Below are positions 1 to 64,000 of a DNA stretch of 64,000 bases, in pieces; the stretch's first letter is position 1, and every line of letters begins with the position of its first letter. Source of the stretch: Bacteroidota bacterium (GTDB taxonomy: Bacteria > Bacteroidota > Bacteroidia > Flavobacteriales > Schleiferiaceae); NCBI GenBank assembly GCA_024742495.1, contig JANSYJ010000001.1:1-64000 (forward strand), in the 5' to 3' direction. The notes below the pieces were generated by a model. The model saw only the letters and a list, made by a program, of their open reading frames with translations, did not search any database and was not told the DNA's origin. The position numbers and the translations under genes are program-made.

Positions 1-318
1 AGCGCGATTCCTTCCTGGATCGATCCGCCCGTCAAAGTCGTCCACCCTTAAGCAGCCTTCGGTCAAAATAAGTGTCAAGAATGTCAAGTTTCTAATTTGC
101 AGATTCAGCGCAAAACAGTCAAGCCGATATGGGCTGCGAACCGGATTTATTATGACGCAATGTTGTCATTAAAACGGTCCGTTTTTTTATGTCCTGTTGG
201 CCTTTCAAAAAAATCCAAAAGCGTCCTTTTTTCAAAGCCTGACTGGTCAAATCAAGATGTAACTATACGAAGTGCTTTTCCAGTTCAACTGCACGGTGTG
301 GTGAACGATAAATGCTAA
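1..318 (-). repeat. ORF-less cassette type B, copy B1 (partial)
   Basis: This is the right part of a type B gene-less cassette that runs off the window. It matches 6324-6792, 9731-10199 and 10681-11139 and ends at a G|TT cassette junction at 318/319. It carries several same-strand GTCA motifs. A TTG-started frame at 97-318 on the plus strand is broken by an A-tract length change in copies B2 and B3, so I do not call a gene. Confidence 0.75.
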
Positions 319-372
319 CGTTTCAGCTATGCGCAGTGTCCCGAAGGGCATTGCGCATAGGTGCTGTTGTGC
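319..372 (-). repeat. attC-like recombination site of the CdiI cassette
   Basis: On the minus strand the site runs from R'' GCACAAC through inverted arms built on CTATGCGCA/TGCGCATAG, with a CCCTTCGGG centre, to the G|TT cut at 318/319. The start of the same cassette at its other end reads GTTGTGC, the exact complement of R''. This is the arrangement expected of an excisable integron cassette. The site is about 54 bp and closely resembles 5553-5606. Confidence 0.8.
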
Positions 373-783
373 TCAGTTATTTTTTTCTTCAATTTTTCTT
401 TTAATTCTTTCAAACCGTTTCCAACCAATTATATTTTCGATTTCCATTTGTTTTTGGTCAAGAAGATCCAAAGTCGTTTTATGCAGTTCAGGACTTCTTT
501 TAAAAATTTCATCGCTGAAAAAGTCAATGCTTTCGAGAAATGAACTTCCGTCATAATCGTCTTCTTCCGAAATGTCATTGTCCATTCGTTTCAAAACCAT
601 TGGCATAAGGTATTCCGAACCTATGTCCTGAATCAGAAGGGTTATAATTTGGTGAATCTGAAGGTCTTTTAGTTTAATCTTTCTATATCTATGACATCCT
701 TCCACCAATCCTGACGGATATTCATTTTGGTCTGGCCAAAAATCGTTTTCAAGTTCCTGTATTGACTTTTCTTTCGTATCCAT
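373..783 (-). CDS. CdiI-type immunity protein (contact-dependent inhibition immunity family)
   Basis: This 136-residue acidic cytosolic protein resembles the CdiI_2-type immunity family. An ELENDFWP motif lies near residues 11-18, then GCHRYR near 29-34, then an alpha-helical core containing a YLMPMVLKRM-like segment. Proteins of this family are thought to bind and neutralise the toxic C-terminus of contact-dependent inhibition effectors. No matching toxin gene is present. The ATG at 783 lies 18 nt after the cassette junction, and the stop abuts the attC. The cassette (319-800) has no obvious promoter of its own, so expression may depend on upstream cassettes or the recombinase promoter. The family call is from remembered motifs. 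Confidence 0.65.
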   Translation of the reverse strand: MDTKEKSIQELENDFWPDQNEYPSGLVEGCHRYRKIKLKDLQIHQIITLLIQDIGSEYLMPMVLKRMDNDISEEDDYDGSSFLESIDFFSDEIFKRSPELHKTTLDLLDQKQMEIENIIGWKRFERIKRKIEEKNN

Positions 784-800
784 TTTCTAATTGAGCACAA

Positions 801-1277
801 CGTTAAGTGTAAACACTGAGCGGCTTACTCTTCATGTATTGTAAATATCCAAAATTTAATACGACTAAAAAACAGCATGGCGAAGCCGCAACCGTTACTT
901 GCCGTTTTGTGTTTACACACTGTTATCGTGCGTGCATTATTTTTTTTCTAATCAGACCGAGAAATGATCCAGCTAAAGTTCCTGGTCTAGCCAATTATTT
1001 CCGAGCCGATTCTGGTCAGCCTGTTCTCAAAGCTTAATGTCAACATTGCGCGATGTGTGATTCGTCAAGATTATAGTCAAACGCCTTCTGCTTTTAGGCT
1101 GCAGGGTCAAGTCGAGCGGCCGCAAAACTGATGGTCAAAGCGAGTCCAACGGTAAACTGGTTTTCTCAAACTAAACCCAAAACGAATCAGGTCAAGGCCG
1201 CAATAATTGGCGAGCGGAGTTTAGAGGGCCCTTTTCAGAAAAAGCGTCTTGGGCCCGGTGCTGAGCATGCACGTTAA
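801..1277 (-). repeat. ORF-less cassette type A, copy A1
   Basis: This 477-bp gene-less cassette has an attC-like palindrome at 801-928. Its arms, GTGTAAACACTGA-CGGC and GCCGTTTTGTGTTTACAC, enclose a variable loop. The rest (929-1277) is non-coding and has repeated GTCA boxes, an imperfect GACCGAGAA/TTCTTGGTC inverted repeat and a GGGCCC-N19-GGGCCC hairpin near its start on the minus strand. It is one of seven copies in this window. Confidence 0.85.
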
Positions 1278-1401
1278 CGGTTTGCATATGGCTTGTGGCG
1301 GTTTCGAAGCACTTTCCTGTCTACCGAAACCAAAGCTGGCTAAGGAGCGAAAACCTTGCTGACAGCCGTTCACCCGCCATAAGCTATATGCTGTGTTACC
1401 T
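1278..1401 (-). repeat. attC-like site of the EF-Tu-domain cassette
   Basis: Minus-strand R'' AGGTAAC and the cassette-start R' GTTACCT are exact complements. The arms ATATAGCTTATGGCGG and CCGCCACAAGCCATAT enclose a large structured loop. The TAA of R'' provides the stop codon of the gene that precedes it on the minus strand. Confidence 0.8.
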
Positions 1402-2052
1402 GCTAGCTTTTTTTAATTTTTCGTTTTTTATCTGCTTAATAATTCCGGTTCCAATAACAGTCGCTCCTTCTCTAAATTCAAACTCCATATTCTCGTTCAA
1501 TTTATTTGCGAAAAAGTCTGCTGAAAGAATTTTTATTTCTGCTTCGACCGTGTCGCCAGGAAAAACAAGTTCTCTGTCAATAAAGGTTTGTTGACCCAAA
1601 GTCTGCATTTCTTCAAAATCAAATTTCACCTGCGGTCTATAACCTGATTTAGCAGCTGTTTTTCGTCCACCTTGTTCCGCAGTCTTGTATGTCAGTGTTG
1701 CTATAAAATCAGCCTTTGAATTGTCAAACTCAAATTTGTTGTTGTGGAAATATTCCCAAGCATAACTTTCGATTTCACCACCTGTCAGTTCATTGCCGTT
1801 TTCATCTTCAATTTTATATGCTTCTTGTCGTTCTCCAATTTGAGCTTCACCGTCAAGTGCTAACAAGGTTGTATAAAATGCATCTCGTAGAACACCGTTC
1901 AATATTTGTCGAATTTTTTCAGTCTTCTGCTCGTCAAGTTTTAAGTCCTTAATCAGTTTAGAAACATCAATGTTGCTGTCTGAGTTTAGATATAAGTCCA
2001 CAAGGGATTTTCGTTCTAAATAAAAATTCTTTGCAAATTCTTCAGGTGTCAT
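1396..2052 (-). CDS. Cassette protein with a C-terminal EF-Tu domain 3-like module
   Basis: This 218-residue soluble protein is in two parts. Residues 1-105 are an unrecognised helical domain. Residues from about 110 to 212 align by eye with EF-Tu domain 3. The shared motifs are EQGGRKT (EF-Tu EGGRHT), GYRPQVKF (GYRPQFYF), VFPGDTVEAEI (VMPGDNVxxxV) and FREGATVIGTGII (IREGGRTVGAGVV). There is no GTPase domain, so it cannot be an elongation factor. It may mimic or bind partners of EF-Tu, or compete with effectors that recruit EF-Tu; this is inference. The ATG at 2052 opens the cassette gene, and its stop is supplied by the attC. The N-terminal family is unknown to me. Confidence 0.7.
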   Translation of the reverse strand: MTPEEFAKNFYLERKSLVDLYLNSDSNIDVSKLIKDLKLDEQKTEKIRQILNGVLRDAFYTTLLALDGEAQIGERQEAYKIEDENGNELTGGEIESYAWEYFHNNKFEFDNSKADFIATLTYKTAEQGGRKTAAKSGYRPQVKFDFEEMQTLGQQTFIDRELVFPGDTVEAEIKILSADFFANKLNENMEFEFREGATVIGTGIIKQIKNEKLKKASR

Positions 2053-2098
2053 TCTATCTGTTGTGTGGTCTTTTTAGCTTGCAGGTAACGTTAAGTGT

Positions 2099-2567
2099 AA
2101 ACACTGAACGGCTTACTCTTCATGCCTTGTAAATATCCAAAATTTAAAAGCGACTAAAAAACGGCATGGCGAAGCCGCTAATGTTACTTGCCGTTTTGTG
2201 TTTACACACTGTTATCGTGCGTGCATTATTTCTTTTTTCTAATCAGACCAAGAAATGACCCAGCTAAAATTCTTGGTCTAGCCAATTATTTCCGAGCCGA
2301 TTCTAGTCAGCCTTTTCGCAAAGCTTATTGTCAACATTGCGCGATGTGTGATTCGTCAAGATAATAGTCAAACACCTTTCGCTTTTAGGCTGCAAGGTCA
2401 AGTCGAGCGGCCACAAAACGGATGGTCAAAATGAGTCCTACGGAAGATTGATTTGCTCAATCCAAACCCAAAACGAGTCAGATCAAGGCCGCATAATTGG
2501 CGAGTGAATTCTGGAGGGCCCTTTTAAGAAGAAGCGTCTTGAGCCCGGTGCTGAGCATGCACGTTAA
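2099..2567 (-). repeat. ORF-less cassette type A, copy A2
   Basis: This 469-bp type A gene-less cassette has its attC-like palindrome at the left end and its G|TT junctions at 2098/2099 and 2567/2568. One arm of the GGGCCC hairpin has changed to GAGCCC, so that stem is not strictly kept. It lies directly beside copy A3. Confidence 0.85.
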
Positions 2568-3045
2568 CGTTAAGTGTAAACATTGAACGGCTTACACTTC
2601 ATGTCTTGTAAATATCCAAAATTTAAAAACGATTAAAAAACGACATGGCGAAGCCGCGACCGTTACTTGCCGTTTTGTGTTTACACACTGTTATCGTGCG
2701 TGCATTATTTTTTTTCTAATCAGACCGAGAAATGACCCAGCTAAAATTCTTGGTCTAGCCAATTATTTCCGAGCCGATTCTGGTCAGCCTTATCGCAAAA
2801 CTTAATGTCAATATTGCGCAATGTGTGACTCGTCAAGATTATAGTCAAACGCCTTCCGCTTTTAGGCTGCAAGGTCAAGTCGAGCGGCCGCAAGACGGAT
2901 GGTCAAAACCAGTCTAACGGAAAACTGGTTTGCCCAATCCAAACCCAAAACGAGTCAGGTCAAGGCCGCAATAATTGGCGAGTGAATTTTAGCGGGCCCT
3001 TTTCAGAAGAAGTGTCTTGGGCCCGGTGCTGAGCATGCACGTTAA
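2568..3045 (-). repeat. ORF-less cassette type A, copy A3
   Basis: This 478-bp type A gene-less cassette is in direct tandem with A2. GTCA-type boxes occur in one orientation near 2783, 2807, 2832, 2844, 2874, 2902, 2954 and 2960. Several are spaced about 25-29 bp apart. On the minus strand they read TGAC or TTGAC. No gene is visible. Confidence 0.85.
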
Positions 3046-3107
3046 CGTCTCTTGTATGGTGCGTTTGCATCCCGCAGGGTGCACATGCACCATACAAATT
3101 GTTATGT
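3046..3107 (-). repeat. attC-like site of the HAD cassette
   Basis: The site has arms TTGTATGGTGC and GCACCATACAA around a CCCTGCGGGATGC centre. R'' ACATAAC matches the cassette start GTTATGT at the 4029/4030 junction. The TAA within R'' is the stop codon of the HAD gene. It belongs to the short attC class shared with 4987-5046 and 8933-8993. Confidence 0.8.
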
Positions 3108-3563
3108 TCTTTTTTTAATTTTTTCGATTGCAAGTTCAAATTTTACCGAGTCAAACCCTTTTTGCAATTCAGTTAATATTAAGTAATCCTTATAGTTTTC
3201 ATTCAGTCCGTTTAATGATTTATCATCATCAATTATCAAGAAATTGGAAACCTTAAACTCCTCAATAAATCTTGTGATTTCATCTTTTCTAGTCTTGCAC
3301 TCTTGATACTCAGGTAAAAACCCTTTGATCTCTTTTTCAATACTTCGATTTTTAAAAATTCCGTTGAATTCTGCTAATGTCTTAACCGTTCTCCTTGTCG
3401 AACTCAACCAAATTTCGAAATCAGATTGTGATAAAAGTTTGTTTAGATTATCTACACAATTCACGTTGAATTTAGAATATCCGTCAGGATCTATTTCATC
3501 GGCTTTCCAAATAGGTGTTGTAATTAAAACTCCATCTAAATCCAATATTAAAATTGTTACCAC
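3102..3563 (-). CDS. HAD-superfamily small hydrolase domain protein
   Basis: This 153-residue protein begins with the HAD motif I LDLDGVLI at about residues 7-14, containing the nucleophile and acid/base aspartates. Motif II is the WLSSTRR segment near residues 52-58, and an acidic IIDDDKSLNG segment near 114-123 fits motif IV. No cap domain is evident. The layout resembles the small HAD domains found in RNA-repair (Swiss Army Knife) proteins, where they act as phosphatases; this is family recollection. The GTG start shares its G with the TAG that ends the reading frame upstream, which suggests translational coupling. The stop lies inside attC R''. The substrate cannot be told. Confidence 0.65.
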   Translation of the reverse strand: MVTILILDLDGVLITTPIWKADEIDPDGYSKFNVNCVDNLNKLLSQSDFEIWLSSTRRTVKTLAEFNGIFKNRSIEKEIKGFLPEYQECKTRKDEITRFIEEFKVSNFLIIDDDKSLNGLNENYKDYLILTELQKGFDSVKFELAIEKIKKRT

Positions 3564-3721
3564 TAATCATTTATTTTTATTAGAACGGTCAATTCCTCAA
3601 TTCTATTAGAATCTAATTCATCCCAATGAGGACTCTTAAAGGATTGTGACCAAAACTTCTTTAATCCACGATACAATGGAAGTACGATTTCGTCAAAACC
3701 TCCAATAATTTCTTTAGTTAT

Positions 3722-4012
3722 TTATGTTGGGCTATCAAACTCATCAGACTCCAATATGGTTACTTTGTATTGTCCATCGGTTATCATCAATTGTAAATAA
3801 TAACAATAAGGCTCTAAATGCCATATAATTCGATTGGGTTCTTTAATTCCTTTACTAATTTGAATTAAAGCGTCACAAAGTTGAACCATTGGGTCAAGAG
3901 GAACATCAGAAATCTCAAGCTCTAATTGATAATCCCTATAATTGAGCTTTGCTGGCAACCAACCGTGCTCAGGGATTCCAAATTCTATTTTTATTCTTCC
4001 TTTTTCCGTCAT
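3722..4012 (-). CDS. Unknown cassette protein, probably truncated by an in-frame TAA
   Basis: This 96-residue product starts at ATG 4012 and is not assigned to a function. It contains HGWLPAKLNY near residues 16-25 and PLDPMVQLCDALIQI near 38-52. The TAA at 3722-3724 looks like a nonsense mutation. The same frame stays open for 52 further codons (ITKEIIGGFDEIVLPLY ... IKIND) to a TAG at 3563-3565, and these have normal protein composition but no ATG. The full product would be about 149 residues and would end 1 nt inside the start of the HAD gene, as in a coupled two-gene cassette. It is either a pseudogene or a site of stop-codon readthrough; mutation is simpler. Confidence 0.55.
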   Translation of the reverse strand: MTEKGRIKIEFGIPEHGWLPAKLNYRDYQLELEISDVPLDPMVQLCDALIQISKGIKEPNRIIWHLEPYCYYLQLMITDGQYKVTILESDEFDSPT

Positions 4013-4029
4013 CGATTAATTGAACATAA

Positions 4030-4507
4030 CGTTAAGTGTAAACACTGAACGGCTTACACTTCATGTCTTGTAAATATCCAAAATTTAAAAACGACTAATA
4101 AACGGCATGGCGAAGCCGCGACCGTTACTCGCCGTTTTGTGTTTACACACTGTTATCGTGCGTGCATTATTTTTCTTCTAATCAGACCAAGAAATGAACC
4201 AGCTGAAATTCTTAGTCTAGCCAATTATTTCCGATCTGATCCTAGTCAGCCTTTTCGCAAAGCTTTATGTCAACAATGCGCGATGTGTGATTCGTCAAGA
4301 TTATAGTCAAACACTTTCCTCTTTTAGGCTGCAAGGTCAAGTCGAGCGGCCCCAAAACTGATAGTCAAAACGAGTCCAACGGAAAACTGATTTGCGCAAA
4401 CCAAACCCAAAACGAGTAAGGTCAAGGCCGCAATAATTGGCGAGTGAATTTTAGCGGGCCCTTTTCAGAAGAAGTGTCTTGGGCCCGGTGCTGAGCATGC
4501 ACGTTAA
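4030..4507 (-). repeat. ORF-less cassette type A, copy A4
   Basis: This 478-bp type A gene-less cassette, with attC-like palindrome at 4030-4158, is in tandem with A5. The GTCA box series and the GGGCCC hairpin are retained. No gene is visible. Confidence 0.85.
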
Positions 4508-4986
4508 CGTTAAGTGTAAACACTGAACGGCTTACACTTCACGTCTTGTAAATATCCAAAATTTAAAAACGACTAAAAAACAGCATAGCGAAGCCGCGAC
4601 CTTTACTCGCCGTTTTGTGTTTACATACTGTTATCGTGCGTGCATTATTTCTTTTTTCTAGTCAGACCGAGAAATGACCCCGCTAAAATTCTTGGTCTAG
4701 CCAATTATTTCCGAGCTGTTTCTGGTCAGCCTGTGCCCAAAGCTTAATGTCAACAATGCGCGTTGTGTGATTCGTCAAGATTATAGTCAAACACCTTCCG
4801 CTTTTAGGCAGCAATGTCAAGTCGAGCGGCCACAAAACGGATGGTCAAAATGAGTCCAACGGAAAACTGGTTTGCCCAATCCAAACCCAAAACGAGTCAG
4901 GTCAAGGCCGCATAATTGGCGAGTGAGTTTTAGAGGGCCCTTTTCAGAAGAAGCGTCTTGGGCCCGGTGCTGAGCATGCACGTTAA
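4508..4986 (-). repeat. ORF-less cassette type A, copy A5
   Basis: This 479-bp type A gene-less cassette starts at the GTTAACGTTAAG junction shared with A4. It differs from A4 by scattered substitutions, so the tandem pair is not a very recent duplication. No gene is visible. Confidence 0.85.
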
Positions 4987-5046
4987 CGGTTTGGCTATGA
5001 GCAGGAGCATCCCGCAGGGTGCTATTGCTTATAGGCTTTGTTAGCT
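4987..5046 (-). repeat. attC-like site of the interrupted 5154-5531 cassette
   Basis: R'' AGCTAAC and the cassette start GTTAGCT at junction 5552/5553 are complementary. The centre CCCTGCGGGATGC is shared with 3046-3107 and 8933-8993, while the arms differ. This suggests that the arm sequences change faster than the loop. Confidence 0.75.
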
Positions 5047-5153
5047 GCTGGCTTTTTTTCTTTTTTCGTTTCTGGTTTTATCTCAAAGTTGCTGTTCAAA
5101 TGGTATTTCCAGTCGTCAGTGAACTCTAAAAAGTATTTTCCGTCTTCTGTTGT

Positions 5154-5531
5154 CTAAATGATTCCTTCCCAACCACCTGCAATGTTGATCTCTTCCCAAT
5201 TTTCTATGAAGTCATCTGTTTTAATCCGAATTATTGGGTCGTCCCATGATAACCAAGTCAACAAAGTGTCATAGCCAGAAATTGAACTTTTCATTAGCCA
5301 TTCTTTGATTTCATTTTCATTTCCTTCATAGTCGAAAAAGAATTGGTGGTGATTATCAATGTCAGTCCAATCTATTTCGGAATGGTCTATATCCCAATTT
5401 TTTCCACTTGCTTTAATTCCAATACTTTTCAAATGGTCTGTAAATCTGCCATCTTTTCCTTGTAGTCCAATGGATTCAAGAAATGTCAGGTGGTCATACA
5501 GAAAATGCTTTTTGTTATCGTAGAATGTCAT
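5154..5531 (-). CDS. Unknown cassette protein, probably truncated by an in-frame TAG
   Basis: This acidic, Trp- and Asp-rich protein of 125 residues starts at ATG 5531. A longer TTG-started frame would run back across the neighbouring attC, so I reject it. I do not recognise a family. The TAG at 5154-5156 is followed in the same frame by 43 more sense codons (TTEDGKYFLEFTDDWKYHL ...) that look like real protein and run to a stop at 5022-5024 inside the attC. The full product would be about 169 residues. This is the second gene in the array with a late in-frame stop. Confidence 0.5.
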   Translation of the reverse strand: MTFYDNKKHFLYDHLTFLESIGLQGKDGRFTDHLKSIGIKASGKNWDIDHSEIDWTDIDNHHQFFFDYEGNENEIKEWLMKSSISGYDTLLTWLSWDDPIIRIKTDDFIENWEEINIAGGWEGII

Positions 5532-5552
5532 TTTTTTCCAGCTTGCAGCTAA

Positions 5553-5606
5553 CGCTTCAGCTATACGCATTGTCCCGAAGGGCATTGCGTATAGGTGCTG
5601 TTGTGT
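5553..5606 (-). repeat. attC-like site of the DUF4279/Imm32-like cassette
   Basis: R'' ACACAAC is complementary to the cassette start GTTGTGT at junction 6323/6324. The arms CTATACGCA/TGCGTATAG surround a CCCTTCGGG centre. It is a close relative of the CdiI cassette attC at 319-372. Confidence 0.8.
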
Positions 5607-5621
5607 GCAGTTTTTTTCTTT

Positions 5622-6065
5622 TTATTCATCGCTTAAAAGTCCGATTGTGTCTGCCTTGTAAAGGTCAAAATCAACTTCCGTATCGGTCTTACCCAGAAAG
5701 TCAATTGTCCTTTTGTTAAGTCCGAAATATGGTGTTGAAGCTTCAGGATTAATATCAATTTCAATTACAAATTGAAGTCGAGTTTCTAAATTCATTTCCA
5801 GTTTCAGTTGATTAATTACTTCAACCTTAGGTTCAAAAATGTCAATCAGTTTTTCAAGAGGAGTTTCCAAGTCGGTTTCATTTCCTACTTCTACTTGGTA
5901 ATTCCAAGCTGTAGACTTAGGAACAGGGTCTTTTTTTATCATAAGCGATGTCGGCTCAATCCCTAACTCCTTAGTAAGGATTTCTGTATCAAAGAAGTCA
6001 GAGACGAATGAGAAGTAGAGATAGTTATTGCACTCTGTTCCACTATATGTCAGTTTTTCGAACAT
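5622..6065 (-). CDS. DUF4279 domain protein
   Basis: This 147-residue protein has the layout of the DUF4279 family. An early strand leads to a KELGIEPTSLM segment near residues 35-45, then a STAWNYQVEV segment, a central DIFEPKVEVINQL helix, and a C-terminal DTEVDFDLY segment. The molecular function of the family is unknown, and members are frequent beside polymorphic-toxin immunity genes. I start it at ATG 6065, one nt after the stop of the upstream gene; an upstream TTG at 6077 would overlap that gene. The two genes share one cassette (5553-6323) and are probably co-translated. A toxin-related role is inference. Confidence 0.65.
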   Translation of the reverse strand: MFEKLTYSGTECNNYLYFSFVSDFFDTEILTKELGIEPTSLMIKKDPVPKSTAWNYQVEVGNETDLETPLEKLIDIFEPKVEVINQLKLEMNLETRLQFVIEIDINPEASTPYFGLNKRTIDFLGKTDTEVDFDLYKADTIGLLSDE

Positions 6066-6066
6066 C

Positions 6067-6300
6067 TTAATTTTCAACGTTGACCTCTATGTCAATAAAC
6101 TCTTCACGATTCCATTCGTCAAAGGAGTCCCGAAAATGCATGTGAATATTTTCTTGTTCATTTAATTCACTTCTGACTTTATCAAAAAAGTTGCACAGCT
6201 TTAGTAAATCTTTCTTTGATGAGTAAATTATCCCCCATTTTCCCTCTTCCGCCTTGGGTTCGTCTTCGTCACTATGTGTTTTTGATAAATATAGTTTCAT
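6067..6300 (-). CDS. Small Imm32-like putative immunity protein
   Basis: This acidic protein of 77 residues starts at ATG 6300; the longer frame reaching back to 6339 lacks an ATG. The central KDLLKLCNFFDKV helix followed by NIHMHFRDSFDEW and a C-terminal strand recalls the Imm32-type immunity fold, where a HMH segment precedes a Trp. The match is from memory and is modest. It is the first gene of a two-gene cassette and ends one nt before the DUF4279 start. Pairing of two small soluble proteins without a toxin is typical of cassette-borne immunity genes, but a different role is possible. Confidence 0.45.
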   Translation of the reverse strand: MKLYLSKTHSDEDEPKAEEGKWGIIYSSKKDLLKLCNFFDKVRSELNEQENIHMHFRDSFDEWNREEFIDIEVNVEN

Positions 6301-6323
6301 AAGTTTTGTTCTATTGCACACAA

Positions 6324-6792
6324 CGGCCAGTATAAGCACTGAACGGCTTACACTTCCTTTTGGTGAATATCCTAAATTTTAGCCGCAACCAAAAACAGCA
6401 TTGCGAAGATGTAAGCGCCGCCAGCCGTTTTGTGCTTATACAATGTTAGCATTTGTTCATTTTATTTAAAACGTTTAGCGCTACTTTTTCCTTGATCGAT
6501 CTGGCCGTCAGAATCGTCCACCCATAAGCAGCCTTCGGTCAAAATAGATATGGTCAGAGCCTAGCTTTCGATTTGCAGATTCAGCGCAAAACAGTCAAGT
6601 CGAGATGGGCTACGAACCGGATTTATTATGACGCAATGTTGTCATTAACACTGTCTGTTTTTTTATTTCCGGTTGGCCTTTCAAAAAATCCAAAACTGTC
6701 TTTTTTTCAAAGCCTGACTGGTCAAATCAAGATGTAATTATGCGAAGCGTTTTCCAGTTCAACTGCGCGCTGTGGTGAACGATAAATGCTAA
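6324..6792 (-). repeat. ORF-less cassette type B, copy B2
   Basis: This 469-bp gene-less cassette has its attC-like palindrome at 6324-6451 (arms GTATAAGCACTGAACGGC and GCCGTTTTGTGCTTATAC) and about 340 bp of non-coding sequence. Six or more same-strand GTCA boxes occur there. The attC shares CACTGAACGGCTTACACTTC with type A, so A and B are probably diverged relatives. Confidence 0.85.
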
Positions 6793-6917
6793 CGTCTCAA
6801 ATAAACGCAGGGCGGCTACCTGCGTGGCGCTATAAAGAAACGGAATGTTTCTCTGTCCACCTTAAACGCCCTACCGGAGCGGGATTAGAACCGCCTTGCG
6901 TTTATTTGTTGTTGTAG
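6793..6917 (-). repeat. attC-like site of the TPR cassette
   Basis: R'' CTACAAC is complementary to the cassette start GTTGTAG at junction 7704/7705. The arms AAATAAACGCAGGGCGG and CCGCCTTGCGTTTATTT enclose a large folded loop with CTACCGGAGCGGG. It is a close relative of the next site at 7705-7829, so the two cassettes share an attC class. Confidence 0.8.
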
Positions 6918-6926
6918 CCAGTTTTT

Positions 6927-7685
6927 TTATTTTTCAAATTCAAAGATTTTGTACTTGTACTTTTTCAGTTTTACAAGTTGAACCTCGGTAATCTTATTTC
7001 TACGTTTTAGTTTCTTCATTTTAGAAAATCTCTCTGTACGTTCAAGTATTTGGTAATAGGTCAAATAAAAGCTTTCGAAATTGTTAAGGTCATCATCAGT
7101 AGCATATCGCAATGCCTTACGAAAGTCCTGATAAGCTTGTTCAGGTTTGTTCTCGGTATGAAAGAAGTATTGTCCTCTAATGTAATAAGGTTGAAAGCTT
7201 TTAGGTTGTAAGTCAACTATCCTATTCAGGTCTTGATGAATATTTTCTTTTTCAAAATGATGCTTAATGCGTACGCTGAGAATTAATGTTACAAGATTAG
7301 AAGAATCTTGCTTGGTAGCTATTTCTATTAAGTCAACCGCCTCTTCGGAAGAATTGAAAAAGGCCGAGCCAGCAAGATATCTATAAGCTATTGGATAGAA
7401 GCCACTATCAAGTTCCAACGTCTTGCTGAAGGAAAACTTAATACTATCACTAATATTGGTGCCAAAGTCAGCGCGGCTTCCCTTAAGAAAGGTCAGACCT
7501 TTAAAATAATAAGTCTTAGGGTTAGTGCTGTCAAGTGCGATGGATCGGTTGAAATGAGAAAGGGCAGTTATATACTTACCGTCTTGATAATCTTTAATTC
7601 CATAATCCAAAATTTTTTCTGCAAGGCCAGAGTCTTGGCCCAAACAGTAAATGGGAAAAATGGCTATTAAGATGAATCTCGTCAT
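6927..7685 (-). CDS. Secreted TPR-repeat protein
   Basis: This 252-residue protein has an N-terminal signal-like hydrophobic stretch (residues 2-16, ending CLGQ). Tetratricopeptide-like repeats follow, clearest at residues 28-70 (GIKDYQDGKYITALSHFNRSI, then PKTYYFKGLTFLKG) and 165-195 (PYYIRGQYFF, then AYQDFRKAL). TPRs mediate protein-protein contacts; the partner is unknown. Export to the periplasm is predicted from the signal. The C-terminus is Lys-rich. It is the sole gene of cassette 6793-7704, with ATG 7685 close to the cassette start. It could be an assembly or scaffold factor, but no catalytic motif is seen. Confidence 0.65.
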   Translation of the reverse strand: MTRFILIAIFPIYCLGQDSGLAEKILDYGIKDYQDGKYITALSHFNRSIALDSTNPKTYYFKGLTFLKGSRADFGTNISDSIKFSFSKTLELDSGFYPIAYRYLAGSAFFNSSEEAVDLIEIATKQDSSNLVTLILSVRIKHHFEKENIHQDLNRIVDLQPKSFQPYYIRGQYFFHTENKPEQAYQDFRKALRYATDDDLNNFESFYLTYYQILERTERFSKMKKLKRRNKITEVQLVKLKKYKYKIFEFEK

Positions 7686-7704
7686 TTGGTCAAATTGGCT
7701 ACAA

Positions 7705-7829
7705 CGTCTTAAATAAACGCAGGGCGGCTTCGTCCGTGATTTTGTAAAGAAACGAAAGGTTTCCCTGTCTACCTTAAAGCCGCTACCGGAGCGGGATTAA
7801 AGCCGCCTTGAGTTTATTTTTTGTTGTGG
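7705..7829 (-). repeat. attC-like site of the lipoprotein cassette
   Basis: R'' CCACAAC is complementary to the cassette start GTTGTGG at junction 8452/8453. It has the same long-loop attC class as 6793-6917, with the motif CTACCGGAGCGGGATTA in both. Confidence 0.8.
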
Positions 7830-7836
7830 GCAGTTT

Positions 7837-8397
7837 TTATTTTTTTGATACCGTCAATACAGGATTAATCCAATCAAGGTTGTTAGAGTCCAACAATATT
7901 GATTTATCTACGTCCAGTTCAATAAAGATATCTTTTGACTGTCCTTCTGATAGAAACAGATAGACAGATGTGGTGTCGTAATTATGATCATATGATCCAA
8001 CGTTTTGTAGATTTACATTATAGACTTTTTTTAGCGAAAGTTCTGATGTGTCAGTCCTCACCTTGTAATTTGAAGTTATCAGTCTAAATTCAAATTTTAC
8101 ACTGTCTGTAGTGCAAGCTCTACAAAAGACTCCTCCTTGACCAGACCCAAGAAAGACGGTGTCAGAATTTCTTAGGTTTAATGATATGGTCTGGTTATTT
8201 TCTAAAATATGGCCCGGGTTTATATCGACAATGAGTTGTTGAACGAATATTTTGTCGAAATCAAAAATCAGTTCGTTGAAATTGGGTGTAGGCTTAGAGA
8301 TGAGATGATATCTTATTGTGCTTGGATCAATGGTTTCGTCCTTTTTACAAGATAGTAGAAAGCATGTGATTGTAAGAACTGTGATTAATGACTTCAT
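7837..8397 (-). CDS. Putative lipoprotein of unknown function
   Basis: This 186-residue protein has a lipoprotein signal peptide. Residues 2-14 are hydrophobic and a LLSC lipobox places the modified cysteine at residue 17, followed by Lys and Asp/Glu. The mature part is rich in beta-forming residues and Ser/Thr/Asp, with a FCRACTTDSVKF segment holding two further cysteines near residues 91-94. I do not recognise a family. It probably sits in the outer membrane or periplasm. It is the sole gene of cassette 7705-8452. The ATG at 8397 directly precedes the signal and is well supported. Confidence 0.6.
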   Translation of the reverse strand: MKSLITVLTITCFLLSCKKDETIDPSTIRYHLISKPTPNFNELIFDFDKIFVQQLIVDINPGHILENNQTISLNLRNSDTVFLGSGQGGVFCRACTTDSVKFEFRLITSNYKVRTDTSELSLKKVYNVNLQNVGSYDHNYDTTSVYLFLSEGQSKDIFIELDVDKSILLDSNNLDWINPVLTVSKK

Positions 8398-8452
8398 TAG
8401 GAGATTAAAAATTTTTTATCTAACGGGAGCCTGATTTTTAAATTGCCCACAA

Positions 8453-8932
8453 CGTTAAGTGTAAACACTGAACGGCTTACACTTCATGTCTACTAAATAT
8501 CCAAAATTTAGAAACGATTAAAAAACGGTATGGCGAAGCCGCTACTGTAACTCGCCGTTTTGTGTTTACATACTGTTATCGTGCGTGCATTATTTCTTTT
8601 TTCTAATCAGACCGAGAAATGACCCAGCTAAAATTCTTGGTCTAGCCAATTATTTCCGATCTGATCCTAGTCAGCCTTTTCCCAAAGCTTAATGTCAACA
8701 TTGCGCAATGTGTGATTCGTCAAGATTATAGTCAACCACTTCCCACTTTTAGGCTGCAAGGTCAGGTCGAGCGGCCGCAAAACTGATGGTCAAAGTAAGT
8801 CCAACGGAAGATTGATTTGCCCAATCCAAATCTAAAACGAGTAAGGTCAAGGCCGCAATAATTGGCGAGTGAGATTCAGAGGGCCCTTTTCAGAAGAAGC
8901 GTCTTGGGCCCGGTGCTGAGCATGCACGTTAA
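8453..8932 (-). repeat. ORF-less cassette type A, copy A6
   Basis: This 480-bp type A gene-less cassette lies between the lipoprotein cassette and the 9010-9711 gene cassette. The attC-like palindrome is at 8453-8580. The GTCA box series and GGGCCC hairpin are kept. No gene is visible. Confidence 0.85.
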
Positions 8933-8993
8933 CGGTCTGTGTATGGTGTCGTAGCATCCCGCAGGGTGCTATGCACTATACACCTTGTTAGCG
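8933..8993 (-). repeat. attC-like site of the 9010-9711 cassette
   Basis: R'' CGCTAAC is complementary to the cassette start GTTAGCG at junction 9730/9731. The centre CCCTGCGGGATGC is shared with the sites at 3046 and 4987. The arms are GTGTATAGTGCATAGCA and TGCTACGACACCATACAC on the minus strand. Confidence 0.8.
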
Positions 8994-9009
8994 GTTCGGC
9001 TTTTTATTT

Positions 9010-9711
9010 TCATACTCGTTCAAACATATAAAGTGTGTCCGATATTGTTTTACTAAACTCTTCATCTTCGCTATCATATTTAAAAAATCCTTCTTCTAAT
9101 TGCCCTGAATTAGATTCAATCCAATTAATCAGGGTTTCAATCTCGTCCTGACTAAATTCCTTGAAAGATTTATTCTTTCCCTTTAATTCAGGATAGTAAC
9201 TTTCAACAAAGTCGACATAATTCTTGAAGCCCTGGGATTCGACCCTTACATTCCAATCATTCAACATGGTTGGTAAGTCTTGTATTCTCTTGTTGAGTTC
9301 AATTAAAATTTCTGAGTCGAAATAAGTCGCATTATTAATGTCATATTTCCACCATGCTTTAAGAAATTTCTGAATCGAGTTTTGTTCATCAGATTCCCAC
9401 TCGTTCCAATTTCCATAATCAAGCTTACCCAAAATCACAAAAGTGTCGACAATCAGTTTTCTTGTTGCAGCGAGCTCAAAAATTCGTGGTAAATAGTGTT
9501 TGAAATCATTCACATCTCCCCAAGTGGTCATTGCTTTGAATGCATATCTTGAAACGTCATCGTCTTCTAATTCTCTTAATTGCTTGGAATGTAAAGTCGA
9601 TTTGTCATTGTCAGAAACACAGCACGGACACCCTTCAATGGTTGATTTGAAAGGATATTTTTCGAACGTCTTGTATAGTTCTTCAATCGCTATTTTGAAT
9701 TCTTCCGTCAT
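9010..9711 (-). CDS. Conserved cassette protein of unknown function
   Basis: This acidic, alpha-helical cytosolic protein has 233 residues. A GCPCCVSD motif near residues 27-34 may bind metal with only three cysteines visible. Next comes a HSKQLRELEDDDVSRYAFKA-like helix, then TTWGDVNDFKHYLPRIFEL near residues 62-80, which looks like a family signature I have seen in uncharacterised proteins near toxin and immunity loci. There is no signal peptide or membrane segment. It is the sole gene of cassette 8933-9730, and ATG 9711 lies 20 nt after the cassette junction. No function is assigned. Confidence 0.6.
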   Translation of the reverse strand: MTEEFKIAIEELYKTFEKYPFKSTIEGCPCCVSDNDKSTLHSKQLRELEDDDVSRYAFKAMTTWGDVNDFKHYLPRIFELAATRKLIVDTFVILGKLDYGNWNEWESDEQNSIQKFLKAWWKYDINNATYFDSEILIELNKRIQDLPTMLNDWNVRVESQGFKNYVDFVESYYPELKGKNKSFKEFSQDEIETLINWIESNSGQLEEGFFKYDSEDEEFSKTISDTLYMFERV

Positions 9712-9730
9712 TTCTTCAGCTGACCGCTAA

Positions 9731-10199
9731 CGGCCAGTATAAGCACTGAACGGCTTACACTTCCTTTTGGTGAATATCTTAAATTTTAGCCGCAACTAAA
9801 ACAACATTGCGAAGATCTAAACGCCGCCAGCCGTTTTGTGCTTATACAATGTTAGCATTTGTTAATTCTATTTAAAACGTTTAGCGCTATTCCTTCCCAG
9901 ATCGATCTGGCTTTCAAAATCGCCCACCAATAAGCAGCCTTCAGTCAAAATAGATATGGTCAGCGCCTAGCTTTCGATTTGCAGATTCAGCGCAATACGG
10001 TCAAGCCGATATGGGCTGCGAACCGGATTTATTATGACGCAATGTTGTCATTAACACGGTCCGTTTTTTTATGTCCTGTTGGCCTTTCAAAAAATCCAAA
10101 AGCGTCCTTTATTCAAATCCTGACTGATCAAATCAAGATGTAACTATACGAAGTGCTTTTCCAGTTCAACTGCGCGCTGTGGTGACCAATAAATGCTAA
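9731..10199 (-). repeat. ORF-less cassette type B, copy B3
   Basis: This 469-bp type B gene-less cassette has its attC-like palindrome at 9731-9858. It is followed on the right by A7 and then B4, making a run of three gene-less cassettes. The minority plus-strand frame seen in B1 and B4 is out of phase here. Confidence 0.85.
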
Positions 10200-10680
10200 C
10201 GTTAAGTGTAAACACTGAACGGCTTACACTTCATGTCTTGTAAATATCCAAAATTTAAAAACGACTAAAAAACGGCATGGCGAAGCCGCTACTGTTACTT
10301 GCCGTTTTGTGTTTACACACTGTTATCGTGCGTGCATTATTTCTTTTTTTCTAGTCAGACCGAGAAATAACCCAGCTAACATTCTTGGTCTAGCCTATTA
10401 TTTCCGAGCCGATTCTGGTCAGCCTTTTAACAAAGCCTAATGTCAACAATTCGCGATGTATGATTCGTCAAGATTTTAGTCAACCACTTTCCGCCTTTAG
10501 GCTGCAAGGTCAAGTCGAGCGGCCACAAAACAGATAGTCAAAACGAGTTCAACGGAAAACTGGTTTGCTCAAACCAAACCCAAAACGAGTGAGGTCAAGG
10601 CCGCGGTAATTGGCGAGTGAATTCCGGAGGGCCCTTTTCAGAAGAAGCGTCTTGGGCCCGGTGCTGAGCATGCACGTTAA
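10200..10680 (-). repeat. ORF-less cassette type A, copy A7
   Basis: This 481-bp type A gene-less cassette sits between B3 and B4. It is the type A copy nearest the recombinase. The palindrome, GTCA boxes and GGGCCC hairpin are all present. No gene is visible. Confidence 0.85.
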
Positions 10681-11139
10681 CGGCCAGTATAAGCACTGAA
10701 CGGCTTACACTTCCTTTTGGTGAATATCCTAAATTTAGCCGCAACCAAAAACAGCGTTGCGAAGATCTAAATGCCGCCAGCCGTTTTGTGCTTATACAAT
10801 GTTAGCGTTTGTTCATTTTATTTAAAACGTTTAACAACATTCCTTCCCCAATCGACCTGGCCTTCAAAATCGTCCGCCTTTTAAGCAGCCTTCAGTCAAA
10901 ATAGATATGATCAGCGCCTAGCTTTCGATTTGCAGATTCAGCGCAATACGGTCAAGCCGATATGGGCTGCGAACCGGATTATTAATGACGCAATTCAGTC
11001 CGTTTTTTTATGTCCGGTTGACCTCTCAAAAAAATCCAAAACTGTCTTTTTTTCAAAGCCTGACTGGTCAAATCAAGAAGTAATTATGCGCAACGGTTTT
11101 CCAGTTCAACTGCGCGGTGTGGTGACCGATAAACGCTAA
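10681..11139 (-). repeat. ORF-less cassette type B, copy B4
   Basis: This 459-bp type B gene-less cassette is the second cassette from the recombinase end. It has lost about 12 bp relative to B1-B3 around 10990-11000. The attC-like palindrome is at 10681-10809. Confidence 0.85.
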
Positions 11140-11264
11140 CGGTCTTGTATATGAAAAGTAGCGGATTTTTTGCACTAATTTTTCGGATTATAACTGACCT
11201 TTAATTTATTCATTTTGTTTCGATTAAGCGATTAAACCGCTATTTTTTATATACGTTGTTGTGT
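11140..11264 (-). repeat. attC-like site of the restriction-modification cassette
   Basis: R'' ACACAAC is the exact complement of GTTGTGT, which begins the cassette at 14484/14485 next to the recombinase. The arms GTATATAAAAAATAGCGG and CCGCTACTTTTCATATAC enclose an AT-rich loop. The match over 3.3 kb is strong evidence that the whole restriction-modification operon is one cassette. Confidence 0.8.
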
Positions 11265-11281
11265 TTTCGTACTTTTTTCGT

Positions 11282-12931
11282 TCAGTTTGTAGCGTTGGAA
11301 AAGGCATACTCTTTTGTGATTTTTGGTGTTGTGTTGGCTGGTGCGAATTGCAAATGTGTATGGCTTTTAGCGTTGGTAAATTCAATTCGTAAAATTTCAT
11401 CTATTCCACTTATAAATTTCTCGTCTTTACTCTCTTTGTATTCAGTATAAAGGTCTAAAATTCGGTCAACTTGCGATTCTGATAAAGTGGATAAATCAAG
11501 CATTTTTGATTTGTTCAAGTCGTTTGGCTCAAATTTCTTTAAACCATTTCCATATTCACGTCTATTATCACTAAAAATTTCTTTGGCAACATCAGTTAAT
11601 AAATAAGCAAAAAGTAAATCATTATTAATCTTTGAGAATAAATTTGAATTTGTTGGATAGACACAATGAAAAGTAGTCAGATTAGAAATTCCTGCTTCAT
11701 TTCGTATAAATTTGACCCCATTTCTATTAAACACAGAAACCCAAATTGGTGCAGGTGGACGATTTTCTAAAGAATACCAAGGTTTTCTACTTTTTGTTAA
11801 ATATTTCTCATTTACTTCTTCCTTAACTCCTTTTTCTATGTAATCTAAAACACCCTTATTACTAGAGTTTTTACCATCAAATAAATATACCAGTTCATTG
11901 TTTTTAACTAAATTTTTATAATTAGATTCTGTAAAGAAATTACCCTTCACATCTTTTGCTTTACAAATACAAGGCAACAAGTTTTCTTTTGGAATGGAAA
12001 ACTCTTTAGCTTTTGATTCATTGAATGTAAAATAATCATTTGCACCAGTTGCAATACCTCTAACAACTTTAGCGTAATTAGAAAAAGGCACAAGATTTTT
12101 GTAATTAATTGAATTTTGTAATTGATAATATTTACGCCATTTAATATTTGGGTCTAAATCATTTAGTTTAAAAGTAAATTCGCCTCTTCCTTTTGGATAT
12201 GATTTTATAAAAGTATCAATTAGTTGTAAATCAGATTTAGAATCTATTGTTGATATATTTATTTCTGAATTGTTTTTGTCATTGGCTAAAAGAAGTATTG
12301 ATGCAGTAGTCATAGCATCATCAAACACATTTTCTTTAAAATCGATAACAAATAAGTGTCTTAAAGTTTTAGTTTTTAGAAGGTACTCTTTTACTAGTTT
12401 ACCATAGTCGGAATTTAGAAATTCAGATGGTATAATATAAGCAGCTCTTCCATTTTTTTTTAGTTGAAAAATTGATTTTAAAAGAAAAAGAGTGTAAAGA
12501 TTTGTAAATCCGTTGAATTTAAATTTTAAATTATTTTCAACTTCCTGTAAGATTTGTTTGTTGTCATAATCGTGAAATTTTAAATAAGGTGGATTGCAAA
12601 TGATTCCATCATATTTGTTTTTCCAATCATTATACATATAATCTTCGAGGTTCAATGAAACATTATTTTGAGATTTGAAATGTGTTTTTGCTTCATTAAG
12701 AATTGTTTCATCAATATCAAAACCTTTAATTTTTAATTTATCTTGTTTAGTCAGTAAAGTCCTTGAAAATATTCCCAAACCAAAAGCTGGTTCTAAAACA
12801 GTTTTTAATGATTTGTTGCCTAGTAACCAATCAGACATAAGATTTGCAATTGGTTGCGGTGTAAAAAATTGGGCAAATTCTTTACGATGAGTTAAACTAG
12901 TCTTATTCGTATATATTTTTTCTAACTCCAT
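11282..12931 (-). CDS. Type II N6-adenine DNA methyltransferase (AccI-like modification enzyme)
   Basis: This 549-residue protein methylates adenine in a restriction site to protect host DNA. Motif X is AQFFTP (residues 20-25), motif I is LEPAFGLGIF (47-56), which binds S-adenosylmethionine, and motif IV is NPPY (113-116), the catalytic loop of N6-adenine methyltransferases. The C-terminal half (about 270-500) is a TaqI-like target-recognition region. The size and the partner resemble M.AccI (about 540 residues, as I recall), so GTMKAC-type specificity is possible but unproven. The ATG is one nt after the endonuclease stop. Base composition is much more AT-rich than in the core genes, suggesting transfer. 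Confidence 0.85.
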   Translation of the reverse strand: MELEKIYTNKTSLTHRKEFAQFFTPQPIANLMSDWLLGNKSLKTVLEPAFGLGIFSRTLLTKQDKLKIKGFDIDETILNEAKTHFKSQNNVSLNLEDYMYNDWKNKYDGIICNPPYLKFHDYDNKQILQEVENNLKFKFNGFTNLYTLFLLKSIFQLKKNGRAAYIIPSEFLNSDYGKLVKEYLLKTKTLRHLFVIDFKENVFDDAMTTASILLLANDKNNSEINISTIDSKSDLQLIDTFIKSYPKGRGEFTFKLNDLDPNIKWRKYYQLQNSINYKNLVPFSNYAKVVRGIATGANDYFTFNESKAKEFSIPKENLLPCICKAKDVKGNFFTESNYKNLVKNNELVYLFDGKNSSNKGVLDYIEKGVKEEVNEKYLTKSRKPWYSLENRPPAPIWVSVFNRNGVKFIRNEAGISNLTTFHCVYPTNSNLFSKINNDLLFAYLLTDVAKEIFSDNRREYGNGLKKFEPNDLNKSKMLDLSTLSESQVDRILDLYTEYKESKDEKFISGIDEILRIEFTNAKSHTHLQFAPANTTPKITKEYAFSNATN

Positions 12932-12932
12932 C

Positions 12933-14027
12933 TTAAAAATCTGTTATGTTTAATAATTCTTTAAGGCTGTCAATATCTAAATAAGCAGTTCCCTTTTCAA
13001 AGCTAACGTAAAATAATAATCGTCCTCGACCCATTTCTCTCCTTACGCTTTTGTGTTCAGGTTCAAGTACTTTATATGCAACTTGATTTGTATTACGTGT
13101 ATTGATTTTTACAGTCGTTTTATTTTGATTCTTTATGTCTTGACTAATTTCATAGTGTGTTCCTTCTTTGTCAGGTTCAGTAAGTAAAGTCAAGATGTTT
13201 TTAAATGATATTCCATAAGATTTGTCAAAGAAAACTTGAAAATAATAATGTGGAACATTGAATGTTTCAGCCCATTTATAAACGACCTTAACATCTTCTA
13301 TTTTTGGCGTAATACTTAAATAATCTCTTTTTTGAACAATGTTTATATTATCTTTTAAGTCCTTAAAAAGTAACGAAAGCTGTTGAAGTCTATCGGTTGC
13401 TTTCCAACTTGGTCTTCTGAAGTTTATAGCGTTAACTGTTTCTTCATTGATGCTATTTAAGATATCTATAAAGTGTTTCTTCTTATCATCTTTTAAAATG
13501 TCCGAATATTCAGCTAATATTTTGTCTTTTACAGCGAGTGCTTCTTTAAGGTGATATGCTGTTCTGTCTTGCATTTCTTTTTCGTATTTATCAATAAGAA
13601 ATGCACTCGAACGTATTTCTAAACCTGCAATTGATTTTTTTACATAGTCTGTAATCGAAGAATGTTCAAGGTTGCTAATATCAAATCCAAGTTTAGCATC
13701 AAAATCAGTTTTTTTAAATACTAGTAAATCTGGTCGTTTTCCAATAGTATCTAATTCATCTTGAAAGTCTGTATAGAATTCATCAAATCCACTATCTCCA
13801 GCAATTAGGTCATCTGATTTTCCATAACGCACAGCTACATAATTCTCTGAAGTTTCATTGATAGCTCTAAAAATCAAATCTTCTGCCCAATCTCCTTGTT
13901 CTTTATTAGTAATAAAGTTAGAAGATGCCTGTGTTGGTGGCGATGTTCTATCTCTTGGTATTGAGAAATCAATTATTGATGTAGGTATAGTTTTCGTAAT
14001 TTCTCTTAATTCTTCAAAGTAGGTCAT
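12933..14027 (-). CDS. Type II restriction endonuclease, AccI-like
   Basis: This 364-residue protein is predicted to cleave unmodified DNA. The N-terminus carries [17 protein letters not shown] and NKEQGDWAE segments (residues 20-48) that I associate with AccI-family enzymes. A PD-(D/E)XK-like core is suggested by GKRPDLLVF (Asp100) and the later GLEIRSSAF segment (Glu137, Arg139). The length is close to AccI (about 370). The start overlaps the regulator stop by four bases (ATGA), and the stop is one nt before the methyltransferase start, so the three genes form one operon. The family assignment rests on recalled motifs; the restriction role is well supported by context. Confidence 0.75.
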
Positions 14028-14317
14028 AGTGTTTTTCTGTATTTTATTTCTTGTTCAGCAACTTTTAAAACTTCAATTGCTTTTTTTTCATCTTTGATTA
14101 AGTCATAAACTTTATTAGCAAGCCACAAAGTTTCTAATTCAGAATATGAGTATTTGAATAACTTACTAATAGTTATCAGATGTTCTTTTTTAAGATTTTT
14201 TTGATTACTCTCTATTTTACTTAAATAGGCATCTCCAACTTTTAATTCGTAGGCAAGTTCTCTTTGTAACATTCCTTTTTTCTCTCTTAACTCCCGTATT
14301 TTCTGACCGATTGTCAT
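14024..14317 (-). CDS. XRE-family controller (C) protein of the restriction-modification operon
   Basis: This 97-residue protein has an N-terminal Cro/C1-type helix-turn-helix (residues 4-58; [20 protein letters not shown] covers the HTH). A C-terminal helix probably serves in dimerisation. Controller proteins delay endonuclease expression until methylation is established. It is the first gene of the operon and overlaps the endonuclease by ATGA. A TTTGAC/GTCAAA inverted repeat overlaps a -7 promoter box just upstream, which fits autoregulation. Most C proteins are about 80 residues, so this one is slightly longer. Confidence 0.75.
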
Positions 14318-14325
14318 TTTCCTTT

Positions 14326-14370
14326 ATTTGACTTGACTTAATTTGGTCAAACATACTAAATGTTTTCCAA
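14326..14370 (-). promoter_or_regulatory. Promoter and candidate controller operator of the restriction-modification operon
   Basis: On the minus strand the Bacteroidota -7 box TATGTTTG lies at 14355-14348, about 31 nt upstream of the ATG. An imperfect palindrome GTTTGACC ... AAGTCAAGTCAAA (14351-14326) overlaps it and extends into the leader. This is a typical place for a C-protein operator. No strong -33 TTTG is seen, though a TTG lies near 14380. Confidence 0.5.
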
Positions 14371-14381
14371 GTTTTTATTCA

Positions 14382-14436
14382 AGCGTTGGGAAATTTTAGC
14401 TCTTTTGGTTTTTAGAGCGTTGGAATTGAGCGTTGG
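14382..14436. repeat. AGCGTTGG octamer cluster
   Basis: Three direct copies of AGCGTTGG lie at 14382-14389, 14416-14423 and 14429-14436, upstream of the restriction-modification promoter. Two more lie at 11291-11298 and 11369-11376 inside the 3' end of the methyltransferase gene. GTTGG resembles the GTTRRRY core of integron sites, but this could be coincidence. Confidence 0.55.
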
Positions 14437-14484
14437 CAAAAACCGAAAGTGCTAAAATATGCGGTGGGTCAGTATGAAACACAA

Positions 14485-14520
14485 CGTAGGGATATGGTGG
14501 TAATTGATTTTATATCCCCT
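14485..14520 (-). other. Putative attI primary recombination site
   Basis: The first cassette begins with TTGTGT at 14484. The base on the other side of the junction (14485) and the 36 bp to the recombinase stop codon are therefore the expected attI. An inverted repeat GGGATAT (14489-14495) / ATATCCC (14512-14518) with a 16-bp spacer lies here and could bind the recombinase. Only the junction itself is strongly supported. Confidence 0.5.
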
Positions 14521-15651
14521 TTACAAATCTAAAGGATTTACGATGGATTTGAAGGAATCATTCGCAACGTGGGTGTAGATCTCCGTGGTTTTGCTGGATG
14601 AATGACCCAACAAAATTTGAATGCGACGAAGGTCAATGCCGCTCTCCAAAAGATGCGTGGCAAAACTGTGCCGCAGCATATGCGGCGTAATGTTCCGCTT
14701 TATACCGGCCTTCTCCTTGGCCGATTTCAAAATACAACGCACACTACTAGAACTGTACCGCTTTCTTAATGGACCTTCGAAAAGCCAGTCCTTTGGACGA
14801 TAAATCTTATAGTACTCGCGTAAATCGGTCAAGGTCTGCTTGGCTAATAAGGTCAATCTATCTTTGCCGCCCTTGGCGTTTTTCACGCGAACCAACATGC
14901 GGAAACTATCTATATCCGTGATCTTTAAATTTATCAGCTCACTACGGCGTAAACCAGCCGAATACAGCAAGGAGATAATGCATTTATGCTTAATGTTCTC
15001 GGTGTTTTTCAATAATAAGTTCACCTCCTCCTTGGAGACTACTTCTGGTAAACTCTTCTTCTTAATCGGTCGCTCTATATGGTAAAAACGATTGGGCATG
15101 CCCAAAACCACTTCATAGTAGAACTTAATGGAATTAATGGCAATGTTAATCGCCGAATCGGACTTGTTCGCGTGAATCATTGTTTGAAGATAAGCGCGAA
15201 TATCCCCCTCATTAATCTCCATCAAATCCCTTTCCTTGAAATGATTAATAAAAGTCTCAAAGGCACTGATATAGCTCTTTACCGTGTTATTGGCATAGCG
15301 GCGGAGCTCTAGTTTTAATAAGTATTCTTCCGGACAAGTTCGCCTACTTGGCGACGGACTCCGCTTGCGAAACCATTCTACATCCATGACTTCTCCCGAA
15401 TGCTGTTTCGTAGGACGGTTCTGGAAAAAATAAGAGGTGTTAACCCAGGCGAATCCACGAAAAGTGCTGAAAATTAATTTGAGTTTTTCCTTGTTGTTCG
15501 GTACATAAACCATGTTGAACTCCTTGCTCCATTTGGCCTCACCCAAGCTGACGGCCAAACTTTTTAGAACCTTATCCTGCTGGAATTGAAGTCCAATAAA
15601 CTTCTCATTGGCAATCACCAAATGCTTTAATGTAATGTGTCTCTTAGGCAT
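14521..15651 (-). CDS. Tyrosine recombinase of the cassette array (integron-integrase analogue, Xer-like)
   Basis: This 376-residue tyrosine recombinase has all catalytic residues: Arg235 (GLRRSE), Lys263 (GGKDR), His324 and Arg327 (HMLRH), His350 (LLGH) and Tyr359 (IYTHV). An extra N-terminal region of about 100 residues precedes the SAM-like core-binding domain (about 105-190). This style is common in Bacteroidota. Between GGKDR and the HxLR box there is no IntI-type insertion. The gene points into the array, the inverse of classical integrons but as described for spirochaete integrons. A promoter driving it could also transcribe the first cassettes. Its role on these attC sites is inferred from position and polarity. 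Confidence 0.8.
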   Translation of the reverse strand: MPKRHITLKHLVIANEKFIGLQFQQDKVLKSLAVSLGEAKWSKEFNMVYVPNNKEKLKLIFSTFRGFAWVNTSYFFQNRPTKQHSGEVMDVEWFRKRSPSPSRRTCPEEYLLKLELRRYANNTVKSYISAFETFINHFKERDLMEINEGDIRAYLQTMIHANKSDSAINIAINSIKFYYEVVLGMPNRFYHIERPIKKKSLPEVVSKEEVNLLLKNTENIKHKCIISLLYSAGLRRSELINLKITDIDSFRMLVRVKNAKGGKDRLTLLAKQTLTDLREYYKIYRPKDWLFEGPLRKRYSSSSVRCILKSAKEKAGIKRNITPHMLRHSFATHLLESGIDLRRIQILLGHSSSKTTEIYTHVANDSFKSIVNPLDL

Positions 15652-15719
15652 ATAATATCAGATTTAAATGCCTAAATAAACTGATAGGGGGACCCGGGAT
15701 TGGGGTAAAAGGTAGATTT

Positions 15720-16118
15720 ATGCGGATAATTAAACGTAAGTGTAAAATGAGAAGCTGTTTAGACTGTGGGAAAAAATTGGAGGGGCGTGTGGACAAGAAA
15801 TTTTGTGACCCCTACTGCAAAAGCAACTACCACTACGAAAGAAATAAAGTTAAAGATCAAAGCCTCTTTAAAAAGGTGGATCAACAACTGAAGCTAAACC
15901 GACGCCTCCTCCGACAATTTAATAAAGCCGGAAAAGCAGTGGTGAGAGCCGAGCATATTATAGCACTCGGGTTTAACCCCAACTACTTCACCAATTACTG
16001 GAAGAATAAAAAAGGCGATGTCTACCTCTTTGTTTACGAATTCGGATTTCTAAAGCGAAAAGAAAATGGAAAGTGGAAATACATCCTCATCCAATGGCAA
16101 GATTATATGAAAGCCTAA
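15720..16118 (+). CDS. Small zinc-ribbon protein
   Basis: This basic protein of 132 residues has an N-terminal zinc-ribbon-like motif: CLDCGKKLEGRVDKKFC then DPYC, giving four cysteines in CxxC...CxxxC spacing at about residues 14-34. A Lys/Arg-rich helical part and a C-terminal aromatic segment (NPNYFTNYWKNKKGDVYLF) follow. Such proteins are common and uncharacterised in Flavobacteriia; nucleic-acid binding is likely but not shown. A second in-frame ATG at 15747 is an equally good start. It diverges from the recombinase across 68 bp, so the two may share a regulatory region. Confidence 0.65.
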   Translation: MRIIKRKCKMRSCLDCGKKLEGRVDKKFCDPYCKSNYHYERNKVKDQSLFKKVDQQLKLNRRLLRQFNKAGKAVVRAEHIIALGFNPNYFTNYWKNKKGDVYLFVYEFGFLKRKENGKWKYILIQWQDYMKA

Positions 16119-16199
16119 AAGGCCTTTCCACCTTTAGCCCTGCCCTAAAACCTATCCAAAAATGCTTCCCACTGCCAAGCAAGCTCCTAGCAAGCCTTT

Positions 16200-16748
16200 C
16201 TACTTTAGGTCCCGCAAGCCTTCTTTAGCCTGTACAAAATGACGTTCATTATGATGGACCAAAAAGCGTAAGGTATCTCCCAACCTCAGCTTCACCAAAG
16301 AGCTTAGGGAAATGGCGGTCTTCACCCGGTTTAAACTTACCTGCTCCGATTCCTGTAAAAGGCGATCTAACCACTCCAACTGCCGAGATAGACGGTTTAA
16401 TGTAGATTTCCCCAAAGCTGAACCACTAACATCCATTTCCGCTGTGGCCTTTAGCTTCTTCTTATTATCTGCGCGAATAATCTTAACGAAATAATCACCT
16501 AAAAGGCCCGACTTAAAATAGGTCCTTCCGGGGCTCTGGCTAGCGTCCATCTGCTTTTCAATTTCCGGCAAATAAAAAGCGCCATATCTGCAAAGGTGTT
16601 CCATGTTTTCTAAAACACTCCAACTTCCCACGTCGGTTTTGGCATTTAACAATTCCTCTGGCTCTTGCTTAAATAAGGCTAAATCTTCTTGGGCAGCTGC
16701 CGTCATTGCCCGCAATTCCTTGATCAAATCCCGCTGTTGAATTTTCAT
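16200..16748 (-). CDS. DinB-like four-helix protein
   Basis: This 182-residue protein has the four-helix DinB/YfiT-like layout. WSVLENMEHLCRYGAFYLPEI lies near residues 42-62 and a HHNERHF motif near 164-170. His51 together with the two later histidines would form the metal site of the superfamily. Members act as thiol-dependent transferases or have unknown roles, often in stress. It is monocistronic and convergent with the zinc-ribbon gene. No signal peptide is present. The substrate is not predictable. Confidence 0.65.
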   Translation of the reverse strand: MKIQQRDLIKELRAMTAAAQEDLALFKQEPEELLNAKTDVGSWSVLENMEHLCRYGAFYLPEIEKQMDASQSPGRTYFKSGLLGDYFVKIIRADNKKKLKATAEMDVSGSALGKSTLNRLSRQLEWLDRLLQESEQVSLNRVKTAISLSSLVKLRLGDTLRFLVHHNERHFVQAKEGLRDLK

Positions 16749-16802
16749 AGTCTACTTTTAAGCAAAGATCCATCCCTTCAATCCCCTGGTTCTTGATTTA
16801 AA

Positions 16803-17339
16803 TCAAGCTTTTCGAATTCGACTCAAAGTCTCTGGACTCATCCTTAAATAAGAGGCAATATACTTCAGCGGAATATGCTGAAAAAGGTGAGGACTGCGCG
16901 CCAAAACCCTTTCTAGCCGCAGCGATGGCGAATCATGCAGCAAATCCAATTCGCGCTCTAGTTGCTGAATCAATAAGGACTCTAAAAACTGTGGATACTG
17001 AGTAGAATTAGCAATAAGCTCTAAAACTTTACCCTTTGTTAAATACTTCACCTTAGTCTCCCGAATGGCTTCAATATACAAGTCGGAAGGCGCCTGGGTG
17101 AAAAATGAAGAGAGGGAATTGAGGATAGATCCATCATAACCCAAACGGATTATCTTCTCACCCATCTCCGAAAGGAAATAAATTTTTACTGCCCCGGACT
17201 CAATAAAGAAAAGCCTGCGCTCCACCTCCCCTTCACGGGTGAGATATTGACCTTTTTTAAAGATTTCATTCTCCCCTTCCTCCTGAAAAGCTAAATGTAC
17301 TCTTGCCGCGAATTCTGATCCATCCTTCTCCTCTGCCAT
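16803..17339 (-). CDS. Crp/Fnr-family transcriptional regulator
   Basis: This 178-residue protein has a cyclic-nucleotide-binding-like beta-roll (about residues 25-115, including FKKGQYLTREGE and LFFIESGAVKIYF) and a C-terminal winged-helix segment ending LKYIASYLRMSPETLSRIRKA (about 157-178). The recognition-helix pattern MSPETLSRIR is typical of Bacteroidota Crp-like regulators. No FeS-binding cysteines are present. It is near a second Crp-like gene (17800-18384) with a DUF2834 membrane gene between them, so a small stress or respiration module is possible. Confidence 0.8.
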   Translation of the reverse strand: MAEEKDGSEFAARVHLAFQEEGENEIFKKGQYLTREGEVERRLFFIESGAVKIYFLSEMGEKIIRLGYDGSILNSLSSFFTQAPSDLYIEAIRETKVKYLTKGKVLELIANSTQYPQFLESLLIQQLERELDLLHDSPSLRLERVLARSPHLFQHIPLKYIASYLRMSPETLSRIRKA

Positions 17340-17405
17340 GTTTTAAACTTCCGCTTAGCGCAGATTAAAGAGATTATTAATCCGCCGTTTTCACAATCGA
17401 AGGTA

Positions 17406-17744
17406 TTAATTCTTGGTCGCCCTTTCCTTAATACTTTCCCTGCAGTACAAATAAAGCGGTAGACCTCCGGCGATTCCTAAGGCGAAGGTGTACAGCCAAA
17501 TCAACCAAAGTTTCTTCAGCTTTATCCGCGGTGCTTCCCAAATGGTCCAGCCCAAAAAAAGAAAAACGATAAAGAGAAGGTCGGTAATAAAAGCGGACGA
17601 AATATTATTGGCAAACATCCCCGCAAAAGTGTCCATAGGACGAGCATACAACAAAATATTGCCACTCTCCAGCGACTCGCGGACCACGAAAATATTGGGT
17701 AAAATTGTGCCGATAATCGTCAAAACAAGGTAGTTCCGTTTCAT
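17406..17744 (-). CDS. DUF2834-like small membrane protein
   Basis: This inner-membrane protein of 112 residues has three predicted transmembrane segments (about residues 4-20, 45-70 and 78-100). It fits the DUF2834 pattern, with FITDLLFIVFLFLGWTIWEA in the middle and LYLYCRES near the end. I start it at ATG 17744, because the upstream 13 codons in the longer frame are non-hydrophobic and lie closer to the neighbouring gene. Function is unknown. It lies between two Crp/Fnr genes on the same strand, 55 bp from the upstream one, and may be controlled by it. Confidence 0.65.
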   Translation of the reverse strand: MKRNYLVLTIIGTILPNIFVVRESLESGNILLYARPMDTFAGMFANNISSAFITDLLFIVFLFLGWTIWEAPRIKLKKLWLIWLYTFALGIAGGLPLYLYCRESIKERATKN

Positions 17745-17799
17745 GAATAATTTTTTCACAAATGAAACACAGCCCTGCCACAATATTGCTTGACAAAAA

Positions 17800-18384
17800 T
17801 CAAGAACTGCTTTTGCCCGCCACTTTTCGTCTAATTCTACTTAGCGTTTCCGCCCTTACTCCAAGGTAAGTCGCCAATTGATGCAGTGGAATTCTTTGCA
17901 ATAAAGCGCCTTGGGTTTCGAGGAGCTGCAAATAACGTTCTGTAGGACTGCGACTAACAAATGAGGAAATTATTTCTTGATAGATAATTAGCTCCGATTC
18001 CATCATGATGCGCGCCAGTAATTCAAACTTGGGAAATCGATCGAGCAGTTTTTGGGCCAAACTTTGACTAATTACCAATAGCTCACATTCCTCCATACAC
18101 TGCAAATTATGCTTGGCAGCTAAACCTTTTGTAAAGCTTTCATAAGAGCTAACAAATGTTTCTTCGGTATAAAAAAATGCCGTTTTCTCCTCTATATCTT
18201 TCAAATAAAAAAGACGCACCGAACCCTTCACAATAAAGTAGAATTCCTCGGAAACCTCCCCCTCCCTTAGTAAAAAATCGTTTTTCTGGAGTTTTCGTAC
18301 TTCAATATGCTCCTGCAAAAAAAACCGCTCTTCCTGGTTTAAGGCGCTGTACTTTTCAAAATAGTTAATGAGGCGATCGACCAT
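17800..18384 (-). CDS. Crp/Fnr-family transcriptional regulator
   Basis: This 194-residue regulator has a beta-roll sensor domain (residues 20-120; FLLREGEVSEEFYFIVKGSV near 37-56) and a C-terminal HTH (LHQLATYLGVRAETLSRIRRK near 166-186). It lacks FeS cysteines and the full cAMP-binding signature, as is common in Bacteroidota. It is a paralogue of 16803-17339, sharing the ETLSRIR recognition motif. The ATG at 18384 fits the family start (VDRLINYFEKY). It probably controls the following DUF2834 gene or its own promoter. Confidence 0.8.
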   Translation of the reverse strand: MVDRLINYFEKYSALNQEERFFLQEHIEVRKLQKNDFLLREGEVSEEFYFIVKGSVRLFYLKDIEEKTAFFYTEETFVSSYESFTKGLAAKHNLQCMEECELLVISQSLAQKLLDRFPKFELLARIMMESELIIYQEIISSFVSRSPTERYLQLLETQGALLQRIPLHQLATYLGVRAETLSRIRRKVAGKSSS

Positions 18385-18568
18385 AAAAAATCATAATCTA
18401 AAAATTAAGAAAAGCCTGCGCTACTGCTCCCCTTCAGCACTGATATTTCGACCATTAATAAATTCTCACCGGCCTATCTGCTGCTCAAATACTTCTAGCC
18501 TTAAATGAAAAATGACTCCTAATACATAAGCCACTTAAAGTCCAATTTCAGTCCCTTTTCGAAAAAAA

Positions 18569-18919
18569 TTACAAAGCTTTTCCACCGCCATTTGATAAGC
18601 CTTTAATGAGTTGAAACCCACCGAATACAATGGCCCCCCAAAACACATAACCCAAATCGGCCAGCGTTGCAATTAAACCACCAGCACACCAAACGGCACC
18701 CCAAATCACGTCGTTCTTAGCTGAGCTTGTATCTCGCTCCTCTTCAATCGACTCGGCCACCGCCTGCCTTTCTTTTATAGTCTCATCTTTCTTGAAATCC
18801 TCACACTTATCTTCAAAGGCAGGCAAATCGGAGCTTAAGGAACATATCAGCCCTCGGCTTGGATCGAAACCACGGTTTGCGCAGCTACTACAAATATTAA
18901 TGTACTCTTCTCTTGTCAT
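18569..18919 (-). CDS. Small cysteine-motif membrane protein
   Basis: This 116-residue protein has an N-terminal ICSSCANRGFDPSRGLICSL segment plus a further Cys in EDKCEDF (residues 8-41). This spacing suggests a small metal-binding knuckle facing the cytosol. A charged linker and two hydrophobic segments follow (about residues 68-88 and 90-108). It resembles uncharacterised Bacteroidota proteins that combine a Cys motif with a membrane anchor. It is monocistronic. No function is assigned. Confidence 0.55.
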   Translation of the reverse strand: MTREEYINICSSCANRGFDPSRGLICSLSSDLPAFEDKCEDFKKDETIKERQAVAESIEEERDTSSAKNDVIWGAVWCAGGLIATLADLGYVFWGAIVFGGFQLIKGLSNGGGKAL

Positions 18920-19142
18920 TTTTGTTGGTTAGATTTTATCAGGTATTTAATCTCTATGCAAAGGCAAGGTCTATTAGGCCTCAGCATTTTTTCTCCCTTA
19001 CAATATTAGAAATTGCGTTTATCATTCAAAATCGTGGCTAGCGATATTATTATTCTGGGCAGTTTCATAAAACGAGTGGAAACAGAATTCAGCTGGAAGT
19101 CAATTCACTAACAAATATCATATCCCCCCATTTTAGCTTTCG

Positions 19143-19150
19143 TATTTTTG
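19143..19150 (+). promoter_or_regulatory. Bacteroidota -7 box of trhO
   Basis: TATTTTTG matches TAnnTTTG exactly and lies 17 bp upstream of the trhO ATG. No clear -33 element is visible. Confidence 0.45.
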
Positions 19151-19167
19151 CCAAAATTTCTTCAGTC

Positions 19168-20220
19168 ATGGATCCGAATGCCGGAAAAAAGAATTTAATA
19201 AACCGCTACAGTCGCGAAGAGTTAGAAGCACGCCTTATGGCGGAAGACTTTAAACGGGTAACCCTATCCTTTTACCGCTATGTGATTATTGAAGATGCCC
19301 AAGCGATGCGCGACCAGCTTTTTGAGGAGTGGAGCCATCTCAACTGCCTCGGGCGAATATACCTGGCGCGAGAAGGCGTAAATGCTCAAATGAATGTTCC
19401 CGAGCATCATTGGGAGCAGTTCGTAACAGAGCTTCAAGCCAAGCCAGAGTTTAAAGACATTCCCCTAAAAATTGCGGTGGAAGACGATGGTAAGTCTTTC
19501 TTAAAATTGGTGATCAAAGTGCGAGAGCGAATTTTAGCGGATGGCCTGGAAGATGATTCTTATGATGTAACCGATGTAGGACGTCATTTAGATGCCAATG
19601 AATGGAATGAGGCCATGGAAGAAGGAGCGCTGGTAGTGGATATGCGTAACCATTACGAAAGTGAAATCGGCCACTTCGAAAATTCCATCCTGCCCCAAGC
19701 AGAAACCTTCCGAGAGGAATTACCCGAAGTTTTGGATAAATTAAAAGGAAAGGAAGACGAAAAAATCCTACTCTATTGCACCGGCGGCATTCGCTGCGAA
19801 AAAACCTCAGCTTTCCTTAAACATCATGGCTTTAAAGATGTAAATCAATTACATGGAGGCATCATCGATTATGCCCGCCAAATAAAAACTAAAGAATTAC
19901 CCAATAAATTCCATGGTAAGAATTTCGTTTTTGATGAGCGCCTTGGCGAAAGCATTTCCTCGGAAGTAATATCCAAGTGTCATCAATGTGGCGAGCCTTC
20001 CGATAGCCATGTAAATTGCGCCAACGTAGCCTGCAACCTGCTCTTTATTCAATGCGAAAAATGTGCGGAAAAGCATGAGAAATGCTGTTCAGATGACTGC
20101 CAAGAAGTAGTGCACCTCAGCGCGGAAGAACAACGCGAATTGCGCAAGGGAAAACAAAACCCACAACGATACCACAGCCACATGCGCTGGGGCGATTTAC
20201 ATAGCAATCCTAAAAACTGA
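19168..20220 (+). CDS. trhO: tRNA uridine(34) hydroxylase TrhO, rhodanese family
   Basis: This 350-residue protein makes 5-hydroxyuridine at the tRNA wobble position using oxygen. It has an N-terminal acylphosphatase-like domain (about residues 30-125). The rhodanese domain (about 140-235) follows, with the active-site loop CTGGIRCEK starting at Cys204. The C-terminal cysteine-rich segment ([20 protein letters not shown] ..., then [17 protein letters not shown]) is typical of TrhO/YceA. Length and order are normal for the family. It is followed 61 bp later by hmgA but is probably separate in function. Confidence 0.93.
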
Positions 20221-20281
20221 TAAATGTTCTTTTTCGAACCATCCGGAAAATGAATATTTGATTCCCTAAAAATCTCAAAAT

Positions 20282-21442
20282 ATGCCATTCTATCAAAAAT
20301 TAGGCAAAATCCCACATAAGCGCCATACTACCTTTAAGAAGGAAGACGGTGGCCTGCACTACGAGCAGCTCTTCGGAACCGAAGGCTTTAGCGGAATGTC
20401 TTCTTTATTATACCACATGCATCGTCCAACCATGGTGAAGGATGTAAAGCAAGTGGCCGATCTAAATCCAAAAGCAGCCCTAGATCACAATATTAAAAGT
20501 CGCATGCTGGAGGGTTTTAAAGTCCCCGCCCATGATGACTATTTGAAAAGTCGCGTTTCGGTGCTCTTTAATAATGATGTGCATATTTCCCTGGCTGCGC
20601 CCACTAAAAGTCAAACGGAATACTTTTATAAAAATGCCGATGCCGATGAGATGATTTTCGTTCATCGCGGCACGGGAACCCTAAAAACCCTCATGGGGAA
20701 CTTGCGCTTCGGCTATGGCGATTACCTGGTGATCCCCAGAGGTATGATTTATCAAATTCATTTTGATGATGCCGACAACCGCCTCTTCATTCTCGATTCT
20801 TATCAACCCATCTACACCCCAAAGCGCTACCGGAACTATTTCGGTCAGCTTCTAGAGCACAGCCCTTTTTGTGAACGCGATATGCGCGCTCCAGAAAGTT
20901 TAGAGGTGCACGATGAAATGGGTGACTTTGTGGTGAAAACCAAAAAAGAAGGAATTTTACATGAAATCACCTATGCCTCTCATCCTTTTGATGTAGTAGG
21001 TTGGGATGGATTTAATTACCCCTACGCCTTTAATATCAAAGACTTTGAGCCGATAACCGGTCGCGTGCATCAACCACCACCCGTGCATCAAACTTTTGAG
21101 AGCGCCCGCTATGTGGTTTGCTCTTTTGTACCGCGTTTATACGATTACCATCCTGAAGCAATTCCCGCTCCCTACAACCACAGTAATATTGATAGCGATG
21201 AGGTGCTTTACTATGTAGATGGCGATTTTATGAGTCGTAACCATGTAGATAAAGGCTTTATCAGTCTGCATCCGGCCGGAATTCCACATGGCCCACACCC
21301 TGGTGCCTATGAAAGAAGCATTGGTCAGAAAGAAACCCTCGAATTGGCGGTAATGGTTGATACCTTTGCGCCCTTAAAGTTGACCCAAGACGCCATTGAT
21401 ATTGAGCTTGGAAACTATCACCAATCTTGGTTGGAAGATTAA
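20282..21442 (+). CDS. hmgA: Homogentisate 1,2-dioxygenase
   Basis: This 386-residue iron enzyme opens the homogentisate ring in tyrosine and phenylalanine breakdown. It has the cupin-like family features: the N-terminal MPFYQKLGKIPHKRHTTF, a central EMIFVHRGTGTL-like strand, and the C-terminal metal region HPAGIPHGPHPGAYE near residues 330-345 with iron-binding histidines. The length suits the bacterial form. It is followed 26 bp later by hppD, giving the two consecutive steps of the pathway in one operon, ended by a terminator after hppD. Confidence 0.93.
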   Translation: MPFYQKLGKIPHKRHTTFKKEDGGLHYEQLFGTEGFSGMSSLLYHMHRPTMVKDVKQVADLNPKAALDHNIKSRMLEGFKVPAHDDYLKSRVSVLFNNDVHISLAAPTKSQTEYFYKNADADEMIFVHRGTGTLKTLMGNLRFGYGDYLVIPRGMIYQIHFDDADNRLFILDSYQPIYTPKRYRNYFGQLLEHSPFCERDMRAPESLEVHDEMGDFVVKTKKEGILHEITYASHPFDVVGWDGFNYPYAFNIKDFEPITGRVHQPPPVHQTFESARYVVCSFVPRLYDYHPEAIPAPYNHSNIDSDEVLYYVDGDFMSRNHVDKGFISLHPAGIPHGPHPGAYERSIGQKETLELAVMVDTFAPLKLTQDAIDIELGNYHQSWLED

Positions 21443-21468
21443 AATTAAATTGCAAAAAAACGCAGCAA

Positions 21469-22614
21469 ATGGAAACTGTTTACGATAACACCTCTCTTAA
21501 ATTAAAAAAGGAATTCCCAGATGCGGAGGATTTCCTACCCCTTAATGGAACCGATTACGTAGAACTCTACGTTGGTAATGCCAAGCAAGCAGCTCACTTT
21601 TATAAAACGGCCTTTGGCTTTCAATCGGTGGCTTATGCCGGATTAGAAACTGGCGTGAAGGATCGCGTGTCTTACGTTTTAATGCAAGACAAAATCCGCT
21701 TGGTGCTTACCACTCCCTTGGGTGGCGGAGGCCCCATAAATGAGCATCTTAACAAACATGGTGATGGCGTTAAAAATGTAGCTCTTTGGGTAGATGACGC
21801 CGAGAAAAGCTATGCCGAAACCACAAAACGTGGCGCCGAATCTGCCTTTGAGCCTTACTCAATTGAGGATAAAAATGGCAAAGTAACCCTTAGCGGAATT
21901 AAAACTTATGGCGATACCGTGCATGTATTTGTTGATCGCTCAGAATACAACGGCCCCTTTCTACCAGGTTATACCGAGTGGAAAAGTCACTATAACCCAA
22001 AAGATAGCGGCTTAAAATACATAGACCACATGGTTGGTAATGTAGGCTGGGGTGAAATGAATAAGTGGGTCGACTTTTACGCCCGCGTAATGGGTTTTGC
22101 TCAACTGGTTTCTTTTGATGATAAGGATATTTCTACCGAGTACACCGCTCTTATGAGTAAGGTGATGACCAATGGAAATGGTAGAATTAAATTCCCTATT
22201 AACGAACCAGCGGAAGGCAAGAAAAAATCGCAGATCGAAGAGTACATCGACTTCTACAATGGCTCGGGGGTGCAGCATATCGCCGTGGCAACCGATAATA
22301 TTATTGCTACCGTTGATCAAATGAAGGATAATGGGGTGGAGTTTCTTTATGTTCCCGATACCTATTATGATGATCTACTCGATCGCGTTGGTGATATAGA
22401 AGAGGAAGTAGCAGAATTGAGAAAACGGGGCATTTTAGTGGACCGCGATGATGAGGGTTACCTCCTACAGTTGTTCACCAAGCCTGTAGCCGATCGCCCA
22501 ACCTTATTCTTTGAAATTATTCAACGTAAAGGTGCCAAGAGTTTTGGAAAAGGAAACTTTAAAGCCCTTTTTGAATCGATTGAACGCGAGCAAGAAAATC
22601 GGGGAACCCTTTAA
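21469..22614 (+). CDS. hppD: 4-hydroxyphenylpyruvate dioxygenase
   Basis: This enzyme of 381 residues converts 4-hydroxyphenylpyruvate to homogentisate with Fe(II) and oxygen. It has two vicinal-oxygen-chelate domains, beginning at YVELYVGNAKQAAHFY (residues 26-41) and YIDHMVGNVGWGEMNKWV (about 184-201). The second domain holds the metal ligands in GVQHIAVATDNI and LFFEIIQRKG. I chose ATG 21469 rather than the frame opening at 21427, because the earlier codons overlap hmgA and lack family resemblance. It is co-transcribed with hmgA. Confidence 0.93.
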   Translation: METVYDNTSLKLKKEFPDAEDFLPLNGTDYVELYVGNAKQAAHFYKTAFGFQSVAYAGLETGVKDRVSYVLMQDKIRLVLTTPLGGGGPINEHLNKHGDGVKNVALWVDDAEKSYAETTKRGAESAFEPYSIEDKNGKVTLSGIKTYGDTVHVFVDRSEYNGPFLPGYTEWKSHYNPKDSGLKYIDHMVGNVGWGEMNKWVDFYARVMGFAQLVSFDDKDISTEYTALMSKVMTNGNGRIKFPINEPAEGKKKSQIEEYIDFYNGSGVQHIAVATDNIIATVDQMKDNGVEFLYVPDTYYDDLLDRVGDIEEEVAELRKRGILVDRDDEGYLLQLFTKPVADRPTLFFEIIQRKGAKSFGKGNFKALFESIEREQENRGTL

Positions 22615-22636
22615 AAATTCCCTTATAATTTTAAAA

Positions 22637-22662
22637 CCTCGGCCTTGAGTCGGGGTTTTTTT
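22637..22662 (+). terminator. Rho-independent terminator of the hmgA-hppD operon
   Basis: An AAACCTCGGCC / GTCGGGGTTT stem with a short loop is followed directly by a run of seven T. Confidence 0.75.
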
Positions 22663-22732
22663 ATGTCCCTAACTTTTGATGCCGTCCAAGCAACGCTCCA
22701 AGTAAATTGAGTGTCCTATATTTAAAGCCCCT

Positions 22733-25213
22733 ATGCAAAAACTATTTACCCTTCTCTGCGCTGCTCTTATCAGCATTAGCTCTTATGCCCAAAACAAAGC
22801 ATCTGGCCGCGTGGTAGATGAAGAAGGCCAAGGGCTGCCCTTCGTGAATATCCGTATCAACTCCGGAAAATTTGGCGGCACCACCGACCTCGATGGCTAT
22901 TTCGATTTAAATGCAAAAGAGCCCATTTCCAATCTCAACTTTAGTTATATCGGCTTTGAAAGCAAGAAATTGAGTGGATCGGAAATTCTCGAGGAAGGCA
23001 TGAATGTGGTCCTAATTGAGAAAAGTACCACTTTAGGGGAAGTAACGGTTCTACCGGGTGAAAATCCGGCCCACCGGATAGTAAACCGAGCGGTGGCCAA
23101 TAAAAAGCTCAATGACCCCCAGAGCTTAGAGGAGTTTAGCTATTTCTCCTACAGCAAGTTTTTTGTAACCCTCGTTCTAGATTCTGTAGACCCAAGCATC
23201 GATACCATTATGCTTTCGGATCGCATCGACAGCTTGAGCGCCGAAACCACGGATAGCATTGTTCGCATCGATAGCAGTGGCTATAACTTACATGACTTTT
23301 TCTCCAATCAGCATCTCTTTTTTATGGAGACACTCACCGAAAGGAAAGTGAAAAAACCCCGCGATAATGAAGAGGTATTAGCCAACCGAACTTCAGGTTT
23401 TAAAAACCCCATGTTTGCCATGTTGGTTACCCAGATGCAGTCCTTTTCCTTTTACCAAGATTACATTGGTATTTCAGGAGGAGAATACCTTAATCCCATC
23501 AGTAAAGGCAGCACCAAGCGCTACTATTTTATTATTGAGGATAGTCTATTTACCGAAAGTGGCGATACCATTTTCACCCTTAGCTTCCGGCCCCGACCAA
23601 ATACCGGCTTTAAGGCTTTGGAAGGAGTTATAAATATTGATTCCCGCGATTGGGCCATTGTAAACCTGCGTGCTACCCCGGCTAGTGCCGATGCCTTACC
23701 CATTGAAATTCGTCAGGAATACAAACGCTTTGGGCCACATACCTGGTTCCCAACTAGCTTTGAAGCTGATATTAAATTGAAGATGGTGGAAATAAATGAT
23801 GCCACTCCTATGGCTATCATGCGTCGCAAACTCATGCGAATAAACCTCAATCCTGGCCTCGATCGCAGCAGCATTTCCCGCAACGATCTTACCATTGAAG
23901 AAAAAGATCAGGAGGAAGTAGATTCCCTACTCAATGCCTTTAGAGGCTATGAATTAGATAGTGTTGAGCAAAATACCTACACCTTTATCGATAGCTTATC
24001 GGAAGCGGAAAACCTAGAGCAAAACCTAAATCTCCTACTTACTCTTCAAAGGGGCTATATCCCTCTATACTGGGTAAACCTCGACCTTGGAAGTATCGTA
24101 AACTATAATACCTATGAAGGCTTTCGTTTGGGCCTTGGTGTAGAAACCCGTCGCGATTTTATCGATTGGATGACCCTGGGTGGATATTATGCCTACGGTT
24201 TTGGCGATAAGGCCCATAAATACGGTGGGAATATTCGAATTGAGCTCATAAAAAATTTACGCTGGGAGCTTTTCGCTGATTATAAAAGCGATCTTTTTGA
24301 AACCTCGGGTTTTGATATCCCCAGCATGGAAAAACCCAGCCTATTTGAAAATAGCTATCGCCGCCTCTATATCGAACAGTGGGATTACAGTCAGCGCCTA
24401 AGAGGCGGAATGCGGATTGACCCCTTCCCTACCATTAATATTGAACTTGCGGCACAACACGAGCGTCGCAGTACCACCCGCGATTATTTATTTGTTACCG
24501 AAGACGAAATAGGGAGCACCTTTCGCTTTAGCGAGCTTACCGCCAGCATACGCTATGCTCCGGCAGAAGAATATGCCGAAACTCCTTTTGGCAAAATAAA
24601 ATTGAAGCAACGCTACCCAGTTTTTAACTTGCATTATGCCCGCGGTAGCAGCGAGCTTTGGGATGCCGACTTCGACTACCATCGCCTAATGCTGCAAGCC
24701 GATTATAAGCACTTAACACGAGGTTTTGGCGAAACTAGTTTACGTTTAAGATCGGCAGTAGTAATTGGCGATGTGCCGGCCGCCAAACTCTTTAGTCCTG
24801 CTGCCAATTACCGCAATGAAGATGATATCTGGACCCCCAACATTCGCTCTTTCGCCGATCGAAATTCTTTTGAAACCATGCGTTTTAATGAGTTTTTAAA
24901 TGATCGCTTTATCTCCCTCATGTGGCGCCAGGATTTTAGAAGCATCTTTTTCCGCAAAGGAGACTTCGCTCCCCATCTAGAGATGGTACACCGTTTGGCT
25001 TTTGGTAGCTTAGAAGACCCAAGTCCACATCTAAATTTAGTGGTTCAAGATCTTCGTAAAGGATTTTTTGAAAGTGGACTGGAGTTCAATCGCCTCTACA
25101 CCTCTAACTTCTTTGCGGCGGGTATTGGACTCTATTATCGCTATGGCCCCTATCAGCTTCCTGAGGCCATCGATAACTTTGCTTTTAAACTCAGCTCTAA
25201 GTTCAGTTTTTAG
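22733..25213 (+). CDS. DUF5686 and carboxypeptidase-regulatory-like outer-membrane protein
   Basis: This 826-residue secreted protein has a signal peptide (residues 1-19, ending SSYAQ). A CarboxypepD_reg-like beta-sandwich domain (about 22-105; ASGRVVDEEGQGLPFVNIRI) follows, and the remainder is DUF5686-type. The last 400 residues alternate hydrophobic and polar in outer-membrane beta-barrel fashion, and the protein ends in an aromatic (KLSSKFSF). Such proteins are abundant in Bacteroidota and poorly understood. They may be TonB-linked receptors or surface proteins without a plug. It is monocistronic, with a terminator upstream. Confidence 0.8.
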   Translation: MQKLFTLLCAALISISSYAQNKASGRVVDEEGQGLPFVNIRINSGKFGGTTDLDGYFDLNAKEPISNLNFSYIGFESKKLSGSEILEEGMNVVLIEKSTTLGEVTVLPGENPAHRIVNRAVANKKLNDPQSLEEFSYFSYSKFFVTLVLDSVDPSIDTIMLSDRIDSLSAETTDSIVRIDSSGYNLHDFFSNQHLFFMETLTERKVKKPRDNEEVLANRTSGFKNPMFAMLVTQMQSFSFYQDYIGISGGEYLNPISKGSTKRYYFIIEDSLFTESGDTIFTLSFRPRPNTGFKALEGVINIDSRDWAIVNLRATPASADALPIEIRQEYKRFGPHTWFPTSFEADIKLKMVEINDATPMAIMRRKLMRINLNPGLDRSSISRNDLTIEEKDQEEVDSLLNAFRGYELDSVEQNTYTFIDSLSEAENLEQNLNLLLTLQRGYIPLYWVNLDLGSIVNYNTYEGFRLGLGVETRRDFIDWMTLGGYYAYGFGDKAHKYGGNIRIELIKNLRWELFADYKSDLFETSGFDIPSMEKPSLFENSYRRLYIEQWDYSQRLRGGMRIDPFPTINIELAAQHERRSTTRDYLFVTEDEIGSTFRFSELTASIRYAPAEEYAETPFGKIKLKQRYPVFNLHYARGSSELWDADFDYHRLMLQADYKHLTRGFGETSLRLRSAVVIGDVPAAKLFSPAANYRNEDDIWTPNIRSFADRNSFETMRFNEFLNDRFISLMWRQDFRSIFFRKGDFAPHLEMVHRLAFGSLEDPSPHLNLVVQDLRKGFFESGLEFNRLYTSNFFAAGIGLYYRYGPYQLPEAIDNFAFKLSSKFSF

Positions 25214-25239
25214 CCAAGACTAGCTAAGCGGCTTTTTTA

Positions 25240-25247
25240 TAGTTTTG
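25240..25247 (+). promoter_or_regulatory. Bacteroidota -7 box upstream of the RND exporter gene
   Basis: TAGTTTTG matches TAnnTTTG and lies 28 bp before the ATG at 25276. No obvious -33 element is seen. Confidence 0.4.
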
Positions 25248-25275
25248 CCCAAACTCCATTTGGCCGCTAAAAGGG

Positions 25276-27633
25276 ATGTTCACATTCATTGCCCGAATCA
25301 TATTACGGAATAGAATAACTATGCTCAGCATCTTGCTTTTGCTGAGCTTTTTTATGGCCTGGCAAGGGCAATATGTTCAGGTTAGTTTTAAGTTTTCTCG
25401 ACTATTACCAAAAACAGATTCTACTCAAGTCGATTATGATCAATTCCGAGAACGCTTTAATCAGGTAGGGAATACGGTTATCCTGGCTATTGATAGCTTC
25501 GATATTTTCGACCCTGAGCATTATACGCAATGGCAGCTTTTACAGGATGAAATGAACAGCCTGCCGGGCATAGTAGGCGTCCTTTCGCCCATTAATATTG
25601 TAAACCTCCGTCGCAACGATAGCTTAGAGCAGCTTTACTACGAATCATTAAACCCTGGCTTTCGAAGCGGGAAACTAGATAGCCTGCGCAGTTTATACGC
25701 CGAGCTGCCTTTTTACAAGGGACTGCTTCTTAGCGAAGATGGAGAGGTGCCGCTTATGCTGGTGCAAATAGATCCCGAGAAACTGTATGTCCGCGATATA
25801 ATTAGCATCGTAGAAGAATTAAAGGAAAGGGTGAAATATGCCGAAAAGGAAATTGGTCGCGATATAAAAATTAGTGGCCTACCACACCTTCGCATGGCCA
25901 ATACCAAAAAAATTGGTTCGGAGGTTTTCCTTTTAGTTGGTTTAGCCATGCTGGTAACCGCCATTATCCTCTTCACCTTTTTACGCAGTATTAGAGCCAT
26001 GCTTATCTCACTGGCAGTGGTTATTTTAGGAGTGTTCTGGTCCTTCGGCCTGATGTCGGTTCTGGGCTACCAAATCTCTATGCTGAGTTCCCTCATCCCT
26101 TCCTTGGTGATTGTTATCGGCGTACCCAATTGCATTTTCCTCATCAATAAATACCACTCCGAGTTTAAGGATCATGGAAATCGAATAAAGGCCCTGCAAC
26201 GTGTTATCCGTAAAATTGGTGCGGCCACCATGATGACCAATGCCACTACCGCCATGGGATTTGCCTCCTTAATCCTTACCGATAGCACCATCCTAAAGGA
26301 ATTCGGCACGGTTGCTTCACTTAACGTGATGATGGTTTTCGTGATCTCCATCATTCTAATTCCGGTGATCTATAGCTTTGCTAAACCTCCTAAAAAACGT
26401 CACTTTAATCACCTCGACAAAAAATGGATTAAGGCTTTTATCGATTGGTTAATCCGTATGTCCATGTACCATCGACCTTATGTGTACAGCGGCTTAGTCT
26501 TCCTTTTAATTATTGCCAGCTTTGGTATTTCCAAAATCTACACCACCGGAAATCTTAGTGAAGAGTTTAAAAAAAGTGATGCCGTTTTTCAAGATTTGCG
26601 TTTCCTCGAAGATCGCTTTGGCGGAGTGGTTCCCCTAGAGTTGGTTATTGATACTAAAAAATCCGGTGGCGCTTATAAAAGCAGTACCCTAAAACGCATG
26701 GATCGCCTGCAAAATGCCATGAACGCAGTGCCTGGCATTAGCAGAGCCCTCTCGGTGGTAGATGGTTTAAAGTTCGCCAAGCAGGCTTATTACCGTGGAA
26801 GCCCCGACTTTTATGAACTCCCCAATTCCCAAGACCGGAGTTTTATTATGTCCTACCTCCCCAAAGCAAATAATGAAGCGCGCCTCCTAGAGTCCCTTCT
26901 CGACAGCAGTGGAAGATATGCCCGCATAAGCATGCAAGTGGAAGATATGGGCAAGGAGGAATCGGCCTATTTACAAGCGGCCCTCGATAGTAATATCGCC
27001 GCCCATTTGCCCATGGAACGCTATGATGTTACCGTAACTGGTGCCTGGATGGTTTTTCAAAAAGGAACCACCTACCTCATTAAAAACCTGGTAGTAAGCC
27101 TCACCTTAGCGGTGGCGGTAATCGCCTTAATTATGGCCCTTATCTTTCGCTCCTTTGCCATGGTGCTGGTAAGCCTAATCCCTAATATTTTCCCGCTCAT
27201 TATGACCGCCGGAATTATGGGCTATTTTGGTATTCCCCTAAAACCTTCTACCATCTTGGTCTTTAGTTTGGCCTTTGGCATTAGCATCGATGATACCATT
27301 CACTTTCTAGCCAAGTATCGGCAAGAGCTAAAAGCAACCAATTATAATATTGGCCAGTCGGTTTTACGCGCTATTCGCGAAACGGGCGTCAGTATGTTTT
27401 ACACCTCCATTGTCTTGTTCTTCGGCTTTAGTGTTTTTGCCGCATCTAGCTTTGGTGGAATTGTAGCCCTCGGCATATTGGTAAGTATCACCCTGGTTAT
27501 TGCCATGATTGGAAATTTGCTCCTTTTACCAACCTTATTACTTAGCTTTGAGAAAATGATCATCAACAAATCCTTCACTGAACCGTATATTACTATCTAC
27601 GATGATGAGGAAGACCAAGATGACGATGAGTAG
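25276..27633 (+). CDS. RND/MMPL-superfamily exporter
   Basis: This 785-residue inner-membrane protein has the duplicated layout of the MMPL/RND superfamily. There is one N-terminal helix, a periplasmic loop (about residues 35-205), a first group of five helices (about 210-365; EVFLLVGLAMLVTAIILF first), a second helix and periplasmic loop, and a final group of five helices (about 590-765). The GISIDDTIHFLAKYR motif near residue 675 is the proton-relay sterol-sensing-like signature. It has an acidic tail (DDEEDQDDDE). Lipids or hopanoids are possible cargo, but none is shown. It is the first gene of a run with rfbA and the polyprenyl synthase. Confidence 0.85.
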   Translation: MFTFIARIILRNRITMLSILLLLSFFMAWQGQYVQVSFKFSRLLPKTDSTQVDYDQFRERFNQVGNTVILAIDSFDIFDPEHYTQWQLLQDEMNSLPGIVGVLSPINIVNLRRNDSLEQLYYESLNPGFRSGKLDSLRSLYAELPFYKGLLLSEDGEVPLMLVQIDPEKLYVRDIISIVEELKERVKYAEKEIGRDIKISGLPHLRMANTKKIGSEVFLLVGLAMLVTAIILFTFLRSIRAMLISLAVVILGVFWSFGLMSVLGYQISMLSSLIPSLVIVIGVPNCIFLINKYHSEFKDHGNRIKALQRVIRKIGAATMMTNATTAMGFASLILTDSTILKEFGTVASLNVMMVFVISIILIPVIYSFAKPPKKRHFNHLDKKWIKAFIDWLIRMSMYHRPYVYSGLVFLLIIASFGISKIYTTGNLSEEFKKSDAVFQDLRFLEDRFGGVVPLELVIDTKKSGGAYKSSTLKRMDRLQNAMNAVPGISRALSVVDGLKFAKQAYYRGSPDFYELPNSQDRSFIMSYLPKANNEARLLESLLDSSGRYARISMQVEDMGKEESAYLQAALDSNIAAHLPMERYDVTVTGAWMVFQKGTTYLIKNLVVSLTLAVAVIALIMALIFRSFAMVLVSLIPNIFPLIMTAGIMGYFGIPLKPSTILVFSLAFGISIDDTIHFLAKYRQELKATNYNIGQSVLRAIRETGVSMFYTSIVLFFGFSVFAASSFGGIVALGILVSITLVIAMIGNLLLLPTLLLSFEKMIINKSFTEPYITIYDDEEDQDDDE

Positions 27634-27660
27634 CTCTAAATCAACCAAAGACCCTGAATA

Positions 27661-28527
27661 ATGAAAGGCATCATTCTCGCCGGTGGATCCGGTACCCGAT
27701 TACACCCATTAACCCTAGCGGTTAGTAAGCAACTTATGCCGGTTTACGATAAACCGATGATTTACTATCCCCTAAGCACCTTATTACAAGCGGGTATTCG
27801 AGAGATACTTATCATCTCCACCCCTCATGATATGCCGCTTTTTAAAAAGCTTTTGGGCGATGGCAGTCGCATCGGTTGCGAATTCCACTATACCATTCAA
27901 CATGACCCTAATGGTTTAGCACAAGCCTTTGTTTTAGGGGAAGAGTTTATTGGTAATGACAGTGTAGCCCTAGTTTTAGGGGACAATATATTTTACGGCT
28001 CTAAAATGGCCGACCTTCTCCAAAGCAGTAAAAATCCAGATGGTGGCGTTGTATTTGCCTATCAGGTTTCGGATCCGGAGCGCTATGGAGTAGTTGACTT
28101 TGACGCTAATTTAAAGGCCATTTCCATTGAGGAGAAGCCGGCTAAACCAAAATCGCGCTATGCGGTACCGGGACTCTATTTTTACGATAATGACGTAGTT
28201 GGAATTTCCAAGGATTTAAAACCTTCACCCCGCGGTGAGTATGAAATTACCGATGTAAACAAGCAATACTTAAGTGCAGGTAAACTCCAAGTAGGGATTC
28301 TCGATCGAGGAACGGCCTGGCTGGATACGGGCACCTTCCCAAGCCTAATGCAAGCCGGACAGTTTGTGCAGGTAATTGAGGAACGTCAAGGTCTCAAAGT
28401 TGGCTGTATTGAAGAAATCGCCTGGCGCAATGGTTTTATTAATGATAGCCAATTGGAAGAAATCGCTAGTCCCTTGGTAAAAAGTGGCTATGGCCGCTAC
28501 CTTATCGACCTTCTGAAAAACGACTAA
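27661..28527 (+). CDS. rfbA: Glucose-1-phosphate thymidylyltransferase
   Basis: This 288-residue enzyme forms dTDP-glucose from dTTP and glucose-1-phosphate, the first step to dTDP-rhamnose. The nucleotidyltransferase signature [11 protein letters not shown] lies at residues 8-18, with [19 protein letters not shown] at 24-42 and LGDNIFYG near 106-113. Length and motifs match RfbA/RmlA. The other rml genes are not beside it. It starts 27 bp after the exporter stop, and its stop directly abuts the polyprenyl synthase start, so the three genes are probably co-transcribed. Confidence 0.93.
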
Positions 28528-29493
28528 ATGGAGCGAATTCCTGCTTATGTGCAAGAGGTTGAAAACAGCCTAAGTGCCCAAAAATTTGATGATCAACCCG
28601 CAGAGCTATATGAACCCATGGCCTATATTTTATCCTTGGGTGGTAAGCGCTTGCGGCCTGCTTTAAGCCTCGCCGCTTGCGAGCTCTTTGGAGGCGAAGC
28701 ACAAAAGGCTCTTATGCCGGCCCTGGGAGTGGAGGTTTTTCACAACTTCTCTTTGGTGCATGATGATATTATGGATGAAGCGGATATCCGCAGGGGCCAA
28801 GCAACGGTGCATAAAAAATGGAATCGCGACATCGCCATTCTCTCTGGCGATGCCATGCTGGTAAAAGCCTATCAATACATCGCGCAAGTTGATGCGACGA
28901 TTTTACCGGCTGTATTGGCCTGCTTTTCCCAAACCGCATTAGAAATTTGCGAAGGACAACAGCGCGACATGAACTTCGAGTCCCGCGAAGATGTAAGTCA
29001 AGCTGAATACATCGAAATGATACGCCAGAAAACGGCAGTGTTATTGGGAGCGGCCCTAAAAATTGGAGCCCTATGCGGAGGGGCAGATGAAAAATCGGCG
29101 GATTCTCTTTACCAATTTGGCATTGATGCCGGACTGTCTTTTCAAATTCAAGATGACCTTTTAGACGCTTATGGCGATCCTAAAAAAGTAGGTAAAAAAC
29201 CGGGGGGCGATATCCTGCAGGATAAAAAAACCCTGCTCATGATTTATACCAAGGAACTGGACCCTTTGGGCTTTAAAAGCTTAAACCAATCGACATTTGT
29301 AAATGAAGAAAGCAAGGTTGAAGCCTGGTGTGACTTAATGATAAAGAGTGGCGCCAAAGCCAAAGCAGAGGCCGAGCGCGATCGCTTACTTCAAAGCGCC
29401 CTTTCGGCCTTGGAAGCGGCGCAGGGCGAAAATCAAGGTTTAAAAAAGGAACTCGCAGCTTTTGCTCAATGGCTCAGTCATCGAGATCGCTAA
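28528..29493 (+). CDS. Polyprenyl (geranylgeranyl/octaprenyl-type) diphosphate synthase
   Basis: This 321-residue class I trans-isoprenyl diphosphate synthase carries the first aspartate-rich motif DDIMD at residues 79-83 in the context HDDIMDEADIRRG, and the second DDLLD near residue 209. LSLGGKRLRPAL near residues 35-46 binds the substrate. Product length cannot be told; quinone side chain or carotenoid precursors are likely uses. It abuts rfbA with no gap and overlaps the next small ORF by 25 nt. Confidence 0.88.
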   Translation: MERIPAYVQEVENSLSAQKFDDQPAELYEPMAYILSLGGKRLRPALSLAACELFGGEAQKALMPALGVEVFHNFSLVHDDIMDEADIRRGQATVHKKWNRDIAILSGDAMLVKAYQYIAQVDATILPAVLACFSQTALEICEGQQRDMNFESREDVSQAEYIEMIRQKTAVLLGAALKIGALCGGADEKSADSLYQFGIDAGLSFQIQDDLLDAYGDPKKVGKKPGGDILQDKKTLLMIYTKELDPLGFKSLNQSTFVNEESKVEAWCDLMIKSGAKAKAEAERDRLLQSALSALEAAQGENQGLKKELAAFAQWLSHRDR

Positions 29494-29792
29494 AGTACTG
29501 GCCGCAGTTTACTGCTATGCTGCCGCAGAAGGCTTTTCTGCTCCATGAATTACGAGGCCAATTAGCCAAGGATTTGCAGCTGGATATAATCGATATTCCC
29601 CAAGAGAATTTGCAATACTGGCTCGCGGAATGGCTGCATGAGAACCTAGCGAATTTAGATCTTTCCCAATTGCTCTATCGAGTAGATCTTGCCATCACCG
29701 CCAAGGAAAACCCCGAACAATTGGCCCAAGCCCTATTGGAACGCGAAGCCCAAAAAGTGCTTTTTAGAGCCCAATACAGTGGAAGGATTTAA
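29469..29792 (+). CDS. Small hypothetical protein
   Basis: This predicted protein of 107 residues is helical and rich in Leu, Gln and Glu, without signal peptide or membrane segment. No family is recognised. The ATG at 29469 overlaps the end of the polyprenyl synthase by 25 nt; a later ATG at 29517 would avoid the overlap. Its end overlaps the end of the convergent 29789-30430 gene by four bases. Codon use is like the neighbours, which supports a real gene. Confidence 0.5.
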   Translation: MAQSSRSLKYWPQFTAMLPQKAFLLHELRGQLAKDLQLDIIDIPQENLQYWLAEWLHENLANLDLSQLLYRVDLAITAKENPEQLAQALLEREAQKVLFRAQYSGRI

Positions 29793-30430
29793 AAGAAGAG
29801 TTGAAAGATAGGCGCCCACGATTGCGCATAAGGAGAACTTTCGTCGTGCAAAACATTTAAGCGTAAGCCAATCTGCATAAAGCCTCCATTCCCCAATTTC
29901 TGGTAAATACCGCCTTGTATAAATAAAACCGGGGTCCAGGCATTACTTATATCAAAAGCGCCACGGGAATTATTATAGGTGTACACATCATGATTTAGCA
30001 CCTCCAGCTGAGTGCCTACAAAAGCGGAATTAAATAAATTGTAATTCGCAAATACATTGGGGCCATGAATTTGATTTTCAAAATCCACCTCCTGAAAGCC
30101 ATTAGAAGTTAAAATGGTATTCCATTTTGCGTAGTTATACATATAGCCTAGGCCCGCAACCCAATTATCATTTATCTGATATCCCACCTGTGGGGCAAGA
30201 AAAATATTGGTATTGTCTCCAAAGCTTAAACCAGCACCACCGCCATATACCAATCGATCCATAAATCCCTTGGGCTCCGATTTCGCTGCTGCTGCCTTCT
30301 GACTGCTCGAATCCACTTCAGTTTTTGGACTTGGACTTGTTTTAGGCCTTTTGCGAAAGCGCTCACTTTGTGCTTCGGCGGCAAAGGAAAATAGAAAGCA
30401 AACAAATAGAGGTAGATAGAGCTTTTTCAT
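29789..30430 (-). CDS. Putative outer-membrane beta-barrel protein
   Basis: This 213-residue protein has a signal peptide (residues 1-20, ending AEAQ), then a Lys/Pro/Ser-rich linker (about 24-52). An eight-strand-like barrel follows, with alternating residues, many Tyr/Asn/Gly and a terminal Phe (PIFQLFF). It resembles the small OmpA/OmpW-like barrels of Bacteroidota. It is divergent from sucA and convergent with the preceding small ORF. No specific function is assigned. Confidence 0.6.
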   Translation of the reverse strand: MKKLYLPLFVCFLFSFAAEAQSERFRKRPKTSPSPKTEVDSSSQKAAAAKSEPKGFMDRLVYGGGAGLSFGDNTNIFLAPQVGYQINDNWVAGLGYMYNYAKWNTILTSNGFQEVDFENQIHGPNVFANYNLFNSAFVGTQLEVLNHDVYTYNNSRGAFDISNAWTPVLFIQGGIYQKLGNGGFMQIGLRLNVLHDESSPYAQSWAPIFQLFF

Positions 30431-30515
30431 GTAAACAAAAATAAGGTCAAGATGCTTAATATAGTAGCATTAAAATTTTTAAAAGCATCGTTCAAATAAC
30501 GCGCTATATTTATTA

Positions 30516-30523
30516 TAATTTTG
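30516..30523 (+). promoter_or_regulatory. Bacteroidota -7 box of the sucAB operon
   Basis: TAATTTTG fits TAnnTTTG and ends 25 bp before the sucA ATG. An upstream -33 TTTG is not obvious. Confidence 0.5.
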
Positions 30524-30548
30524 TAGCCAATTTCGCCACGCGACCATC

Positions 30549-33296
30549 ATGGACAGATTTTCCTTTCTTGGAGGAGTACACAGTACCTTTATAGATGAAC
30601 TTTACGAGCTTTACCTAAAGAGCCCCGACAGCATTGAGCCTAGTTGGAGAGCTTTTTTTCAAGGTTACGACTTCGCTCTTGAAGAGTATGATGGTGAAGG
30701 TGGATCCGCCTTTGCCCTTAATCACTCGGAAATTGTAGAAGAGATTCGCAAAGAATTTCAGGTTTTAGCACTAATCGACGCTTACCGTCGCAGAGGTCAC
30801 CTCTTTACCGCAACTAACCCGGTACGTACTCGCCGTAAATACGATCCAAGCCTTGCCATTGAAAACTTTGGTTTAGAGCAAAGCGATCTTAACTTACCTT
30901 TTCAAGCGGCCAAGGAAATTGGCTTTGATGAGAGTAAAACCTTAAAAGACATCATCCAACGCTTAGAGGAAGTTTATTGCCGAAGCATTGGTATTGAGTA
31001 TATGCATCTGGACCATCCCGAGCGGATTAAATGGGTGCAGGCACAAATTAGGGTTAATAATAATTACCCGGACTATAGCGCCGAAGAGAAGAAGCTAATA
31101 CTGCACAAGCTCAATGAAGCGGTAGCCTTTGAAAACTTCATCAACCGCAAGTTTGTTGGTCAAAAACGTTTCTCCATTGAAGGAGCGGAAAGTCTTATTC
31201 CTGCCTTGGAGTTTGGAATTCGCCGCGCCGCAAAATTGGGAGTAGCCGAATTTGTGATGGGTATGGCCCACCGAGGTCGCCTAAATGTGCTCACCAATAT
31301 TTTTGGGAAAACCCAACGCGACATCTTCTCCGAATTTGAAGGAAAAGAGTTTACCGATGAAGAGTTTGATGGCGATGTAAAATACCATCTGGGTTATACC
31401 ACCACCAAGGAATTGGATAATGGTGAAAAAATAAAATTAAACCTTTCCCCTAACCCTTCCCACTTGGAAGCGGTAGATGCCGTGGTTACGGGAATTGCAC
31501 GCGCTAAAATTAATACCGATCACAACAAAGACAAGTCTAAAGTGATGCCCATTCTCATTCATGGAGATGCGGCTATTGCGGCTCAAGGCATTGTTTATGA
31601 AGTGCTACAAATGGAAACCCTTGACGGTTATCACACCGGGGGAACCATCCACATTGTAATTAATAACCAAGTTGGTTTTACCACCAATTACTTGGATGCG
31701 CGCTCGAGTATTTACTGTACCGATATTGCCAAAACAGTGCAGGCTCCCGTTTTGCACGTTAATGGCGACGATGTAGAAGCAGTAATCCACGCCACCTTAT
31801 TTGCGATGGAATACCGCCAACGTTACAATCGCGATATTTTCATCGACCTCCTTTGTTACCGTAAATACGGGCATAATGAAGGTGATGAGCCACGTTTCAC
31901 CCAGCCTTTACTTTATAAAAACATCAACAAGCATCCGAATCCAAAAGAGATTTACGCTGATAAGCTAAAGGAAGCTGGACTAATAGATAAAGCCTTTTTA
32001 AAGGAATTAGAAACGGAGTTTAAAGAAGTGCTGGAAATGCGCTTCGATGAATCGAAAAAAATTGAGAAAAACACCATCACCCAATTTATGGAGGATGAGT
32101 GGAACGGCTTCCGCACCGCCGAGCCGGAAGATTTCGAGAAGTCGATCGACACCTCTTTCGATATCGAGAAACTCAAAGAAATTGCCCGCACCATTACCAC
32201 CCTTCCCGAAGGGAAAAAGTTCTTCGTGAAAATCAAGAAATTGATGGATGAGCGTTGGAAAATGGTGGACGAAAAAAACAGTCTGGATTGGGGTATGGCT
32301 GAGCTAATGGCCTATGGATCTTTAATTGTTGATGGCTATAATGTGCGCATCAGCGGGGAAGATTCGGAAAGGGGTACCTTCTCTCACCGTCATGCGGTGG
32401 TAAAAGTGGAGGACTCTGAAGAAGAGCATATGCTGCTCAACAATATTCCCGAAAGAGAAGGTCGTTTTGCCGTGTACAACTCCCTACTATCGGAATACGG
32501 CGTGCTTGGTTTCGATTATGGCTATGCCATGAGTTCGCCAGAAACGCTGGTAATTTGGGAAGCCCAGTTTGGTGATTTCTTCAATGGCGCTCAGATTATT
32601 GTAGACCAATTCCTGTCGGCCGCCGAAGATAAATGGAAGGTTCAAAATGGCTTGGTACTTTATTTACCCCATGGCTATGAAGGACAAGGAGCAGAGCACA
32701 GTAGCGCCCGCTTAGAGCGCTGGCTACAGCAATGTGCCCAGTATAATATGCAGGTAGTAAACGTAACTACCCCTGCTAACTTTTATCATTTACTGCGTCG
32801 CCAAATGAAGCGCGATTTTAGGAAGCCCCTCATTATAATGACCCCCAAAAGTTTGTTGCGTCACCCTAAGGTGCAATCGCCTTTAGAGGATTTAGCTAAT
32901 GGTAGTTTCCAAGAGTTATTAGACGACCCACGTATTGAGGACCGCAAGAAAGTGAAGAAACTCTTTTTCATGAGCGGTAAACTCTATTATGATGTGGATA
33001 AGCAAAGGGATTCGGAAATGCCAGAGGATCGGGCAATGATTCGCTTGGAGCAGATGTATCCTTTGGTGGATGATCAGATTAACGATTTGATCGCCAGCTA
33101 CCCCAATGCCGATGAAATATATTGGGCTCAAGAAGAGCCAATGAATATGGGAGCCTCTTGGTTCATCCAAATTCACTTCCCTGTAAAGGTTAATAAAGTG
33201 TTGGCCATTCCTGCCAGTGCCAGTACTGCCGCCGGCTCATCGAAATTGGCCGCCAGCAAACACAATACTTTGATCAAAGAAATATTCAACACCTAG
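30549..33296 (+). CDS. sucA: 2-oxoglutarate dehydrogenase E1 component
   Basis: This 915-residue thiamine-diphosphate enzyme of the TCA cycle decarboxylates 2-oxoglutarate and passes succinyl to E2. The N-terminal FLGGVHSTFIDELYELY lies at residues 5-21, which is the usual E2-binding region. The motif GMAHRGRLNVL lies near 239-249, the ThDP-binding HGDAAIAAQGIVYE near 337-350, and GHNEGDEPRFTQP near 445-457. Length is normal. It is followed 15 bp later by sucB. There is no E3 gene here, as is common. Confidence 0.95.
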   Translation: MDRFSFLGGVHSTFIDELYELYLKSPDSIEPSWRAFFQGYDFALEEYDGEGGSAFALNHSEIVEEIRKEFQVLALIDAYRRRGHLFTATNPVRTRRKYDPSLAIENFGLEQSDLNLPFQAAKEIGFDESKTLKDIIQRLEEVYCRSIGIEYMHLDHPERIKWVQAQIRVNNNYPDYSAEEKKLILHKLNEAVAFENFINRKFVGQKRFSIEGAESLIPALEFGIRRAAKLGVAEFVMGMAHRGRLNVLTNIFGKTQRDIFSEFEGKEFTDEEFDGDVKYHLGYTTTKELDNGEKIKLNLSPNPSHLEAVDAVVTGIARAKINTDHNKDKSKVMPILIHGDAAIAAQGIVYEVLQMETLDGYHTGGTIHIVINNQVGFTTNYLDARSSIYCTDIAKTVQAPVLHVNGDDVEAVIHATLFAMEYRQRYNRDIFIDLLCYRKYGHNEGDEPRFTQPLLYKNINKHPNPKEIYADKLKEAGLIDKAFLKELETEFKEVLEMRFDESKKIEKNTITQFMEDEWNGFRTAEPEDFEKSIDTSFDIEKLKEIARTITTLPEGKKFFVKIKKLMDERWKMVDEKNSLDWGMAELMAYGSLIVDGYNVRISGEDSERGTFSHRHAVVKVEDSEEEHMLLNNIPEREGRFAVYNSLLSEYGVLGFDYGYAMSSPETLVIWEAQFGDFFNGAQIIVDQFLSAAEDKWKVQNGLVLYLPHGYEGQGAEHSSARLERWLQQCAQYNMQVVNVTTPANFYHLLRRQMKRDFRKPLIIMTPKSLLRHPKVQSPLEDLANGSFQELLDDPRIEDRKKVKKLFFMSGKLYYDVDKQRDSEMPEDRAMIRLEQMYPLVDDQINDLIASYPNADEIYWAQEEPMNMGASWFIQIHFPVKVNKVLAIPASASTAAGSSKLAASKHNTLIKEIFNT

Positions 33297-33311
33297 ATTT
33301 CAATAATTACC

Positions 33312-34529
33312 ATGAGTGTAGAAGTAAAAGTTCCCTCACCCGGAGAATCGGTTTCCGAAGTAGAAATCGCGAGTTGGCTAGTTGCTGATGGCGACTACGT
33401 AGAAAAAGACCAAGAAATTGCCGAAATCGATTCCGATAAAGCGACCCTAGCCCTTCCCGCTGAGGAAAGTGGCCTCATAAAGCTTATTGCCGAAGAGGGA
33501 GAAGCCGTGGAAGTTGGTCAGGTGATCGCAACCATCGACACCGATGCCGAGGCACCGGAAGGTGGCAGTGCACCAAAGCAAGAAGATAGCGAGGAAAAAG
33601 CGACCGAAAGCGCCGCTCCTGCCCCGAAAAAAGAAGATAGCAAAGAAACCTATGCCAGCGGTTCTGCTTCACCAGCAGCCCGTAAAATTATTGACGAGAA
33701 AGGCATTGATGCCAGTCAGATTAGTGGCACCGGACGCGACGGACGCATTACCAAGGAAGACGCAATGAATGCGGAAGTGAGCATGGGTAGCCCTGGCAAT
33801 TCGCCTCGCCCCAGCGAAACTTCCCGCATGAGCAGCTTGCGCCGAAAGCTTGCCAAGCGTTTGGTGAGCGTGAAGAATGAAACGGCCATGCTAACCACCT
33901 TCAATGAGGTGAACATGCAGCCCATTTTCGACCTTCGGAAAGAATATAAAGAAGACTTTAAAACCAAACACGGCGTAGGCCTTGGTTTCATGAGTTTCTT
34001 CACCTTAGCCGTGGCACGGGCTCTAAAAGAGTTTCCACAGGTAAATAGTATGATTGACGGCGATAATATGATCAGCTTCGATTATGCAGATATCAGCATC
34101 GCTGTGAGTGGCCCCAAAGGCTTAATGGTTCCCGTTCTTCGCAATGCCGAGACGATGAGTTTTGCTGGCGTTGAAAAGGATATTAAGCGATTGGCTACCA
34201 AGGTGCGCGATGGCAAAATTACCGTAGATGAAATGACCGGTGGAACCTTTACCATTACCAATGGTGGTGTATTTGGCTCCATGCTTTCTACGCCAATTAT
34301 TAATCCACCCCAAAGTGCCATTTTAGGAATGCACAATATCGTGGAACGTCCAATGGCGGAGAATGGTCAGGTAGTTATTCGCCCTATCATGTACGTTGCC
34401 TTAAGTTATGATCACCGCATAATTGACGGTCGTGAATCGGTAGGCTTTTTAGTAGCGGTTAAAGAGGCCCTCGAGAACCCTAGCGAGCTACTAATGAACA
34501 ATGAAGTAAAGAAAGCTCTAGAGCTCTAA
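33312..34529 (+). CDS. sucB: Dihydrolipoyl succinyltransferase, E2 of 2-oxoglutarate dehydrogenase
   Basis: This 405-residue E2 has one lipoyl domain (residues 1-75; the lipoylated Lys is in EIDSDKATL near residue 44). A Lys/Glu/Ala/Pro linker follows, then the E1/E3-binding domain (about 115-150; [14 protein letters not shown]). The catalytic domain (about 175-405) ends with [16 protein letters not shown], the His/Asp active site. It is co-transcribed with sucA, and a terminator follows. Confidence 0.95.
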
Positions 34530-34562
34530 ATAGTATTAAATACTAGTAGAACTATAGTCATT

Positions 34563-34597
34563 TGCCATCCTAATTGCTTTAGGGTGGCATTTTTTTT
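34563..34597 (+). terminator. Rho-independent terminator of sucAB
   Basis: TGCCATCCTAA and TTAGGGTGGCA form a stem with a short loop, followed by eight T. Confidence 0.8.
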
Positions 34598-34674
34598 ATA
34601 TCCTCTTTAACCAAGCTCAATAGCGCTCGTGGGAAATCCATATTATGGAAGAGAAGCCCAGCTAATTCCACCGA

Positions 34675-35004
34675 TCAACTTGCAAAGTCTATTTTTTGGT
34701 TCAGTAATTCAAGCTTAAAGCTGACTTTGACATTCAAAGCTCTAAACACTTTCAAAATGGTTTCAAATCGAGCGTCGGTCAAATTATTCTCGATTTTAGA
34801 AATCTGAGCCTTCTGAACTCCGACCAAGGTGCCGAGTTGTGCCTGGCTTAGTTTCCTTTCAATACGGACTTGTTTAATTGCCTGTCCAATTAAGTCCAGT
34901 CTTAATTCATTCTCGAATTCCTCTCTTGCTGCCGTTCCACTTTCACCAATAAATTTGTCGGTAATTTCATCAAGACTTTTTGTTTTCAATTCTTTCGCCT
35001 TCAT
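34675..35004 (-). CDS. HigA-like XRE antitoxin
   Basis: This antitoxin of 109 residues has a C-terminal Cro/C1 helix-turn-helix (about residues 45-100; KLSQAQLGTLVGVQKAQISKIEN). The N-terminal KELKTKSLDEITDKFIGESGT region is the family-specific toxin-contact part. I start it at ATG 35004; the longer frame reaching 35112 overlaps the toxin gene. It lies four bp after the toxin stop, giving the toxin-first order of HigBA systems. It probably represses its own promoter with the toxin. Confidence 0.8.
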   Translation of the reverse strand: MKAKELKTKSLDEITDKFIGESGTAAREEFENELRLDLIGQAIKQVRIERKLSQAQLGTLVGVQKAQISKIENNLTDARFETILKVFRALNVKVSFKLELLNQKIDFAS

Positions 35005-35008
35005 TATC

Positions 35009-35347
35009 CTATTCCTTATTATTAAAGTAATTTCTCCTAATTCTTTCCGTCTTTTTAATTTCCCTAATTGGAGTTTTAAGGCTTTTCTTTTCAATCCCAT
35101 GGGTAGAAACAACTACAGTTCGAGTTTTGTCCATTTTATCCCAAAAAGCAAAAAGCCGGTAATAGCTACTATTGTAATGGGTTCTAAACTCCCAAACCGT
35201 GTGACTTAGTTTTTTGAAGAGTTCACTGTCATTTATAAATTGTGCTTTCTGAAGATTATAGATAATCTTCCTGCGCGCTTTATCATCTAATCCACTTAAA
35301 AAGTCTTCGACCTCTTCCATTAATTCAATTCTAACTTTTTGCTTCAT
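35009..35347 (-). CDS. HigB/RelE-like toxin (Gp49-type)
   Basis: This basic protein of 112 residues has the RelE/HigB fold pattern, with FLSGLDDKARRKIIYNLQKA near residues 17-36. The core strands KKLSHTVWEFRTHYNSSYYRLFAFW and VVVSTHGIEKKSLKTP carry basic residues for mRNA cleavage at the ribosome. It is first in the operon and is followed by its antitoxin. The pair is immediately left of the Pnkp-Hen1 insertion, just outside the 237-bp repeat. Confidence 0.8.
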   Translation of the reverse strand: MKQKVRIELMEEVEDFLSGLDDKARRKIIYNLQKAQFINDSELFKKLSHTVWEFRTHYNSSYYRLFAFWDKMDKTRTVVVSTHGIEKKSLKTPIREIKKTERIRRNYFNNKE

Positions 35348-35476
35348 TCAATGAAAGGGATTATCAAAGTTAATGTTTCTTTATTAGGAAACTATCTGGT
35401 GCCGAATTAAACCCCCTACTAATAAAATGAGATTAGACTAATCCATAATCAGACAATTCAAACTAAAGAAGAGGCA

Positions 35477-35727
35477 TCATGAACTATAGACCCTAATAAA
35501 AAGCACTTTTAAACTCTTATCGTGGTAATTAGCTCCACTTATAAAATAGTCCACGAAAATCCCTTTCAATAGGCTTGGAGGCGCTATCAACTTCTTAAGC
35601 ACTTTGCCATTGCTAAGCTGCATCTCCAGCATTAAATCGGCACTAGCCAGACTCGTAGATCTTACTATGCTGGCATGATCGGCACTAAACCATTCTGAAG
35701 CTTTTATTCCTTTGCTTAGTTGCTCTA
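35477..35727 (-). pseudogene. Displaced 3' fragment of the membrane-protein gene (left copy of the direct repeat)
   Basis: Positions 35491-35727 repeat 39894-40130 without gaps and with three mismatches in 237 bp. The minus-strand frame stays open through it and continues past the repeat to a TGA at 35477-35479, ending KVLFIRVYSS instead of KVLYIRATNL. The mismatches cause only conservative changes (Tyr/Phe, Val/Ile, Asn/Ser). It has no start and is the remnant left when a segment inserted into the gene 3' end. The flanking 35348-35490 and 35728-35774 stretches show no gene. Confidence 0.85.
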
Positions 35728-35774
35728 TATACTGCGTAAAAAGGGATCAGAAGTTGCTAATAGGAGAAAAGTTC

Positions 35775-38354
35775 TTACAATCGTGGATCAACATCTTCAC
35801 TTTCTAATGCTAATACTCCAAAAACACTTTCATGAATTCTCCGTAAAGGTTCCTTTCTTATGAACCGCTCTAATCCTTCTACTCCCAAAGCAAATTCCCT
35901 TAGTGCCAAAGAGCGCTTTCTCGATAAACCCCTGTTTTTAAGCCTCTGCAAATTCTCTGGTAGGTCGTACTCAGGCCCGTAAATTATCCTCAGATACTCA
36001 CTACCTCTGCATTTAACCGCCGGTTGTAAGAGCCCTTCTTTACCGAATGAAATGAAGTCAAAAGGCTTAACCACCATTCCTTCTCCACCTTTATTTGTCA
36101 TTTCGGCCCACCAGTCAATGGCCTTTTGAACACTCTCTCTATCATTAGTTTCCACAATTTTGTAGGGCGTGACTGTAAGTATTTCTTTGTCTGCATAGCA
36201 AACTTCCTTTATATTCTCCATATGCCAGAGATGGTCTCTATCTACATGAACCGCGCCCTCAGTGGCAAGAATATGGAATGGTGCTAATCTATAATCATCA
36301 ACTGAATTGACATCCCAACAGTAATTCCGGTAAGCATTTATAAACTTAGAAACAGCTTTCTTCTTATAGCTGAATTTTTCTAAAATCCCTTCAACCCCCG
36401 AGATACCCCTGTCTTTTGTTGATTGAAGTGTTTGTTCAACTGAACTCAAAGATCCTTTGGCAGCTGAACCTACTGAAGCATATTGGTCTTTTAATAAAGA
36501 TTGAGCTTTTGCAGACCATGGCATTAATTCAGCATCCAGGCAAACCCAATCAGTTTTAAACTTATCCCAAAAGCCTGATACGCTTAAAGCCTTTTGAACT
36601 CTAGCTAGAAACTCCTTTTCTAAAGCAGCATCGTTAAAAAAGTTTCTCCCAGTTCGGGTGTAACAGATGCCAATTCCCTCATTTTCGATTCCAAAACGAT
36701 TTAAAACTGTCTCTTCATTTTTACATACCACTAATATCACCCTTGAACCCATATGCTTTTCTTCGCATACGATTCTTTCGATTCCTCTTTTCTTATAATA
36801 ATTGATGGCTTCTTTTGGGTGTTCCAAATAGTTTGGAAGTTCACTTGTGGCGCATGGTGACATTGTTGGCGGTAGATAAATGAGCCATTTAGGGTTTATT
36901 GCAAAACGGCTCATAACTTCCAATGCGGCAATAGAATTTTCTTCTCGAATCGTCAAATTGCTTCGCAGGCGGGTTTGCACAATTCGTTTTCCTATTACGT
37001 CATCGATATTCAACAAGTCATCATATTCCTGCTGATGACTTAGCTTTAAGTCAGGCTCTGATAATAAGGGTTTTACGGGCTCTGAATACACTTTTGCCGC
37101 TTTAACGGAGACTAATTCATCTTCAGGATAGCGCAGGGCGGTAAGTTTCCCTCCAAACACACAACCGGTATCAATATCAATAGTCTTATTAAGCCATTCC
37201 GCACTAGGTACCGGGGTGTGACCATAAATAACCTTTGCCTTTCCTCTATACTCGGAGGCCCAGTTGTATCTAACGGGTAATCCAAATTCGTCAATTTCTC
37301 CCGTAGTCTCCCCATACAAGCAAAATGACCTTACTGCACCTGAACCTCTACCCTGCATCTCTTCTTTTATTCCAGCATGGGCAACAGCCAATTTTCCTTC
37401 ATCCAAAATGTAATGGCTTATCAGACTGTATAAAAACTCTTTAAGATCAGCGATAAACTCAGGTGTTTCATTATCCAATTGTTCCATTGTTTCGGCTAAA
37501 CCGTGTTTCAACTGAACATTTCTCCCATTCAATTTCTTTTGAAGCTTCACATCATGGTTCCCAGGGACGCAAAGTGCTGAGCCACTGCGTACCATACTCA
37601 TCACTAATTTTAAAACCGCTGGCGAATTTGGGCCCCTGTCTACTAAGTCACCTAAAAATATCACCTGCCTATTCTCAGGGTGCTTTATTTCCAGACCATA
37701 ATTTCTTCCATCATTCTCAACTGAAGAAATGATATAGCCTAGTTTCTTTAAAAGGGCAATTGTTTCTTCATAACAACCATGAATATCTCCAATTATGTCA
37801 AAAGGCCCTTGAAGCTCTCTTTTATCATTATAGAGCTTTTCTCTAATGATGCTAGACACGGAATTTACTTCCTCCTCACTTTTTAAAACGTAAATTTTTC
37901 TAAAGCCCTCCCGTTTAAGTCCTTTTATTGACCTTTTAAGTTGTTGTTTTTGTTGTCTAATTACATGATCCCCAAAGTTTCTATCCTGCCTGTTTGCGTT
38001 TCTATCTTCGCAAACCCTTTGAGGCAAGTCTAAAACGATCGCCACAGGTAAGGCATGATATTGTCTTGCTAGTTCAATCAGCCCTTTTCGAGATTCGGCT
38101 TGGACATTCGTTGCATCCACCACGGTTAGATGTCCATTCTTGAGTCTTTTTCCAATTATGAAATTCAATAAATCAAAGGCATCATTTGTTGCAAACTGAT
38201 TGTTCTCATCATTTGATATAATTCCTCTGCACACATCAGAAGAAACAACCTCGTAATTACCAAAATGTGTTTTGGCAAAAGTGCTTTTTCCTGAGCCTGA
38301 TGCACCAATAAGCAAGACTAAAGATAATTCCGGTACTTTAATTTCCATATTCAA
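35775..38354 (-). CDS. Bacterial Pnkp: polynucleotide kinase-phosphatase-ligase
   Basis: This 859-residue RNA end-healing and sealing enzyme has an N-terminal kinase with the P-loop GASGSGKST at residues 17-25. A central binuclear metallophosphatase follows (about 180-430; GDIHGCYEE, GDLVDRGPNS, GNHDVKL). The C-terminal adenylyltransferase ligase has its motif-I lysine at 533 in EEKHMGSR. Bacterial Pnkp works with Hen1, which methylates the 3' end so the repaired RNA resists recutting. It overlaps hen1 by 17 bp. Length and domain order are normal. It is the cargo of a 4.4 kb insertion. Confidence 0.93.
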   Translation of the reverse strand: MNMEIKVPELSLVLLIGASGSGKSTFAKTHFGNYEVVSSDVCRGIISNDENNQFATNDAFDLLNFIIGKRLKNGHLTVVDATNVQAESRKGLIELARQYHALPVAIVLDLPQRVCEDRNANRQDRNFGDHVIRQQKQQLKRSIKGLKREGFRKIYVLKSEEEVNSVSSIIREKLYNDKRELQGPFDIIGDIHGCYEETIALLKKLGYIISSVENDGRNYGLEIKHPENRQVIFLGDLVDRGPNSPAVLKLVMSMVRSGSALCVPGNHDVKLQKKLNGRNVQLKHGLAETMEQLDNETPEFIADLKEFLYSLISHYILDEGKLAVAHAGIKEEMQGRGSGAVRSFCLYGETTGEIDEFGLPVRYNWASEYRGKAKVIYGHTPVPSAEWLNKTIDIDTGCVFGGKLTALRYPEDELVSVKAAKVYSEPVKPLLSEPDLKLSHQQEYDDLLNIDDVIGKRIVQTRLRSNLTIREENSIAALEVMSRFAINPKWLIYLPPTMSPCATSELPNYLEHPKEAINYYKKRGIERIVCEEKHMGSRVILVVCKNEETVLNRFGIENEGIGICYTRTGRNFFNDAALEKEFLARVQKALSVSGFWDKFKTDWVCLDAELMPWSAKAQSLLKDQYASVGSAAKGSLSSVEQTLQSTKDRGISGVEGILEKFSYKKKAVSKFINAYRNYCWDVNSVDDYRLAPFHILATEGAVHVDRDHLWHMENIKEVCYADKEILTVTPYKIVETNDRESVQKAIDWWAEMTNKGGEGMVVKPFDFISFGKEGLLQPAVKCRGSEYLRIIYGPEYDLPENLQRLKNRGLSRKRSLALREFALGVEGLERFIRKEPLRRIHESVFGVLALESEDVDPRL

Positions 38355-39735
38355 AAACTGCCATTTGTGAAGGTGCTCCTACTTTATCATCTTCTTCTCC
38401 AATAGGAAAGAATTGCACTTTATAGTTATTGTTTTTTGCGATTCGCTTTCCCCAAGTTTCAAATTCAGTTCGCGACCATTCAAATCTGTGATCAGTATGA
38501 CGCATTGTACCGGCTTCCATGCTTTCAAAAAGTACATTGTACTCCCCGTTTGGCGTAGTAAGGACAACAGTTTTAGGTTTAGCAGATTCAAAAACAACTC
38601 TTTCAAAAGATTTCAATCTGTTCTCATCGAGGTGCTCGATAACCTCTACGATTGCCGCCGCGTCAAATCCCTCCAATCGCCTGTCCTTATAGGTCAATGC
38701 ACCTTGAAATAAATTAATTCTTTCTCTTTGCCGCGGCGCCATATCATCCCAGTGTAATCTGTCTTTGCATCTCATTAATGCCTGGTAAGAGACATCCATT
38801 CCACTTATCTCACTAAACTGTTTTTCCTTTAATAACATTCGAATTAACTTACCTTCACCACAGCCCAAATCAAGTACCTTTTTTGCCCCTGATTCTTTGA
38901 GTTTACCGAGAACGATGGATAGTCTTTGCTGATGCAGAGTCTCCTTTTTCTCTAATTCCTTGGTATTCGCGTTGTCCATAAATTCCTTTGATCCTTCATG
39001 ATCATTCAATCGGTCCAATGCCTGCCGCGAAAGAGAATTAAGATTAAATAGGTAGCGCCTTGTTATTTGTTCTTTTTCCGGATGATTCGATAGCCAGCCT
39101 TTTCCTTTCTCTAGCAGTTTTTCAATCTCATTCTGACTAACATAGTAATGCTTGTCATTATCCAATGCAGGAATCATTACGTAAAGATGTGAAAGCAAGG
39201 ATTGAAGCGTAACTGTATGACTCAATTTTAAAGTAAAATACTTGCTGTCTCCCCAATGCATAAATTCCTCATCTAAAACATGAGGCTCCAATTCCACCTT
39301 ATAGCCGAGGGGTTCAAACATTTTTCGAATCAGAGTTTCTCCTCCTCTTGGTGCCGGTAAAACCGAAATAGTTACTTGAAATGGCATTTTCACATTTACC
39401 AATTCGGGCCTGTTACTGCATTTACCATTCATTGCGGTCGAAAAGGCCTTTGCAATTGCAACACTCATAAATGAAGATGCTACATAAGGTCGATCGTTGA
39501 CATATTGACCTAGAGAGAAACCCTTTCCAGATAAGTTTCTTCCACCTTTTACCATATCTATTGGGTCAATATCCAATAGCAAAGAAGCGGTAGTTCGCTC
39601 TTCAGAATTCTCTGGATAAAAAATATGAGCCTTTCCAATCGATAAATCAATGGATTGGAACTTGTCGGGATGCTTGTGCAGTAAAAACCCTAAATCCGTT
39701 GCTGGTTTATGTTCTGTCGTTATGTTAAGTAACAT
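38338..39735 (-). CDS. Hen1 3'-terminal RNA ribose 2'-O-methyltransferase
   Basis: This 465-residue protein has an N-terminal Hen1-L/ligase-activating region (about residues 1-240, with a KMFEPLGYKVELEPH segment) and a C-terminal methyltransferase. The SAM-binding motif is KVLDLGCGEGKLI near 286-298. The metal-binding catalytic part contains EVIEHLDENRL near 364-374. Hen1 adds a 2'-O-methyl mark to the healed 3' RNA end, and its N-terminal part activates the ligase of Pnkp. It is transcribed ahead of Pnkp with a 17-bp overlap. Confidence 0.92.
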   Translation of the reverse strand: MLLNITTEHKPATDLGFLLHKHPDKFQSIDLSIGKAHIFYPENSEERTTASLLLDIDPIDMVKGGRNLSGKGFSLGQYVNDRPYVASSFMSVAIAKAFSTAMNGKCSNRPELVNVKMPFQVTISVLPAPRGGETLIRKMFEPLGYKVELEPHVLDEEFMHWGDSKYFTLKLSHTVTLQSLLSHLYVMIPALDNDKHYYVSQNEIEKLLEKGKGWLSNHPEKEQITRRYLFNLNSLSRQALDRLNDHEGSKEFMDNANTKELEKKETLHQQRLSIVLGKLKESGAKKVLDLGCGEGKLIRMLLKEKQFSEISGMDVSYQALMRCKDRLHWDDMAPRQRERINLFQGALTYKDRRLEGFDAAAIVEVIEHLDENRLKSFERVVFESAKPKTVVLTTPNGEYNVLFESMEAGTMRHTDHRFEWSRTEFETWGKRIAKNNNYKVQFFPIGEEDDKVGAPSQMAVFEYGN

Positions 39736-39879
39736 TGATTAATATTATCATTTAGCCCTAGTAAAATGAGCAGCAGGTCTGTTGCTTACCATTGAAATTG
39801 TGGCTTTGTGACCCTGCTATTCATGAGATTAAAAGATATGGCTTGTTGGCGTCCACCCCATCTCGCAAAAGAAAGAGCA

Positions 39880-41538
39880 TTACAAATTAGTTGCCCTAAT
39901 ATAAAGCACTTTTAAACTCTTATCGTGGTAATTAGCTCCACTTATAAAATAGTCCACGAAAACCCCTTTCAATAGGCTTGGAGGCGCTATCAACTTCTTA
40001 AGCACTTTGCCATTGCTAAGCTGCATCTCCAGCATTAAATCGGCACTAGCCAGATTCGTAGATCTTACTATGCTGGCATGATCGGCACTAAACCATTCTG
40101 AAGCTTTTATTCCTTTGCTTAGTTGCTCTAATGAGAAATCCTTAAACACTAGCTCCTCTCGATCCGCTGGTTTTTTCTTTAGGTATTCTGCATAGCTTCC
40201 TTTTAAGCTTTGCAAGTCATAAGCCCCATAAATATGCGCTACGGTGTAAGCATTTGTAAATGCTAAGTAATTGCCATTAATGTCATTTCTATCCGACCAA
40301 ATAGCATTAGGGTTTGGACTATGCACCAATAAGCGCTGATGAAGGTCTATAAAATTCAGTGAATCTAAGCGCGAGGAAAGAGCCGCATAACTGATATAAG
40401 AGGGCCTTAATTGAGGCCAAAGCCCTTTTTGTTCTTTCCCAATATTTAATGAATAAGGGAAAACCGAATAGTCTCCCATAAAGGATTCCGTCTTTTCACT
40501 TTTTAATCTTGATAATTCCTTCCCAAGGTTCTGCCAGGCATATAAGGGGTCGAGTTTGGTGAACTTAAAACTCCCAGGCACTAAGTGGTAGTTTAAGCCC
40601 CAGAGGACAGCCAGTAATAATGCCAAACAACTCAGCTTCAGTAGGCTAAATGTTCCTTCATGCGCGTACAAAAGCATCACTAAGAGCCATTGCAAAAGCA
40701 AGGCAACATACAAGGTCCCTGGGTCTGGACGAGAATACACATAAAGTGTTGAAATCAAAAAGACCAAAAGCAAGGGCATCCTTTTCTTTAAACTGATGCC
40801 TATATAAGTTGATAGGGCAAAAGCCACTGTAAAAAACAAGAGAGCGGCCAATATAATTCTTGGCTGCCAAGGCACATTCACTTCATAAGGCGCATTTGAT
40901 AAAACGGCCCTATAATGCTCCCAAAGGATTAGGGGTTTTAAACCAAATGGAAGGAGGACAAAAAAAAGAAAAAGGCAAATGCCCAATGCTAAAGGGATTC
41001 TATTCTGTTCAAGCTTTTTTCCCCATTCTTGATGAGATAAAAGAAGAAATAGACAAATCCCGCAAAGCATCAGGGCGACTGACAAACGAATATTCATCAG
41101 CAAAGCCAAAAGAAGAGCAATTAACACTATGTCCCATTTATTGCGAGGCTTAAGAACTATAAGAAAAAGCAAAGCGATTGGCATAAAGCGCATGCCTATC
41201 GTGAAATACATCAAAATGAAAAGCCCAACCTTCCCCCAAGGGGAGGAAAATGGCAAGCGCCAGACTATGGCGAGGTTTATAACCGAATAAAAAGCAAAGG
41301 CTAAAACATAATTCCATCCAATATCCAGCGGATACTGAAGAAAAGCCAAAAGTCCATGCGGCACATGGCTATGTATTAACTCCCCCTTTAAAATAAGATC
41401 GAAAATTAAATTTTGCCCAGATCTGATTGAGGCATCTGAATGGTCGCCTAAGAAAAGATAGGCCTTAGGGGCAAAAATGAGCAATACCCCGACATAGAGT
41501 AAAATATTGGGCCAATTGACTTGCCTTGCCTTTGCCAT
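39880..41538 (-). CDS. Polytopic membrane protein of unknown function
   Basis: This 552-residue inner-membrane protein has about ten hydrophobic segments in residues 10-325. A soluble C-terminal domain (about 335-552) resembles the soluble part of membrane glycosyltransferase-like proteins, but I cannot assign a family. The last 80 residues are duplicated at 35477-35727, and the gene's 3' end is probably the entry point of the Pnkp-Hen1 segment, which gave it the ending KVLYIRATNL. It follows the CheB-CheR kinase by 12 bp on the same strand, so they may be one operon. Confidence 0.6.
   Translation of the reverse strand: MAKARQVNWPNILLYVGVLLIFAPKAYLFLGDHSDASIRSGQNLIFDLILKGELIHSHVPHGLLAFLQYPLDIGWNYVLAFAFYSVINLAIVWRLPFSSPWGKVGLFILMYFTIGMRFMPIALLFLIVLKPRNKWDIVLIALLLALLMNIRLSVALMLCGICLFLLLSHQEWGKKLEQNRIPLALGICLFLFFVLLPFGLKPLILWEHYRAVLSNAPYEVNVPWQPRIILAALLFFTVAFALSTYIGISLKKRMPLLLVFLISTLYVYSRPDPGTLYVALLLQWLLVMLLYAHEGTFSLLKLSCLALLLAVLWGLNYHLVPGSFKFTKLDPLYAWQNLGKELSRLKSEKTESFMGDYSVFPYSLNIGKEQKGLWPQLRPSYISYAALSSRLDSLNFIDLHQRLLVHSPNPNAIWSDRNDINGNYLAFTNAYTVAHIYGAYDLQSLKGSYAEYLKKKPADREELVFKDFSLEQLSKGIKASEWFSADHASIVRSTNLASADLMLEMQLSNGKVLKKLIAPPSLLKGVFVDYFISGANYHDKSLKVLYIRATNL
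39894..40130. repeat. Right copy of the 237-bp direct repeat bounding the Pnkp-Hen1 segment
   Basis: It matches 35491-35727 at constant offset 4403 with mismatches at three positions and no gap. It is the 3' part of the intact gene 39880-41538. Sequence outside the repeat on both sides is unrelated. No integrase or transposase lies between the copies. Confidence 0.9.
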
Positions 41539-41550
41539 TAGCGGATTTTA

Positions 41551-44500
41551 TTAGCTTTCCTCGGCCAATTTAAGTATTACATTAACCAAATCCTTTTTAC
41601 GCAAAGGTTTTGCCAGGTAATCGTCGAAACCCAAATCCAAATATTTTTGATGATCAGAGCTCATGGCATTGGCGGTTGTTGCGACAATTTTCGCTTTTGC
41701 ATGAGACTCTTTAATTTGTGTCATGGCCTCTACACCATCCATCAAAGGCATTTGAATATCCATAAGTACCACGTCAATTTTTGGGCGTTCCTTATAAAGT
41801 TTAACTGCTTCTAGGCCATTTTCAGCAATATTTAATTCTAAGTCATAATTACGAAACAAAGCCTTGAGATATTGGACGCTCGCCTCGCTATCTTCAGCAA
41901 TCAATATCCTTAAGCCGTTAAGGTCCTCTGCATTTCGCTCCTGCTCCTCTTTTTTTTCTAATTCCTCCTTATGGCCCATTTCTAGTGGCAAGGTGAACTT
42001 AAAGGTGGAACCCCTTCCCACTTCGGACTCAACGGTCATTTGGCCTCCAAGCAGGTTTAATATACCGCGGCAAATAGACAGGCCTAGTCCAGTGCCATCA
42101 TACCTCTTTTCTAAAGTATCCAGATGCTCAAAGCGATCGAAAACACGTTCTAACTTCTCCGGCGGAATACCAATGCCTTGATCTTTCACATAAAATTCTA
42201 CCAAATCCACTCGGCAGTGATAACCAAATTCGATTTTTCCTTTCTCCGAAAATTTTATCGCATTCCCCAATAGATTGGTTAGAATCTGCTGAAAGCGCAT
42301 GGCGTCTGTTTCCAAGATGAGGTTGTCTTCTTTTTCGGGAATCTGGGCCAGCAATTTAAGTGGGGCATTGCGCTCCTTGATCGTTTCCTTAAAGCTCCTC
42401 TCTAAACTCCTAACTATGTCGCTTACATTAACATTCTTGCAACTAATCTTTAATTCGCCCGCTTCAATTTTCGCGACATCCAAAATATCATTAATCAGTC
42501 GCAGCAGCTGAGCTGAAGCATTGTTAATATGATCTAAGTATTCGTTGCGTTCCTGCTTATCAAGATCTTCGTTACGTAATAGATCGGCAAAGCCAACCAT
42601 CCAGTTGAGTGGCGTGCGGATTTCATGACTCATATTGGCCAGAAATTGGGTTTTGAGAACATTGGCCGAATCTGCTTCTTTTACCGCCTGTTTAAGCTCC
42701 TCCTGATAATTTTTTTGTTTAGTAATATCTATAAAAGCCCCAATCATCTGCTTTACGCCTCCTTCCTCATTCAGCTCAAATGGAGCATCAATCGAATAAC
42801 ACCAAACCCAGTGCCCATCCTTGTGTTTAAAGCGATACTCAAGTCGATCGGCTGTTCTATCCGATAAAACAATTCCCATGTGCTTTCCCACCGCCTCCTG
42901 GTCATCAGGATGAAACAGACTAAAAAAAGCTTCGGGGCTCATAGCGTTAATCTCATCCTTGGAGTAACCCAATAAGCCCTGATATTGCGGATTAATAAAA
43001 GTGTTTTTTTGTTCCTCAAAATCGTAGATATATATAGCGGCTGGAGAAATATTACTTATTCGACTGGAGAATTGCCTTTCGGCTTCAAGTCTTAACATAA
43101 GTTCTTTCCTTTCAGTAATATCCTGAGCAATACCTCTAGCATATATTACCTGCCCGTCTCGATCAAACTCCGCTTCACCCTTAACAAAGAGCCAGCCTTT
43201 TTCACCATCCACACGAACAAAATTGAGCTCCATCTCATAAGCCGTACCCTTGAGCACCAATTGCTCCACAGCCGCGCTCAAACGCTCCCAAGATTCAGGA
43301 CTAAATAGCTTTGCATGGTCATCGTATCCAGGAGGAGCTAGGCCTGGATCAAGTCCATACATTTTGTACAGCTCATCAGTCCAATCCACATCATTGGTTT
43401 GAACATTCAAAATCCAGCTGCCAATTTTCGCCAGCTTTTGAGATTGGAGTAATTCGGCTTGCTTTAACCTTAAGGATTCTTCCTTTAGCTTTAGCTGATC
43501 TACATCTATGAAGTTTATAACCAGTCCCTCAACAATATTATCATTGGTAATAAAGGGAACTATCCTTTTTAGAAAAGTCTTCCCATTTTCATCAACAATC
43601 TCCCTTTCGGTTTCTTTTAAATCCTTGAGGACCAATTTAGAGTCATTAATTATTGATAAACGATCATCTTCACTAAAGCTAGAAGCAAAGCTGCTTATCG
43701 GTCTACCGATGTCGGTGTCTCCAAGTTTAAAATGGCGCTTTAATTCAGGCGTGAAATTGCGGATATTTAGCTCGGAGTCTAGGAAAAGTGTGGCAATATT
43801 GGTACTGTTAAGGAGGTTCGCTAAATCATCATTAATCAATTTGAGACGATGGTTTGAATCCTGTAGCTCCGCATTTACCGTGTAAATTTCTTCATTTACC
43901 GATTGAAGTTCCTCATTGGTACTTTGCAACTCCTCGTTAGATGCCATAAGTTCCTCATTGGAAGATTGTAACTCTTCATTGGTGGTTTCTAACTCCTCAA
44001 TCGTTCTTTGTAATTCCTCCTCCGCAATTCGCAAACGATCTTGCAAATAATTAATACGCTCTTCTTGAGAATCGGAGGACTGCACCGGCTCCAGAACTTT
44101 CACCTTATTGCTAAAAGGCCTATTCTCACTGAAGTGAATAAGATAGGCTCCCTTTAATTGATTCTCGATTGGCCTGTGAAAAACCAAGTCAAACTCCGCG
44201 CTTTCCTCTTCCGGATCCAAAACATCATTAATCCTAATTTCCTGGGTCTTCGGTTCGCCTTTTAGGACCTCAACCCCCTTTCGCACCTGTGCTGCAAGCC
44301 TTGGGCTAAGCATTTTTAAAAGATTGTCTTGAAAGACACCCTCCTGATGCTTTAAACGTGCCCCCACATTGCCAACCAGAAACAAAATGTTGAAGTTTTC
44401 ATCGACAAATAAGGAGGCAGGACTAAAGCGTTTCCCAAGGTAGCGGTAAAACAAATCCGCTGCGCCGGTAGTTGGCTTGCGCATTCCAGGTTCCCTTAAG

Positions 44501-45999
44501 GCTATTGCCGGTTCAACGCTCCTTTTTCGATTTGAAAACTCATACTCGCTGCGTTCTAAGTTTGGATTAGGCTCACCCACTTTTTGAAAAAGGCGCCATT
44601 TCTCATCAATAACCTTGAATCCTCCTTGTACGGGTCCAAGCGATTCACTACTCCCTAAAAAGAGAATGCCTTTTGGGTTTAATGAGAATTGAAAGTTCCG
44701 AAGAACTTTACTTTGAGCTTGCGTATCAAAGTAGATTAATAGATTACGGCATGAGATTAAGTCCAATCGAATAAAAGGGGGATCATTAATAATATCATGT
44801 TTTGAAAACACGATTCGATCTCTAATGCGCTTTACAACCCTATAATCGGCACCTTCTCCTACAAAGTACCTATCTAGATAGGTCTCTTCTACTTCATTAA
44901 TAATATTTGCGTGATACACGCCCTTACTAGCGGTTGTAATCGCTTCGCCGTCTACATCCGTCGCGAATATTTTATAATTAACACGTGTATTGGTTTGGTG
45001 AATGTATTCATCAAAAAGAATTGCCATGGTATAAACTTCCTGACCAGTAGAGCATCCAGGTATCCAAATACGTACTTCTTCATCCTCCTGCTTCCTTTGT
45101 ACAATTTCCGGTAGAATCCAGTCATTAAATAATTGGAAGGCTGGTGTATCCCTAAAAAAACTGGTAACGCCAATCAAAAAATCCTGGCCCAAGGCAATAC
45201 GCTCACTATGATTGGCATCGAGGTATTCTTTATAAGCCTGTAATGAGCTTACTCCGATTAAACCCATTCGTTTTTCAAGGCGCCTTAAAAGGGTGTTGGG
45301 TTTGTACAATTTAAAATTGATGCCAGACTCGCCTTGAACTAGACTTAAGATTTTTTGAAATATCGCCTCCTCGTTTAAGTTCTTATCATCCGTTAAACTA
45401 GAGATACGGGTACGGTTTGGGAACTTGCTGATGAGCTCAGCAATTTTTATTATTGGCAGTACAAAATCAGTAATACTTGTCGCAATAGCTGAACCCGGCA
45501 TCCCATTAAATTGAGCCTCTCCTGGATCTTGTACTAAGACTAAACCTCCTTTTTCCTTTATGGTTTTTATACCCCTCGACCCGTCCGAGCCGGTACCTGA
45601 AAGAATAATCCCTACCGACCGTTCGCCATGTTCTTCGCCTAAAGTTTGAAAGAATATATCGATGGGCAAGTTTAAATAGCCTTTTGGTCCTTTCGCCATC
45701 GAGAATAAGCGATCCCCCTTTATGTGTAAATTCTTTTTACCATCATTTAAATAAATGGTATTTGGCTTAATAAGTTGCTTATCACCCGCCTTTACAATTG
45801 GGATCTTAGTATGCCTTGCCAATAAATCAGGCATTAAGCTTTCGAAATCTGGCGCTAGATGTTGGATAATCACAAAGCTTAAACCAGTATCAATCGGCAT
45901 ACGAGCAAAAAGCTTTTGAATAGCATCTAGACCACCGGCAGATGCTCCGATTCCAACCACATAGGGATCGATCGGTTTTGGCTTAGGGGTTTTAGCCAT
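41551..45999 (-). CDS. CheB-CheR-PAS hybrid histidine kinase with receiver
   Basis: This 1482-residue signalling protein fuses several modules. A CheB methylesterase-like domain (about residues 10-190; GASAGG with Ser20 and GTGSDG) comes first. A CheR methyltransferase-like domain (about 205-470; [10 protein letters not shown]) follows. A coiled coil of repeated NEEL/SNEEL units (about 640-720), PAS domains (about 720-1095) and a histidine kinase (phospho-acceptor His1125 in MSHEIRTPL) come next, then a C-terminal receiver (Asp1414 in LMDIQMP). No flagellar genes are nearby. In such hybrids the Che domains probably act as sensory inputs. It is a likely regulator of the gene downstream. Confidence 0.9.
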
Positions 46000-46241
46000 A
46001 AGGGGAGAATTTTAGTGCGTTTCTGACTCTCCCTAAGTTAGAAAAAAAATCACATGATAATCCTGAGAAAAGGCTAAGACCCAGAATTTCAACAAGCTCG
46101 GTGATTCTTTAGCGGTTTTAATATTGAAATAACCTTAAAGCTTCTGTTATTCAGTTGTTCAAATTATAACTTTTTGCAAGTCTAAAAATCCAATATTTGG
46201 AATTCGATAGGTTTTAGTTCTCCTGATGCGTCATACATTTC

Positions 46242-46802
46242 TCACAAAGACAAAGGTTCCGCTTCCGAAATAAGCAGTGGATAGCACTTTTTTACTTGGT
46301 TAAATTGCAAATCCGAGACTTGATCCAAGCTCAAACCATAGCGTTGCATTGCTAATTCATTCCGAAGCTCGGTATAGGCGGCTGCCAATTCGTTTTGCAC
46401 GGCAACATAGCTTTCATAAGCCGTCAACCGATCGTTTTGTAAGGAGATAATGGCCTTTTCAGGATGATCGGAGGAAGTGCTTAGCTCCTGCCCTGTTGTA
46501 CAATATGCACAAGAACCATTGCCATTATTGTTTATGAAAGCCTTGGCTTTGGCGCGTAAATCTGCTAAGCCAATTTGCTCACCTTCAACCATTAATTGAT
46601 TATTTGAATTTAGCAAGACCGTGAAAATATTCCTTTGGTTAATGGGGCTGCTTTTTGGCTTGAGGCCATCATCCCAGGGAGAAAGCTTTCTGGTGATGCC
46701 TTGGTCCACATCCATGGTGGTGCTTACTAAAAAGAAGATGAGCAGGAGGAAGGCTATATCGGCCATGGAGCCTGCATTGATTTCTGAGGAATTGCGCTTC
46801 AT
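46242..46802 (-). CDS. ExbD/TolR-family protein (extra paralogue)
   Basis: This 186-residue protein has one N-terminal membrane helix (about residues 12-32; AGSMADIAFLLLIFFLVST with the conserved Asp) and a periplasmic domain. It is closely related to 47442-48008, including a periplasmic CAYC pair and the LQNDR ... AVQNELAAAYTELRNELA stretch. ExbD with ExbB converts proton flow to TonB motion. It lies left of a strong terminator that ends the main operon, so it needs its own promoter or readthrough. It is a duplicated, separately controlled copy. Confidence 0.85.
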   Translation of the reverse strand: MKRNSSEINAGSMADIAFLLLIFFLVSTTMDVDQGITRKLSPWDDGLKPKSSPINQRNIFTVLLNSNNQLMVEGEQIGLADLRAKAKAFINNNGNGSCAYCTTGQELSTSSDHPEKAIISLQNDRLTAYESYVAVQNELAAAYTELRNELAMQRYGLSLDQVSDLQFNQVKKCYPLLISEAEPLSL

Positions 46803-46914
46803 ATTAATCGTTTTTCAATTAACGCAGTTCCCAAGCAGCTCGGTATGTTATTAAATTGTAAAGCTCCTTGCTAAGGCCGGGCAAAAGCCGTTATGGAGTA
46901 GTGGGCAAAAAAAA

Positions 46915-46936
46915 AACATCCGCCGAGGCGGATGTT
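46915..46936 (-). terminator. Rho-independent terminator of the exbBD operon
   Basis: AACATCCGCC-GA-GGCGGATGTT is a perfect 10-bp stem on the minus strand, followed by about ten T (plus-strand A-run at 46907-46916). It lies 21 bp after the last ExbD stop. Confidence 0.9.
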
Positions 46937-46957
46937 TCAACAAAACTGTATTCGATA

Positions 46958-47440
46958 TTAGCGTTCCTCGCCAAAAACCTCACCCTTACGAGTAGAGTAA
47001 TTAATTTTAAGAGAGTTTGCTTTTCGTAATTCTTGCTTGATGTCGGTAATCAATCCCATTTTCACGTTTTCATCCGCTTTAATGGATACCGTCATCAAGG
47101 GACGTTCCGCTTCGTTAATCTCTTCTCTTGCAGAGATCACAAAGTTTCCGATCTCGTTTACGCGGGCAATAGCATCGTCTAATTGCAACACGGGCTCCGA
47201 ACCCAATTGGCTAGCGTACATATCCTTTGGCTTTCCTACATAAACATAGGTTACTAAGGATTTACGTTCAAGCTTCTTGATTTCAGTTGCCTTCGGTTTG
47301 GTGTTCTCTACTTTAAGGGTTACTTCACGCATTACGGTGGTTACCATAAAGAAGAACAAGAGCATAAATACAATGTCTGGGAGCGAGGCAGTTGAAATTG
47401 CCGGTGTTCCTCCACCTTGTTTCTTTTTAAACTTTGACAT
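46958..47440 (-). CDS. ExbD/TolR-family protein
   Basis: This 160-residue ExbD has a positive N-terminus, then a single helix (about residues 19-38; STASLPDIVFMLLFFFMVTTVM with the proton-path Asp). A periplasmic domain with the ExbD-type ending DIKQELRKANSLKINYSTRK follows. It lacks the CxxC found in the two neighbouring ExbD proteins. It is the last gene of the operon, 1 bp after 47442-48008. Confidence 0.88.
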   Translation of the reverse strand: MSKFKKKQGGGTPAISTASLPDIVFMLLFFFMVTTVMREVTLKVENTKPKATEIKKLERKSLVTYVYVGKPKDMYASQLGSEPVLQLDDAIARVNEIGNFVISAREEINEAERPLMTVSIKADENVKMGLITDIKQELRKANSLKINYSTRKGEVFGEER

Positions 47441-47441
47441 A

Positions 47442-48008
47442 TTAACCTAAACTTACCGGTTCTGCTTCAGAGATTTTCTGGGGATACGCGTTTTGTACTT
47501 CCTCTCTAGCCTCTTCTTCGAGGTCTTCATAAGATTTTCCATACAAGCGTTGCGCCAGCTCCTCTCGAAGATCATTATATGCAGCCGCCAGTTCATTTTG
47601 AACTGAGATGTACGTTTTATAATTCGTACCACGGTCATTTTGCAAGGAGATAATTGCCTTTCCCGGGTTATCCGAGGAAGTAGGACTTCTTAATGCTCCC
47701 GAGCAATAATCACAAGATCCATCGCCATTATTATTAAGGAAGCGTTTTGCTGCCTCACGAAGGTCTTCAAGTTCCATGTACTCATCTTCCACCAATAATT
47801 GGTTTCTAGAATTCACGAGAACGGTAAAGATATTCTTCTTTTTAATGGGGGGTGGATCGTCTAATTGTTCTTCATCCCATGGCGGTAGCTTACGGTTGAT
47901 CCCTGAATCAACGTCCATCGTGGTCGTCACAAGGAAGAAGATCAACAGCAAGAAGGCAATATCTGCCATCGAGCCGGCATTAATTTCTGGTAATGCGCGC
48001 TTTGCCAT
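47442..48008 (-). CDS. ExbD/TolR-family protein with periplasmic CxxC
   Basis: This 188-residue ExbD has a membrane helix near residues 12-32 (AGSMADIAFLLLIFFLVTT). Its periplasmic domain contains CDYC followed by SGALRSPTSSDNPGKAIISLQNDR, giving a potential redox or metal pair that the third ExbD lacks. Members with this motif occur in Bacteroidota. It is probably part of a TonB-energising complex with the ExbB upstream, with the third ExbD forming a mixed complex. It starts 7 bp after the small membrane gene. Confidence 0.85.
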   Translation of the reverse strand: MAKRALPEINAGSMADIAFLLLIFFLVTTTMDVDSGINRKLPPWDEEQLDDPPPIKKKNIFTVLVNSRNQLLVEDEYMELEDLREAAKRFLNNNGDGSCDYCSGALRSPTSSDNPGKAIISLQNDRGTNYKTYISVQNELAAAYNDLREELAQRLYGKSYEDLEEEAREEVQNAYPQKISEAEPVSLG

Positions 48009-48015
48009 AGTCTGA

Positions 48016-48339
48016 TTATTTACTGAATAAACGAGATACTTCTACGTATAAGATAGACAAAATCGCTACCGCTGTAAGAACGTAAAAGGTTCCTAATCCC
48101 ATGCCCACTCTTTTAGAAGTGGTTTCGGTGATGCCATCATCGGCAAAAATCGTTGTCGCGTCTGAGCCATCGCTCATCACATAAGTCAAAACAAAAACAA
48201 CGATAAGACCCACGATACCGAAGAGTGCACTTTTCGCGCCTCCTGGGTTCTTTGCAATATTGACAATGGAAAAGCCCAAGATGCCAATGATACAAATCCC
48301 AATGAGGGCGTATGTTAAATATATTCCTGTATCTATCAT
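48016..48339 (-). CDS. Small three-helix membrane protein of the exb operon
   Basis: This 107-residue protein has three hydrophobic segments (about residues 8-28, 40-58 and 82-102). It lies between exbB and exbD with short gaps, as in other Bacteroidota. The family is unnamed to me. The position suggests an accessory subunit of the ExbBD motor. Confidence 0.6.
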   Translation of the reverse strand: MIDTGIYLTYALIGICIIGILGFSIVNIAKNPGGAKSALFGIVGLIVVFVLTYVMSDGSDATTIFADDGITETTSKRVGMGLGTFYVLTAVAILSILYVEVSRLFSK

Positions 48340-48349
48340 CAGAGTCGAA

Positions 48350-49210
48350 TTATTTCTTTTCGTAACGAATCAACAAATCCACTAAGGTGATGGAAGCATC
48401 TTCCATAGAGTTAACGATAGAGTCCACCTTGGCGATGATATAGTTGTAAAAAATCTGAAGGATCATGGCTACAATAAGACCAAATACCGTGGTTAAAAGT
48501 GCAACTTTAATACCACCCGCTACAAGAGAAGGAGAGATATCACCTGCTGCTTCAATCGCGTCAAAGGCTCCAATCATACCAATTACCGTTCCCATGAAAC
48601 CAAGCATTGGTGCTAGGGCGATAAAGAGAGAGATCCAAGATACGTTGCGCTCTAATAGACCCATTTGTACGGAACCGTAGGATACGATAGACTTCTCTAC
48701 CATTTCAATTCCTTCTTCGCTGCGCTCTAGTCCTTGGTAGAAGATACTGGCCACAGGACCGCGCGTATTGCGACAAACTTCTTTAGCTGCTTCAACACCA
48801 CCGCTTTGTAGGGCGCTTTCGATTTCAGCTAATAATTTCTTTGAATTTGGTGTAGCCAAGTTGAGGTAAAGAATACGCTCAATACAAATAGCTAGACCTA
48901 GGATAAGGGCAATAAGTACAATACCCATAAATCCTGCACCACCTTCGATGAATTTTTCTTTCAATACTTGGTGGAAGGTTTGTTCTTCTGCCGCTACTTC
49001 TTCAGTTTCGGTAGCTTCTTCCTCGGCAGGGGCCTCTTCAGCTTCGGCGGTAACCGAATCAGTTGCTGTAGAATCTGTCCCCATTGCGGTACTATCCGCA
49101 GCTGTTTCTTCTGTATTGGTAGAATCTCCGGATCCTTCCTCTTGCGCTATCAAATCAGTAGTTCCAAACATGATAGCTAATACAGCCAAAATAGAGAGTG
49201 CTCTTTTCAT
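48350..49210 (-). CDS. ExbB/TolQ/MotA-family proton channel
   Basis: This 286-residue protein has an N-terminal signal-like helix (residues 1-22) followed by an acidic Ala/Glu/Thr-rich stretch (about 23-80). The ExbB core then has three helices (AGFMGIVLIALILGLAICI near 93-112, WISLFIALAPMLGFMGTVIGMIGAF near 192-216 and VALLTTVFGLIVAMILQIF near 235-253). The GTVIGMI motif is the family signature. It is the first gene of a five-gene cluster. The acidic periplasmic extension is an addition to the ~230-residue core and is seen in some Bacteroidota. Confidence 0.88.
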   Translation of the reverse strand: MKRALSILAVLAIMFGTTDLIAQEEGSGDSTNTEETAADSTAMGTDSTATDSVTAEAEEAPAEEEATETEEVAAEEQTFHQVLKEKFIEGGAGFMGIVLIALILGLAICIERILYLNLATPNSKKLLAEIESALQSGGVEAAKEVCRNTRGPVASIFYQGLERSEEGIEMVEKSIVSYGSVQMGLLERNVSWISLFIALAPMLGFMGTVIGMIGAFDAIEAAGDISPSLVAGGIKVALLTTVFGLIVAMILQIFYNYIIAKVDSIVNSMEDASITLVDLLIRYEKK

Positions 49211-49414
49211 TACAGTGTTCGTTGATTAAATTTTGGTGAAAATAAAAAAATGGCTCGAAAGCGAAACGTCCGCGGCACTTTAATTATTGGACAATGCTTT
49301 CAAAACCCAAATCTAAAGCACATTTCTGGCTTAATATTAATTCTACCTTAAATAATTGACTAGTTTTTCTACTTTTGCGGCCCAATTGCCCATTGGACAA
49401 TATTTTGCATCATT

Positions 49415-49499
49415 GGAGAGGTGCATGAGTGGCTGAAATGGCACGCCTGGAAAGCGTGTGTACCGCAAGGTACCGAGGGTTCGAATCCCTCTCTCTCCG
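49415..49499 (+). tRNA. tRNA-Ser (anticodon GGA)
   Basis: This 85-nt tRNA has an acceptor stem GGAGAGG pairing with TCTCTCC. The anticodon stem CACGC/GCGTG encloses the loop CTGGAAA with GGA at 49449-49451. A long variable arm (TACCGCAAGGTA) and a T-loop GTTCGAATC identify it as type II tRNA-Ser reading UCC. CCA is not encoded. Confidence 0.95.
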
Positions 49500-50532
49500 C
49501 AAATCAAAAAGCCCTTGCGCGAAAGCGTGAGGGCTTTTTTCATTCTCAAGGCCAAGCTTGCTTGAAGCCGCAGGGAATGGAAAAAGCACTCAAAGGCCGC
49601 AGGCCGCAAGGGCTTTTTGATTTGATTACTTAAAAAAGGAGCTATAAGGGAAAGGCGACCGCTGGGAGTCAATCCCTCTCTCTCCGCAAATCAAAAAGCC
49701 CTTGCGCGAAAGCGTGAGGGCTTTTTTCATTCTCAAGGCCAAGCTTGCTTGAAGCCGAAGGGAATGAAAAAAGGCCTCAGAGGGCGCAGCCCCAAGGGCT
49801 TATTGATTTGATAACGGTTTCCGGTTTGGGAAAGGCGACCATAGGGAGCCAACCCCGAGGCCAAGCTTGACTAAAGCCGCAGGGAATGGAAAAAGCACTC
49901 AAAGGCCGAAGGCCGCAAGGCTTTTTGATTTGGTAACTCTAATAAGGAGCAATCAGGGAAAGGCGACCATAGGGAGCCAATCCCTCTCTCTCCGCAAATC
50001 AAAAAGCCCTTGCGCGTAAGCGTGAGGGCTTTTTTCATTCTCAAGGCCAAGCTTGCTTGAAGCCGCAGGGAATGAAAAAGGCCTCAGAGGCCGAAGGCCG
50101 TAAGGGCATTTTGATTTGATTACTTAAAAAAGGAGCTATAAGGGAAAGGCGACCATAGGGAGCCAACCCCAATGGCCAAGCTTGCTTGAAGCCGAAGGGA
50201 ATGGAAAAAGCACTCAAAGGCCGCAGGCCGCAAGGCTTTTTGATTTGGTAACTCTAGGAGCTATAAGGGAAAGGCGACCATAGGGAGTCAATCCCTCTCT
50301 CTCCGCAAATCAAAAAGCCCTTGCGCGAAAGCGTGAGGGCTTTTTTCATTCTCAAGGCCAAGCTCGCTTGAAGCCGCAGGGAATGGAAAAAGCCCTCAAA
50401 GGCCTCAGAGGCCGAAGGCCGCAAGGGCATTTCGATTTGATTACTTAAAAAAGGAGCTATAAGGGAAAGGCGACCATAGGGAGCCAACCCCGAGGCCAAG
50501 CTTGCTTGAAACCGCAAGGATTGTTAAAAGCC
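49485..50532 (+). repeat. tRNA-Ser tail repeat array
   Basis: About 1 kb after the tRNA is built from units that begin with the last 15 nt of the tRNA (ATCCCTCTCTCTCCG). The terminator hairpin and a GGCCAAGCTTGCTTGAAGCCGCAGG element follow. The tRNA-tail units start at 49485 (in the tRNA), 49672, 49980 and 50291, spaced 187, 308 and 311 bp. Additional half units without the tRNA tail lie between. A GGGAAAGGCGACCATAGGGAGCCA motif ends each half unit. No gene is convincing here. It resembles the tyrT tail repeats of E. coli in organisation. Confidence 0.85.
49507..49540 (+). terminator. Terminator after tRNA-Ser
   Basis: AGCCCTTGCGC-GAAA-GCGTGAGGGCT is a stem followed by six T. The same hairpin recurs in each downstream repeat unit. 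Confidence 0.85.
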
Positions 50533-50552
50533 TCTTCAGTCCTAATCCATCA

Positions 50553-51323
50553 TTAAAACTTCAAATGCCTTATGGTATGACCATTATCAATCAACTGTCG
50601 TAAAGAGTCGATTCCTATCTGAACATGCTTATGATCATGAGCTCTGGAATTTTCCTTGTCCTTCTCCATGGTTTTCACTCCTTCCGGTACCATGGGTTGA
50701 TCGGTTACTAAAAGCAAGGCCCCAGTGGGAATCTTATTAAAAAAGCCCACCGAAAATAAAGTGGCAGTCTCCATGTCAATGGCATAAGCCCGAACTCTAC
50801 GCAAGTACTTTTTAAACTCTTTATCGAACTCCCAAACCCGGCGGTTGGTGGTATACACGGTCCCCGTCCAATAGTGGGTATCGCTATCTCTAATAGTGGT
50901 ACTAATCGCTTTCTGCAAAGCAAAGGAGGGCATGGCCGGCACTTCTGGCGGGAAATAATCGTTGGAGGTTCCCTCCCCTCTTATGGCGCCAATGGGTAAT
51001 ACCATGTCTCCAATCTTATTGCGCTTCTTTAAGCCGCCACACTTCCCCAAAAACAGCACCGCCTTGGGTTTTATGGAAGAGAGTAAATCCATTATGGTTG
51101 CCGCATTCGGCGAACCCATGCCGAAGTTAATCATGGTAATATCTCCACTGGTAGCCGAGGGCATACTCTTATCCGTCCCCCGCACTTCTACTCCGGTCAT
51201 TTCCGCAAAGAGATTTACATAATGTTGAAAATTTGTGAGGAGAATATAAGATCCAAACTCCTCTAGAGCCACCCCCGTATAACGCGGTAACCAATTATTT
51301 ACAATGTCATTCTTCGTCTTCAT
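50553..51323 (-). CDS. amn: AMP nucleosidase
   Basis: This 256-residue short-form AMP nucleosidase, common in Bacteroidota, splits AMP to adenine and ribose-5-phosphate. The purine-phosphorylase fold is supported by FGMGSPNAATIMDLL near residues 69-83, FLGKCGGLKKR near 92-102 and AIDMETATLFS near 184-194, whose Glu is catalytic. I begin at ATG 51323 because the upstream region lacks family similarity. It is divergent from the membrane-protein/XRE operon across about 120 bp. Confidence 0.88.
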   Translation of the reverse strand: MKTKNDIVNNWLPRYTGVALEEFGSYILLTNFQHYVNLFAEMTGVEVRGTDKSMPSATSGDITMINFGMGSPNAATIMDLLSSIKPKAVLFLGKCGGLKKRNKIGDMVLPIGAIRGEGTSNDYFPPEVPAMPSFALQKAISTTIRDSDTHYWTGTVYTTNRRVWEFDKEFKKYLRRVRAYAIDMETATLFSVGFFNKIPTGALLLVTDQPMVPEGVKTMEKDKENSRAHDHKHVQIGIDSLRQLIDNGHTIRHLKF

Positions 51324-51391
51324 CAGGTCGTATTTTTTCAGAGGCTCAATATACATTCTCCTAATCAAGAAAAATAAAAAGTAAACTAAAC

Positions 51392-51426
51392 TTGACATTT
51401 GTAAATAATACTTTACATTTGTCAAG
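51392..51426 (+). promoter_or_regulatory. Candidate operator of the membrane protein/XRE operon
   Basis: TTGACATTTGTAAA ... TTTACATTTGTCAA is a palindrome at its ends (TTGAC/GTCAA) with ACATTTGT repeated directly. A third CTTTACA follows at 51431. It sits about 20 bp before ATG 51446, so the XRE product or the divergent amn may be controlled here. Confidence 0.5.
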
Positions 51427-51445
51427 CAAACTTTACACAGCAACA

Positions 51446-51859
51446 ATGAAGGACCTCAACACAAAAAGACAATCGGAACGCCAATTGGCATTGAAGAAAT
51501 TAAGTATTTGGACAATCAGCTGGGTGGCTAGTCAGGCCCTAGTTATTTTTGGCAGCCTCCTGCTTTGGCCAGAATCGCCCTTATTAAAAATCGCAAGCCT
51601 TAGCATTAATGTCCTTTTAGGTATTCAAATGATATTGGCCAACCGACACCTCTTTAAAAAACTAGATGAGCTAGAGCGCCTCTTGCAATTGGAAGCCCTA
51701 GCCTGGACCTTAGGCCTTACCTTAGTCATCGGTTTGGCTTACTCCTCCCTGGATATCATCAATCTTATTCCTTTCGATGCCGAAATATCCTACCTGGTAA
51801 TGTTTATGGGCATCACCTATTTCATTAGCCTCACCATTAATAAAAAGCGCTACGAATGA
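51446..51859 (+). CDS. Small four-helix membrane protein partnered with an XRE regulator
   Basis: This 137-residue protein has four hydrophobic segments (about residues 20-38, 44-62, 78-98 and 106-124) separated by charged loops. I begin at ATG 51446; the longer frame has 18 extra codons without similarity. It overlaps the regulator by four bases (ATGA). Pairs of this kind are frequent in Bacteroidota and of unknown function. A signal passed from the membrane protein to the regulator is inference. Confidence 0.6.
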   Translation: MKDLNTKRQSERQLALKKLSIWTISWVASQALVIFGSLLLWPESPLLKIASLSINVLLGIQMILANRHLFKKLDELERLLQLEALAWTLGLTLVIGLAYSSLDIINLIPFDAEISYLVMFMGITYFISLTINKKRYE

Positions 51860-52056
51860 AAAATAAAATTCGTGACTTAAGAGCGGAAAAATCCTGGACT
51901 CAGGAGGATTTAGCAAAGGCGGTAGGTGTCAGTCGCCAAACGATTAATGCCATTGAAAAGGGAAAATTCGATCCAAGTTTACCCACAGCCTTCCGGCTAT
52001 CGAAACTCTTTCAAAAACCGATTGAAGATCTTTTTGATTTTAATGAAGAGTCTTAG
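51856..52056 (+). CDS. Short XRE-family regulator
   Basis: This 66-residue protein is almost all helix-turn-helix: SWTQEDLAKAVGVSRQTINAIEKGK at residues 13-37, followed by a short helix (AFRLSKLFQKPIEDLF). It belongs to the YozG/Xre-like short regulators. The stop overlaps the end of the convergent ansA gene by four bases. Confidence 0.85.
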   Translation: MKNKIRDLRAEKSWTQEDLAKAVGVSRQTINAIEKGKFDPSLPTAFRLSKLFQKPIEDLFDFNEES

Positions 52057-53084
52057 TCGGAAAGCTCCCCTTTAAGATTGGCTCGGAAGGCATCTACAAA
52101 GGCCTCTCCCTCCAAGCCCTGCCCTAAAAGATGCATGGTTTTGGTTAAAGCGGCCTCTAACAACATATCCGAAGCGCCAATCACGCCAATGTCTTGAAAC
52201 ACCTTGCCCGCATCATACTTGGCCATGGCTACTTCTCCTGCCGAGCACTGACTAACATTAATTACCGGCACCCCTCTTTCTATCAAACGAGCTAATGCCT
52301 CTAATAACCACCGATGGTTAGGGGCATTGCCACTGCCAAAGCTTAGGAGGATAAGGGCTTTGTTTTGGGGATTCTCTATTTGCGGCACACATAGTTCGGC
52401 CGACATTCCCGGAAAACAAGTTAAGAGGCCCACCTTGCATTCTAGTTCTGGTAAAACCTGAAAACGCCCAATGCTGGCGGATCGGATATAGCGGCGATGG
52501 TACTTTATTTGTACGCCAGCCTCGGCCAAAAAGGGGTAATTTGGCGATTGAAAAGCCTCAAAATCTTGAGAGCTCACTTTTTGCAGGCGATTACCACGGT
52601 AAAGGTTGTACTCAAAATACACCGCAACTTCGGGCACCAAAGGACCGCCCTCTTCATTTACCGCTGCGGCAATTTCTAAGCTGGTCAAAATATTTTCTCT
52701 GGCATCCGAGCGCGGAATACCAATGGGCAGTTGGCTTCCAGTAAGAATCACAGGTTTGGCCAAATTATGCAGCATAAAGCTTAAAGCTGATGACGTATAG
52801 GCCATAGTATCGGAACCGTGGAGAATTACAAAAGCATCATAATTAGTATAGTCACTTTCAATCCTATGCGCAATGCGTTGCCAATGGCCTGGGGTCATGT
52901 TCGACGAATCCAATGGTTCATCAAAACTATCGGCTTCCAGCTCAACACCTAATGACTTCAACTCTGGAATATAGGAGATCAAGTTCTCGAAACTAAAAGG
53001 GTGGTAAGCCTCATCGTCCTTGCGGATCATACCGATAGTTCCTCCAGTGTATAAAATTAAGATGCGTGCCGTGGTCCCCATCAT
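52053..53084 (-). CDS. ansA: Type I L-asparaginase
   Basis: This 343-residue cytosolic asparaginase has the N-terminal threonine motif LYTGGTIGM (residues 11-19) and the second active-site motif ILHGSDTMAYT near 86-96. A central QIENPQ ... LLSFGSGNAPN section and a C-terminal domain follow. It hydrolyses L-asparagine to aspartate and ammonia. The start overlaps the tatD stop by ATGA, indicating translational coupling. Confidence 0.9.
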   Translation of the reverse strand: MMGTTARILILYTGGTIGMIRKDDEAYHPFSFENLISYIPELKSLGVELEADSFDEPLDSSNMTPGHWQRIAHRIESDYTNYDAFVILHGSDTMAYTSSALSFMLHNLAKPVILTGSQLPIGIPRSDARENILTSLEIAAAVNEEGGPLVPEVAVYFEYNLYRGNRLQKVSSQDFEAFQSPNYPFLAEAGVQIKYHRRYIRSASIGRFQVLPELECKVGLLTCFPGMSAELCVPQIENPQNKALILLSFGSGNAPNHRWLLEALARLIERGVPVINVSQCSAGEVAMAKYDAGKVFQDIGVIGASDMLLEAALTKTMHLLGQGLEGEAFVDAFRANLKGELSD

Positions 53085-53842
53085 ATCCCAAAAATCTTGC
53101 GCGCCGTAGCACTGGTTATGGTATCCACTTCTTCGATGGAGACCTGATGCAAATCGGCTATCTTTTGGGCTACATACTTCACATAAGAGGGTTCATTGCG
53201 CTTGCCGCGGAAAGGTTTGGGGGCTAGATAAGGCGCATCGGTTTCTAAAACCAAATCCTTTAAATCTAAATCCACTACCACCTTATCGAGTCCGCCGTTT
53301 TTAAAGGTCACCACGCCACCAATACCTAGTTTTAGGTTTAGGCTCAAGGCCTGATGGGCTTGCTGCAAATTACCAGTGAAGCAATGGAAAATTCCCGATA
53401 GTCCTTCTCCTCTATTCGATTCTAAAACTTCAAAGGTTTCATCAAAAGCATCACGACAGTGTATTACTATGGGTAGGCCCATAGCTTTAGCCTTTTTAAT
53501 CTGCCGATCGAAGGCATCCTGCTGCTCCTTGATAAAGGTTTTATCCCAATACAAATCAATGCCAATTTCCCCTACTGCATAATATTGGTAATTGGAATCG
53601 AGCTCCTGCCAAACAACTGCTAGCTCCTCTTCATAGTCAGTTTTAACATGACTAGGATGCAAACCCATCATGGGGTAAATATGCTCGTGAGCATCCGCCA
53701 ATGCTTTAAGCGAAGCAACCGACTCCTTATCAATATTGGGTAAAAACATTTGCTGAACGCCTGCCTCCTCTGCACGCTGGAGCATTTCGGAGCGATCATC
53801 CGTAAAATGATTAAGATATATGTGGGTATGGGTGTCTATCAT
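53081..53842 (-). CDS. tatD: TatD-family metal-dependent hydrolase
   Basis: This 253-residue TIM-barrel hydrolase has the metal motif DTHTHIYL (residues 3-10), a GEIGIDLYW motif near 91-99, IHCRDAF near 128-134 and a final LETDAPYLAPK near 205-215. These are the conserved metal ligands of the amidohydrolase superfamily, and members act as 3'-5' DNases. I begin at ATG 53842, because the eight upstream codons are unlike the family. It is first in the tatD-ansA pair. Confidence 0.9.
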   Translation of the reverse strand: MIDTHTHIYLNHFTDDRSEMLQRAEEAGVQQMFLPNIDKESVASLKALADAHEHIYPMMGLHPSHVKTDYEEELAVVWQELDSNYQYYAVGEIGIDLYWDKTFIKEQQDAFDRQIKKAKAMGLPIVIHCRDAFDETFEVLESNRGEGLSGIFHCFTGNLQQAHQALSLNLKLGIGGVVTFKNGGLDKVVVDLDLKDLVLETDAPYLAPKPFRGKRNEPSYVKYVAQKIADLHQVSIEEVDTITSATARKIFGI

Positions 53843-53882
53843 CTTTGGGCGAAAATATGAAAACACAAAGGATGAAACAGCA

Positions 53883-53918
53883 AAAAGGCGGCCTCAATAT
53901 AGACCGCCTTTTCTTTTC
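53883..53918 (-). terminator. Terminator between the porin and tatD
   Basis: AAAAGGCGGCC and AGACCGCCTTTT form a stem with T-rich sequence on both strands, so it can end porin transcription on the minus strand. It also insulates tatD. Confidence 0.7.
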
Positions 53919-53943
53919 TGGATAAGCCCGAAAACTTAATGGC

Positions 53944-55242
53944 TTAGAAGCTAATGGTTGCTTCAATTACAGCGCCGTTAAAGTTTCCATCATAAAATAT
54001 GCTATTACTTCCCGTTTCAGAAAAGTCATTATAATCTTGATTTACGTACTCCGCTTTTAGCATCACATTCGGAGTCATATACCAACCGGCCGCAATGGCA
54101 AAGCGACTGATGCTAATTTCTTGAGCATCGGTATTGGGAACAAAATTGGTAAGTTCACCATTCACGCTGTTGTAACGACCACCAATGTAATACTGGTCTC
54201 TAGAGCCTAAACGATACACCAATTCGCCATAGATTTGAGTATAGCTGCGGGTATTGGCTTCGCCGGTAATTTTACCACTAGCCGTTTCATAAGCCCCGAA
54301 GAACTCAATACCTTTATACTTCACAAATGGGTTTACCATAATAGCCGTAACCTGATTAATGAAAGATGGGCTCCAACGACCAGAACGGTAACTAGATGTA
54401 GGAGATGCACCTTGAGGCTCCATTACTAGGTAATAACGGCTACCACCTCTATCTCCAAAGTAGAGGTAATTGGTTTTACCCTCGGCGGAAGTATAGAGAG
54501 AACTAGTTAGTCGCAATCTTAAATCTTCATTCATCTGTTTATCCCAACCAAGCTTAGCTAAAAACGCTGGCGTGTATTCTGTAACCGTGTCGGTGGCAAC
54601 ACTTTGATTTAATTTACCATTGGTAAGCCCAGCCATAATTAGGAAGTCGCCCGGGGTAAAATAAATCTCGGCTCCAGCTTCGGTATTAAAAGCATCCATA
54701 ATGAGGTTGCCAACAAATGGGTTGTAAATGGCTCGGGCATTATCAGAACGACGGAAGTGGTAATCACCATAATTAATTTCCATCAAACCCATTTTAATGG
54801 TTGCCATATCCATGATGTTCTCAAATAAACCATCTTGAATCCAATTCAAATTATCAATTTGAATATAGCCCCCTTTCACCCAGCTTTCGGGGTGATGACG
54901 TGAAGATAAATAGGTTCGCATGTGCATGCGCATACCGTCCGCTAAAGCTACATCGATATCTAAATTTGCCGTCGGTAAATTGAAGTTTTCCCCGATAAGG
55001 GCTAAGGTATCTGCAGATCCATTGGAGTGAGATAACCCTTGCATTTGCACGGCAAAGGAACCACCTAAACGCACCTTAAATCCGTCATAAATGATATCGC
55101 TTTGTAAGGCTTCAAATTGGTTAATTCCCCTAAAGTCACGATAGCGATATTGAGGAATATCCCTGTTGTCGAACTGGGCTGATACGCTTAGGCTCATTAA
55201 GATAAAACCTAAGAATAAAGCTAGTTTGGCTAATGATTTCAT
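53944..55242 (-). CDS. Outer-membrane porin-like beta-barrel protein
   Basis: This 432-residue protein has a signal peptide (residues 1-22, ending VSAQ) and a barrel-like body of alternating hydrophobic/aromatic and polar residues ending in Phe (VIEATISF). It resembles the phosphate-selective porin O/P family. It is second in an operon after yceI, 10 bp apart. Ligand specificity is not predictable. Confidence 0.7.
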   Translation of the reverse strand: MKSLAKLALFLGFILMSLSVSAQFDNRDIPQYRYRDFRGINQFEALQSDIIYDGFKVRLGGSFAVQMQGLSHSNGSADTLALIGENFNLPTANLDIDVALADGMRMHMRTYLSSRHHPESWVKGGYIQIDNLNWIQDGLFENIMDMATIKMGLMEINYGDYHFRRSDNARAIYNPFVGNLIMDAFNTEAGAEIYFTPGDFLIMAGLTNGKLNQSVATDTVTEYTPAFLAKLGWDKQMNEDLRLRLTSSLYTSAEGKTNYLYFGDRGGSRYYLVMEPQGASPTSSYRSGRWSPSFINQVTAIMVNPFVKYKGIEFFGAYETASGKITGEANTRSYTQIYGELVYRLGSRDQYYIGGRYNSVNGELTNFVPNTDAQEISISRFAIAAGWYMTPNVMLKAEYVNQDYNDFSETGSNSIFYDGNFNGAVIEATISF

Positions 55243-55252
55243 AGCTGTTGAT

Positions 55253-55825
55253 TTAGTTATAGTTTATGGAAAATTTGATCGTAATTTCATCTCCAGTGCT
55301 TACCGCTCCCATCATAAAGCTGGGTGGCTCAACCTTGAAGTCACTCATTTTAAATGTTGTTGTCCCGCTGATCTCCACCCCATTGTTTGAACTTTTGAGT
55401 GTAATTGGAATTCTCAGTATTCTGCTTACTCCGGCCACGCTTAGTTTACCGCGGCTAAGCATTTTATAATTCCCATTACTAAGCTTCTGCTGTTCACTAA
55501 CAGACACAAGCTCATACTTAATACTGTGGTGTTGTTCGGCTTTTAGAGCCTTATAAGCATTGTTATCCATCGCCGACTTGCCACTTTTCAAGGCCTTTAC
55601 AGGAACCGTAAGCTTTAAGCTTTTCAGCTCTACAGTGCTCTTGTTTATTTCCAAATCCATGGAACCATTTAAATTCGAGGCCTCCATTTCCCAATCATGC
55701 AGGGTAGAAGTTCCCGCAATGGTCATTGACGATTGGGCATTATTGGTTTGGAAAATTTTTGGCAAACCGCTTTCATTGCGAAAGGGTAGAAGAATTAAAA
55801 TCAGACTGATGAGAAGGGTTTTCAT
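55253..55825 (-). CDS. YceI-family lipid-binding protein
   Basis: This 190-residue secreted protein has a signal peptide (residues 1-17; MKTLLISLILILLPF). A YceI-type lipocalin-like domain follows, with AGTSTLHDWEMEASNLNGS near 36-54 and NYKMLSRGKLSVAGVSR near 116-132, forming a pocket for an isoprenoid or quinone-like ligand. I begin at ATG 55825 so that the signal is at the start. It is co-transcribed with the porin. Confidence 0.8.
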   Translation of the reverse strand: MKTLLISLILILLPFRNESGLPKIFQTNNAQSSMTIAGTSTLHDWEMEASNLNGSMDLEINKSTVELKSLKLTVPVKALKSGKSAMDNNAYKALKAEQHHSIKYELVSVSEQQKLSNGNYKMLSRGKLSVAGVSRILRIPITLKSSNNGVEISGTTTFKMSDFKVEPPSFMMGAVSTGDEITIKFSINYN

Positions 55826-55905
55826 ATTCTTGATTTTACCCTTCAAAGGTGATGCATGTCACCAAGCTAAAAAATGACATTTACTAGCCAAAAAGCTGAG
55901 TTTTA

Positions 55906-56193
55906 TCAGCTTTGATAAAAAGCGATATAAGCGGGGCCAACTTGATGCCTTAAATCCGCAATTCGTAGCAAGCCATTGGCCCTAAAATGCTCTTTGCCCT
56001 CTACAAAGAATAAGATCCCAGGAACACTCAACATACGATGTTGGCCAGCTAAGGCCAAGTGATCTTGGGCCTTGCATTTCTTTAAGGCTACTCTAGGAAA
56101 CTCACCCTCCATCAAGGCTTTCACTTTTGGCCATAAAGCTTCGCAGATAGCACAGTCATCGGAATAGAAATACCAAAGTTCCAGTTTTTCCAT
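55906..56193 (-). CDS. Thioredoxin-like protein
   Basis: This 95-residue thioredoxin-fold protein has CAIC at residues 14-17 in SDDCAICEALWPKV, the redox pair in its usual place, and a cis-proline segment SVPGILFF near 56-63. It has no signal peptide, so it is cytosolic. I begin at ATG 56193. A -7-like TAATTTTG lies only 5 bp upstream on the minus strand, which suggests a very short leader. It is divergent from the 56220 gene. Confidence 0.75.
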   Translation of the reverse strand: MEKLELWYFYSDDCAICEALWPKVKALMEGEFPRVALKKCKAQDHLALAGQHRMLSVPGILFFVEGKEHFRANGLLRIADLRHQVGPAYIAFYQS

Positions 56194-56219
56194 ATTATCA
56201 AAATTACGACCTTTCCCCT

Positions 56220-56735
56220 GTGATTTCAGCAAGGGAAGAATTGATTGAAAAACTGGCTTGGCGCAAGCCTAAAGAGCACTTCGTAGAAATGTGCTCAAGG
56301 TCCGAATTCCTGCCATTTCTCGCAGAAATATGCCTGAGTGATGATCCTAAATTAAACTGGCGAGCGGCCTGGGTTTTAAGCAGTATTGATGTTTCACAGC
56401 TCAAAAAAGTATTCCCGAAAGCTCAGCCACTCATCAACACTTTGCAGCGCAAGGAGAAGGATGGCTATAAAAGGGAAATCATAAAGCTGATTATGCTCTT
56501 AGACTTAGATGAAGATGAGGAAGGGGCTTTTTACGATGCGGCTTTAAATATTTGGGAAGACCTAGCCCTAGCCAGTGCTGCCCGACTTTATGCCCTGCGC
56601 GGGATGCTGCATATTGCAAAACTTTACCCCGAATTAAATCATGAAATCGCGGCCTATAACGATGACCACTATTTACAAGGGGTAAGCCCAGGTATTCAAA
56701 GTCAGATGCGCAAAATTTTTAAGGATTTAAGCTAG
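56220..56735 (+). CDS. HEAT-like helical protein
   Basis: This 171-residue helical protein starts at GTG 56220. The repeated paired helices (LNWRAAWVLSSIDVSQLKKV near residues 45-64 and a similar later pair) recall HEAT/ARM repeats. Function is unknown. The end overlaps the end of the CcoI-type ATPase by nine bases on the opposite strand. Confidence 0.6.
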   Translation: MISAREELIEKLAWRKPKEHFVEMCSRSEFLPFLAEICLSDDPKLNWRAAWVLSSIDVSQLKKVFPKAQPLINTLQRKEKDGYKREIIKLIMLLDLDEDEEGAFYDAALNIWEDLALASAARLYALRGMLHIAKLYPELNHEIAAYNDDHYLQGVSPGIQSQMRKIFKDLS

Positions 56736-59093
56736 GGCCTTTTTAGCTCGGTAAGCGGTGTATAAGGAACTGTACAAGACTACCGTAACGGAGGAAATTG
56801 GCATGAGCAAAGCCGCAAATACCGGACTTAAATATCCGGCAGCAGCCACCGTAATGCCAAGTACATTATAAGCTAATGATAAGCCAAAAGCGCGATAAAC
56901 GATGGGCTTGTAAATGCGTGATAATTGCAAAAAATGATGAAGCTTCGGAAAAGCATCGGCCATAAGCAAGGCATCACTCGCGGGAAAGAAGCTGATATCC
57001 TTTTCGCAAAGACTAATACCCACCTCACTTTGCTGCAAAGCCCCAGCATCGTTTAGCCCATCACCCAACATCAGCACCTTATCACCTTGCTCCTGTAGGG
57101 ACTTCAAATAGCTTAGTTTATCATGAGGGCTGCAATTAAACTGCAGCTTAACGCGATCGCCAAAAATTGCGGCAAAACGGCGTTTCTCCGCAGCATTATC
57201 GCCACTTAACAAGCTTAAATTATAATTGAGTCCCAAATCCGCTACTATCGGCTCCAATGCCTCCCGCGTTTCTTGGTAAAAACTAAAATAGCCCAAAACC
57301 CGCGCATCTTTTTCCAAGTAAACTGCCGTGGTTGCGGCTTCATCGCTCAGGTTTAAAAAGGAGGCTTTTCCCAAGCGATAGTATGAAGCGCGAACCCGAG
57401 CACCAACTCCTTCTCCACTGGCTTCCTCAAATTTTAAAACCTGGCTAGCATCAGCCTCAGCTATATTAAGATGAGCCAATAATACCTTAGCCAGTGGGTG
57501 TTGAGCATTTAAAGCGATCGTGGCGATAGCCCATTGATCTTCAAAAGATAAATCATCGCCATGCCATTCTACTTTAATCTTATCGGTACGGGTTAAAGTT
57601 CCCGTCTTATCAAAAACCAAATGATCTAATTCCGGAAGCCGTTGCAGCACCGAGGTGTTTTTCAAAAAGAATCCGAAACGACCAAACCAACGCAGCATGC
57701 TGCCCGCCGCAAAAGGTTCCGCCAAAGCAAGGGCGCAGGGGCAGGCCACTATTAATACCGCCGTAAAAACAAGCATGGCTTTTCCGGGATCTTCAGACCA
57801 CCAAAAGCCGGCGGAGATAAATGCAATCGCTAAAACTGTTGGGGTAAAATACTGACTGATGCGATCGCTGAGAGTTATGGACTTCTTCTGGGCGCCATCA
57901 CTCCTAAAGGCTTCTTGCGACCAAAGGGAACTTAAATAGGAATGATCAACGCTTTTCTCCACTTCCAAGCTAACCGCTTTGCCCACTAATTTGGCACCTG
58001 CGTATATTTTCTCACCGGCCACCTTTTGCACCGGTAGGCTTTCTCCACTTAAGTAACTGTAATCGAGTTTAGCGCTTTCAGAAATTAAAATACTATCCGC
58101 TGGTAAAACCTCCCCCTGACGAATTCTAATTTGGTCTCCAGCCTGCAATTGATCGATGGCAACCGCCTTCTCCGAGCCATCGGCCATGAGTTTCTGTGCG
58201 GCCAATGGTAAAAAAGAGCGCAAGTCTCTATCGAAGCTGAAATTCCGATAGGTTTTCGCCTGATACCACTTGCCTACCAAGAGGAAAAAAACCAAAGCAC
58301 ACAAGGAATCGAAATAACCCGAACCCACTTGAGCGATAACCTCATAAGCGCTGCGAATAAATAGGGTTGAAACGCCAAGGGCAATAGGCAAGTCGATACT
58401 TAAAGCCCCAGCTCTTAGCGATTTCCAGGCGGTACTAAAATAATCGCGCGCCGAATAAAGGACTACGGGCAAGCTAAAGCCCATCATTAAATAACGGAAG
58501 AAAATCTGCAGATCTTCACTATACTGCAAGCTGGAATCTAAATACTCTGGCAGGGCCAATAACATGGTGTTCCCAAAAAAGAAGCCGGCCACGCCAAGTT
58601 GCATCAAGAGTTTGTTTTTGCCTTTCTGCTGCTTCCCTAAATGCGTTTTAAAATCGGGCGCATAGCCAATATGCTTTAAAATTGCCGCTATATCGGATAA
58701 GTTAATCTGTTTTTTATCAAACCTAATGTCAGCCTCCTTCTTAGAGAAATGCACCTGCACACTTAAAATGCCCGCTTCAATTTGGGCCAAATTTTCAAGG
58801 AGGTAAATGCAAGAGGAGCAATGGATAGCGGGCAGGTGAATGGCAATCCGAGCTTGTTCCTCATCTTCAAACTGACAGAGTTTTTCACGAATTGAAGCTT
58901 CATCCAAATAAAGAAAAGCATCGGTATCTAGGGCCTGATGATTTATTAAAGAAGCATCAGTATCCATCAGCTCATCCACCACCTTGCAACCAAAGCAGCA
59001 ATACACTTTGTTGGCGTCTTTTCCAGACACCCGCTCTATTAATGGCTGGTGACAATGACTACATTCGGTAAGTGTGGGCGGCTGTTCTCGCAT
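56727..59093 (-). CDS. ccoI: CcoI/FixI-type heavy-metal translocating P-type ATPase
   Basis: This 788-residue copper P1B-type ATPase exports or delivers copper, probably for cbb3 oxidase assembly. It has an N-terminal CSHCHQPL ... CCFGCKVV zinc-like region (about residues 11-45) and a heavy-metal-associated domain with CSSC (about 90-95). Eight membrane helices follow, with the copper motif ACPCALALA near 456-464, the phosphorylation DKTGTLT near 495-501, and the actuator SGESLPV near 370-376. ATG 59093 is the best start. It diverges from an Fnr-like regulator, and the intergenic region contains a palindrome fitting Fnr control. Confidence 0.88.
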   Translation of the reverse strand: MREQPPTLTECSHCHQPLIERVSGKDANKVYCCFGCKVVDELMDTDASLINHQALDTDAFLYLDEASIREKLCQFEDEEQARIAIHLPAIHCSSCIYLLENLAQIEAGILSVQVHFSKKEADIRFDKKQINLSDIAAILKHIGYAPDFKTHLGKQQKGKNKLLMQLGVAGFFFGNTMLLALPEYLDSSLQYSEDLQIFFRYLMMGFSLPVVLYSARDYFSTAWKSLRAGALSIDLPIALGVSTLFIRSAYEVIAQVGSGYFDSLCALVFFLLVGKWYQAKTYRNFSFDRDLRSFLPLAAQKLMADGSEKAVAIDQLQAGDQIRIRQGEVLPADSILISESAKLDYSYLSGESLPVQKVAGEKIYAGAKLVGKAVSLEVEKSVDHSYLSSLWSQEAFRSDGAQKKSITLSDRISQYFTPTVLAIAFISAGFWWSEDPGKAMLVFTAVLIVACPCALALAEPFAAGSMLRWFGRFGFFLKNTSVLQRLPELDHLVFDKTGTLTRTDKIKVEWHGDDLSFEDQWAIATIALNAQHPLAKVLLAHLNIAEADASQVLKFEEASGEGVGARVRASYYRLGKASFLNLSDEAATTAVYLEKDARVLGYFSFYQETREALEPIVADLGLNYNLSLLSGDNAAEKRRFAAIFGDRVKLQFNCSPHDKLSYLKSLQEQGDKVLMLGDGLNDAGALQQSEVGISLCEKDISFFPASDALLMADAFPKLHHFLQLSRIYKPIVYRAFGLSLAYNVLGITVAAAGYLSPVFAALLMPISSVTVVLYSSLYTAYRAKKALA

Positions 59094-59128
59094 TTCACAA
59101 AAGTGTAATTGTAGTTTACCAATCAAAA

Positions 59129-59148
59129 TGACTTTTGTCATATATTTG
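59129..59148 (+). promoter_or_regulatory. Fnr-type palindrome and -7 box between ccoI and fnr
   Basis: TGACTTTTGTCA (59129-59140) is a perfect TGAC-N4-GTCA palindrome placed between the two divergent genes. The -7 box TATATTTG (59141-59148) follows and matches TAnnTTTG. The geometry suggests that an Fnr-like protein acts on both promoters and on itself. Confidence 0.55.
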
Positions 59149-59175
59149 ATAAGCCAAATCAAAACACCGATTACT

Positions 59176-59874
59176 TTGGATACGCCCCATAACTGCCAGC
59201 TTTGTCAGAAACAACCAACTAGTGCTTTTCATGATTTATCGGCCGATGGACTTAATGAAATCAGTCAATTAAAGACCTGTGTTAGTTTCAAAAAAGGCCA
59301 GGTTATCATTCATGAAGGAGCGCGACCACAAGGTGTATATTGCATTCACCGTGGTAAGGTAAAACTCTACACCCTTGGAACGGAAGGCAAAGAGCAAATT
59401 ATTCGTTTTATTACTTCAGGCGATTTACTTGGCTACCGCAGCATATTAAGTGATGAGCCGATTAGCGCCTCTGCAACAGCTTTGGAGGACACCCATGCTT
59501 GTTATATTCCAAAATCATCCTTTTTTAAGGTAATTCAAGACAATCCCAAGTTTTCTTTAAACATGCTAAAGCTTTCCTGCCATGAACTTGGCGAAGCCGG
59601 AAAAATGATTACCAGCTTAGCGCAGAAGAATGTAAAGGAACGCCTAGCCGAAATTCTGCTAATTTTAAACAGCACTTTTGGCGAAGATGAAGAAGGCTAT
59701 ATCGACATTAACCTTACCCGCGAAGAAATTGCCAATATGGTCGGCACCGCTACCGAATCGGTGATTCGCCTAATTTCCGAACTCCGAAAAGAGGGACTCA
59801 TTCGCTCTAAAGGCAAACGCATTGCCCTTGAAAATCGCAGTAGTTTAAGGCAAATTGCGGCAGTTTACGAATAA
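59176..59874 (+). CDS. Fnr-like Crp-family regulator
   Basis: This 232-residue regulator has a cyclic-nucleotide-type sensor (about residues 35-130; VIIHEGARPQGVYCIHRGKVKLY). An Fnr-type HTH follows near residues 180-210, LTREEIANMVGTATESVIRLISELRKEG, whose Glu-Ser-Val-x-Arg pattern is Fnr-like. The N-terminal CQLC pair may help bind an iron-sulfur cluster, as in oxygen sensors, but a four-cysteine set is incomplete. I begin at TTG 59176 after the -7 box; ATG 59128 is an alternative. It is probably the regulator of ccoI. Confidence 0.8.
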   Translation: MDTPHNCQLCQKQPTSAFHDLSADGLNEISQLKTCVSFKKGQVIIHEGARPQGVYCIHRGKVKLYTLGTEGKEQIIRFITSGDLLGYRSILSDEPISASATALEDTHACYIPKSSFFKVIQDNPKFSLNMLKLSCHELGEAGKMITSLAQKNVKERLAEILLILNSTFGEDEEGYIDINLTREEIANMVGTATESVIRLISELRKEGLIRSKGKRIALENRSSLRQIAAVYE

Positions 59875-59891
59875 CTGATAAATATCATAGG

Positions 59892-59905
59892 CTTGACTTT
59901 TCAAG
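59892..59905 (+). promoter_or_regulatory. Fnr-like palindrome upstream of the orphan sensor gene
   Basis: CTTGACTTTTCAAG (14 bp) has half sites CTTGA/TCAAG with a 4-bp spacer and lies about 40 bp before the start at 59945. It may be bound by the Fnr-like regulator encoded immediately upstream. Confidence 0.45.
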
Positions 59906-59944
59906 GCCGATAAATTCGTAGCCTACATTTATAGTAATGACCTA

Positions 59945-60388
59945 ATGCTAGGCTTTTTTAATATTCACGAAAGAATAAAAGAGGTTACCCCTTTTGAAGT
60001 ATCCAATTTTGTAATTGAGGAGATCGCGCTTCAAAGCAGCTATATTCCCTTTCACGGCCAAGGCGAAGTCTTGTTTAAAAAAGGCGACCCCGCCTTAGGA
60101 TTTTACTGGATTTTACGTGGTGAAGCAGAAGTGCTTATCCCCGATAGAAGCAATATTACCTTGGGGCCCGGAAGCATGGCAGGTTTAGATTCTTTTATTG
60201 AAGATGAAAATTTACCCTTCGATATTTTAAACAAGAGCAAACATCTAGATTGCCTTTTTATTGATCGGCGTTGTTACAAGAGCATGCAAGAACATCAAGA
60301 GTTTAATCGCCACATGAATTATATGGTGCTCAACTGCTTAAAGAATTACAGAAATCTGCTTATTTCTAACGAAAGAATGTACCTGTAA
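59945..60388 (+). CDS. Orphan Crp-type sensor domain without HTH
   Basis: This 147-residue protein consists of a beta-roll sensor of the cyclic-nucleotide-binding family (about residues 35-120; GEVLFKKGDPALGFYWILRGEAEVLI). There is no DNA-binding domain after it: the C-terminus is a short helical tail. It may sense a ligand and bind another regulator. It follows the Fnr-like gene and precedes the flavoprotein. Confidence 0.7.
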   Translation: MLGFFNIHERIKEVTPFEVSNFVIEEIALQSSYIPFHGQGEVLFKKGDPALGFYWILRGEAEVLIPDRSNITLGPGSMAGLDSFIEDENLPFDILNKSKHLDCLFIDRRCYKSMQEHQEFNRHMNYMVLNCLKNYRNLLISNERMYL

Positions 60389-60416
60389 TAGTATCTTTCC
60401 CGCCTATTTTGGATAG

Positions 60417-61601
60417 ATGCTTAAAGTAGATGTTTGCATTGTAGGGGCTGGTCCAGCCGGAAGTACCCTTTCTCATTTTTTACACAAACTCAATATCGAT
60501 CACTTGCTAATCGATAAGAGTGATTTTCCACGAGACAAAATTTGTGGCGATGGCATTACAGTGGATGTGCTGAATGTTTTAAAACGCATTGACCCGGAAT
60601 TACTCGAAAAATTTTGCGCTGAGTCGGAAATGCTTCCTTCTTGGGGCTTTTGCTTTAATGGACCCAAAGGTCAGGAAATACGCTACGACTTTAGAGATGC
60701 TCAAATTCCGGTGGCTCCTTTTTATACCGCTCGTCGTCTTGATTTAGATGACTTTTTAATCCGCGAGCTGCCCGAAAATGGCAGTGGGCAGTTTTGGCCC
60801 CAAACCGAATTGGTAGGCTTAAGTCGAAGCGAAGGAGGGTTTATAGCGGAACTGAAAAAAGAGGGAGGAAAAGAAAGCATCCATTGCAAAACCATTATTG
60901 GCGCTGAAGGGGAAAAGCCAGTGGTAACACGCTATTTAGGACTGGAGCACTTCAGGGAGAAAGAGCATCTACTAGCGGCCATACGCATCTATTATAAAAA
61001 TGTACAGGGTTTTAATGATGGTGATCACCTGGAGTTTTTCTTTGATAAAGATCTCTTGCCCGGCTATTTCTGGGCATTTCCGCTAACTAATAATGAGGCT
61101 AATGTTGGCCTCGGTATGCTTAGCACCGCTATCTCGGCTAAGAAGATCAACCTGAAAAAAATGTTTGATCAAGTCATTGAAAAAAACCCCTATATCCAAC
61201 CCATGTTTGAGGGCGCAGAAGCTTTAGAGAAAACCAAAGGCTGGGGTTTGCCCATTATGACTCCCAAACGAAGAATAGCCGGAGACGCTTATGCCTTAAT
61301 TGGCGATGCCGGTGGGATGATTGAGGCCTTTACCGGAAAAGGCATTGGCCCCGGTATGATGAGTGCCCGCATTTTATCCGAACATCTGGAAAGAGCCTTT
61401 CAATCCAATAATTTCGACCTTAGTCCCTATCACGATCATATGTATCGTTATTACCGTAGCGAGATTAGCAATACTTACCGTTTACAAAAATCCTTAAAAC
61501 ACACCTGGATTCTTAACCCCGTTATGAGTTTAGCGTCTTGGTCGGCCGTAACTAAATACGCCGAGGATAAAATGATTCGGAATTTCTTAAAGTGGGTTTA
61601 A
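60417..61601 (+). CDS. Geranylgeranyl reductase-family FAD-dependent oxidoreductase
   Basis: This 394-residue flavoprotein has the N-terminal Rossmann motif VGAGPAGSTLSHFL (residues 9-22) and a FPRDKICGDGIT substrate/FAD segment near 39-50. A second FAD-binding motif YALIGDAGGMIEAFTGKGIG lies near 292-311. The family reduces isoprenoid double bonds or acts as lipid-like reductases. A terminal helical part suggests membrane association. It may join isoprenoid metabolism with the polyprenyl synthase elsewhere in the window. Confidence 0.82.
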   Translation: MLKVDVCIVGAGPAGSTLSHFLHKLNIDHLLIDKSDFPRDKICGDGITVDVLNVLKRIDPELLEKFCAESEMLPSWGFCFNGPKGQEIRYDFRDAQIPVAPFYTARRLDLDDFLIRELPENGSGQFWPQTELVGLSRSEGGFIAELKKEGGKESIHCKTIIGAEGEKPVVTRYLGLEHFREKEHLLAAIRIYYKNVQGFNDGDHLEFFFDKDLLPGYFWAFPLTNNEANVGLGMLSTAISAKKINLKKMFDQVIEKNPYIQPMFEGAEALEKTKGWGLPIMTPKRRIAGDAYALIGDAGGMIEAFTGKGIGPGMMSARILSEHLERAFQSNNFDLSPYHDHMYRYYRSEISNTYRLQKSLKHTWILNPVMSLASWSAVTKYAEDKMIRNFLKWV

Positions 61602-61650
61602 ACAAAAATCGTCAGCTTAACTTATCTTTTTCGACCATAAAACAAAAACT

Positions 61651-62871
61651 ATGCGACCCGAAAAAGTTAGATTTGAAACCACCGACGGACAAGAATTAGC
61701 GGGGGTACTGGAGCGCTCACCGGCCATAGAACATGGTCCTACGGCCCTCTTTGCCCATTGCTTTACCTGCGGAAAAGATCTAAAAGCGGCGCGCAACCTC
61801 TCCTTAGCGCTTACTCAAAAAGGGATTAATGTATTGCGTTTCGACTTTAGTGGATTAGGTCAATCGGAAGGCGACTTTGCGGATACTACCTTTAGCTCCA
61901 ATTTAGAAGACCTGCTAGCTGCAGCCTCTTATTTAAAATCGCGCGACTGCCCTCCCGAAATACTAATTGGCCATTCATTAGGAGGAGCTGCCGTTTTGAT
62001 GGCGGCGGAGCAAATACCTTCTATTAAAGCGGTTGTTACGATTGGAGCACCCTCCGAAGCGCATCATGTAAAACACCTTTTCGACGAAAAAATAGAGGAA
62101 ATTAAAGGCGAAGGAGATGCCAAGGTTAATATCGGTGGCCGCCCCTTTACCATTAAGCGGAAATTCATCCAGGACCTTAATCAACATAATGTAAGCAAGC
62201 ACATTAGCGAATGGCGGAATAGAGCCCTACTGGTGCTGCACTCTCCCCAAGATAAAATTGTAGGCATTGAGAATGCTCGAGAAATTTATGAGTCCGCACA
62301 TCACCCCAAAAGCTTTGTATCCTTAGATGGTTCCGACCACCTACTCAGTGCCGAAAAAGACTCCCGCTATGTTGGGGAGCTCGTTGCTTCTTGGTCGGCT
62401 CGTTATCTAGAAAACAGCCAAAGCACCGTGCTTAAAACCGACAGCATGGTTTTAGCTCAAACCGATGAAGAGCCCTATCTCACTCAAATACAAGCAGGCG
62501 ACTTTCAGCTTTTGGCTGATGAACCCAAGGACATGGGCGGTCAAAATTTGGGACCTAATCCCTACGAATTGCTCGCCAGTTCTCTAGCAGCTTGCACCAA
62601 TATGACCCTGCGCATGTACGCGGATCGCAAGCAATGGCCACTTGAAAGTATTCGTGTTCACGTAGATTACGACTCCAACTATACCGAAGATGTGCAACAC
62701 TGCGAAGAGGAAAAACGCCGCATGGGTAAGTTTACTAGGCGCATTGAGCTAATTGGACCCTTAGATGAAAAGCAAAAAAATCGCCTGATGCAAATGGCCG
62801 ATCGCTGTCCTGTGCACCGCACCTTAGAAGGTGGAGTGGCCATTTCTACAGAAAAATTTGAATCCAATTAA
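61651..62871 (+). CDS. Bifunctional alpha/beta hydrolase-OsmC protein
   Basis: This 406-residue fusion has an N-terminal alpha/beta hydrolase (residues 1-255; nucleophile elbow GHSLGG near 110-115 and a late His in GSDHLL). A C-terminal OsmC domain (about 265-400) follows, with active cysteines in LAACTNMTLRMYAD and RCPVHRT, which reduce organic hydroperoxides. The fused form is known in marine bacteria. It probably handles oxidised lipids, but the physiological substrate is unproven. Confidence 0.88.
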   Translation: MRPEKVRFETTDGQELAGVLERSPAIEHGPTALFAHCFTCGKDLKAARNLSLALTQKGINVLRFDFSGLGQSEGDFADTTFSSNLEDLLAAASYLKSRDCPPEILIGHSLGGAAVLMAAEQIPSIKAVVTIGAPSEAHHVKHLFDEKIEEIKGEGDAKVNIGGRPFTIKRKFIQDLNQHNVSKHISEWRNRALLVLHSPQDKIVGIENAREIYESAHHPKSFVSLDGSDHLLSAEKDSRYVGELVASWSARYLENSQSTVLKTDSMVLAQTDEEPYLTQIQAGDFQLLADEPKDMGGQNLGPNPYELLASSLAACTNMTLRMYADRKQWPLESIRVHVDYDSNYTEDVQHCEEEKRRMGKFTRRIELIGPLDEKQKNRLMQMADRCPVHRTLEGGVAISTEKFESN

Positions 62872-62930
62872 CATTGTCTTAATATGCACTTAAGAATTTT
62901 CTAATTTTGTGCTCCACTGCGAAATGGAGC

Positions 62931-63587
62931 ATGAAACGATTGAGCATCTTTAGCCTGGAAGCTGTTATCCGATATTCGGATGAGCAACTACGCAGTTTAT
63001 TTTTCCCCCTTTTTAAAGAAATAAGTTCCATCGAGCTTAAGGAAGATCCTGCTCCAGAACTTAGAAACATCCACCATCTTCTTCACTTTATTTTTGAAAA
63101 GGAATTAAAGCGTGCACCTAGCCCCGCTGAGATAAGCACTTACCAGAAGGCCTTTAAAAAAGCGGTGAAAAAGCTTTATCTAAGTGATGAAGAAGCCTTT
63201 GAAATTCGCCCCGGCGTGCAAAGCTTATTGGGGCAACTTGAAAAAGAAAGCAAGTGGAAATATGGCCTTGTAAGTGACTATTGGGAAGAAAGCACCGAAT
63301 TTATATTACAGTCCTGCGGGGTTTTCAGCAAAGGGAAGCTTACCATTAACGCCGAAAACGCCAAGAATAGAGCCGAGCAATGCGAGCTTTTAAAGCAACG
63401 AGCTCAAAAGGATAAGACTAATATTAGCGTACAATTCATCAGCTTAGATAAAAACCCGGGCTTTTTAAGCGGAGAGATGCAAATATTAAGACCTAAAGTG
63501 GCCAACAAAGAAGCCAATTACTACATCTTTCCAAAGTTTAGCGAGCTTTTTGGGGTTAAGAAAACCAAGAGCCGGAAATCCGTTTAG
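62931..63587 (+). CDS. HAD-like protein lacking the catalytic aspartates
   Basis: This 218-residue protein resembles HAD hydrolases. The first strand reads IFSLEAVIRYS where functional HADs have FDLDGVI, so the nucleophile Asp is replaced by Ser. RPGVQSLLGQL near 96-106 and YGLVSDYWEESTEFIL near 114-129 retain the fold pattern. It is probably non-catalytic. I begin at ATG 62931 because the eight upstream codons start with GTG. A phosphatase role is unlikely. Confidence 0.6.
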   Translation: MKRLSIFSLEAVIRYSDEQLRSLFFPLFKEISSIELKEDPAPELRNIHHLLHFIFEKELKRAPSPAEISTYQKAFKKAVKKLYLSDEEAFEIRPGVQSLLGQLEKESKWKYGLVSDYWEESTEFILQSCGVFSKGKLTINAENAKNRAEQCELLKQRAQKDKTNISVQFISLDKNPGFLSGEMQILRPKVANKEANYYIFPKFSELFGVKKTKSRKSV

Positions 63588-63644
63588 CGCGAACAAAATG
63601 GGGCGCAAAGCATTTGGTACTTTTATGCCTATCAAAAAAGCGCA

Positions 63645-64000
63645 ATGTCCCAGAATCAACTTCTTCGAGCAGATTTAGAAAGCACGGAAATAGAGCGGCT
63701 TTTTCAAAGCCAGCAAAAATTCTTTCGTGGCGGCCAAAGCTTCGACCTTGGCTTTCGAATCTCAACATTAAAGAAACTACGCCAGCTCATTCAAGAAAAT
63801 GAGGCCTCGCTGCTAGAGGTTATGGCTAAAGATTTTGGCAAACCAGCTTTTGAAGCCTATGCCTCGGAAATTGGTTTTGTTTACGCGGAAATCGATCATA
63901 GCTTAAAAAACCTAAAGGAATGGGCGCGACCTAAACGAGTGCACAGTCCCATAGCAACTTGGCCATCACGCTCCTACGTAGTTCCACAACCCAAAGGTGT
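63645..64000 (+). CDS. Aldehyde dehydrogenase (partial at window end)
   Basis: The first 118 codons of an aldehyde dehydrogenase superfamily protein (class 3-like) run to the right edge. The N-terminal part is seen (FRISTLKKLRQLIQENEASL near 37-56, KEWARPKRVHSP near 90-101, and the final YVVPQPKGV), which starts the Rossmann-like coenzyme domain. The catalytic Cys and Glu lie beyond the window. The ATG at 63645 is 57 bp after the preceding gene. Confidence 0.85.
   Translation, partial: MSQNQLLRADLESTEIERLFQSQQKFFRGGQSFDLGFRISTLKKLRQLIQENEASLLEVMAKDFGKPAFEAYASEIGFVYAEIDHSLKNLKEWARPKRVHSPIATWPSRSYVVPQPKG

Follow-up and report, generated by a model that had tools for sequence, protein, structure and literature searches.

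The window, the whole 64,000-nucleotide stretch of DNA analysed here, contains a slot of variable content between odhB and the first exbD-type gene (Table 1). This slot holds a gene for a CheB/CheR-PAS kinase, a gene for a 552-residue protein, hen1 and pnkp, and a HigBA-like pair, whose HigB-like member we take from its family to be an mRNA interferase. The hen1 and pnkp genes, which overlap by 17 bp, make up an insert that reads leader, hen1, pnkp and tail, all on the minus strand. The Hen1 protein scored 707 bits against TIGR04074 (cut-off 340) and also matched PF12623, and Pnkp scored 1435 bits against TIGR04075 (cut-off 750) over positions 1-851 of 851. By family, domains and shared operon, the pair is predicted to be a Pnkp-Hen1 RNA repair system. 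Such systems are described as sealing RNA cut by ribotoxins and 2′-O-methylating the joint, which then resists recutting; in 2015 they were known from about 250 bacterial species, always as one operon (PMC4411300). Sealing of RNA with 2′-O-methylation at the joint is the function predicted by family for the window cargo.

Table 1. Features of the slot, of the remainder of the window and of the loci compared with it; positions refer to the window unless a locus or contig is named.
Feature	Position	Strand	Basis or remark
Variable slot, odhB to first exbD-type gene, 11.7 kb	34530..46241		relatives compared
HTH antitoxin-like gene	34675..35112	-	PF01381; TIGR03070 score under the cut-off
HigB-like toxin gene (Gp49 family), native-side neighbour	35009..35347	-	PF05973
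Left repeat copy	35491..35727	-	start-less 3′ gene fragment, C-terminus VYSS, taken as native 3′ end
12-mer TAGAGCAACTAA	35716..35727	-	insert/left-copy junction
Insert tail, 47 bp	35728..35774	-	no attC seen
pnkp: kinase (AAA_33), phosphatase (Metallophos) and ligase/adenylyltransferase domains	35775..38354	-	TIGR04075; PF13671, PF00149, PF16542
hen1: 3′-terminal RNA ribose 2′-O-methyltransferase with ligase-associating N-terminal region	38338..39735	-	TIGR04074, PF12623
Leader upstream of hen1, 158 bp	39736..39893	-	supplies last codons (ATNL) and stop of the 552-aa gene
12-mer TAGGGCAACTAA	39887..39898	-	straddles right-copy/insert junction
Right repeat copy	39894..40130	-	inside 3′ end of intact gene; stops 14 bp short of gene end
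Intact 552-aa orphan membrane-protein gene (target)	39880..41538	-	ORF and profile searches
Integron-like tyrosine recombinase	14521..15651	-	PF00589; about 20 kb from insert, outside it
Pnkp-Hen1 with cassette-like bounds	L092:7840-12120; L101:7840-12120; L078, L079, L094 around hen1-pnkp		hen1 of L092 split in two frames
FabH-like gene case, own genome	L154:5770-8725 (contig C22, about 329.8-332.7 kb)		tail duplicated around 1.5-kb cargo
GNAT gene case, congener G005	L223:14311-16340		129-bp tail, 93%, around cargo

Two gap-free direct-repeat copies of 237 bp, identical at 234 positions and offset by 4403 bp, enclose the insert. The initial annotation had described this repeat with its three mismatches, had named Pnkp and Hen1 as the sole content between the copies, and had read the left copy as an open frame with a different C-terminus; sequence comparison bore out all of this. 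The mismatches fall at 35499, 35560 and 35652 and are all non-synonymous (N/S, V/I, Y/F), the other open reading frames between the copies run antisense to hen1 and pnkp, and the left copy ends in KVLFIRVYSS and a stop codon whereas the intact gene ends in KVLYIRATNL and a stop codon. Outward of 35727/40130 the identity of the copies is at background level. Outward of 35491/39894, 16 of 31 positions are identical in register, a value equalled by 38 of 20,000 random pairs, and the repeat may continue faintly there. Since a 311-bp query containing the repeat found two sites only in the 3.6-Mb genome, the second copy at E 1e-116, the repeat is neither a chance match nor a dispersed repeat. The longest exact stretch common to both copies is 91 bp (35561-35651), so assembly should keep them apart. 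No inverted repeats of at least 25 bp were found in 30000-46000; shorter ones at the insert ends were looked for by eye. Both insert ends carry a 12-mer (TAGRGCAACTAA) that is identical at 11 of 12 positions; spotted post hoc, such a match is reached by chance in 0.13% of random pairs and 0.33% of GC-matched pairs, and it could be a site-specific core.

At E 0.001, the product of the target gene matched neither a Pfam nor an NCBIfam family. Homologues were found in three of 58 other genomes searched, the best of them (42% identity) in the congener G002 and in the same slot, where it lies beside exbD and is followed by a Fic gene and then the contig end. The left copy remains open over some 87-89 codons and lacks a usual start codon where the frame begins. 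It agrees with the G002 homologue at an I/V position and, with less certainty, at an S/N position, which, with one outgroup at 42%, weakly suggests that the left copy is the native 3′ end of the gene. The intact gene bears the insert-side 3′ end, its last codons being supplied by the insert.

Comparison with related genomes confirmed that the slot is variable. It measures 60 bp in G005, 219 bp in G004, 797 bp in G001 and 1596 bp in G003, with a gene for an AbiEii-like nucleotidyltransferase in G001 and one for a cytochrome c peroxidase in G003, and in G006 another gene lies beside odhB. No relative was seen to carry both repeat copies and lack Pnkp-Hen1, a check of low power in which a good homologue of the 552-aa gene was present in G002 only and the G002 contig stops 1.3 kb beyond it. 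Toxin- or defence-like genes occupy the slot in three genomes of the genus (HigBA in the window, Fic in G002, AbiEii-like in G001). At about 49.5-50.5 kb of the window, repeats spaced by about 187 bp directly follow a tRNA-Ser gene.

The distribution, divergence and composition of the operon were then compared with those of its host. Hen1_L was present in two of 88 genomes of the family, at different loci, and Hen1 scored above cut-off in three of 395 sampled genomes of the order. Between the window and G005, Hen1 is 66% and Pnkp 72% identical, against 88-90% for odhB. In G005 the pair lies in a different slot, with a 754-aa gene on one side and a gene identified by eye as GAPDH-like on the other, and has no flanking repeat of at least 25 bp; in G003 the matches to these neighbours are 114 bp apart, and G001 has other content. 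Third-position GC is 0.34-0.35 in Pnkp-Hen1 compared with 0.42-0.48 in exbD, sucA and odhB. The nearest Hen1 proteins come from a Flavobacteriia MAG (76%), NORP154 (74%), a KSB1 bacterium (74%) and a planctomycete (71%). In the Pnkp tree (31 rows), the window groups with G232 (support 99/99) within a supported nine-row set that includes KSB1, Planctomycetota and Cyanobacteriota rows and from which the congener is excluded, and in the Hen1 tree (34 rows) window and congener stand unresolved in one open 15-row set. By these comparisons, Pnkp-Hen1 is foreign to the host, with its nearest relatives in other families or phyla.

Carriage of Hen1 by known vehicles was also considered. Three phage records all showed less than 60% identity, the best of 23 plasmid records reached 63% (a Leptospira noguchii plasmid), and the one match in IMG/VR was weak (33% over residues 229-297). 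Among 37 Hen1 loci, several of which have short flanks or lack pnkp, none matched the 552-aa gene, so the repeat belongs to the site and not to the cargo. Direct repeats of at least about 60 bp lie on both sides of Pnkp-Hen1 in four of the 37 (L072, L076, L092 and L101). At E 1, the 158-bp leader matched nothing in the other loci compared.

Thirteen loci were compared, and the boundary test was applied to the seven that had been chosen for DNA-level likeness upstream of hen1. By their record titles, these loci of one clade come from Sphingobacterium, Flavisolibacter, Rhabdobacter, Pararhodonellum, a Bacteroidales MAG and two Ignavibacteriota MAGs. Their common DNA unit starts some 80-170 bp before hen1 (mostly about 160); its end, which varies with the pair compared, lies 10-135 bp past pnkp. 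Between Sphingobacterium and an Ignavibacteria MAG, this unit is 93.5% identical at the DNA level over 4.2 kb. A G^TT core (GTTATAGCC or GTTACCGCC) lies 160-162 bp before hen1 in six of the seven, with unlike sequence upstream of it; L075 has no such start core. R″, the reverse complement after pnkp, was examined in six loci: it matched at 9 of 9 positions in three (1-2 of 2000 shuffles) and at 8 of 9 in two (25-29 of 2000 shuffles), and was absent from L074. Pnkp-Hen1 therefore appears to be bounded like an integron gene cassette in five of the seven loci of this clade, strongly so in three, although errors in MAG binning could feign the cross-phylum cases. In IGN3, repeats beside the pair gave at least 10 matches within 51 kb, hen1 is split in two frames, and an adjoining IntI-like match has in-frame stops and falls below the family cut-off.

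Of 30 named loci put through a simple attC scan, one had a site next to hen1. This was L070, whose Hen1 is the closest to that of the window and which has an attC-like hairpin just upstream. In the seven-locus clade the scan found no site beside hen1. We think that it misses composite sites, and the cassette claim rests on the boundary comparison and not on the scan for this reason. Chlorobi, Ignavibacteriae and Salinibacter are documented as carrying complete integrons (PMC9024848), and toxin RNases have been described in integron cassettes in a paper whose available text contains neither 'Hen1' nor 'RNA repair' (PMC3710099). A literature search for Hen1 and integron as whole words found nothing that links the two; among the looser matches listed, a methyltransferase study has 'integron' only in its references and the rest are resistance or clinical papers by title. 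No RNA-repair cassette appeared among the top matches listed. If Pnkp-Hen1 is an integron cassette, this would help to explain its patchy spread across phyla and would add RNA repair to the functions of cassettes.

The window has an integron-like array of its own at 1-14520, on the minus strand and with attC-type hairpins; the first nucleotide of the contig already lies within the array. A repeat of some 0.5 kb, without ORFs of at least 90 aa, occurs seven times in this array, along with cassettes for AccI restriction-modification, for a CDI immunity protein and for a HAD domain of RNA-repair proteins. The Pnkp-Hen1 copy in the window has neither a 3′ attC nor a 5′ G^TT boundary.

A repeat survey of about 1.2 Mb of the same genome beyond the window and of twenty 20-kb stretches of G005 and G003 yielded two further insertions with the same anatomy, one in a FabH-like gene and one in a GNAT gene, and no clear case in G003. 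The FabH-like case lies on the same contig as the window. Its duplicated tail of about 370 bp ends at the stop codon, and the 1.5-kb cargo encodes an ArsR-type regulator, a MerT-HMA protein and a 68-aa protein. The orphan tail stands beside a convergent FG-GAP-repeat gene, as does the intact FabH-like gene of G002; to judge from this arrangement, G002 is the empty site. The FG-GAP-repeat neighbour had no match in the compared flanks of five other relatives. The FabH-like copies differ in seven codons, six of them synonymously, and the orthologues gave no clear sign as to which copy had changed. In the GNAT case, the copies differ in eight codons (six synonymous) and the cargo includes an N-terminally truncated DnaB_C fragment, the missing part of which faces the junction about 75 bp away. 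In all three cases, identity stops no more than 14 bp from where the intact gene ends, and little is shared between gene side and insert side past the inner ends of the repeats.

Three other survey candidates (L148, L212 and L222) were inspected and their anatomy does not fit, L242 from G003 begins at the end of its stretch, and L160, L184, L185, L193, L194, L208/L209, L218, L220, L231, L239 and L249 were assessed by script labels only. In L148, two fragments that by eye resemble an Rhs core stand in direct repeat (86%; 19102-19253 and 3.9 kb onward) around small ORFs, which is perhaps a displaced toxin/immunity cluster.

Neither ORF inspection nor profile searches found a recombinase inside the insert, in agreement with the initial annotation, which had noted the absence of an integrase there. 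Four proteins of the genome match PF00589: two have the size of Xer recombinases (306 and 317 aa) and are taken for XerC/XerD, one is integron-like and one is a weak match. No PF00239 match was found in the genome; the same family was detected in 10 of 14 control genomes. The integron-like recombinase aligns with IntI4 in two parts, apparently lacks the IntI-specific insertion, and has XerC-like and XerA proteins as its best PDB matches. TIGR02249 matched tyrosine recombinases in all seven genomes and in all 14 controls, none above cut-off, so such a match is not proof of an integron integrase.

We consider it somewhat probable that a single crossover driven by homology placed a 4.2-kb foreign piece at the 3′ end of the 552-aa gene, and we give this reading the first place, a little above an even chance, ahead of a local duplication and then of a decayed integrative element. 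A donor fragment with a near-identical 3′ end of the 552-aa gene followed by hen1-pnkp would enter the cell, and its ends would be joined without homology into a circle that keeps 237 bp of the gene. RecA-type recombination inside these 237 bp would then integrate the circle, leaving an intact hybrid gene with the last codons of the donor, the cargo, and the stranded native tail beside the native downstream genes. A dedicated recombinase would be unnecessary, and the same homology could undo the insertion. The donor, the circle and the role of RecA are what we infer, and the reading is favoured because of the anatomy, the variable slot, the foreignness of the operon, the lack of a recombinase, the two further cases and a precedent in E. 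coli. In line with it, one gene end is partly duplicated and the inner junction lacks homology. Against it, the donor is hypothetical, as none of the 37 Hen1 loci carries the 552-aa gene, and the Hen1 tree leaves window and congener unseparated; the three differences between the repeat copies, all non-synonymous, are explained no less well by a local duplication than by a donor allele.

Such a duplication of the tail, before or during the insertion, with hen1-pnkp joined between the copies, is rather unlikely in our estimate. It could have arisen as a tandem duplication at microhomology (TAGAG/TAGGG, period 232 bp) or by repair copying of the tail. Zero synonymous and three non-synonymous differences suit a recent local copy, and an imperfect 12-mer at both ends is, by our reasoning, the trace to be expected from insertion at a tandem junction. 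However, two events would be required, and the two other genes with the same anatomy show mostly synonymous divergence, which suggests that their tails come from functional gene copies. The 11/12 match of the 12-mer also keeps a site-specific element in play, namely a gene-restoring element like e14 in icd, decayed or reduced to its cargo (cis-mobilizable-like) and moved by a recombinase in trans, with the repeat as attL/attR. The anatomy equals that of e14/icd (PMC11148124), with a duplicated 3′ gene end and the reading frame kept, and the 12-mer direct repeat at the insert ends has a chance probability of 0.1-0.3%. The insert consists of hen1 and pnkp only and encodes no site-specific recombinase, though, searches of the genome with PF00589 and PF00239 gave four proteins and none, respectively, the G005 pair lacks a flanking repeat of at least 25 bp, and the three cases have no obvious core or cargo in common. 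We regard this origin as improbable, and a dedicated integrative element as unlikely.

The initial annotation had proposed an integrative element that restores its target gene. An insertion, a variable slot and a restored gene were all found, but a dedicated element is not supported, with no recombinase inside. Of the two routes it had suggested, homologous recombination is now favoured; for mobilisation in trans, the PF00589 and PF00239 searches gave four candidate proteins, all of PF00589. That the resident integron-like recombinase, some 20 kb away, inserted an integron cassette at a secondary site is very unlikely: cassette boundaries do occur around related Pnkp-Hen1 units in several genomes, and 1-15.7 kb of the window holds both an attC-type array and a recombinase, but only 47 bp without an attC follow pnkp, neither boundary has a cassette-oriented G^TT core, no cassette leader was seen, and the alignment of the recombinase with IntI4 falls into two parts, as though the IntI-specific insertion were missing. 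The assembly is a draft of 32 contigs, yet an assembly artefact is hardly conceivable given three differing sites, a longest exact stretch of 91 bp, four different flanks and the position of the locus within a 704-kb contig.

Insertion by a single crossover would make the locus a concrete case of a ribotoxin-repair operon that entered a chromosome without the machinery of a mobile element, and the order gene tail, cargo, second tail provides a signature that can be searched for. A wider picture, in which cargo is repeatedly captured behind 3′ ends in this genus without recombinases, reversibly and with restoration of the gene, and Pnkp-Hen1 passes from phylum to phylum as an integron cassette, is tentative and, taken whole, somewhat doubtful. 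Should the recurrence be borne out, single-crossover insertion could account for some of the recombinase-less gene gain seen in variable slots.

The window pair has the same genes, domain make-up and operon as the bacterial Pnkp-Hen1 system (TIGR04075/TIGR04074), and differs from known examples only in its genomic setting, the proteins being alike at the family level. Relatives elsewhere share the boundaries of integron cassettes, whereas the window copy lacks an attC and lies outside the array. The closest anatomical parallel described is e14 in icd of E. coli K-12, with a 165-bp duplication in which 12 nucleotides and two residues are changed and the frame is kept (PMC11148124). As in the window, a duplicated 3′ gene end surrounds the cargo, with the intact frame upstream and an orphan fragment downstream; the window repeat is longer (237 bp) and has three differences, and e14 encodes an integrase where the insert has none (PMC11148124). 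For one-sided homology in E. coli, 56 of 60 recombinants were reported to be the duplication product, with duplications of 109-950 bp in the 14 that were sequenced, and these were ascribed to recircularisation and a single crossing-over (PMC3240628); merodiploids made by transformation are also on record (PMC3784515). The lacZ integration in that E. coli work was made with a laboratory plasmid and the window case is deduced from sequence, but in both the homologous end is partly duplicated and no recombinase is involved (PMC3240628). Finally, variable content between conserved neighbours is what is described for transfer hotspots flanked by core genes (PMC5635113), to which the window adds a duplicated gene tail as an extra feature.
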